A stretch of 29,440 nucleotides of DNA from a virus. Under the pieces are notes generated by a model. It had not been told where the DNA came from. It made no database searches and worked only from the letters and a program-made list of their open reading frames with translations. Every line of letters begins with the position of its first letter. Within the stretch, counting starts at the first letter, position 1. Both the position numbers and the translations under genes were made by a program. Positions 1-29,440 of this stretch are shown here, piece after piece. Where the stretch lies: IMG/VR virus record IMGVR_UViG_3300024344_000090, positions 1 to 29,440 of that record. One strand, given 5' to 3'.

Positions 1-30
1 TAAAAGCGTCAGGATAAAGGAACCATAATT

Positions 31-336
31 ATGGCACGGCAAAACAATTACTATAGAGTAAACTCAAGCGAGAACTTGGCGGCTACTACAACGTCAGGAG
101 CTACCCGTACAGGAGCTTGTCCAGCAGGAGTTACGCAGGCTCGTATATCCGCAACTGCCTTGGCCTATGTAGAGGTAAAAGGTGGTCAGGGAGCAACTCC
201 TACTGCTACAGTTGCGGGTTCTGTTCAGATAAACCCATACGATGCAGAACAGTTCACAGTATTAGAAGGTGACAAGATTGCAGCAATTACTGCATCTGGA
301 ACCGCAACAGTGAACGTAACTTGGCTAGAGGGATAA
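31..336 (+). CDS. Small beta-rich phage protein, possible virion decoration protein
   Basis: This encodes 101 residues starting at ATG, with an AAGGA ribosome-binding site 9 nt upstream. The protein is rich in Ala, Thr, Gly and Val and has the alternating pattern of a beta-sandwich. Its second half contains motifs such as YVEVKGG and VLEGDKIAAI. It has no signal peptide or membrane segment. Small proteins of this look occur among phage head-decoration and tail-accessory proteins, but I cannot name the family with certainty. It sits directly before the tail-fibre cluster with a 6-nt gap, so a virion role is inferred from context. The 30 nt before it begin with TAA, which may be the stop of a gene outside the window. 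Confidence 0.75.
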   Translation: MARQNNYYRVNSSENLAATTTSGATRTGACPAGVTQARISATALAYVEVKGGQGATPTATVAGSVQINPYDAEQFTVLEGDKIAAITASGTATVNVTWLEG

Positions 337-342
337 CACGCT

Positions 343-1119
343 GTGGCTACAAACAAAAAGATCACAGAACTAACAGAACTAACCGAAGCTGATCTGGCTG
401 AAGATGATGTTATACCCATAGTTGACATTAGTGCTGGAACAACGCATAAAATTCAGAAGTCTACTCTAGCCGCTGCTGTAGCAGGTGTAGCGTCTGTAGC
501 TGCAACCAGCCCCATAGCTGTAGACACTTCTACAGGGGCTGTTACAGTCTCCACAGGAACCATTCCTGTAAACAAAGGCGGTACAGGAGCTACCACAGCC
601 ACTGCTGCTGCCACAGCCTTGGGAGTAGGTACAGGCGATAGCCCTCAGTTTACCGCTGTGAACGTAGGGGCTGCTTCTGACACAACCTTGGCACGAGCGA
701 GTGCAGGTAACTTGACAGTTGAAGGTAACGAGCTATATCGTGCTGGAGGCACTGACGTACCAGTTGCAGATGGCGGTACAGGAAGATCAACTCTTACAGC
801 GAACTATGCTCTTTTAGGAGATGGAACCAGTGCGGTTCAAATGATTGCTCCCGGCACTAGCGGAAATCTTCTAACCTCTAACGGCTCTACTTGGGCTTCC
901 ACCACCCCTGCTGCGGGAGGTGCAGGTTACTTTTTAGGGAATAGTTCAGGAGCTACAGGCGATACCACTAACGGATTGACCGATATCTTCAGAGTGAACA
1001 ATGCGGCTCTAGCAACTAGCGTTGTAATAGCTGCCTCTACTAACGCTTCTGCCACAGGGCCACTCACTGTCAATACTGGAATCACATTGACTGTAACTGG
1101 CACACTAGCTATCATCTAG
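343..1119 (+). CDS. Tail fibre-like protein with GGTG repeats
   Basis: This encodes 258 residues starting at GTG. The N-terminus (KKITELTELTEADLAEDD, then a VIPIVD segment) is a head module seen in many phage fibre proteins, presumably the part that docks on the virion. Two repeats follow, each opening with I/V-P-V-x-x-GGTG (residues about 74-82 and 140-147). The first continues into ALGVGTGDSPQF and the second into LLGDGTSAVQ; these are typical of trimeric fibre shafts. The C-terminus is Ser/Thr/Ala/Gly-rich beta sequence ending in a hydrophobic strand. It has no signal peptide. It is the first of five fibre or collar-type genes in a row. The fibre class is well supported; which receptor it binds cannot be told. 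Confidence 0.85.
   Translation: MATNKKITELTELTEADLAEDDVIPIVDISAGTTHKIQKSTLAAAVAGVASVAATSPIAVDTSTGAVTVSTGTIPVNKGGTGATTATAAATALGVGTGDSPQFTAVNVGAASDTTLARASAGNLTVEGNELYRAGGTDVPVADGGTGRSTLTANYALLGDGTSAVQMIAPGTSGNLLTSNGSTWASTTPAAGGAGYFLGNSSGATGDTTNGLTDIFRVNNAALATSVVIAASTNASATGPLTVNTGITLTVTGTLAII
577..783 (+). repeat. GGTG fibre-shaft repeat pair
   Basis: The 12-nt string GGCGGTACAGGA occurs exactly at 577-588 and again at 772-783. In both places it encodes the GGTG turn of a fibre-shaft repeat within the gene at 343-1119. Confidence 0.7.
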
Positions 1120-1128
1120 GGAAACGAT

Positions 1129-1815
1129 ATGAGTACTCTTAAAGCAGATACCGTCCAAAGTAAAAGTTCCAACACTGACTTGACCATAGCGGGGGATGGG
1201 ACAGGGGTTCCCAATCTGGAAGCAGGGTTCAAGGTTGGCGGCGTTGCGGGAGTACCCACCGCATCGATACAAGACGATGCAGTAACACTTGCAAAGATGG
1301 CTGCTGGAACAGATGGGAACTTGATTACCTACGATACCTCTGGTAATCCAGCCCATGTCGTAACAGGAAGTTCGGGACAAGTTTTGACCTCAAATGGTGC
1401 GGGAGCAGCCCCAACTTTTCAATCAGGTGGTCCTGACCAAGCATCTCAAGCTGAGATAGAAGGGGAAAGTAATGTCGATAAATACATCCCCCCTGATTTA
1501 CTAAAAAAAGCGCCTAGCTCGTGTAAGGTGTGGGCTTATGTCTCACGAGGCGGTGGAACACCAACTCTAGGTGGACCTTCTTATAACATGACAAGCGTGA
1601 CGGATGATGGGGATAGTCAAACAATTATGACCATAGCCACAGATTTTAGTTCCGTCACCTACAGCCCCGCTGCTGTTATGGTCGCTGATTCAACGAGCTT
1701 TGCTTTTGTCCACACATTGGCGGTTGGTTCTTTTAAGGTGAAGGTAGCTAACGATGGTGGTGGATCAGAAGATAGTAGAGACTTTGCTTGTCAAGCCTTT
1801 GGAGATCAGGCATGA
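1129..1815 (+). CDS. Tail fibre protein, paralogue A
   Basis: This encodes 228 residues starting at ATG. Residues 1-60 form a head module (MSTLKADTV; TDLTIAGDGTGVPNLEAG; GFKVGG; GVPTASIQDDAV) shared with the gene at 2274 and more distantly with the one at 3473. A Ser/Gly-rich linker follows (ITYDTSGNP, SSGQVLTSNGAG), typical of marine-phage fibres. Residues about 103-228 are a distinct C-terminal domain with WAYVSRGGG and many Thr/Ser/Val strands, the likely receptor-binding part. The stop overlaps the start of the next gene by 4 nt (ATGA), and that gene looks like its assembly chaperone. Assignment as a fibre is firm; target specificity is unknown. Confidence 0.85.
   Translation: MSTLKADTVQSKSSNTDLTIAGDGTGVPNLEAGFKVGGVAGVPTASIQDDAVTLAKMAAGTDGNLITYDTSGNPAHVVTGSSGQVLTSNGAGAAPTFQSGGPDQASQAEIEGESNVDKYIPPDLLKKAPSSCKVWAYVSRGGGTPTLGGPSYNMTSVTDDGDSQTIMTIATDFSSVTYSPAAVMVADSTSFAFVHTLAVGSFKVKVANDGGGSEDSRDFACQAFGDQA
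1201..1280 (+). repeat. Fibre head-module repeat, copy 1
   Basis: This stretch of the gene at 1129 is similar at DNA level to 2349-2430 in the gene at 2274. The longest exact match is 17 nt, GGAGTACCCACCGCATC, at 1249-1265 and 2397-2413. Both encode the GVPTAS part of the shared head module. Confidence 0.75.
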
Positions 1816-2270
1816 GGAAATTTGTAATTGTTAAGGACGGGATTGCACGAATTATGGAGGCTCAAGATTATGTCGATCCTTCAGATGAAATAAAGAAATG
1901 GCATCCCGATGACCAAGCCAAAGTTACTAGTGTTAGGGAAATTAGTGAAAGCGATATTCCTGTAAACAGAACTGTTGCGTTGCGAAATGCGTGGGAAGAT
2001 GATGGGACAAACATTACTGTCAACTTATCAAAAGCAAGGGTCAATAAAACAGATGAGATTAGACCAGAACGTAATTCTAGGTTGGCTGAGTTAGATGTTG
2101 AATACATCAGGGCTGATGAGGCTGGTAACACAGATAAAAAACAATCAATAGCCACGGTCAAGCAGCAGCTACGCGATCTCCCACAAACAATTCAGTCGGA
2201 TTTAGATGCTTTAGATACGCCAGATGCTTTAGAAAAATTCACTCCGACATGGCCGACTGAAGGAGAATAG
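1812..2270 (+). CDS. Tail fibre assembly chaperone-like protein 1
   Basis: This encodes 152 residues. I place the start at ATG 1812, which overlaps the preceding stop as ATGA and has GGAG just upstream, rather than at the in-frame ATG 24 nt earlier. The N-terminal half is a small charged domain (FVIVKDGIARIMEAQDYV). The C-terminal half has the R-x-x-R-L-x-x-x-D...QLRDLPQ...FTPTWPTE pattern of phage tail-fibre assembly and tail-assembly chaperone proteins (the PF16778-like C-terminal helical region). The same LRDLP...WPT ending recurs in the gene at 3101. Its position directly behind a fibre gene supports a role in folding or attaching that fibre. The family call rests on this C-terminal pattern only. 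Confidence 0.65.
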   Translation: MRKFVIVKDGIARIMEAQDYVDPSDEIKKWHPDDQAKVTSVREISESDIPVNRTVALRNAWEDDGTNITVNLSKARVNKTDEIRPERNSRLAELDVEYIRADEAGNTDKKQSIATVKQQLRDLPQTIQSDLDALDTPDALEKFTPTWPTEGE

Positions 2271-2273
2271 CAG

Positions 2274-3104
2274 ATGAGTACAATTAACGTCACGACAATA
2301 ATTCCCTCCGAAGGGACCAATACTGATCTTGATCTCTCAGGTAAAGGCACGGGTCGTCCTGATTTACAGGCTGGTTTCAAAGTTGGCGGCACTGCTGGAG
2401 TACCCACCGCATCCATTCGGGATGATGCGATCACTTCTGCCAAAATAGCAGATGATGCTGTCGTTACGGCTGCAATAGCTGATGATGCGATTACAGCAGC
2501 GTTAATGGCTGATGATGCCGTAGGAGTTGCTCAACTTTCGGCAACTGGCACAGCCTCTGCGAGTAATTTCCTGCGTGGTGACAATTCTTGGGCGGAAGCA
2601 GGTGGCGGTAAAATTCTCCAAGTAGTGTCCACCTACAACAACGATTATGCCTCACACTCAAATACGAATGTTGATTCACCAGCGGAAATTGTAACAGCGA
2701 CTATTACTCCAGCAGCAACATCCTCTAAAATTTTAATGATGGGGCATTTTACAGGCTCGTCTACTAGCGGCGATGTTCAGTTCGTAGGTATCAAACTCTA
2801 TAGAGATTCTACATTAATTGGTGAGGGCGATGCGAGTTCAAGAAACGGTACAGAAGGTGTTTTGCATACAGCGCAGTTTCGAGATGACCATTATTCCAAA
2901 CCAAGTTCCACTTCTTTGACATTCGTGGACAGTCCATCCAGTACATCCTCCATTACCTACCGATTAAAAGCCTTTGCCAACCATGTTTCTGGATCGTCAC
3001 TTTCTAATTTAACTTTGATACAAAATTCTGGTGGTTACGATTACAATAACAAAGAACAGGCTGTCGGAACGACAACTTTAATTTTAATGGAGATAGGCGC
3101 ATGA
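2274..3104 (+). CDS. Tail fibre protein, paralogue B
   Basis: This encodes 276 residues from ATG, preceded by AAGGAGA. Residues 1-50 match the head module of the gene at 1129 (TDLDLSGKGTGRPDLQAG; GFKVGG; AGVPTASIRDDAI). Four ten-residue repeats of the type DDAITxAxIA follow (residues about 50-89), predicted to be a helical or coiled-coil shaft. The C-terminal domain (from KILQVVSTYNND) contains TPAATSSKILMMGHF and finishes TTLILMEIGA, an ending common in marine-phage fibre tips. The C-terminal domain is unrelated by eye to that of paralogue A, so the head is conserved and the tip exchanged. The stop overlaps the following chaperone-like gene as ATGA. Confidence 0.87.
   Translation: MSTINVTTIIPSEGTNTDLDLSGKGTGRPDLQAGFKVGGTAGVPTASIRDDAITSAKIADDAVVTAAIADDAITAALMADDAVGVAQLSATGTASASNFLRGDNSWAEAGGGKILQVVSTYNNDYASHSNTNVDSPAEIVTATITPAATSSKILMMGHFTGSSTSGDVQFVGIKLYRDSTLIGEGDASSRNGTEGVLHTAQFRDDHYSKPSSTSLTFVDSPSSTSSITYRLKAFANHVSGSSLSNLTLIQNSGGYDYNNKEQAVGTTTLILMEIGA
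2349..2430 (+). repeat. Fibre head-module repeat, copy 2
   Basis: This is the second copy of the head-module segment described at 1201-1280. The conservation at nucleotide level suggests duplication or recombination between the two fibre genes. Confidence 0.75.
2421..2540 (+). repeat. Four 30-bp tandem repeats in fibre shaft
   Basis: Units begin at 2421, 2451, 2481 and 2511, each starting GATGATGC and each encoding ten residues (DDA-I/V...). The fourth unit is degenerate. The exact 30-bp period keeps frame and gives a repetitive shaft that could expand or contract by slippage. Confidence 0.85.
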
Positions 3105-3460
3105 GTATGCTTGGCTTAACAGAAACGCTGTTATCTCTTCAGCCAGAAGGACAAATTTGGAGATTCTCTGTCCTTGGTCATGTCACAGACGAGGCCACTT
3201 TTAATTCTAACGTGCGGTGGAACGAGCCAGAAACGGCTCCGATTGATTGGGCTGCTGTACAGGCTGCTGGCAATGTTGGGGAGGATATAGTTTCATGGAG
3301 ACAATTGCGCTGGAAACGGGACGAGCTTCTTGAGGAAACAGATTGGTGGATGATGCGTGGCAACGCTACGGAAGAGCAGTTGGCTTATCGACAAGCCCTG
3401 CGCGATCTCCCTGAGAACACAGACGATCCAGCCAATCCAACTTGGCCGACTAAGCCGTAG
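3101..3460 (+). CDS. Tail fibre assembly chaperone-like protein 2
   Basis: This encodes 119 residues from an ATG that overlaps the preceding fibre stop as ATGA, with GGAG upstream. The C-terminal part shows the strong pattern R-W-K-R-D-x-L-L-x-E-T-D-W-W, then YRQALRDLPENT and a final PTWPTKP, which is the classic signature of phage tail-fibre assembly and tail-assembly chaperones (PF16778-like). The N-terminal half (LLSLQPEGQIWRF) differs from the other copy. The signature is clearer here than in the gene at 1812. Placement behind fibre paralogue B suggests it is that fibre's dedicated chaperone. Confidence 0.75.
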   Translation: MSMLGLTETLLSLQPEGQIWRFSVLGHVTDEATFNSNVRWNEPETAPIDWAAVQAAGNVGEDIVSWRQLRWKRDELLEETDWWMMRGNATEEQLAYRQALRDLPENTDDPANPTWPTKP

Positions 3461-3472
3461 GAGTAACGATTT

Positions 3473-4204
3473 ATGACAAGCACGATCAAGGCCGATGTTG
3501 TAACAGCCCAGACTACTAACGGCAATGTGACATTGCAGGGAAACGGGACGGGTACTGTAGTTATTGGTGACAATACTGCCATCACTGGAACTACACCAAC
3601 ACTGACCATTGGCGATGCAGGGGCAGAGGATACAAAGATAGTTTTCGATGGAAACGCACAAGACTTTCATATTGGATTAGATGATACTGCTGATTCTCTT
3701 GTACTTGGTTTAGGATCAACTCTTGGAACAACCTCTCACATTGTGATGGATGCGACAGGTGCAGTTACAAAACCACTCACACCAGCATTTTTTGCTTACA
3801 ATTCGACTTCACGCAGCAATGTTACGGGTAATGCAGTTACTTATAATGTCGTTTTCGACACGGAAGTGTTTGACCAAAACGCTGACTTTGCATCAAATAC
3901 TTTTACTGCTCCAGTAACAGGAAGATACTTTTTACAAGGTCAGGTTTCAACAGATGCTCAAACCACTACAAATACAGATGGTATCTTAGCACTTGTTACC
4001 TCAAATCGAACATTAAGTGTTTATTATAATCCGGGCAATATGGAAGGTCCAGCCGCAACGGGACAATGTTCGATAAGTTTTTCTGGTATTTTTGATATGG
4101 ATGCTTCCGACACTGCATATGTGCAAGTAAAAATCTATCAGGGAACTCAGACCATTAATCTACAACCCACTAATACATTTTTCACAGGCGCACTTATAGC
4201 CTAG
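3473..4204 (+). CDS. Tail fibre protein with C1q/TNF-like tip
   Basis: This encodes 243 residues from ATG. The N-terminus (TSTIKADVV; TTNGNVTLQGNGTG) is a diverged version of the head module of the two preceding fibres. A repeat-like beta region with TIGDAGAEDTKIVFDG follows. Residues about 100-243 resemble a C1q/TNF-like jelly-roll: PAFFAYNST, then VVFDTEVFDQ, then FTAPVTGRYFLQGQV, then a late DTAYVQVKI and the ending TFFTGALIA. C1q-like domains form trimers and bind ligands at their tips, and they are known at the ends of some phage fibres. Unlike the other two paralogues, this one has no chaperone-like gene directly after it. Confidence in the C1q-like fold is moderate. Confidence 0.8.
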   Translation: MTSTIKADVVTAQTTNGNVTLQGNGTGTVVIGDNTAITGTTPTLTIGDAGAEDTKIVFDGNAQDFHIGLDDTADSLVLGLGSTLGTTSHIVMDATGAVTKPLTPAFFAYNSTSRSNVTGNAVTYNVVFDTEVFDQNADFASNTFTAPVTGRYFLQGQVSTDAQTTTNTDGILALVTSNRTLSVYYNPGNMEGPAATGQCSISFSGIFDMDASDTAYVQVKIYQGTQTINLQPTNTFFTGALIA

Positions 4205-4236
4205 GGCGAAATAACCAATCTTAAAGGAGATTAAAA

Positions 4237-4521
4237 ATGGCAAGTTTATCAGTAACAGTGACCATAGACGACACAGATCAAATGGTTCTGAAAAATGATA
4301 TATTAGATATTGATGAGTGGGTTCAAAACGCTGTAACAGGGAAGATTAATAATTGCTGGAAGCGTATGCAAAATAATTGGACTACAAAGTTGATTAATGA
4401 TGAATCTTTTACAGATTCTATTCCAAGCAATAAAACAGACTTTGTTACTTTGGTTACTTCAAGAGCAGATTATAAAGACCGTGCTGCAATGGATGCAGAA
4501 GGTAACACCATTGAAGATTAG
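4237..4521 (+). CDS. Small fibre-cluster protein of unknown function
   Basis: This encodes 94 residues from ATG with a strong AAAGGAG site. The sequence runs LSVTVTIDDTDQMVLKND, then DIDEWVQNAVTGKINNC with KRMQNNW, and ends in an acidic tail. Most of it looks helical and it has no signal peptide or membrane segment. Similar small proteins, with a short N-terminal strand and a WVxxAVxGKI helix, accompany tail-fibre genes in many aquatic phages, but I know of no assigned function. It lies between the C1q-like fibre and a secreted-type protein, with an 11-nt overlap with the latter if the TTG start there is correct. Confidence 0.7.
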   Translation: MASLSVTVTIDDTDQMVLKNDILDIDEWVQNAVTGKINNCWKRMQNNWTTKLINDESFTDSIPSNKTDFVTLVTSRADYKDRAAMDAEGNTIED

Positions 4522-4864
4522 ACAAACCTTAATATTCATAGCTTCTCTCGCAGTGGCAAGTATAGCTCTGAACACCTCGCTACACGCTCAATGTGCAAAG
4601 CCAGAAGCGGAGCTAACAGCAATTGGACAATACTGTGTAGATTCGTATGAACAGCTTGTTAAGGAAACAGAAGAGAAGGACCAGTTTTTAGCATTTGTAG
4701 GACTGACTGTGACAGGAACCCCTCTATGGTTCTTTGCCAGTTCCAAGGCTTTTAGCGTATTTTTCAGAGACTTTGCCACAGGGAAATACTGTACTGCTCC
4801 TAACTACTTTGGCAAAATTGTAGATAGTAATACTTCCGACACTGACTTAGGTGAACCAACATGA
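4511..4864 (+). CDS. Signal-peptide-bearing small membrane or periplasmic protein
   Basis: I choose TTG 4511, 8 nt after AGAAGG, over the in-frame ATG at 4493, which has no ribosome-binding site. This gives 117 residues beginning MKIRQ and then a hydrophobic stretch ending in LHA before QC, a good signal-peptidase-I-type leader (cleavage after about residue 26). A second hydrophobic stretch (FLAFVGLTVTGTPLWFF, about 59-75) may be a membrane helix. Four cysteines lie outside or at the edge of the leader-plus-helix region. It is odd to find an exported protein inside a tail-fibre cluster. A host-surface role, for example superinfection exclusion or lysis control, is possible but is only inference. 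The stop overlaps the next gene as ATGA. Confidence 0.6.
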   Translation: MKIRQTLIFIASLAVASIALNTSLHAQCAKPEAELTAIGQYCVDSYEQLVKETEEKDQFLAFVGLTVTGTPLWFFASSKAFSVFFRDFATGKYCTAPNYFGKIVDSNTSDTDLGEPT

Positions 4865-5349
4865 CTGTAGAATCTGCAACATATATAAGCCAGCTAAATA
4901 CCGCTTACCCTGCTGCTGGAGATAACATTTCTGAGGGTGACGATCATGTACGGTTGGTTAAATCAGTACTGAAAGCGCAGTTTCCAAACTTGGCTACCAC
5001 GGCTGTTTCGCAAACCAGCGCACAGATGAACAAACTTGGCTTTGAGGTGGGTACTATAGTGATGTTTGCTTCAGGAACAGCACCTACCACAGAGACTATC
5101 AGCGGTGTTAGAGATTGGCTACTGTGTGATGGTACTGCTTACAGTACCTCAACCTATTCTGCCCTATACGCTGTTGTTGGAGTAGTGTTTGGAACATCTG
5201 GAAGTGACTTTAGAGTTCCTGACTATAGAGCGCACATACCAGTAGGAGTTGGAGGAGCTTTTGTACTGGGAACTGCTCAAACCAAAGCTATAGGAACAGA
5301 GTCAGCCACTATAAGCCTACAGCCTATTAACTTTTTGATTAAAACATGA
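4861..5349 (+). CDS. Tail collar domain fibre protein
   Basis: This encodes 162 residues from an ATG overlapping the previous stop. Residues 1-55 are a short phage-docking module (ATYISQLN; GDNISEGDDHVRLVKSVLK). Residues about 61-135 are a phage tail-collar domain (PF07484 type): VGTIVMFASGTAP, then WLLCDGTAYS, ALYAVVGVVFG, FRVPDYRAHIPVGVG. Collar domains occur in short tail fibres and fibre tips of many phages. The protein ends shortly after the domain, so it is a compact, perhaps stub-like, fibre or collar subunit. The assignment is firm; the exact place in the virion is not. Confidence 0.9.
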   Translation: MTVESATYISQLNTAYPAAGDNISEGDDHVRLVKSVLKAQFPNLATTAVSQTSAQMNKLGFEVGTIVMFASGTAPTTETISGVRDWLLCDGTAYSTSTYSALYAVVGVVFGTSGSDFRVPDYRAHIPVGVGGAFVLGTAQTKAIGTESATISLQPINFLIKT

Positions 5350-5453
5350 CAAACCCAAAATGCGATAATCCAGACTGCGCTTGCGATCCTTGCGAGTGTA
5401 CAGAAGATGATCCTTGCAAATGTAGAAACGGGAGTGATGACGATGAAGTATGA
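5346..5453 (+). CDS. 35-residue cysteine-rich peptide, metallothionein-like spacing
   Basis: This short gene starts at an ATG that overlaps the collar gene's stop as ATGA and ends at TGA 5451-5453. The product has 35 residues, of which seven are cysteine, all within residues 6-26, with the pattern CDNPDCACDPCECTED followed by DPCKC. The repeated CxC and CxxC spacing with acidic residues between resembles small metal-thiolate proteins of the metallothionein class, though no specific family is recognised. The C-terminus is acidic (SDDDEV). Coding status is supported by the ATGA overlap upstream and the 11-nt overlap with the gene at 5443. A role in metal binding is inference. Confidence 0.65.
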   Translation: MTNPKCDNPDCACDPCECTEDDPCKCRNGSDDDEV

Positions 5454-5604
5454 ATCTAGTAAAAATTCTAACTACAAGAAAGAGGTGGGAGATCGTAACT
5501 TACCTCGCGGTGGTGGTGGGAATTATACAGAAGCAGAAGTTAAGAAAGGCGGTGACGGCAATCGTTACTACAAAGGTACTATCTACGGCAACAGCCGAGG
5601 TTAG
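5443..5604 (+). CDS. Small basic Gly-rich protein, unknown function
   Basis: I place the start at ATG 5443 with GGAG 8 nt upstream, giving 53 residues; a TTG 36 nt earlier is in frame but less well placed. The protein is basic and Gly/Asn/Tyr-rich, with RGGGGNYTEAEVKKGGDGN in the middle and a YYKGTIYGNSRG end. It looks largely disordered. No family is recognised. It overlaps the cysteine-rich peptide by 11 nt and precedes the gene at 5610 by 5 nt, so it is part of the same transcription unit leading to the capsid genes. Confidence 0.6.
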   Translation: MKYESSKNSNYKKEVGDRNLPRGGGGNYTEAEVKKGGDGNRYYKGTIYGNSRG

Positions 5605-5609
5605 CACTA

Positions 5610-5831
5610 GTGGATATTAAGGAACGTGCAAACCAAGCGTCTATAATTCTAAACAATCCCATCATTAAAGAAATGTGGGAAACTTTGGAAAAAGACCATA
5701 TTGCAAATTGGCTTAATACCGCTGATTATACTGAACAGGAATCATATTGGCATAAGATTAACGCTCTACGCTCCGTAAAGGAATACCTGGAATCGTTAGT
5801 TTATGCTGATAAGATCGAAAATAAAGAATAG
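5610..5831 (+). CDS. Small helical phage protein upstream of scaffold
   Basis: This encodes 73 residues starting at GTG. The product is helical and charged, with ANQASIILNNPIIKEMWETL and INALRSVKEYLESLV. Small proteins with the pattern 'NNPxxxE...Lxxxx...LRxVxxxLExL' are often encoded beside portal, scaffold and capsid genes in podoviruses and siphoviruses; their role is not established. It has no membrane segment. It is followed after 14 nt by the scaffold gene, so co-expression with head genes is likely. Confidence 0.72.
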   Translation: MDIKERANQASIILNNPIIKEMWETLEKDHIANWLNTADYTEQESYWHKINALRSVKEYLESLVYADKIENKE

Positions 5832-5845
5832 GGAGAAACCTAGTT

Positions 5846-6865
5846 ATGAGCGAAGGTCAGACCAATCCGCAAGCGGAAGTCACACAACCTGAACCACAAA
5901 TGAATATGTTTGATGTCATGTTTGGAAGTGAAGAAAGCACTAATCCAGAGCAAGCATCAGAACCTTCCCAGGTTCAACAGGAAGAAGTTATAGAAGAAGC
6001 CCCTATAGAGGCACAAGCCGAAGAAGAGGTGGAAGCAGACGTTCCTGAAGAAGTTGAGGAGCAGTACGAGGTAGAAGAAGCGGAGGTTGTTCAAGAAACC
6101 TCTGAAACAAGCCCTGATCCTGTATACCGTGTTAAGGTAGATGGAGAAGAGTTTGAGGTCAGTCTTGACGAGTTGCGTAACGGATATCAGCGGCAATCGG
6201 ATTACACCCGTAAGTCGCAATCTCTAGCAGAACAGAGGAAAGCTTACGAAGCCAACCTACAAGCTGTTCAAAATGAAAGGCAACAGTACGGACATATTTT
6301 GGAAAATGTTGGAAAATTCCAAGATATAGAGGTACAAAAACTTAACGATATAGATTGGGCATCTCTTAAAGATACTGACCCTATGGGCTATATGGAAAAG
6401 CGCATGGAGTTGCAAGAAGCAAGAGAAAAATCTTCCCAAGTTAAGGCCGAACAGACTAGAATAGCGCATCAAAGCCAGCAGGAACAAGCAGTAAGGATGC
6501 AAGATATTTTGCAGCATGAAGCTGGAAAACTTAAAGAAATACTCCCTGAATATGCTAATCCTAAGTCTGGTTTAAGGGACAAACTCAGGGACTATGCGTT
6601 AGGACTTGGTTTTGACCAACAGGATATAAATAACATAGCCGATCATCGCGTAGTCCTAGTATTGCACAAAGCAATGCTACAAGATGAAGCGAAGAGCGGG
6701 GCTGTTAAAAAGGTTTCTAAGAAGGTTCCAAAAGTTATGAAGTCGGGAACTCCTGAGAGTAAGACGCAACGTAATTCGCGTACCTTAAAGGGTAAACGGC
6801 AGAGATTGTCAAAGACGGGACATCCAAGAGATGCTGCAAATGTTTTTCTGGATATGATCTCTTGA
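5846..6865 (+). CDS. Capsid scaffolding protein
   Basis: This encodes 339 residues from ATG behind GGGAGA. Residues about 15-95 are extremely acidic and Glu/Gln/Pro-rich, as in many podovirus scaffolds. A conserved block follows, YRVKVDGEEFEVSLDELRNG and then YQRQSDYTRKSQ (about 95-125), which I associate with phage scaffold or capsid-assembly proteins. A long helical, Gln/Glu-rich coiled-coil region follows (about 125-220). The C-terminus is strongly basic (KKVSKKVPKVMKSG; TLKGKRQRL), the typical capsid-binding end of a scaffold. It lies 17 nt before the major capsid gene, the usual gene order. Function: guides assembly of the procapsid and is then removed. Confidence 0.85.
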   Translation: MSEGQTNPQAEVTQPEPQMNMFDVMFGSEESTNPEQASEPSQVQQEEVIEEAPIEAQAEEEVEADVPEEVEEQYEVEEAEVVQETSETSPDPVYRVKVDGEEFEVSLDELRNGYQRQSDYTRKSQSLAEQRKAYEANLQAVQNERQQYGHILENVGKFQDIEVQKLNDIDWASLKDTDPMGYMEKRMELQEAREKSSQVKAEQTRIAHQSQQEQAVRMQDILQHEAGKLKEILPEYANPKSGLRDKLRDYALGLGFDQQDINNIADHRVVLVLHKAMLQDEAKSGAVKKVSKKVPKVMKSGTPESKTQRNSRTLKGKRQRLSKTGHPRDAANVFLDMIS

Positions 6866-6882
6866 TGAAAGGATAGCCAACT

Positions 6883-7845
6883 ATGGCACAACCAACTGGA
6901 GTATACGTTACATTCTCCTCCAAGGGTCTTAGAGAAGACCTTGAGAATGTAATTTACGACATCTCTCCTACAGAAACGCCCTTCATGTCGATGGGTGGTA
7001 GGACTGATGCTATTGCAGTAAATCACGAGTGGCAGACTGACGCTCTTGCGACTGCTGTTGCTACTAACTTTAACGAGGAAGGTGCAACGCTTACTGCCGC
7101 TGAACCTGCCGCAACTACTAGACTTGGTAATATCTGTCAGATCAGCTTGAAAACTACGCTGGTTTCTGGCACGTTAGATGCCGTGTCGAAAGCTGGACGT
7201 AAGGAAGAACTTGCGTACCAGATGTCTAAACGTGCTGCTGAATTGAAGCGCGATATGGAAACGAGCTTGATAGGCGCGAATACTGGTAAAACCGCTATGT
7301 CCGCTGATTCTACTGTTCGTAAACTAGGGAGTTTGACTTCTTGGATAACCACCAACGCTAGTATTGGCTCTGGTGGTACGGCAGTTGGCTCTGGGGGCGC
7401 AGGTGCAGTTCGTACCGATGGTACGCAACGTGCGTTCACGGAAACACTGCTAAAAGCCGTTATTCTTCTTGCCTATAACAACGGTGCCAACACCAAGTAC
7501 TTGATGATGGCTCCTGCTCAGAAGCAGACGTTCTCTAGCTTTGTGGGCGTAGGCGGGTCTAGTGGCGTTTCTAACTGGACTGATACGGCTGATGGTCGTA
7601 TAATCGGTGGTATGGATATCTATGTATCCGACTTTGGTGAAATGGCCGTTGTTCCTAACCGTTTCCAACGGTCTAGGGATGTATGGCTTCTTGATCCTGA
7701 GTACTACAAGTTAGCTTATCTACGTCCGTTCAACCAGAGAGAAGTAGCTTCTACTTCTGATGGTGAGCAACGTGCTATTATCGTTGAATATACCTTACAG
7801 GTAGATAACGAGAAGGCACACGGCGCGGTCTACGATCTTAGCTAG
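6883..7845 (+). CDS. Major capsid protein (SU10/DUF5309-type, HK97 fold)
   Basis: This encodes 320 residues from ATG with AAAGGA upstream. Features of the DUF5309/SU10-like major head protein group are visible: an N-terminal LREDLENVIYDISPTETPF segment, then NHEWQTDAL with NFNEEGATL, the long helix region AYQMSKRAAELKRDMETS, and near the C-terminus VWLLDPEYYKLAYLRPF, then DGEQRAIIVEYTLQVDNEKA. It assembles with the scaffold upstream into the icosahedral head. A terminator-like hairpin follows the gene at once, consistent with its being the most abundantly made product of the late transcript. The length of about 320 residues is normal for this group. Confidence 0.93.
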   Translation: MAQPTGVYVTFSSKGLREDLENVIYDISPTETPFMSMGGRTDAIAVNHEWQTDALATAVATNFNEEGATLTAAEPAATTRLGNICQISLKTTLVSGTLDAVSKAGRKEELAYQMSKRAAELKRDMETSLIGANTGKTAMSADSTVRKLGSLTSWITTNASIGSGGTAVGSGGAGAVRTDGTQRAFTETLLKAVILLAYNNGANTKYLMMAPAQKQTFSSFVGVGGSSGVSNWTDTADGRIIGGMDIYVSDFGEMAVVPNRFQRSRDVWLLDPEYYKLAYLRPFNQREVASTSDGEQRAIIVEYTLQVDNEKAHGAVYDLS

Positions 7846-7858
7846 ACTGTTCAACTAC

Positions 7859-7889
7859 GGGAGGGGTCTTAACGGCCTCTCCCAATTTT
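7859..7889 (+). terminator. Rho-independent terminator-like hairpin after capsid gene
   Basis: The arms GGGAGGGGTC (7859-7868) and GGCCTCTCCC (7874-7883) pair over ten positions (two G-U wobbles in RNA) around a TTAAC loop, followed by AATTTT. It lies 13 nt after the capsid stop and before the next gene's ribosome-binding site. A partial terminator here would raise capsid transcript relative to downstream genes. Confidence 0.75.
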
Positions 7890-7903
7890 GAGGAGATTGG
7901 ATA

Positions 7904-8212
7904 GTGAGTGACCCAATCAAAAGAAATTTCAGATACGATCATACCGATGATAAGGGTATAGTACACTCTACACAAGATGTACAGCCTTTGCTCGACATGA
8001 ATAAAAAGGAAATTAACGGAGACTCTCTCTACGATACTAGCAAAGCTCCTATGGGTTTGCGTAAAGTTGCTAGTATTCCTCTTATCGTTATAGAGAAGTG
8101 GAGAACTGAGCTAGGCGTAGATGTAATGAATAAAGATCATATGCCAAAGGTTAAACAACTTTTGAACGATCCAGAGTATGCGTATCTCCGCACCCATAAC
8201 AGTAGGATTTAG
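7904..8212 (+). CDS. Unknown phage head-tail region protein
   Basis: This encodes 102 residues starting at GTG, with GAGGAG upstream. The product is charged and soluble: KRNFRYDHTDDKGIVHS near the start, VQPLLDMNKKEING in the middle and VASIPLIVIEKWRTELGVD later. No family or catalytic motif is recognised. It lies between the capsid gene and the adaptor gene, where podoviruses often encode small head-completion or head-tail proteins, so a connector role is a reasonable guess from context only. It is the first gene after the capsid terminator and is 3 nt from the next gene. Confidence 0.75.
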   Translation: MSDPIKRNFRYDHTDDKGIVHSTQDVQPLLDMNKKEINGDSLYDTSKAPMGLRKVASIPLIVIEKWRTELGVDVMNKDHMPKVKQLLNDPEYAYLRTHNSRI

Positions 8213-8215
8213 CAA

Positions 8216-8872
8216 GTGAGCCTAGCTACCTTTTCAGACTTGAAGTCAAGTGTTGCGAACTACCTTAACCGCAACGATTTAGACGCTGTGATACCTGATT
8301 TCGTAACACTTACTGAAAACAGGCTAAACAGGGACTTGCGTGTAAGGACTAACCTTATCCGCGCAGAGACTACTACGACTGCCAGCACTGCTTTCTATAA
8401 CTTACCTAATGATCTTATAGAACTCAGAAACATTACCTACGATACGGCAAGCAGCAGTTACTCGTTAGAATACTTGTCTCCAGAGTCGCTCAGTAGGGAG
8501 TACGGGGCTTACACTAGCGGTAAACCTAGGGCGTATACTAATCTAGGTAAGGACATCAAACTTGGTCCTACTCCTGATGCAGCGTATACGATCAATATAA
8601 ACTACTTCAAAAAGCTTGAGACTTTATCAGATGCTAATACTACAAACCTGATACTTACAGAGTTTCCAGAGCTATACTTGTTTGGAGCTTGCTTAGAAGG
8701 AGCTATATACTTAAACGATACAGAGCAGTTACAGCGGTTCATGGGACTATACCAGCAAACTTTAGGAGAAGTTAAAGCGGCTGAAGATGCGGCTAGATAT
8801 GGTGGTACAGTGATGACCATGACTACTCAAGGTGATCCTGGTGCTATGGTTCGTAGAGGAGCTTATGGTTAA
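8216..8872 (+). CDS. Head-tail adaptor / tail tubular A-like protein
   Basis: This encodes 218 residues starting at GTG. The sequence fits the phage adaptor group (P22 gp4 / T7 gp11-like in role): an N-terminal LKSSVANYLNRNDLDAVIPD, then FVTLTENRLNRDLRVRT, then FYNLPNDLIELRNITY, a segment predicted as beta strands (IKLGPTPDAAYTININYFKK) and a C-terminal helical part (ELYLFGACLEGAIYLND; QQTLGEVKAAEDAARYGG). It should form a ring below the portal that links the head to the tail hub. The next gene overlaps its stop by 1 nt. Confidence 0.85.
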   Translation: MSLATFSDLKSSVANYLNRNDLDAVIPDFVTLTENRLNRDLRVRTNLIRAETTTTASTAFYNLPNDLIELRNITYDTASSSYSLEYLSPESLSREYGAYTSGKPRAYTNLGKDIKLGPTPDAAYTININYFKKLETLSDANTTNLILTEFPELYLFGACLEGAIYLNDTEQLQRFMGLYQQTLGEVKAAEDAARYGGTVMTMTTQGDPGAMVRRGAYG

Positions 8873-9018
8873 TGCCTGAAACAAACTGGGTATACGATGA
8901 GTTTGACTTGGTGCAGGAAACGGGCGGTAATATACTGCACGAGGACGGTGACTATATCTGCCTACAAGAGTTTGACTCTACTACTTGGCCTGCACAGACA
9001 TCAGCGGGGTCAGGCTGA
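8872..9018 (+). CDS. 48-residue acidic protein, unknown function
   Basis: The ATG at 8872 shares its A with the TAA of the adaptor gene. The reading frame runs 48 codons to TGA 9016-9018, which in turn overlaps the next gene's ATG (TGATG). The product is acidic and aromatic-rich, with NWVYDEFDLVQETGGN and then DYICLQEFDSTTW, suggesting two short beta hairpins. No family is recognised. The exact overlaps on both sides are the main evidence that it is a real gene, and they suggest it is made in step with the adaptor and stabilisation proteins. Confidence 0.6.
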   Translation: MPETNWVYDEFDLVQETGGNILHEDGDYICLQEFDSTTWPAQTSAGSG

Positions 9019-10586
9019 TGGCTAAACAGATGCACGACATTAACGGCACTCAGGCTGGTTTTTCGTATAACAAAGACTTGTCTCCCTATGATATGCCCCC
9101 GCATTTTTTCGATGAGGTAGTTAATGCTAGGTTTGTAGATAGGAAGGCTGGAACCATAACAGGACACTCCCAGGTGCTTGGTACTCCAACAGTTGCTCCC
9201 TATTGGGCTATAGAGTGGGATAAAGGGGGTACTTCTCTCTGGATATACGGTGGATTGACAACGCTACACAAGATTACAGGCACTACTCACGCTGCTGTTA
9301 CCCGCTCTAGCGGTGCATACACTACCATAGCCAGTACCACAAACAATTGGCAAGGTGCGGTTCTAGGCGGTGTTCTTGTGGCTAATAACGGAATAGATGT
9401 TCCGCAAAGCTTCACTCAAGCTGGTTCACTATTCACAGATTTACCTAACTGGCCTGCTACGCTACGATGTAAAGTTATCGTTCCCTTTAAGAACCATTTG
9501 GTAGCCTTAAACTTAACAGATAGCAGTACTGAGAAACCTTACTCTATACGCTGGAGTGACGCTATACCAGAAGGTGCTGCTACTAATGGTGCTAATACTT
9601 GGGTAACTAGTAGTACAGCTTCAGAAGCAGCGGAGACTACTCTAGGCGGTACTAAAGGTCATTTGCTCAACGCTGTTCAACTAGGTAACGAGCTTATCAT
9701 ATATAAGGAAGATAGTGTATACAGTCTTAACTATGTAGGTGGGTCTTTTACCTTTAACATCAGGGAGAAGTTTAAGGACACAGGTTTGTTTGCCAGAGAT
9801 GCGGTTGTAGACCTAGGGGATGGTAGGCACGTTCTAATGAGTACCAACGATGTTGTGGCTCACAACGGCAATCAGATTACCAGCGTTATAGACGATAAGA
9901 TGAAAACACTTCTGTTTTCGGAGATAGACACTACAAACTTCCATAGGACATTCTTAGCACATAATAAAATCCAGAACGAGGTATGGATATGCTATCCAAA
10001 GACTAATGCTACAAACGGATTTCCTGATCGTGCGCTTATCTGGAACTATAGGGACGATACTTGGACGCAGCGAGAGTTACCTAACTGTATGTATATAGCT
10101 AAAGGTTTGGTCAATCCTGCTCTTACAAACACATGGACGGCTTCTACAAAGACATGGAATACTTCCACACTAGGTTGGTCACAGCAGGAATATAACCCCG
10201 CCATTGACTCTCTGCTAATATGCGGAACTAACGATACAAGGTTGTATCTAGCTGATTCAGGAACTACGTTTGACGGTACAGGTTTTACCACAACTTTGGA
10301 AAGAACTGGTCTTCACGCTGGTCAGACAGATATGGTAAAATCTGTTACGGGGCTATACCCCAGAATAGAGGGAACTGGTACAGTGGATATAAGCGTGGGG
10401 TCTGAGAATCAGCCTTTTGAGGGTGTTACCTATGCTACCCCCGTAACCTATACCATAGGGTCAGATCACAAGATAGACTGTAGGGTTAAGGGTAGATACA
10501 TAGCGGTTAAGTTTGAAACTGAGGAAGACACTACGTTCAAGTTGTCAGGATATGCGCTGGAAGCAGAGGTTGTGTCCACAAGATGA
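9018..10586 (+). CDS. Tail stabilisation / tail tube B-like protein
   Basis: This encodes 522 residues. I start it at ATG 9018, which overlaps the previous stop as TGATG; an in-frame TTG at 8985 lies inside the upstream gene. The protein is almost entirely beta-rich with repeated short strand-turn units typical of a propeller-like tail protein: GGVLVANNGIDVPQSF, KVIVPFKNHLVALNL, YSIRWSDA, LGNELIIYKEDSVYSLNYVG, HVLMSTNDVVAHNGNQI and FPDRALIWNYRDDTW. Proteins with this pattern are annotated as phage stabilisation proteins (P22 gp10-like) in podoviruses, and they occupy the position of T7 gp12. It should complete the short tail below the adaptor. The next gene overlaps as ATGA. Confidence 0.83.
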   Translation: MAKQMHDINGTQAGFSYNKDLSPYDMPPHFFDEVVNARFVDRKAGTITGHSQVLGTPTVAPYWAIEWDKGGTSLWIYGGLTTLHKITGTTHAAVTRSSGAYTTIASTTNNWQGAVLGGVLVANNGIDVPQSFTQAGSLFTDLPNWPATLRCKVIVPFKNHLVALNLTDSSTEKPYSIRWSDAIPEGAATNGANTWVTSSTASEAAETTLGGTKGHLLNAVQLGNELIIYKEDSVYSLNYVGGSFTFNIREKFKDTGLFARDAVVDLGDGRHVLMSTNDVVAHNGNQITSVIDDKMKTLLFSEIDTTNFHRTFLAHNKIQNEVWICYPKTNATNGFPDRALIWNYRDDTWTQRELPNCMYIAKGLVNPALTNTWTASTKTWNTSTLGWSQQEYNPAIDSLLICGTNDTRLYLADSGTTFDGTGFTTTLERTGLHAGQTDMVKSVTGLYPRIEGTGTVDISVGSENQPFEGVTYATPVTYTIGSDHKIDCRVKGRYIAVKFETEEDTTFKLSGYALEAEVVSTR

Positions 10587-10846
10587 GTAAGGAATTTCTA
10601 CGCTTTGATCCAGCACCCGTACCAAACAATGTTGAGGATTTGCCTACCTACCTTGCTAACACACTGCTTGAAATACGGGCGGCTATAGAGGTTGCTAGAA
10701 ACGGGCATCTGGACGTAGTATACGCTGAACCAGACAAGCCCTATCAAGGAGATATCCGATATGCTGATGGAACAAGCTGGAACCCAGGCAGTACAGGAGA
10801 AGGAATATACTTTTACAACGCCGCTGGAGCATGGGTTAAGCTATAA
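10583..10846 (+). CDS. Small virion-associated protein, unknown function
   Basis: This encodes 87 residues from an ATG overlapping the preceding stop as ATGA. The first half is helical (VEDLPTYLANTLLEIRAAIE). The second half is a short beta domain with PYQGDIRYADGTSWNPGSTG and EGIYFYNAAGAWVKL, a pattern common in small phage tail-associated proteins. No enzymatic motif is seen. The last 86 nt of the gene also encode the start of the next gene in another frame. A tail-accessory role is inferred from position. Confidence 0.75.
   Translation: MSKEFLRFDPAPVPNNVEDLPTYLANTLLEIRAAIEVARNGHLDVVYAEPDKPYQGDIRYADGTSWNPGSTGEGIYFYNAAGAWVKL
10746..10751 (+). promoter_or_regulatory. Ribosome-binding site inside the upstream gene
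   Basis: AAGGAG lies 9 nt before ATG 10761, within the coding region of 10583-10846. It is the best ribosome-binding site for the following gene and decides its start in favour of the long overlap. Confidence 0.55.
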
Positions 10847-11252
10847 GCACGTTGATATAAGATCACCCAATGCCAAGTCACTAGTGTCACAATGTTGGGA
10901 CTTTATAGAAGCAGGGGTGGAACAAGGTGGTAGTAAGGAATTTCTAACTACCGATTACCTGATTAAAAAGGTTTTAGAAAGAGATTCAGATTTATGGGTA
11001 TCGCAGGACGAGGGCGATAACATAGTAGGGGCTTTAATCATAGGGGCCGCTCCGTACCCTACAGAAACAGGAATTATGGCCGAATCAATAGGTGGTACAT
11101 TTAACTTTAACACTCTTGTACCAATGCTGGAGAAGTTTTATAGGGCTAGGGGTTATAAGTTTTTTGAAATGACGGGACGTAAAGGTTGGGAGCGGAAAAT
11201 GAAACCGCTAGGGTATACATACATGAACACTACTATATATAAGAGGTTGTAA
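10761..11252 (+). CDS. GNAT acetyltransferase-like internal virion protein
   Basis: This encodes 163 residues from ATG 10761, chosen for the AAGGAG site 9 nt upstream; the recognisable domain starts only at about residue 29 (HVDIRSPNAKSLV), so a later start near 10824 (CTG) cannot be excluded. The pattern of a small mixed alpha/beta domain with FLTTDYLIKKVLERD, VGALIIGAAPYP, LVPMLEKFYRARGYKFFEM and MKPLGYTYMNTTIYKRL resembles phage GNAT-like proteins, including the group of T7 gp13-type internal virion proteins. The acetyl-CoA binding motif (RxxGxG) is not evident, so enzymatic activity is doubtful. It opens the run of ejection-type genes. Confidence 0.72.
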   Translation: MLMEQAGTQAVQEKEYTFTTPLEHGLSYKHVDIRSPNAKSLVSQCWDFIEAGVEQGGSKEFLTTDYLIKKVLERDSDLWVSQDEGDNIVGALIIGAAPYPTETGIMAESIGGTFNFNTLVPMLEKFYRARGYKFFEMTGRKGWERKMKPLGYTYMNTTIYKRL

Positions 11253-11253
11253 G

Positions 11254-12132
11254 ATGAGTAGCTTTTTCAGACCTAAGACTACGATAGTGAGCGTACCATC
11301 ATCCTCGCAATCGTCAGGCAGTGCGGAGGCTAAACCTTATGCTCCCACAATTCCATTTATAGATAGGTTGTTACCCCAAATTGAGTCTGAGTTTGATGCT
11401 ACTCCCGATCTATTTAGGGGATCTCTAATACCTCAAGATTCCGCTCAAACCCTAGCAGCTAGGCAGAATTACCAGGATTTATCAACTAGTGTTTTTCCAG
11501 CTTTGGGTTCAGGACTGTCTGGACTTTTCGCCAATAGGCTGTCTACGGCTTTGGGTGATCCTACTCAGGATAGAATATTTCAGGAACAAACGGGTAATAT
11601 ATCCAACTTAGCCCGTCAGTTTACCGAAAGAGATAAGCAGACCGCGCAGGAGCAAGCCATAAACGCTGGTCAATTTGGATTAGGGTCAACAGCAACGGCT
11701 GAATTTGAGGAGTTGCAGAGAAGGCAGCGCGAAGAGACTACGCAACAGCAGTTAGCATCAGCATTGCAACAGGCAGAAGCGAGAAGAGTTGCCGCTGCTG
11801 GTGAAATACCAGGATTGGCAAGCTCTGTAGGAAGCCTTGCCCTAACTCCCGCCTCTCTACAGGAAGCAATAGGCAAGGACGTAGAGCAGAGAGAGCAAGC
11901 AAGATTGCAAGACCAGGCTCGTATACAGCAGCAAGATCAAGAAGCAAGAAGGTTGCAGCTTATAACCAAGTCTAACTTACTTAGCGGCTTGGCAGGATTG
12001 GGTACACAAACTGCCTATCAAGGTAAGACTTCAGGTGTATCTGGTCAAGCGTTTGCTTCACCTAGTATCTTCCAACAGATAGGGTCATTTGCTGGCAATA
12101 TAGGTAAAGCAGCGGCGGGGATACCAGGATGA
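11254..12132 (+). CDS. Probable internal virion / DNA ejection protein
   Basis: This encodes 292 residues from ATG with AGAGG upstream. The N-terminus is low-complexity Ser/Pro-rich. The central part (about 125-235) is a long Gln/Glu/Ala/Arg-rich helical region with runs such as RRQREETTQQQLASALQQAE and QEQARLQDQARIQQQDQE, flanked by Gly/Ala-rich stretches (SGLSGLFANRL; LLSGLAGLGTQ). Such amphipathic, Gln-rich helical proteins lie in the ejection-protein position of many podoviruses. No enzyme motif is seen. The stop overlaps the next gene as ATGA. The ejection role is inferred from composition and position. Confidence 0.72.
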   Translation: MSSFFRPKTTIVSVPSSSQSSGSAEAKPYAPTIPFIDRLLPQIESEFDATPDLFRGSLIPQDSAQTLAARQNYQDLSTSVFPALGSGLSGLFANRLSTALGDPTQDRIFQEQTGNISNLARQFTERDKQTAQEQAINAGQFGLGSTATAEFEELQRRQREETTQQQLASALQQAEARRVAAAGEIPGLASSVGSLALTPASLQEAIGKDVEQREQARLQDQARIQQQDQEARRLQLITKSNLLSGLAGLGTQTAYQGKTSGVSGQAFASPSIFQQIGSFAGNIGKAAAGIPG

Positions 12133-12704
12133 GTAGTTCTACAAAATATATCCCAACTGCTGATGACTTGAGTAGGCTTGCTGCAAGAAAACCTGATGAT
12201 TACAGGTCTATGAGTTCAGGAGAAAGTCCTTCTCTCGAACCTAGGGTTTATGAGAGCGAGAAGGGCTTAGGGTTTCGATACGAGGGACTAGGGCCTTACC
12301 CTACTAAGGGGTCAGCACCAGCTAGGTATTCTCCTGGTAAGGGACATCTTTTTGGATACGAGGCTTTAGAGAGACTTGAGAGAGCCGAAGAAAAAGAAAA
12401 AGAGGAAGAAGAAAAGAAAGACGATGAGGAGAAGGGAAAGAGGCGGGGAGCAGGATCGTATGAGGGTGAGTCAGACAGTACAGAAATATATAGAAGTCCA
12501 ACCCCACGAGCGGAATCACCAAGAGGTACTGGATATAGACCTGTAGCAGCTTACGATCAGATATCTCGTGATCCTCTTTACACAGGTTCTCAGACTTACG
12601 GAAAGCAAGCTCTTGCTATATTTGCGGCAATGGATGAAATCTTTGGAACTCCTACTGGAGCATCTCACTTACAGCAATACCCTAGAATATTCTCTTTGAT
12701 TTAG
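12129..12704 (+). CDS. Unknown protein with highly charged central region
   Basis: This encodes 191 residues from an ATG overlapping the previous stop as ATGA. The N-terminal half is Ser/Pro/Gly/Tyr-rich and probably disordered. Residues about 80-110 form an extreme Glu/Lys run (ERAEEKEKEEEEKKDDEE), probably a single charged helix. The C-terminal part contains a predicted helix (QALAIFAAMDEIFG). No family is recognised. It lies between ejection-type genes and is probably a minor virion protein. The Pro/Tyr/Ser segments (YRSPTPRAESPRG) are unusual for this genome. Confidence 0.65.
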   Translation: MSSSTKYIPTADDLSRLAARKPDDYRSMSSGESPSLEPRVYESEKGLGFRYEGLGPYPTKGSAPARYSPGKGHLFGYEALERLERAEEKEKEEEEKKDDEEKGKRRGAGSYEGESDSTEIYRSPTPRAESPRGTGYRPVAAYDQISRDPLYTGSQTYGKQALAIFAAMDEIFGTPTGASHLQQYPRIFSLI

Positions 12705-12714
12705 GACTACAATA

Positions 12715-14268
12715 ATGGCAAATCAATACTATACAGAAGCAGAGCGAGAAGAAATCTTACGCCAAATAGGTAGGAATAATATCGCTGTTAATAGAGAGCT
12801 TGTCAACGCTCCACCAGAGATGAAACCACCTTACCCAGAATTGCCCAATCCTGTAATTCCCGACATATTTGAACAAATTGGAAGAAGCTCTGGATATAGA
12901 AGAACACCTATGTATAGATCACCTGTTGCGGTAGATGGTGGAGCAATGCCAGATGCAGCTAGAGTTCCTTCCGCCGTGCCTGTGGCTGTGGAAGAGCTGC
13001 TAGGTCCAGACATGGGGCAACAGGATCAAAGATTTGTAACAGGTATCGAACCTGTAGACGCTACTGGGGCGGATACTCCTGTTCTGGACAACATATTGGA
13101 TTACGGTGGGATACTTGATTGGCCCTCGCTTAGAGAAATAGGTGCAGGGGGGCTTAACATACTTAACGAGCTAAATCCTCTTAGGGTCAAACCTGCTCAC
13201 GGGCAGTCAAATACAAATATGAATGCACAGCCTGTAAATCCACCTGGAACTATGTTAAGTAGAGGCGTAGGGAACATATGGGATGCAATGACGAACGATA
13301 TGAGCAAACGCTGGCCGCATGAGGCATGGGTTGATTGGGCTACTGATGGCAGGGGTGTTCAAATACCAGACGTAGGATGGGATGCTGTTAAAAACCACCC
13401 TGCTTACCAACTTTTAACTTTACCAGGACTTGTTACTCAACTGGCGGGTAATGATGACCCTAAGCCTGTGACTAAGGATGATTCCTTAGCTACCAGATCA
13501 GTACAGGATGGTGCTAACGCCGATCTAAAAATTAAAGCTTATCAAGAGGAGCAGGAGAAGAAAAAAACAGGTAAGGCTTGGCTCTGGGATATGATACAAA
13601 AGTTTGGAAGGTCTGACGTTGCCAACTGGATGGCCGCTCCTGAGTTTGTAGAGGGTAGATTTGGGGAGACAGGTCTTGCAAACGTAGGTGGACCCCTTTC
13701 CAGAGGTAGAGTAGGTTTTGAGAATAGGGAAGCGGAGAGGTTGGCAGCAGAGGCAGATTACATAACTGCTCAAGCTAAAGCAAATGCCCCTCCAGAGTTG
13801 ACAGGCACTTATAAAACCGTACTTGACGAGACACAAGCTGCTCAACGGGGTCTACAAATAACTCAGCTACTTAGAGACATCATTGATAGCGGTGATGACT
13901 TGACCTCTTGGAAAATGGCTAAGGATAAATATGGTGGTAGACTAGCTTCTCTCCTTGGAGTTATGAGCGATCAGACAAATCCTCAAGACTACGCAGAGGC
14001 TATGGGTAAGATGCTTATAGACACCTATATGCAAGTTACGGGTCAGGATAAGACTAACAAAGCTGAGATTAAACGGCTGTTTGAAGAATTTGTCGACCCA
14101 ACTGGGACGTTTAAGAGGGATGGTAACCTGCGGAAAGAGATAATAGCGTTAGAATCTGTCTTTAAGCAAAAAATGACTTCTGGCTCCAGACTTCTACACG
14201 ATCAGGGTTTCAACTTAGAAGACTTGCAACGCCCAATTTCGTTGGGAAGTCAAGTGCAGGACGATTAG
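12715..14268 (+). CDS. Probable internal virion protein, 517 residues
   Basis: This starts at ATG with AGGA 8 nt upstream. The N-terminus is helical (YTEAEREEILRQIGRNN) and followed by a long Pro-rich segment with PPYPELPNPVIPDIFEQ. The middle carries short hydrophobic and Trp-containing patches (NHPAYQLLTLPGLVTQLAG). The C-terminal 200 residues are mainly helical and charged (AERLAAEADYITAQAKANAP; MGKMLIDTYMQVTGQDKTNK). I recognise no known domain. Position directly before the giant 1213-residue protein, and the size and helical composition, fit the podovirus pattern of three or four internal core proteins that are ejected with the DNA. Function is inferred. Confidence 0.72.
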   Translation: MANQYYTEAEREEILRQIGRNNIAVNRELVNAPPEMKPPYPELPNPVIPDIFEQIGRSSGYRRTPMYRSPVAVDGGAMPDAARVPSAVPVAVEELLGPDMGQQDQRFVTGIEPVDATGADTPVLDNILDYGGILDWPSLREIGAGGLNILNELNPLRVKPAHGQSNTNMNAQPVNPPGTMLSRGVGNIWDAMTNDMSKRWPHEAWVDWATDGRGVQIPDVGWDAVKNHPAYQLLTLPGLVTQLAGNDDPKPVTKDDSLATRSVQDGANADLKIKAYQEEQEKKKTGKAWLWDMIQKFGRSDVANWMAAPEFVEGRFGETGLANVGGPLSRGRVGFENREAERLAAEADYITAQAKANAPPELTGTYKTVLDETQAAQRGLQITQLLRDIIDSGDDLTSWKMAKDKYGGRLASLLGVMSDQTNPQDYAEAMGKMLIDTYMQVTGQDKTNKAEIKRLFEEFVDPTGTFKRDGNLRKEIIALESVFKQKMTSGSRLLHDQGFNLEDLQRPISLGSQVQDD

Positions 14269-14279
14269 GAGAAGCATAC

Positions 14280-17200
14280 ATGGCAACGTATACTATATAC
14301 GATGGTACTCAGGTGACTATACCAAACGGCCTCTCAGATATAGAGGCAAACAACCTGATAGCGAAGACTTTTCCAGAGAAGGCCGCACTTGCTGGTACTT
14401 ACTATGACCGCGATAAGGAATATAACGTCCAGAGCGGTGTGCGCGATCTAAGCCTGAGATTTGGTAATGCCATAGCTCGTGGAAACATGGCTGAAATAAT
14501 AGCGGAGTTTGACAACGCTGTGGGAGAGGGGAATTGGGGTATTAGCGACTTCAACGCTCCGTACGTCACTGCTCAGGGGATGAGAAATCTAGGTATAGAG
14601 CCTGAAGACGAGAGAAAGGTTTTGCTAGACGGTACTCGTACCGATTGGTATGATGTTGCTGACGCTGCTCCAGAGCTTATCATAGGTGGTGCGGCAACTG
14701 TGGCAGAACTTATACCATTCCCAGGAACTAATAGACTAGGTGCTGTTGGAGCGTCCAGGGGTTTAAGTGCCTTACGAGCTACCGCTAAGAAAGCATTACC
14801 AGATGTGGAAAAAAGGATGCTTGCTTTAGCACCCCCTAGGGTTACTAATGTTAGAAACCCCGCTGCTACAGGAATGAACACTGTGAACAACGCCAAACGT
14901 ATGGCTATGTTACCATCTCTGACAAAGCTGCGAACTGTTGCTAATATGGAAGATGGTGTAGGCTTTGCAAGTAAGCTAGCAGCCAGAGCTTTTTCCCCAT
15001 CACTGGTAGCCAGATCACTACGGGCAGGTGGTGGAACTATGGCTGCAAGCTTGGGCTTGGAGGAAGTGCAACGGAGAAGAGGCACTCAGCGGCAAACTCC
15101 TGCTGAACAATTCTATCAGGCGGGGATGGAAGGTCTTATGGTAGCGGGAGGAGCTTTTGCTCTTGGCTTACCATTTGCGGCTGTTGGTATGATAGGAAAC
15201 AGGATTAGCGGTGCTGGTATCAACGTGGAAGGTCTTGGCATGAAGCTACCGCCGCTACAGGCTCGTAAGCAGTCTATGGTAGATGCAGAGGTAGCGGTAA
15301 GAGATGCTTTTCAAGGAAAAACAAACCCTGCAACTGGTAGACCTTTTACAAATTCGGAAATAAACCAGTTTATGATACACGTTACCCTGAAGGAACTGCT
15401 TGGTAAGGAAAAGGGTCTGCTTAACAAAGCTTTTATAAAGCAGGAAAGCATAGGTAGTAAGCAGTTAGGTGATGAGTATGTACAGAGAACTCTTACCCTG
15501 CTTGATAAGTACAAAAGGGCTGTGTTTGAAATGGACGGGCAGAATTTAACTGTGCCTCAGTATATGCAACAGCTTAGGCAACGATTAACCAAGTCTGAGT
15601 TAGACCAAGTAGAGGGAGCTTATAAGGGAATAAGCAGACTGTTTGACGATGATGTGGGGATACCTAACCAAAACATAGAACAGCTTATGGACTTGTTTGG
15701 GGGAAGACTTGCTGAAGCGTACAGGCACGGTCAAGGCAAGTTTTCAGCAGCCTACGACGATCTAGGATTACAGTTTGACAAGGCTGGTAGCATACTTATA
15801 GATGATTTTATACCTGGAGAGGTTTCAACAGCAACAAATAATTTAGCTGCTTTTGTAAATAAAATGGCTGACGATCTTGGTAGTGTTGACGCTCAGTTAA
15901 TGTTAAGAGATTTATCAAGAGTAGTGGGTGAGGATGGTCAGCACGTTTTAGGGAAAATAAACGCTACAGTAGATTTTGAAACCGATACGATCCTGGGGGT
16001 TAGGAGAGCGGTTCCTAAAACTCAGAAAAAGATCATGGAAGAAAGTGCAGAAGAGGGAGCGGCTGTAGACCTTACAGCAGCACAACGAGCGGAAATAAAA
16101 AGGATATTTGGAGATGATTCGGGAGTACCTGAACCAAATTACAGAGATGCTACAGTTGCAAAGGCTGTAACAGCAGGGGATTTGCTACAGTTAGATAAAG
16201 GTTTTAGGCAGTACCTTAGAGACTCTACTGATAAGGAACTCACAAGACGGGCGGCAATAGCCACTAACTCTGTGCAGGATGAGCTAAATGGTATTCTTAC
16301 CACACCTGTGTTTAAGGAATGGAGAGATGTAAGATCACGTTACAAAGAGTGGGTCGCGCCCTTTAACACAAATTGGGAGTGGTTAGGTGGAAGGACTACT
16401 GCTCAATCGCCAGCACAGCTAATACGCACTATGGAGGGACGTAAGCAGTTTAGAGGAAAGCCCATAACTTTTGAAACCCTTGTCAGAGATATGGATAAGG
16501 CGTATAAAGACATAGACGCGCAGGTGAGAACAGGTAAGTACAAGATGGAAAACGGGTTGCCAGTAGCACCAGAAGGACCGACATCTGATATGCTGCTAGG
16601 TACTCTAGGGGTTCAGTATATGAGGGGGTTACGCTCAAAACATAAGCTTACAGATAACGACTTAGCGGAGATAGGGTTTGGTCCTCAAAGCACTCCTGAG
16701 CAACGATTGGTGGGAGCAATCGAGTTGCGAAGACGGGCTGACATGGCTCTGAAAGAAATTGATGCCCTTGTAAACTCTGGTCCTGGTCCTACTAAGTCTC
16801 ACAAAGCAGCTTTGAATAGATTGTTTGGGTCAGCAGGTCTGGAGAAGTTTAAGGGAGCTTTGCGCGAGTTACGGGATGGTAAAGACACTGGTGTCACTAA
16901 GCTTCAGGCTCAAAAATCTTATTTGGAGGCTCAAGACTTTGTTACCAGAGTTAGTTCGCTGTGGAAAAGGGATCAAAACGCTGTAAGGTTTGACGGGAAT
17001 ACTCTGACTAAGGAAGCTCAAATAGCTAAAGATTTATTTGACATAGACCCAGGAGCTAGAGACTTGTACCAGACAACAGTGTTTTCAGAGTTGTTTGAAA
17101 GGTTCTTATCTACTGAAGGTCTGAACACGGCTCAGGCCAATGCTCATCTTAGAGACTTGGGGGAAGCTGTATTTGCGGCGAGTAGGGATTATCCAGATGC

Positions 17201-17921
17201 CATGAAGATGCTATTGGGAGACAAGTTTGAGGGGATGCGCGATTTAGGTGCGCTAGTACATGGAGCGCACAACCTTGATCCGTTTGCTGGTGCAATCACA
17301 GTAGCAGGTTTACCCGCTACCGCTATAAGAAAAATGATAAACGGTGCGTACAAAGGTGCTGGTCAAACAGCCGCAATGATGTTTGCAATGAAGGCTCTTG
17401 CTCCTGGTAGTATGGCTTGGCGTAAGATAAGAGCGGCTAGAGGGTATCCAATACACGCTGATAAAGGGGCGGTTAAAGCGTTGGCTAGTTCACCCGATGG
17501 AGTTGTAAAAACGGCAGCAGACCTGCAACTTAAAAAGATAGGTCAGGAACATTTAGGTGATGCCATAGGCGCAGGTGCTAAAAGCCTTAATAGTATAATG
17601 GCTGGTAGGAACGGGTTGTGGGCCATGTCGGTTGCTTCTTATATGCAGGAAGTTAATGAATCGTTACCAAACTTGGAAATATCTAGTCCAGAGCCAGTAC
17701 CAGTAGAGTTTTTCCCACCAGAGGAAACTACTCCCGCACAGGACGAGGGTGCGGATCAGGACAATAATGTTATCCAAAACCTGATATCAGCCTTGTCGGG
17801 GATGAGCGGTAGTCAAGCAGGAACCGCTCCCAACGCTCCTCAATTTCAGCCAACCTACAATCCAGTTAATGTAAGAAGTGCGCTGAACCAAGGTAAGCGT
17901 ATTGCGGCTGCTACTAGGTAG
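14280..17921 (+). CDS. Large internal virion / DNA ejection protein, 1213 residues
   Basis: This is the longest gene of the window, starting at ATG with AGGAGA upstream. Size and place match the largest internal core protein of podoviruses (T7 gp16 is about 1300 residues). A short N-terminal module (TYTIYDGTQVTIPNGLSDIE) resembles small modules at the front of other phage structural proteins. Two hydrophobic stretches are clear (about 282-307: LMVAGGAFALGLPFAAVGM; and about 1010-1060, Ala/Met/Gly-rich), which could insert into the host membrane on ejection. The rest is mostly charged helices. The C-terminus is Pro/Glu-rich. No transglycosylase motif was seen here; that activity appears to lie in the next gene. 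Homology to gp16 itself was not shown. Confidence 0.78.
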   Translation: MATYTIYDGTQVTIPNGLSDIEANNLIAKTFPEKAALAGTYYDRDKEYNVQSGVRDLSLRFGNAIARGNMAEIIAEFDNAVGEGNWGISDFNAPYVTAQGMRNLGIEPEDERKVLLDGTRTDWYDVADAAPELIIGGAATVAELIPFPGTNRLGAVGASRGLSALRATAKKALPDVEKRMLALAPPRVTNVRNPAATGMNTVNNAKRMAMLPSLTKLRTVANMEDGVGFASKLAARAFSPSLVARSLRAGGGTMAASLGLEEVQRRRGTQRQTPAEQFYQAGMEGLMVAGGAFALGLPFAAVGMIGNRISGAGINVEGLGMKLPPLQARKQSMVDAEVAVRDAFQGKTNPATGRPFTNSEINQFMIHVTLKELLGKEKGLLNKAFIKQESIGSKQLGDEYVQRTLTLLDKYKRAVFEMDGQNLTVPQYMQQLRQRLTKSELDQVEGAYKGISRLFDDDVGIPNQNIEQLMDLFGGRLAEAYRHGQGKFSAAYDDLGLQFDKAGSILIDDFIPGEVSTATNNLAAFVNKMADDLGSVDAQLMLRDLSRVVGEDGQHVLGKINATVDFETDTILGVRRAVPKTQKKIMEESAEEGAAVDLTAAQRAEIKRIFGDDSGVPEPNYRDATVAKAVTAGDLLQLDKGFRQYLRDSTDKELTRRAAIATNSVQDELNGILTTPVFKEWRDVRSRYKEWVAPFNTNWEWLGGRTTAQSPAQLIRTMEGRKQFRGKPITFETLVRDMDKAYKDIDAQVRTGKYKMENGLPVAPEGPTSDMLLGTLGVQYMRGLRSKHKLTDNDLAEIGFGPQSTPEQRLVGAIELRRRADMALKEIDALVNSGPGPTKSHKAALNRLFGSAGLEKFKGALRELRDGKDTGVTKLQAQKSYLEAQDFVTRVSSLWKRDQNAVRFDGNTLTKEAQIAKDLFDIDPGARDLYQTTVFSELFERFLSTEGLNTAQANAHLRDLGEAVFAASRDYPDAMKMLLGDKFEGMRDLGALVHGAHNLDPFAGAITVAGLPATAIRKMINGAYKGAGQTAAMMFAMKALAPGSMAWRKIRAARGYPIHADKGAVKALASSPDGVVKTAADLQLKKIGQEHLGDAIGAGAKSLNSIMAGRNGLWAMSVASYMQEVNESLPNLEISSPEPVPVEFFPPEETTPAQDEGADQDNNVIQNLISALSGMSGSQAGTAPNAPQFQPTYNPVNVRSALNQGKRIAAATR

Positions 17922-17952
17922 TCTGTCTCTTATTATAGTAGGAGTTATCTAT

Positions 17953-18678
17953 ATGGGCTTACTAAGCGAAGCAAGCGAGTTCAAAACCGATTACGTTGAC
18001 AAAATTGCAAAGAATATGTTTGAGGGCTTGCTAGGAACTTTAGGAGTAACAAAGCCGCCCGTTCCTGTGGGTGCTGGTGGTGCTACTCCTATGCCTGACT
18101 ATACGACTGACCCAAGGGCTAGGGGCTTACACGCTGTTGAAAAAACTATTGACCGTGTTAGTGAGATACTTGGGCCAGGTATAATGACCAAGGATGCTAA
18201 AGAGCTTCTGTCTATAACTTCAAACATGGAAAGTTGGCAAGGGTTTCACCCTGATACCCATACACGCAAAAAAGTTGAGGGGGGTACTGTGGGTCACGGT
18301 GGTATGTGGCAAATGACACCTAAAACATTCTGGGAAATACTGCATAGAGCTAAAAGAAATTCTGATAGTAGTACTGCAAGGGCAATAGAGCGGATTCAAG
18401 ATAAGACGGGTATAGATTTCATGTCTATGCACCGCGATCAGGAAAGTTCCAAGAAGTTGAACCAAGATGAAATAAACGAGATCAATGAATTTCTAGCGGT
18501 TCCGCTGCACTCAGCTTTGGCTGCAAGGCTTGAATACATGAGCGTTCCAGACCCAATCCCTAAATCAACGGGAGGAAAAATAAGGTACTACGAGGATGAA
18601 TACCACAAGTTACCAGTGAGCTTTCCTAAAAAAGTGTATAATCAACTGCGAGGTAGGGGTCTTTTAGATGCCTTTTAA
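17953..18678 (+). CDS. Lysozyme-like transglycosylase, virion or lysis muramidase
   Basis: This encodes 241 residues from ATG 17953, which has TAGGAG 8 nt upstream. A longer version from TTG 17902 is possible and would add a hydrophobic leader (LLLGSLSLIIVGVIYMG). Residues about 85-165 look like a soluble lytic transglycosylase/lysozyme core: LLSITSNMESWQG with a candidate catalytic Glu, then GTVGHGGMWQMTPKTFWEIL, matching the usual GxxGxMQMxPxT pattern. The protein would cut peptidoglycan. It may act during entry as the separated enzymatic part of a gp16-like protein, or serve as the endolysin, because no other endolysin is seen before the holin-like genes. The fold call is moderate. Confidence 0.68.
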   Translation: MGLLSEASEFKTDYVDKIAKNMFEGLLGTLGVTKPPVPVGAGGATPMPDYTTDPRARGLHAVEKTIDRVSEILGPGIMTKDAKELLSITSNMESWQGFHPDTHTRKKVEGGTVGHGGMWQMTPKTFWEILHRAKRNSDSSTARAIERIQDKTGIDFMSMHRDQESSKKLNQDEINEINEFLAVPLHSALAARLEYMSVPDPIPKSTGGKIRYYEDEYHKLPVSFPKKVYNQLRGRGLLDAF

Positions 18679-18698
18679 TTTTGTAAAGGGTGAGTTAA

Positions 18699-18926
18699 GT
18701 GGAATTTATACAGGAGTATTGGGAACAATTAGCCATAGTAGGATTTGCAATACTGGCTATAGTTAAGATGAAGTTTGAGTTAGACAGTCTGAAGAAAGAT
18801 GTCTCAGACTTGTACAAGAGAAATACATTTATAGAAGTTGTCACGCTCAAGGCAGAGATGGAAGTAGCTAAACGAAACATTACATCTCTATGGGACAAGT
18901 TTAACTCGTTAGTCAAGAAGGAGTAG
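18699..18926 (+). CDS. Small membrane protein with coiled coil, holin- or spanin-like
   Basis: This encodes 75 residues from a GTG preceded by AAGGGTGAG. Residues about 9-24 form one membrane helix (LAIVGFAILAIVKMKF), and the rest is a charged amphipathic helix with heptad character (LDSLKKDVSDLYKRN). One N-terminal membrane helix followed by a coiled coil is the layout of inner-membrane spanins and of some single-pass holins. It opens the lysis cassette. Which of the two roles applies cannot be told from sequence; an out-of-frame Rz1-like partner lies at 19849, not inside this gene. Confidence 0.68.
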   Translation: MEFIQEYWEQLAIVGFAILAIVKMKFELDSLKKDVSDLYKRNTFIEVVTLKAEMEVAKRNITSLWDKFNSLVKKE

Positions 18927-18930
18927 TCAG

Positions 18931-19218
18931 GTGGAGTGGTTGATCTTAACAATAGGTGCTAAGTTCTGCTGCATCGCAGCGTCAGGAGTGGGCGGTCTAG
19001 CCAACTGGGCCGTGAAGAAAGCTATTAGCTGGAGAGATTTAGCTCTAGCCGTTCTCGTAGGTTGGGCAGCGGCAGAGTTCTTTATCCCACCAGTGATGAA
19101 ACACTGGGAGCTAGACATAACTTGGGGGCCAGCTATAGCATTTGTCATAGGATTTTGCGGAATACGCTTACTCCCTGTAATTGAGCAAGCATTAACCAAT
19201 AGGGTCAAGGGTAGTTAA
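18931..19218 (+). CDS. Holin-like three-helix membrane protein
   Basis: This encodes 95 residues starting at GTG. Three hydrophobic segments are visible: about 3-27 (LILTIGAKFCCIAASGVGGL), about 37-56 (LALAVLVGWAAAEFFIPPV) and about 66-87 (GPAIAFVIGFCGIRLLPVI), separated by short charged loops, with a basic end (TNRVKGS). Size and three-helix layout fit class I holins, which make the lethal hole in the inner membrane at lysis time. Neighbouring small membrane proteins and the spanin pair support a lysis role. Sequence-family assignment is not certain. Confidence 0.7.
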   Translation: MEWLILTIGAKFCCIAASGVGGLANWAVKKAISWRDLALAVLVGWAAAEFFIPPVMKHWELDITWGPAIAFVIGFCGIRLLPVIEQALTNRVKGS

Positions 19219-19220
19219 TT

Positions 19221-19493
19221 ATGGACACTCGTAACTTAGACTTGACAGAGGAACTGTCTGACACACTACCGCCCAAAGATGAAGCAATGAAAGCAGCGTT
19301 AGACGCGCTACATGCCATAGCAAGGCACGAGCGGGAATGTGGATTACGTTGGGGAGATGCTCATGCAGAGATGAAGCTAATCAGAGAACAGCTAGGAGTG
19401 CATTCTCATAGGTGGGAACGTCTAGCATGGTTGGTTATAGGTACTATGACTGCTGGTGTTGTAGCAGTTGTGGTACAATCTTTGAAATTTTAG
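19221..19493 (+). CDS. Tail-anchored small membrane protein, XhlA-like layout
   Basis: This encodes 90 residues from ATG with AAGGG upstream. The soluble N-terminal part is acidic and helical (EELSDTLPPKDEAMKAALDA; RHERECGLRWGDAHAEM), and one C-terminal membrane helix follows (WLVIGTMTAGVVAVVVQSL, about 69-87). A helical domain with ERECxxRW, then a basic HSHRWERL and a terminal membrane anchor, resembles hemolysin XhlA-like lysis accessory proteins. It is encoded 2 nt after the holin-like gene. Probable lysis accessory; not proven. Confidence 0.65.
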   Translation: MDTRNLDLTEELSDTLPPKDEAMKAALDALHAIARHERECGLRWGDAHAEMKLIREQLGVHSHRWERLAWLVIGTMTAGVVAVVVQSLKF

Positions 19494-19506
19494 AGAGGAC
19501 TAAATT

Positions 19507-19722
19507 ATGGAAAATGAAACTGTAGGTATTGTTACTCATGTAATGACTTGGTTTGGAGACATACCAGCTTGGCTCACGGCGATTACAACAGTGGTCACAG
19601 CGGCCACAGCTATCACCGCAATAACTCCAACCCGCAAAGACGATATGGTTATCGGCAAAGTACTATGGGTGCTTAACATAGTTGCTGGCAACATTGGTAA
19701 AAACAAGAACCTAGACGCTTAA
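19507..19722 (+). CDS. Small membrane protein of lysis region
   Basis: This encodes 71 residues from ATG behind GAGAGGA. An N-terminal stretch includes [20 protein letters not shown] and continues into [12 protein letters not shown], giving one membrane helix (about 18-40), then a short helical tail ([20 protein letters not shown]). Small proteins with ITxVVTAAxAITAxTPTxKDD followed by VIGK are common in the lysis and DNA-packaging regions of phages, without a settled function. It could be a second holin or antiholin. Confidence 0.65.
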
Positions 19723-19727
19723 TCAAG

Positions 19728-19949
19728 TTGCAATTTCTAGGTTTAATAAAAGTACTGCTCCGATTGGTCGGTCATTTATCAGAATGGGCTATGCGTAGAC
19801 AACTGATAAAGGCTGGCGAATCGGCAGCAGTGAACAAAGGTTTGGTAGATGTTGCAAACACCATTGAGCAAGCTCGTAGGGCTAGGAGCGATATTGATAG
19901 TAAGCGGTTGCGCTCTAAGTACCGCCGTAGTTCCAAAGAAGGCGATTAG
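19728..19949 (+). CDS. Putative inner-membrane spanin-like small protein
   Basis: This encodes 73 residues starting at TTG. The N-terminal 20 residues are hydrophobic (LGLIKVLLRLVGHLSEW) and the rest is a charged helix with AGESAAVNKGLVDVANTIEQ, ending in a strongly basic tail (RARSDIDSKRLRSKYRRSS). Its last 101 nt overlap, in another frame, the gene for an Rz1-like lipoprotein. That arrangement is the hallmark of Rz/Rz1 pairs, so I read this as the inner-membrane partner. The membrane segment is short and weak, so this remains tentative. Confidence 0.58.
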   Translation: MQFLGLIKVLLRLVGHLSEWAMRRQLIKAGESAAVNKGLVDVANTIEQARRARSDIDSKRLRSKYRRSSKEGD

Positions 19950-20091
19950 CTATATACCTTGTGTCTCTCTTCCTGGTCCTTTCTTATACGAGGACGAGAA
20001 CATAGACCCTCATTTCCCTGTCCGAATGAGCGAGGAAACTTTAGAATGGGCAGACGAGTACAACGCTGTTTGGGAAAGCCTGTGTGAATGA
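19849..20091 (+). CDS. Outer-membrane spanin lipoprotein (Rz1-like)
   Basis: This encodes 80 residues from ATG 19849, inside and out of frame with the gene at 19728. The N-terminus is a lipoprotein signal: basic start, LVGLGAILIVSGC with lipobox V-S-G-C and the lipid-bearing cysteine at residue 21. The mature part has YIPCVSLPGPFLYEDEN and a C-terminal helix 'SEETLEWADEYNAVWESLC', similar to many Rz1-like proteins of the T-x-x-x-x-x-x-x-N-x-x-W-x-x-L-C type. It would be anchored in the outer membrane and join the inner-membrane spanin to fuse the membranes at lysis, so the host is Gram-negative. The stop overlaps the next small gene as ATGA. Confidence 0.78.
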   Translation: MLQTPLSKLVGLGAILIVSGCALSTAVVPKKAISYIPCVSLPGPFLYEDENIDPHFPVRMSEETLEWADEYNAVWESLCE

Positions 20092-20165
20092 TTTGTATTT
20101 ACTGTGGAGCAGATAAGGGCAATAGTGCTACTTGCCCCAGGTGTGGTGGAATGAAAGGTAAGTAG
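20088..20165 (+). CDS. 25-residue zinc-ribbon peptide
   Basis: The ATG at 20088 overlaps the spanin stop as ATGA, the frame runs 25 codons to TAG 20163-20165, and the next gene's ATG follows with no gap. The product is little more than two CxxC knuckles: CIYCGADKGNSATCPRCGG. This four-cysteine pattern is that of a treble-clef or zinc-ribbon element. The tight packing on both sides supports translation. Function is unknown; such short zinc-ribbon peptides might bind nucleic acid or protein. Confidence 0.62.
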   Translation: MICIYCGADKGNSATCPRCGGMKGK

Positions 20166-20954
20166 ATGTACGGACTGTTAGCAGAGGCAGGTAGAGGCGA
20201 GGACAACGCTGCTCAAGGCGGTCAAGTAGCTCATATCAGCGCAGCAGAGGCAGACTTGCTCAAACAGTTAGGCGGTGCTGGTAGCGTAAACCCTACGACA
20301 GGTCTTCCAGAATACTACTCCACTGGAGCGAGTAGCGCACCTGGTACAGCGGCGGCTGCAACGGCGGCTGCGGGGTCTGCTGCTGCTGCTGGAGGATTGG
20401 GAGTATCACCTTCATCGGGTGGTTCTGGGTTTGGTTTTGGAGTAACAAGCGGTGGTGGTTACGGAGGTGGTCAGGCAGGTAGCGGTATAGGCTTAGGAGC
20501 AACTGCATCACCAGGCGGCGAAGGACTTGGGTTTTTAGCTAATCTTGGGGAAGGGCAGGGAAACTACGGGCAAAGTATGGGTGACGGTGGGTTTAGCCCA
20601 GGCGGTTTCTTATCTGCTTTCCTAGGAGATACCCTAGGGCTACTCGCAAGCCCGTTTGGAAAATTTGCTAACCAGTACGGCTTACTCAGCAGTCTGTCGC
20701 AGTCGGTGCTTGGAGATTCAGCGGTAACAAGTGCGATAAAGGGTATGGAAGGTTTCTCTAACCAAGGAAGGGCAGTCCCAACTGTAAATGTCCCGCCTAA
20801 CTCTCCTTCCCTAAGCCCAACGCCTTCTCCGTATGGTCCTTTTGGTGACACTGCTCCTACCTCTCTGGTTACCCCAAACGCAGAAGCAGCGGTAGTTCCA
20901 ACGAGTTTAAACACGCCGCTACCTTACAGCCCTCTACCCACAACGCTAGTTTGA
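20166..20954 (+). CDS. Gly/Ser/Ala-rich probable virion protein
   Basis: This encodes 262 residues from an ATG abutting the previous stop. The N-terminus (about 14-45) is a small conserved-looking module, QVAHISAAEADLLKQLGGAG followed by SVNPTTGLPEYYS, which I have seen at the front of other phage virion-associated proteins. Residues about 55-130 are a long Gly/Ala/Ser-rich low-complexity part (GYGGGQAGSGIGLGA). A helical segment about 145-190 (FLSAFLGDTLGLLASPFGKF) could be amphipathic. The C-terminus is Pro/Thr/Ser-rich. It is the last gene of the + strand block. Probably structural; the precise role is unknown. Confidence 0.68.
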   Translation: MYGLLAEAGRGEDNAAQGGQVAHISAAEADLLKQLGGAGSVNPTTGLPEYYSTGASSAPGTAAAATAAAGSAAAAGGLGVSPSSGGSGFGFGVTSGGGYGGGQAGSGIGLGATASPGGEGLGFLANLGEGQGNYGQSMGDGGFSPGGFLSAFLGDTLGLLASPFGKFANQYGLLSSLSQSVLGDSAVTSAIKGMEGFSNQGRAVPTVNVPPNSPSLSPTPSPYGPFGDTAPTSLVTPNAEAAVVPTSLNTPLPYSPLPTTLV

Positions 20955-20956
20955 TT

Positions 20957-21235
20957 TTAGGAAAAGTTTTTCCTATGGCGTAGCTTATCTATCTGGTCGG
21001 ATAGTTCCTTGAGCTTCTTGTAAGATTCCTGTAGCTGTTCCTGCAAATCCTTAACATTCTTCCTTAGTATGACGTTCATAGCCTCGTGATCGTACTCCAT
21101 TAGATACCTCTCAGCCTCTTCTTTATCGGGTGTCTCGTGTACTATATGACCGTGAGGGTTAATGACCTGATACCCAATCCCGTTAGACGGGCCTTGGTGG
21201 ATGTACCTTATTTCCCTGACAAAACTTAGGCCCAC
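20957..21235 (-). CDS. Unknown protein with C-terminal coiled coil
   Basis: The start is uncertain: I use GTG 21235, 1 nt after the stop of the preceding gene, giving 92 residues; an upstream in-frame start would overlap that gene by up to 47 nt. The N-terminal part is a small mixed domain (REIRYIHQGPSNGIGYQVIN, then PHGHIVHETPDKEEAERYLM). The C-terminal part is a coiled coil (VKDLQEQLQESYKKLKELSD) with a basic end. No family is recognised. It is the last gene of the - strand operon and ends directly at the convergence hairpin. Confidence 0.6.
   Translation of the reverse strand: MGLSFVREIRYIHQGPSNGIGYQVINPHGHIVHETPDKEEAERYLMEYDHEAMNVILRKNVKDLQEQLQESYKKLKELSDQIDKLRHRKNFS
20958..20975. terminator. 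Inverted repeat at the convergence of the two gene blocks
   Basis: TAGGAAAAGTTTTTCCTA is a perfect 8-bp palindromic stem with a 2-nt centre, located exactly between the convergent blocks and flanked by T-rich DNA (GATTTT on the left). It might act as a weak bidirectional terminator; only two of its eight pairs are G-C. Confidence 0.4.
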
Positions 21236-21236
21236 A

Positions 21237-22061
21237 CTACACCCCGCACATTCCTTCACAATTTTCAAGCTGCCCAAAATCAAACGTATCCTGCTTGGAC
21301 TTCTCTATAAAGTTAATATCTCCAAGGGGTTGACACGATCTGTGTAGATACACCTTATCATCGTTCTTTGTACCAGTTCGTATCATGTCATCAAACTGAA
21401 CAACATCTGCAAACTCGTTGGGAAACTCGTCCTTTAGTTGTTGCCACTCTAAATTAGTTTTATAGGGGCAGAAAGTACAGGCTGATCTAGGCGGGGTACG
21501 TTTGTAGTTTTCCTCAAACCACTGTATGCAATCAGCCCTTTTGAATTTATTTTCTATTAGGGGATACACGTTTGTAATCCATTTGATACGGTTGGTAGTC
21601 ATACGCATTACTTCATCGTAACTAATGCCCATAACCATATCGACATTAGTACCCCTTTTCCTTTTCTCCCCCTTTTTAAGCCCTAGAAGCTCTCTAACCT
21701 TCTGGTTGACAGGGTTTATTTTGTAGTTAGAAGTACACTGGCGGCGTAGTAAACCCTTCTTGCCCGTCTTGCCATTAACAGTAAACAGAGGTATGGTTAA
21801 AAAATTGTACCGCCCTGTACCACAACTGCTGTTTATAGTGTCTAGTTTAAGATCACCAAAGCTGACTGTATGAACAGGGAAGGATAGCTGGTCTTTTAAC
21901 CAGGATAGGTGGTTATAGGTTGCAGCCCCTTCCCCTAAAGTATCCGCAAAGATGGCGCAGTCAACCATAGGTAACTCGCCTCTTTCAATCATAAGTGCCA
22001 GTGTAGATGATTGAACTCCTGCGCCTAGGGATAGTACCCTCAAGTTAGTTTTATACACCAC
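21237..22061 (-). CDS. PP-loop PAPS-reductase-like protein with Fe-S-type cysteines
   Basis: This encodes 274 residues starting at GTG 22061 (GTG 22058 is equally possible), overlapping the RNR stop by 11 nt. The PP-loop for ATP/adenylate is clear at residues 10-20 (LSLGAGVQSST), followed by the strand VDCAIFADTLGE. Cysteines at about 109 (RRQCTSNYK), 195 and 198 (SACTFCPYK), 268 and 272 (ENCEGMC) could hold an Fe-S cluster. The classic CysH motif (ECGLH) is absent, so an assimilatory sulfate-reduction role is not supported. Members of this superfamily also modify tRNA or DNA with sulfur. Its coupling to RNR suggests a nucleotide or thiol-redox function; that is inference. Confidence 0.88.
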   Translation of the reverse strand: MVYKTNLRVLSLGAGVQSSTLALMIERGELPMVDCAIFADTLGEGAATYNHLSWLKDQLSFPVHTVSFGDLKLDTINSSCGTGRYNFLTIPLFTVNGKTGKKGLLRRQCTSNYKINPVNQKVRELLGLKKGEKRKRGTNVDMVMGISYDEVMRMTTNRIKWITNVYPLIENKFKRADCIQWFEENYKRTPPRSACTFCPYKTNLEWQQLKDEFPNEFADVVQFDDMIRTGTKNDDKVYLHRSCQPLGDINFIEKSKQDTFDFGQLENCEGMCGV

Positions 22062-23748
22062 AAGACCCCCCGTGTTGCGTAATACTGCATATATCGTGTG
22101 TCTCTACACCCTCTTCAAACTCTTCCCCAAGCTTATCTACAGCTTCACTGTACGGCACAGAGCTAAGTGGTTGACCCCCTCTACACCCGTCAGGATACAC
22201 GGTGAAACCCCGCAAGCGGTGAGCGTAAGAAGCAAGAGTATCGGTAAAAGCTTCCACAGTGTCATCATTGTTCAGCTTTGACCCCCATGCTGGTAGGTTA
22301 ATCGTGGAAGATATAGCCATATCCACATAGTCTTGGACATCTGCCTGAAACTTTATACGCCTCTTATAGTCTTCAGCCAAGTCCAAAGCAGACTCTATCT
22401 TGTCTGGATTAGTTCCGTAAATGTCTATAATCTCCTGAGCAGCACTGTCTACAACATACTGGTAGTGCCAACGGCTGTTCTGCTTAAGATATCTACGGCG
22501 ATAGGCAACAGCAAAAATAGGTTCAATACCAGTACTAGTGCCAGCAAGGATGCCGATTGAGCCTGTGGGTGCAATCGCTCTATTAGCCACAGGAGTACTA
22601 ATAGAAAGCTCACTAGCGTAACTACGGCTAGTACCATCGCTAACTCCTCTGTAGACACTGAGCCATCTGTGAAGTTCATCTGTAACCTCATACTTGTACC
22701 CCCTCTTGATGAGCCACTCGTGTACCCCCATCAAGCCTAGTCCTAGTCTACGGTTCTTCTCCCTGACCCTATCCACTTTATTGTAAGGTAGTTTAGCCTT
22801 TAACGTACCGCACATAAGAAACTTAGTAGCAAGTTCACAGACGTTGCTAAGTTCCTCTATATCTTTAATACGTCCAAGATTGAGCGAACCCAAGTTGCAA
22901 ACATCCGAATCGTCTGCGCTAGTAACTTCAGTACACGCATTGCGGAGCGTTTCGTTCTCCTTGTCAAAGAAATTAAAGCTAAAGCCTGGTTCAGCCGTAC
23001 TGAGGGCTTGCTTAACATTCTGGCGAAAAGTATTCCCGACATCCCCTGTCTCCCAGTAGTTAGTAATCCAATCTGTGTCGTAGTTAAGGCTCACGTTGGT
23101 CATGTCCAAGGGGGCGGGGAAGTTAAAATCCTGCTCTTTGACCTGGCCTAAGCTAACACCTGTGCTACCCACTGGCATATCGTACCAGTTCTTAGCGTTA
23201 AGTAACTCTTCAGCGTCCTGGTGCTGCCAGTTTAGGCTTGCGTAGATAGCACTTCTACGACTTCCCCCCTGCATCACCCTGCGGCCTATCTCGTTTATCA
23301 TCTGCATCTTTGGAACTGGCCCACTGGCAATACCACCTGTGGATTTCAACCTTGAGCCAGAGTGACGGTACACTGAATAGTCCACGCCGATCCCCCCACC
23401 TGTCATCAGGCAACTTTCTACTTTCCATGATAAATTAGACCAATCCTCTCTTGTATCTTCCTCTGCTCTGAGTAGATAACAGTTGTTGAAAAACTTGTTA
23501 GTCCTACCAGCGTAGTAGAGATACCTACCACCAGGTATAAACTTGAGATCAGTTATGTACTCTATAAGCTGGTCCTGATCGTCCTTGGACATCAACGGCT
23601 TGTCTATAAAGTCTCCACAGACATCCCTAACCAGAGTCTTGGAAAGGTCTGCCCAAGTATCGCACCCTTCATGTGCGTACTTGTGCTTGAAAATGTCTTC
23701 AGAGAACTTGGAACGGAATTGGGGATTTTCGTTAGAATTATATCTCAT
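22051..23748 (-). CDS. nrdJ: Class II (adenosylcobalamin-dependent) ribonucleotide reductase
   Basis: This encodes 565 residues and converts ribonucleotides to deoxyribonucleotides for phage DNA synthesis. Class II marks: C90 in FNNCYLL and C284 in DVCNLGSLNL (the redox pair); N270-x-C272-x-E274 in RNACTEV (thiyl-radical Cys with its Asn and Glu); and APTGSIGILAGTSTGIEP at about 393-410, where class I enzymes read PTATI. No small subunit gene is seen nearby, as expected for class II. The C-terminal tail has Cys 554 and 563 (DICSITQHGGSCGV) for re-reduction, more widely spaced than the usual pair. At 565 residues it is compact. The host must supply or scavenge cobalamin. The ATG overlaps the upstream gene by 11 nt. 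Confidence 0.95.
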   Translation of the reverse strand: MRYNSNENPQFRSKFSEDIFKHKYAHEGCDTWADLSKTLVRDVCGDFIDKPLMSKDDQDQLIEYITDLKFIPGGRYLYYAGRTNKFFNNCYLLRAEEDTREDWSNLSWKVESCLMTGGGIGVDYSVYRHSGSRLKSTGGIASGPVPKMQMINEIGRRVMQGGSRRSAIYASLNWQHQDAEELLNAKNWYDMPVGSTGVSLGQVKEQDFNFPAPLDMTNVSLNYDTDWITNYWETGDVGNTFRQNVKQALSTAEPGFSFNFFDKENETLRNACTEVTSADDSDVCNLGSLNLGRIKDIEELSNVCELATKFLMCGTLKAKLPYNKVDRVREKNRRLGLGLMGVHEWLIKRGYKYEVTDELHRWLSVYRGVSDGTSRSYASELSISTPVANRAIAPTGSIGILAGTSTGIEPIFAVAYRRRYLKQNSRWHYQYVVDSAAQEIIDIYGTNPDKIESALDLAEDYKRRIKFQADVQDYVDMAISSTINLPAWGSKLNNDDTVEAFTDTLASYAHRLRGFTVYPDGCRGGQPLSSVPYSEAVDKLGEEFEEGVETHDICSITQHGGSCGV

Positions 23749-23890
23749 GGCAGTCCAGTGGCCTCACCTCAAATTTGGTTAATTGTTCATGCACCCTATC
23801 TCTGAAGGACAGTAGAAGGTCTATACTCTCTAGGTCTAGTATTTCCACTATCTCTTCAGGGGAATGCGCTTCTGCAATATCGCTTAACAT
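23738..23890 (-). CDS. 50-residue acidic helical protein, unknown function
   Basis: The ATG at 23890 lies 4 nt after the exonuclease stop, and the frame runs 50 codons to a TAA that overlaps the RNR start (ATGAGATATAA). The product is acidic and helical (SPEEIVEILDLESIDLLLSF) with a short C-terminal tail (FEVRPLDCHEI). No family is recognised. Without it there would be a gap of about 145 nt in an otherwise gap-free operon, which is the main argument that it is real. The ribosome-binding site is weak (GATGAG). Confidence 0.6.
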   Translation of the reverse strand: MLSDIAEAHSPEEIVEILDLESIDLLLSFRDRVHEQLTKFEVRPLDCHEI

Positions 23891-23894
23891 CTCA

Positions 23895-24728
23895 TCAGAA
23901 AGTTGCGGCATTTTCTACCTTAGCCTTCTTTTTGCCCAGGAACCATACAGGTCTTCCGCTCTTGAACTCCAAGTTTACATCCTCTGCTTCCCAACATATC
24001 TTTTTATGGGAGCAGTAAGAGCAGTTTATTGCCAGCTTCTTGCGCTTGGTAGTCCTGTCCAGAACCGCCTCAAACGGCCTCTTAGGGGGTTCCTCACCTT
24101 CTAGTGCCTTGCGTACCTCTTTAATGCGCTTAGGAGTGTCCTCAAGCTCTGAGTGGGTGTAAGTGGCAAGTTCTCCGCTACTCTTATCAAAGGCCAGGAA
24201 AGTTCCGCTATCCTTGTCAAGAGCGTTAGCATAACCGCTGATCTGAGAAATATACCCAAACGGATCATCGTCAGGTAACGTACCGTTCTTAAACTTCTTC
24301 ATACCATAGCTGGAACTAGACTTTACATCAGTCAACTGGTCATCAATTACGGCATCAATGTGGCCCTTTATACCGTCTATTTCGATCTGTTTCTGTTGAT
24401 CCGCAACATCGTGACCAGCTTCCTTAGCCAGGTATAAGATAACAGCCTCTACGACATCCCCGATCATAAACTTGAGCTTGGTTTGAGGTAGTAAAGGCTC
24501 AGGCTCGTGCGTACCTTTGATATCGTACCAGAGAGCGCGAGTACATGGCTTGCCTATGTTAGACATGCGGAGAGCGGGTTTTCTACCACTAGTGCTGCTC
24601 CAAAGCTGCCTACGCACCCCTTCCATCATTGTAGATGCCATCCCAAACAAGTATTCCTGGTTGGGAGACTTGGTTCCATTGTTCAGAAGACTGTATATGT
24701 CTTCCACCAGTGTATCAATTTTCTTCAT
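23895..24728 (-). CDS. Cas4/RecB-like PD-(D/E)XK exonuclease with Fe-S cluster
   Basis: This encodes 277 residues from an ATG with GGAG 7 nt upstream, overlapping the previous gene by 14 nt. The nuclease motif is seen as KGHIDAVID (D125), then TDVKSSSS (D134, K136), with the supporting Gln in YISQISGYANAL (Q162) and Glu in GDVVEAV (about E94). C62 (GKPCTRALWY) together with C236, C239 and C245 (CSYCSHKKIC) matches the cysteine layout of Cas4/AddB-type 4Fe-4S nucleases. The role is likely 5' or 3' end processing and host-DNA breakdown, comparable to the T7 gp6 exonuclease by position. No Cas genes are near, so this is a phage replication enzyme. Confidence 0.88.
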   Translation of the reverse strand: MKKIDTLVEDIYSLLNNGTKSPNQEYLFGMASTMMEGVRRQLWSSTSGRKPALRMSNIGKPCTRALWYDIKGTHEPEPLLPQTKLKFMIGDVVEAVILYLAKEAGHDVADQQKQIEIDGIKGHIDAVIDDQLTDVKSSSSYGMKKFKNGTLPDDDPFGYISQISGYANALDKDSGTFLAFDKSSGELATYTHSELEDTPKRIKEVRKALEGEEPPKRPFEAVLDRTTKRKKLAINCSYCSHKKICWEAEDVNLEFKSGRPVWFLGKKKAKVENAATF

Positions 24729-25335
24729 TAGCGTACTCCACGGCTGTAACTCCCTTATGCTTGTCTAACTTACCATTCCTCAGATCAGAAATTCTCTGTT
24801 GGCTGTAACCATTTGACTTGCACCAATCTTTCAAAGTGATATCACGCACCCATTCTTGAGAACCGCCGTAGTAACTGACAAGAAATGCACCTCTATAGGC
24901 GGGGTTGTTTATACCAGCAAACTTAGCCCTTAGTGCCTTACTTAAATAGCTCTTGACGGGCCTGTAGAAGCGTATACCCCCTACATTAGCGTTGTAGTAA
25001 TCCTCACTCTCAAGCACCCCTAGATCAAGCTGTAACTTCATTTCGTTATAGTACAAATTACGCTTGTTGTCGCAAAGCATAAGTATTTCAAACTTGAACT
25101 TACGTTTACCTAGTTTCTTAACGTCTTCCAGCAGGTACTTGGAACTACTACAATATCCTCGCCACTCACTAGCTCTGATGCGCTTACCTTTACTGAATTT
25201 CCATAGGTGCTTACACCCTATGTACGCCTTACCAGAAACTTTGTTAGTTATCTGGTAGACAAAGCCCAGGTGGGCATCGGGGTCAAATCTACCGACTTGA
25301 TCTATGTCCCAATGCCCGTAAGCCCGTCTTGGCAC
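24715..25335 (-). CDS. GIY-YIG endonuclease with C-terminal helix-turn-helix-like part
   Basis: This encodes 206 residues starting at GTG. The GIY-YIG core is visible: GFVY at 24-27, AYIG at 37-40, the catalytic Arg region WRGYCSSS (R59), the metal-binding Glu in YNEMKLQL (E98), and Asn in YYNANVGG (about 115). The C-terminus (about 165-200) has TLKDWCKSNGYSQQRISDL, similar to DNA-binding repeats of homing endonucleases. In a T7-like layout this place is held by the junction-resolving endonuclease gp3, so it may serve in recombination or host-DNA degradation rather than homing. It begins 3 nt after the SSB stop, arguing for full integration into the operon. Confidence 0.87.
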   Translation of the reverse strand: MPRRAYGHWDIDQVGRFDPDAHLGFVYQITNKVSGKAYIGCKHLWKFSKGKRIRASEWRGYCSSSKYLLEDVKKLGKRKFKFEILMLCDNKRNLYYNEMKLQLDLGVLESEDYYNANVGGIRFYRPVKSYLSKALRAKFAGINNPAYRGAFLVSYYGGSQEWVRDITLKDWCKSNGYSQQRISDLRNGKLDKHKGVTAVEYANEEN

Positions 25336-25338
25336 TAA

Positions 25339-25752
25339 CTAGAACTCAGAAGATTTAGAAGAACCACCCTCTTCAGGCTCCCACGGGATTACATCAGTAA
25401 GCTTAACAGCGTCTAGGAAGGTGGTTATACCAGTACCAAACTTGTTATCGTAGGGACGCTGAGTAAGTCTAACAGTACCCTTAGACCCGTTACTTATCGT
25501 CCGTATTCCATCGTAAGGCTCCCCATTCTCGTCAAACAAATCTGGTGGTCTGCTCGACTTTACCTGGATATAGGGTAGGCCGTCATAGCGATCCTCGCGT
25601 ACGCTTACCCGAAGGCCGATCTTCTTAGCCTTCTTTATCTGATCTCCAGCCAGTACAACGGCTACGCTGTAGTTGTCAAAGTTATCCTTACGGTCAAAGA
25701 TAAAGGGGTACATTAAGCTTCCCTCTATGTAGTGTTGTGTAGCTCTTGCCAT
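25339..25752 (-). CDS. Single-stranded DNA-binding protein, gp2.5-like
   Basis: I start at ATG 25752, one base after the polymerase stop, giving 137 residues; the longer frame would run into the polymerase gene. The body is beta-rich (SLMYPFIFDRKDNFDNYSVA; GLPYIQVKSSRPPDLFDENG; TVRLTQRPYDNKFGTGIT). The tail is acidic (EPEEGGSSKSSEF) and ends in phenylalanine, a hallmark of phage T7 gp2.5 and bacterial SSBs, where the tail contacts polymerase and helicase. The neighbours on both sides are replication genes. Family identity rests on fold-like pattern, tail and position (gp2.5 / DUF2815 type). Confidence 0.83.
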   Translation of the reverse strand: MARATQHYIEGSLMYPFIFDRKDNFDNYSVAVVLAGDQIKKAKKIGLRVSVREDRYDGLPYIQVKSSRPPDLFDENGEPYDGIRTISNGSKGTVRLTQRPYDNKFGTGITTFLDAVKLTDVIPWEPEEGGSSKSSEF

Positions 25753-25753
25753 A

Positions 25754-27430
25754 TTAGTGTATCTCACTCCAGTTGTTTCCAGTAATAACATCGCAATCCA
25801 GTGGACATCTTAGCTTAAATGTGCTGTTCACTGTCTGTATAGCTATTTTAACACACTCGCTAACTGAGTCAACAGATTTCTTGTGCGTTTCAATAACTAA
25901 TTCATCGTGTACCATAGCCACTATTCGGGCATAGGTAGGGTAGTAGAAACCGTTGAAATCGTAGAGACTTTTCTCCAATCCTAGGGAGTAGTGTACGTTT
26001 GTAAACCAAGCCTTCATAAGTACAGCGGAAGAACCTTGTATTAAAGTGTTTAAACTGGCGTGGGGGTGCCTAACGTGTAGTTTCCTACCGTCTATGGCTC
26101 TAACATGGCCCCTGGTTTCTCCCTTGAGTATCACAGCTTTACGAAGCTTGGTGAAGGCGGGTAGGTTGGACAGGAACCTCTCTCTAAGCTCCTTACCATC
26201 CTTGGCAGTACCGTTTACCACAGTGCCTAGTTTAGCATCCCCCGCTCCGTAGCAGAGAGCGTAGATGAAGGTCTTTGCAGCATCCCTAGTGGGCAATCCT
26301 GCTCTACGTTGGTTCTCGCTATGCACATCCCCTTCCAGTACATCGTGCATAAACTTGGGATCGTTCATGTAGTGCGCTAGTACCCGTAGCTCCAGTGATT
26401 TGGCATCAGTGTCTATAAGGACATGATTCCTCTCAGGAACCCATAGTTTACGACACTCCTCGCCATAGGGTTTACGCATAGAAGGTATCTGCTGTAGATT
26501 AGGGTTGGAGCAACTCATGCGGTGCGTAACGGCCCCTAGAGTGTGAAAGTTGCAATGAACCCTGTCACCATCGCTTGCTTCCAGCCAGGATTTAATCATA
26601 CCAGTACGCTTCTGTAACATGAAATAGGTAGCCAACACCTTGGCCTCTTCTATATCGCACCCCTCTAACGTACTCTCGTCCACCTTGGGTTGACCAGTGG
26701 GGGTAAACTCCCTAGGTTTCCAGCCCTTTGCTATCAGCCGCTCACCTATCTGCTTACGACTAGCGGGGTTGAAAGGAACTAGCTTGGTTTTAGTCTTTAA
26801 CTGTACAATAGAGGGTGGGAATACGTCCTGCATTGCCAGGACTATTTCTTTCTGCTTCTTTAGCAGCTTTGCATAAAGCTTGTAGGCACTGACAATATCA
26901 AAACCAAATCCCGTCTTCTCAACGTCAACTGCCACTCTCTGCATATCGTACTCAGCACTGATGGCCTCGTAAGAAACTGGGTCTAGCTCAGAGAACAGGT
27001 GATTGTACAGCTTTGCCGTGACTTCAACATCGTTTACACAGTAGTCAATCATCTCGTCAGTACACTTTTTCCACGATCCTGTATACTCAGTCTTTGCAAG
27101 TCCTAGACGATCTCCCCAAGACTTTAAGCTATGACCCCCTTTTCTATCGGGACGAGCCATACGGGACATGACCAGAGTGTCTTCCTGCTTACTTTCGGGT
27201 ACTTCTACTCCCCAAAGTTCCTTCAGTACAGGAAAATCAAACGCTATCCCGTTATGCGCCACTACCTTGTCAAACTGTCTAAGGTAGTCAGCTACGCCTT
27301 TAGGGGAGCGGAAGATACTGTCAGCGGAAAGCACAACGCCAGAAGACTTAACCATGTTCCAAACTACCAAGCAGTGTATCTTGGTGGGGTTAAGGCCGTC
27401 TGTTTCGATGTCTATAGCGCAACTGTTCAT
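25754..27430 (-). CDS. Family A DNA polymerase with 3'-5' exonuclease, T7-like
   Basis: This encodes 558 residues from ATG 27430 (ATGA overlap with the upstream stop). Exonuclease motifs: D7/E9 in AIDIETDG, D65 in HNGIAFDFPVL, Y130/D134 in YCVNDVEV. Polymerase motifs: THRMSCSNPNLQQIP (302-316), motif A with D342 in DTDAKSLELRVLAHYM, motif B RDAAKTFIYALCYGAG (382-397), and motif C VHDE with D509. Y390 stands where E. coli Pol I has F762 and T7 has Y526. The protein is about 145 residues shorter than T7 polymerase, and I see no room for the thioredoxin-binding loop. No DnaJ-type zinc insert, which some marine podovirus polymerases carry, is present. Confidence 0.97.
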   Translation of the reverse strand: MNSCAIDIETDGLNPTKIHCLVVWNMVKSSGVVLSADSIFRSPKGVADYLRQFDKVVAHNGIAFDFPVLKELWGVEVPESKQEDTLVMSRMARPDRKGGHSLKSWGDRLGLAKTEYTGSWKKCTDEMIDYCVNDVEVTAKLYNHLFSELDPVSYEAISAEYDMQRVAVDVEKTGFGFDIVSAYKLYAKLLKKQKEIVLAMQDVFPPSIVQLKTKTKLVPFNPASRKQIGERLIAKGWKPREFTPTGQPKVDESTLEGCDIEEAKVLATYFMLQKRTGMIKSWLEASDGDRVHCNFHTLGAVTHRMSCSNPNLQQIPSMRKPYGEECRKLWVPERNHVLIDTDAKSLELRVLAHYMNDPKFMHDVLEGDVHSENQRRAGLPTRDAAKTFIYALCYGAGDAKLGTVVNGTAKDGKELRERFLSNLPAFTKLRKAVILKGETRGHVRAIDGRKLHVRHPHASLNTLIQGSSAVLMKAWFTNVHYSLGLEKSLYDFNGFYYPTYARIVAMVHDELVIETHKKSVDSVSECVKIAIQTVNSTFKLRCPLDCDVITGNNWSEIH

Positions 27431-27612
27431 GGTGCTTTCGCCCACCCTACTCCACGATCCAGAAGCTCACCCACCACCAGCATCAGGCTGTGGTTAAGAT
27501 GGCCCTCATCGCCCACTGTCGCACCTGCCAGTACAGCATTTATGGTGTCGGTTAGACTGTTTCTCTCAGCCCGTAGCTCACTTACACTCATTTTACTTAG
27601 TGGTTTATCCAC
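27427..27612 (-). CDS. 61-residue helical protein, unknown function
   Basis: I start at GTG 27612, which overlaps the previous stop by 8 nt (GTGGATAA) and has GAGAGGG upstream; ATG 27591 is the alternative and would give 54 residues. The product is helical (MSVSELRAERNSLTDTINAV) with a second segment HLNHSLMLVVGELLDRGVGW. It has no membrane helix and no recognised motif. Its stop overlaps the polymerase start as ATGA. The position between helicase and polymerase suggests a small replication accessory factor, without direct evidence. Confidence 0.65.
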   Translation of the reverse strand: MDKPLSKMSVSELRAERNSLTDTINAVLAGATVGDEGHLNHSLMLVVGELLDRGVGWAKAP

Positions 27613-27739
27613 CTTGCCCTCTCTTTCTTTTGTTACTCTTATGACAATTATTAGGACCAAGCTTCTTCTGATGGTTCAGAGGTCTTAACCTTGCCCTACG
27701 TCTTACCTTACGCTCTTTTGCAAAACTTTTCAAGGCCAT
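27605..27739 (-). CDS. 44-residue highly basic protein
   Basis: The frame from ATG 27739 to TAA 27605-27607 encodes 44 residues with about 18 Lys/Arg and no acidic residue after the first ten (ERKVRRRARLRPLNHQKK; NKRKRGQGG). A perfect AGGAGG lies 10 nt upstream, buried in the last codons of the helicase. It overlaps the next gene by 8 nt. The composition is that of a nucleic-acid-binding or ribosomal-protein-like peptide. No family is recognised. Its place between helicase and polymerase makes a role at DNA or RNA plausible. Confidence 0.7.
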   Translation of the reverse strand: MALKSFAKERKVRRRARLRPLNHQKKLGPNNCHKSNKRKRGQGG

Positions 27740-27741
27740 TA

Positions 27742-29364
27742 CTAAAAATCCTCCTGAGCAGTTTTCAATCTGCCAGTAGTCTTATCGTAAAACAGCCTAC
27801 CAGCAAGCCCCACATCGCCCGTATAGCGGCACTTGAGTACTCGCAGAGTTACGGTGTTAGCCTCTATAGCGTCATCGGCCTGGGTGTCGCGCTCTGCGCC
27901 TATAACGGTGTCGCTAATCTGGCTGGTTCCATGCGATCCTCTGAGGTGGGAGAGGTTAATCTCCACTCCTGCCTCGTGTGATCTGTCAGAACCTAGGCGG
28001 CGTAAGTGCGTGACCAGGTGTATGGCACATCCTGTCTCCTCTGTTAGCTGGCGCAGCAGCGTCATGGTGCGGTCTATAGCTTTACGCTCGTCAGCTATGT
28101 CCATACCGCTCACCAGAATTGACAAGTGATCTATAAATATTATTTCACACTCCAGGCCAACCACCATATACCTAACACGGTTTAGCAAGTCTGCCATTTC
28201 CATAGAACCAAAGTGGTCGTAGAGGTAGACCCTGCGAGTTCCCAAGGTAGCGTCAAAGTACTTCTTGATATCGTCCTTATTGTACTTCTCAAACACCTCG
28301 TTCAAGTGGAGCCTGTCGTTAGCCTCAACTGCAAGTATGCCTCGCTTGGTACGATCTAAACTCTCTTCCAGAGCTATGATGCCTATTTTCTTGTCGGTTT
28401 CCTTCAGGTAAAAATGCTGCAACTCGCGCAGCAGAGAGCTTTTACCAACCCCCGTACCAGCGGCCCAGGTGACAATCTCCCTGGAACGTATACCCAAGGT
28501 CTTCTCCTGTAGCTCTTTCCAGGGGAATGGTATGCTGGTGATGTTGTTAGCGTCCCACAGGGAATCAAAGTTGTCAGCAGCGTTGGCTATACCGCTAGGC
28601 GTGTAACAGGAAGATGTAGTTACATGGGTGAGGAACTCAGCATCTTTTCCTGCACTGGTGTACTCGCAAGCGTCTTTTAGCTCTAAGTTTACGACAAACG
28701 CTTTACCTGGAGAAACAAGCTTGGCACACTTGAGCGCGGCTTCTTTACCCACTGCATCGTTATCAAAGCAGATATAAACCTTCTCAAACTGCTCCAGTAG
28801 CTCCAAGTTGTTTCTAAAATCTCGCTCTGCGCTTGCTACTCCACTCTTGATAGACAGAGCGGTTATGATCCTACGCTGCGCGGTGTTGCTGTTAAACGTA
28901 CTGGCCTCTGGAGATATGCGGTTCATCATCTGGAACGCTGCCAGAGCGTCTGCCTCACCTTCTGTCACGATAACAGCCTTATCCCGCTTCTTAACAGACT
29001 TGCCCAAAGTGTGCGCTCCAAACAGGGAAGCCTCGTTGAAGTTACCCTTAGTATAGAAATTCTTGGCGGTGGAGCGAAACTTTGATCCTAAGCGTAGCCC
29101 GTCATCATCGTAGTAGGGGAACTCCACAGCATCATCGTTCTTAACCTGGACATCGTAGAAGCTCATAACGCAACTACTGATTTTCCTGTCTGACCACTGC
29201 ATTACCGTTGGCCTCTCTTTCTTGTTAATGTTTATGTCTCTACTCCCCGCAATGTCAACCACCCTATAGGAGTTACAGCTAAAGCAATAGGTGTGATCGT
29301 CATAGATCGTCAGAGGGTCAGAGCCGCCGCAATCTGGACACGGTTGGTAACGTATCTCAGTCAT
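27742..29364 (-). CDS. Primase-helicase, T7 gp4-like
   Basis: This encodes 540 residues from ATG 29364 (GAGG upstream); a TTG 6 nt earlier is less likely. Zinc-binding domain: C9-x2-C12 and C27-x2-C30 (CPDCGGSD; CFSCN). TOPRIM primase: VIVTEGEADAL and ICFDNDAVG at about 130-205. RecA/DnaB-type helicase: Walker A AAGTGVGKSS (about 300), Walker B EIIFIDHLSIL, LVTHLRR, and the late motif LRGSHGTSQISDTVIGAERD. It should unwind DNA ahead of the polymerase and lay down primers. The start overlaps the stop of the upstream gene by 8 nt. The protein is slightly shorter than T7 gp4 (566) but complete. Confidence 0.96.
   Translation of the reverse strand: MTEIRYQPCPDCGGSDPLTIYDDHTYCFSCNSYRVVDIAGSRDININKKERPTVMQWSDRKISSCVMSFYDVQVKNDDAVEFPYYDDDGLRLGSKFRSTAKNFYTKGNFNEASLFGAHTLGKSVKKRDKAVIVTEGEADALAAFQMMNRISPEASTFNSNTAQRRIITALSIKSGVASAERDFRNNLELLEQFEKVYICFDNDAVGKEAALKCAKLVSPGKAFVVNLELKDACEYTSAGKDAEFLTHVTTSSCYTPSGIANAADNFDSLWDANNITSIPFPWKELQEKTLGIRSREIVTWAAGTGVGKSSLLRELQHFYLKETDKKIGIIALEESLDRTKRGILAVEANDRLHLNEVFEKYNKDDIKKYFDATLGTRRVYLYDHFGSMEMADLLNRVRYMVVGLECEIIFIDHLSILVSGMDIADERKAIDRTMTLLRQLTEETGCAIHLVTHLRRLGSDRSHEAGVEINLSHLRGSHGTSQISDTVIGAERDTQADDAIEANTVTLRVLKCRYTGDVGLAGRLFYDKTTGRLKTAQEDF
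27750..27755 (-). promoter_or_regulatory. AGGAGG ribosome-binding site inside helicase 3' end
   Basis: This is a perfect Shine-Dalgarno sequence (complement of CCTCCT), 10 nt before ATG 27739. It is encoded within the last residues (QED) of the primase-helicase and decides the start of the 44-residue basic protein. Confidence 0.7.
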
Positions 29365-29440
29365 CCCCAACCTCGCTACCTAGGGCGGCGTAGCCAGCCA
29401 TGTCTATGAACGAATCATCGCTCAGTTTGTGGCGCAGACG
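29357..29440 (-). CDS. C-terminal end of a DUF1599/Nmad1-like protein (partial)
   Basis: The frame enters from the window edge and gives 27 residues before TGA 29357-29359, overlapping the helicase start by 8 nt. The visible part includes HKLSDDSFIDMAGYAALGS. The D-S-x-x-D-x-A-G-Y-A pattern is typical of the C-terminal helix of DUF1599 / nucleotide-modification-associated domain proteins often found next to phage replication genes. The rest lies outside the window, so this assignment is based on a short motif only. Confidence 0.55.
   Translation of the reverse strand, partial: RLRHKLSDDSFIDMAGYAALGSEVGDD

What the first reader, a model, noticed from the sequence alone, without database searches (positions are those of the whole stretch)
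343..5349. Array of five fibre/collar proteins, three sharing a head module but with unrelated tips
The genes at 1129, 2274 and 3473 share an N-terminal module (TNTDL...GxGTG...GFKVGG...GVPTAS in the first two, diverged in the third) joined to three visibly different C-terminal domains. DNA-level identity survives between the first two (17-nt exact match at 1249-1265 and 2397-2413). This looks like duplication followed by tip exchange, letting one virion carry, or switch between, several receptor-binding proteins. The arrangement is seen in the sequence; multi-receptor use is inference.
Basis: partly seen in the sequence, partly recalled or inferred. Interest (0 to 1): 0.6.

Follow-up and report, generated by a model that had tools for sequence, protein, structure and literature searches.

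The report
Three-headed modular phage tail-fibre array
This aquatic phage carries one anchor protein and three small tail fibres of three distinct head types, each with its own swappable tip; the same one-plus-three arrangement recurs in many unrelated phages, which suggests that the three fibres work together as one multi-receptor grip on the host.

Summary
In detail: genes at 1129, 2274 and 3473 share an N-terminal head and carry unrelated tips. Gene 343 is the virion anchor and ends in a ~66-residue cap domain; the collar gene (4861) is a constant neighbour, not an array member. Each tip travels with its own downstream helper gene (two APC chaperones, one other ORF). In 32 non-redundant relatives this locus is hypervariable; heads occur only where the cap does, and the window's three tips elsewhere sit directly on the anchor's N-terminus (one at 87% identity). 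The cap ends unrelated anchors in diverse phages, T4-like ones included. Of 46 untruncated, non-redundant caps, 42 have exactly three head-bearing fibre genes: 36 all downstream, 6 one upstream plus two downstream. Head type is slot-specific; tips are not. One stem+tip+chaperone cassette is 95-100% identical in DNA on two different heads, so tip exchange is shown directly. I propose that the three fibres assemble together on the anchor cap, possibly as an A:B:C heterotrimer, unusual because phage fibres are normally homotrimers. Assembly and multi-receptor use remain inferred. No inversion-type switching was found.

The parts
343..1119 (+). f1: anchor fibre; N-terminal ~78 aa conserved in relatives as the virion-attachment end of the fibre, C-terminal cap domain
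   Evidence: f1N found in 93 loci, in many of them as N-terminus of one long fibre; PHROG tail fibre hits E 1e-5
913..1119 (+). cap domain (f1C), last ~66 aa of f1, ends at the stop codon
   Evidence: Same domain at the C-terminus of unrelated anchors; 108 of 115 HMM hits end at the C-terminus
1129..1815 (+). f2: slot-1 fibre, head MSTLKADT (codons 1-26), stem, tip of the '...GDLA' family (residues ~127-228)
   Evidence: head HMM, AF2 tip pLDDT ~82 and Foldseek matches to cyanophage tail fibres, tip homologue on f1N head in L112
1812..2270 (+). c2: tail-fibre chaperone (PF16778), ATGA overlap with f2
   Evidence: Pfam 1.4e-6, 28.5 bits above cut-off 26.6; start; co-occurs with f2-type tip in L112
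2274..3104 (+). f3: slot-2 fibre, head MSTINVTTIIP, DDA-repeat stem, tip of the '...LMEIA' family
   Evidence: PHROG 6942 tail fibre 6e-14; a profile of this tip family matches PDB 9efk orf22, 18 chains, E 1.6e-22
3101..3460 (+). c3: tail-fibre chaperone (PF16778), ATGA overlap with f3
   Evidence: Pfam 1.1e-13; follows f3-like tips in L051 and L180
3473..4204 (+). f4: slot-3 fibre, head MTSTIKADVVTAQ, tip C1q/TNF-like (3781-4201)
   Evidence: Pfam C1q E 1.1e-4, just under cut-off; tip 87% identical on f1N in L307
4237..4521 (+). s4: 94-aa tip-linked ORF in the position of a chaperone, no family
   Evidence: 84% identical and linked to the f4 tip in L307, linked also in L119
1249..1265 (+). 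17-nt exact match to 2397-2413, at the head/stem join
2397..2413 (+). 17-nt exact match to 1249-1265
4861..5349 (+). collar-domain protein (PF07484); constant flank, not an array member
   Evidence: Pfam 1.3e-15; present in 121 loci whatever the array

Best explanation
This is a modular receptor-binding cassette. The anchor protein f1 binds the virion with its N-terminus and ends in a cap domain. Three small fibres (f2, f3, f4), each with a different class of ~20-30-residue head, attach to that cap. Each carries a stem and an exchangeable tip, and each tip comes with its own helper gene. One virion therefore displays three different tips on one anchor. Tips are replaced by recombination at the join just after the head, so the head set (one of each class) stays while the receptor specificities change. 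Shown here: the architecture, its recurrence, the slot-specificity of heads and the exchange of tip cassettes. Inferred: head-to-cap docking, co-display on one virion, receptor binding.
For: Cap and heads co-occur: in the window's family (32 non-redundant regions plus the window) head genes are found only where the cap is. Across aquatic phages, 42 of 46 untruncated non-redundant caps have three head genes; the first starts -25 to +43 nt after the cap's stop, often by ATGA overlap. Tandem CAP-HHH-CAP-HHH arrays keep the rule, as does isolate HMO-2011 with two arrays and Synechococcus phage Sf-FP1 and Nostoc phage Nsp-JY18 with one. Heads are more alike within a slot than between slots (0.401 vs 0.324; 500 label permutations reach at most 0.026 difference against 0.078 observed), tips barely (0.073 vs 0.070). 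Tip cassette exchange at DNA level. The window's three tips occur directly on f1N heads in relatives without cap (L112, L180/L058, L148/L307). L055 slot 2 keeps a head with no tip (70 aa), as if the head itself is required.
Against: No complex was modelled; the f1 monomer model failed (mean pLDDT 46) and the f2 head is unstructured as a monomer. Caps without three heads exist: L225 lineage 1, L234 0, L254 1-2, L290 third cap 1, Prochlorococcus MED4-213 1, Lentibacter ICBM1 0, Vibrio 1.232.O 2. The broad head profile was trained on the genes directly downstream of caps, so 'first gene has a head' is partly by construction (the narrow profile and genes 2 and 3 are not). Arrays share ancestry, so permutation p values overstate independence.
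Confidence: 0.72

Rival explanations
1. Heterotrimer form of the same model: one chain each of head classes A, B and C make a single three-chain stalk that continues end-to-end from the three-fold f1 cap, ending in three different tips.
For: Number three nearly invariant, in HHH or H-CAP-HH order; one of each class whatever the gene order, ABC in the window, L013, L055 and L216, ACB in L207-L210 (8 of 10 arrays at k=4 with 16 residues); ATGA coupling and often one chaperone per three fibres; a three-fold cap offers equivalent sites, so discrimination of classes is easiest if the heads pair with each other; precedent of a 1:1:1 heterotrimer of three consecutive tail proteins in virophage DSLV2 (PMC12724248).
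Against: Window tips belong to three different families and stems differ in length; the f3-type tip family is found in a fibre with 18 chains in PDB 9efk, which looks like six homotrimers (the reading as homotrimers is inference); single-head arrays exist; the class split fails for L131 and L286, and at k=3 for all ten arrays.
Confidence: 0.45
2. Homotrimer form: f2, f3 and f4 are three separate homotrimeric fibres that dock at three distinct sites on the anchor, as in branched fibres of Ackermannviridae or T5-like DT57C.
For: Each window fibre has its own helper gene; C1q-like tips are of a kind usually homotrimeric (own knowledge); branched systems are known (PMC11414711, PMC4728585).
Against: Does not explain why the count is almost always three and why one of each head class is kept.
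Confidence: 0.38
3. The heads are only a common N-terminal fibre motif of aquatic phages, and the fibres attach elsewhere on the virion, not to f1.
For: Head-like N-termini also occur in some genes farther downstream of arrays.
Against: Within the window's family heads never occur without the cap, and the cap moves between unrelated anchors together with them.
Confidence: 0.15
4. Locally duplicated fibres used one at a time by phase-variable switching.
Against: No inverted repeats of 20 nt or more in 300-5400; all genes on one strand, densely packed; old, conserved head classes.
Confidence: 0.04

Closest known systems
Branched receptor-binding complexes (Ackermannviridae tail spikes, PMC11414711; T5-like DT57C LtfA/LtfB, PMC4728585; abstracts seen)
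   Same: Several receptor-binding proteins on one anchor, exchangeable C-terminal parts
   Different: Here a small mobile cap domain and three short head classes with the number fixed at three; tips are small beta domains, no enzymatic tail spikes recognised; docking not shown
Tripartite heterotrimeric tail proteins of virophage DSLV2 (PMC12724248)
   Same: Three consecutive genes, positional conservation, proposed 1:1:1 assembly
   Different: DSLV2 proteins all carry PF07484 collar domains; window fibres do not. Those proteins are predicted to sit on the capsid; here a tail anchor is involved
Alteromonas phage fibre plus chaperone modules shared by podo-, myo- and siphoviruses (PMC10579305)
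   Same: Fibre and cognate chaperone move as a unit between unrelated phages
   Different: One fibre per module; DUF4376 chaperones rather than PF16778; no cap plus three heads described in the sections read
Puniceispirillum phage HMO-2011 gp41-gp37 and gp33-gp29
   Same: Same cap plus three-head architecture, twice
   Different: Annotated only as individual tail fibre or C1q proteins in the record

Membership tests
Phage_tail_APC chaperone PF16778 | Score above curated cut-off | tested here: met
   c2 28.5 and c3 51.2 bits, cut-off 26.6
C1q domain PF00386 | Score above curated cut-off | tested here: inconclusive
   f4 22.8 bits vs cut-off 23.7, E 1.1e-4
Phage tail collar PF07484 | Score above cut-off | tested here: met
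   4861-5349, 57.5 bits; f1-f4 not matched
Branched receptor-binding complex | One anchor, further receptor-binding proteins encoded next to it with conserved N-terminal heads and variable tips | tested here: met
Branched receptor-binding complex | Secondary fibres physically dock on the anchor | not testable with these tools
   No complex prediction available; f1 monomer model failed
DSLV2-type tripartite tail | Each of the three proteins has a PF07484 collar domain | tested here: not met
DSLV2-type tripartite tail | Three consecutive genes with position-specific sequence | tested here: met
DSLV2-type tripartite tail | 1:1:1 heterotrimer | not testable with these tools
   needs multimer modelling or biochemistry
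Invertible fibre switch (Mu/P1 type) | Inverted repeats flanking alternative tips | tested here: not met

The most novel reading that the evidence does not exclude
Many aquatic phages, including this one, build a heterotrimeric tail fibre: one chain from each of three head classes on a trimeric cap, ending in three different interchangeable tips, so a single fibre can bind three receptors. Array sizes of three genes (heterotrimer) or one gene (homotrimer) would follow from trimer stoichiometry.
Probability: 0.42. Interest if true: 0.82.

Novelty: new variant of a known kind. Interest (0 to 1): 0.62.

Why it matters
Phage tail fibres are generally homotrimers with one tip. A widespread 'cap plus three head classes' rule in aquatic phages of different kinds would explain how these phages carry several receptor-binding tips and exchange them without breaking assembly. 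It gives a simple sequence rule for finding receptor-binding tips in metagenomes, where most such genes are labelled hypothetical, and it makes heterotrimeric fibres directly testable in isolated phages such as HMO-2011.

Tried and rejected
Megablast of the window against known phages: no match. Head against known phages by tblastn: no match. Cap in bacterial genomes (GTDB): none confirmed. Cap and GDLA-family profiles against PDB sequences: nothing credible. Foldseek of the f2 model in PDB: nothing below E 0.1, but BFVD gave cyanophage tail fibres. AF2 of f1 as monomer failed. Unsupervised three-class clustering of heads (k=3) did not give one of each per array; k=4 with 16 residues did for 8 of 10. 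Phase variation by inversion rejected. Head-like genes counted as a 'fourth' in some arrays were judged separate genes because of ~400-nt gaps or low scores.

Full report
OBSERVATION. The three genes at 1129, 2274 and 3473 do share a head. All pairs exceed 2000 shuffles in the first 60 residues, and the tips do not match each other. The 17-nt identity is real and beyond chance. It lies at codons 31-50, where f2 and f3 are 78% identical in DNA, while codons 1-30 are only 52-53% identical. So the DNA identity marks a join downstream of the head, not the head itself.

SETTING. The window is a 29.4-kb virus record of a phage with head scaffolding and capsid genes downstream and a replication block on the other strand. 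No annotated phage is close. The nearest major capsid protein is 53% identical, in uncultured spring-water phages; Methylophilales phage Venkman and pelagiphage HTVC106P follow at about 43%. Relatives from IMG/VR are syntenic: a small protein (31-336), the f1 N-terminus, a variable stretch, then collar, scaffold and capsid.

SINGLE-FIBRE RELATIVES. In most relatives the variable stretch starts with one fibre carrying the f1 N-terminus. The tips of f2, f3 and f4 occur there directly behind the f1 N-terminus: f2 type with its chaperone type in L112, f3 type in L058 and L180, f4 type in L148. The clearest case is L307, a 641-aa fibre with the f1 N-terminus (81%) and the f4 tip (87%), followed by the f4-linked ORF (84%); DNA is 88.7% identical from window 3781 to 4567. 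Tips and their downstream helpers are therefore units that can sit on different anchors.

CAP AND HEADS. Where the three-head array is present, f1 ends in a distinct ~66-residue domain. In the window's family the heads were found only in loci with that domain. The same domain ends unrelated anchors in other phages, including the T4-like Methylophilales phage Melnitz. A profile search of the loci gave 115 hits, 108 of them ending at the protein's C-terminus. Of 55 non-redundant caps, 36 have exactly three head genes directly downstream, 6 have one upstream and two downstream, 9 are cut by contig ends and 4 are exceptions; these numbers are my reading, with L226's third head and L131's heads read. 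Tandem arrays repeat as cap, three heads, cap, three heads (L249-L251, L298). HMO-2011 has two such arrays, Synechococcus phage Sf-FP1 and Nostoc phage Nsp-JY18 one each. Exceptions among isolates are MED4-213 (one head), Lentibacter ICBM1 (none) and Vibrio 1.232.O (two recognised).

SLOT-SPECIFIC HEADS, FREE TIPS. Across 34 arrays, heads in the same slot are more alike than heads in different slots, far beyond label permutation; tips hardly are. In the window's wider lineage the classes are MSTLKAD (A), MST.[NE]-type with IIP or ATGTNT (B) and MTST.KADV...TT.G (C), in order ABC or ACB. L207 slot 3 and L208 slot 2 have heads of different class (50% DNA identity over 60 nt) joined to the same stem, tip and chaperone (95-100% over ~630 nt, then 75-98%). 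L055 slot 2 is a head without a tip.

TIPS. The f2 tip is modelled as an eight-strand beta domain with pLDDT about 82 and matches predicted tail-fibre proteins of cyanophages such as Syn5, S-CAM7 and P-SSP6. The f3 tip belongs to a family whose profile matches a solved 658-aa 'orf22' present in 18 chains. The f4 tip is C1q-like, just below Pfam's cut-off.

MECHANISM. I infer that the heads dock on the cap and that all three tips are displayed. The near-constant number three and the one-of-each-class pattern fit a heterotrimer best, since a three-fold cap has equivalent sites and would not by itself sort three classes. The presence of a helper gene for each window fibre and of different tip families fits three homotrimers about as well. 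A published heterotrimer of three consecutive tail proteins in virophage DSLV2 (PMC12724248) shows that the first option is physically possible, but those proteins carry collar domains and the window's fibres are not members of that family by the test made here.

LIMITS. The broad head profile was trained on first-downstream genes, so the statement about first genes is partly circular; the narrow profile and the second and third genes are independent. Related arrays are not independent samples. No complex could be modelled, and nothing here shows receptor binding or expression. The literature search covered open-licence papers only, so earlier descriptions of the cap-plus-three rule may exist.

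Noticed in passing
window 4397-4864: ORF between the array and the collar gene; relatives match mostly from about residue 34-41, where LKIRQTLIFIASLAVASIALNTSLHAQ reads like a signal peptide, so the real gene probably starts near 4511 and encodes a ~117-aa secreted protein of unknown role, common in relatives.
   Followed up: partly
L131 1185-2057: After the slot-1 fibre an overlapping 290-aa ORF has repeats that look like a beta-propeller (RVALIYAPYHLRMYDFNGTTWSQ...), possibly a separate adhesin that caps that fibre.
   Followed up: no
L300 (HMO-2011) 5692-10953: The isolated phage HMO-2011 carries two complete cap-plus-three-fibre arrays in tandem, annotated only as single genes.
   Followed up: partly
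L249, L250, L251, L298: Contigs with two cap-plus-three arrays in tandem; in L249-L251 the second cap is a minimal 78-aa protein with little besides the cap domain.
   Followed up: partly
window 2421-2521: Three ~30-nt tandem repeats encoding IADDAVT-type repeats in the f3 stem.
   Followed up: no
window 21237-23748, minus strand: PAPS reductase-like gene overlapping a ribonucleotide reductase large-subunit gene, likely auxiliary metabolic genes.
   Followed up: no
window 24715-25335, minus strand: ORF matching PHROG 'NAD synthetase' and several homing endonuclease families, probably an endonuclease between the exonuclease and ssDNA-binding genes.
   Followed up: no
L128: A 7.2-kb contig 99.88% identical to window 955-8194 (9 mismatches, no gaps), so the array is unlikely to be an assembly chimera.
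   Followed up: yes
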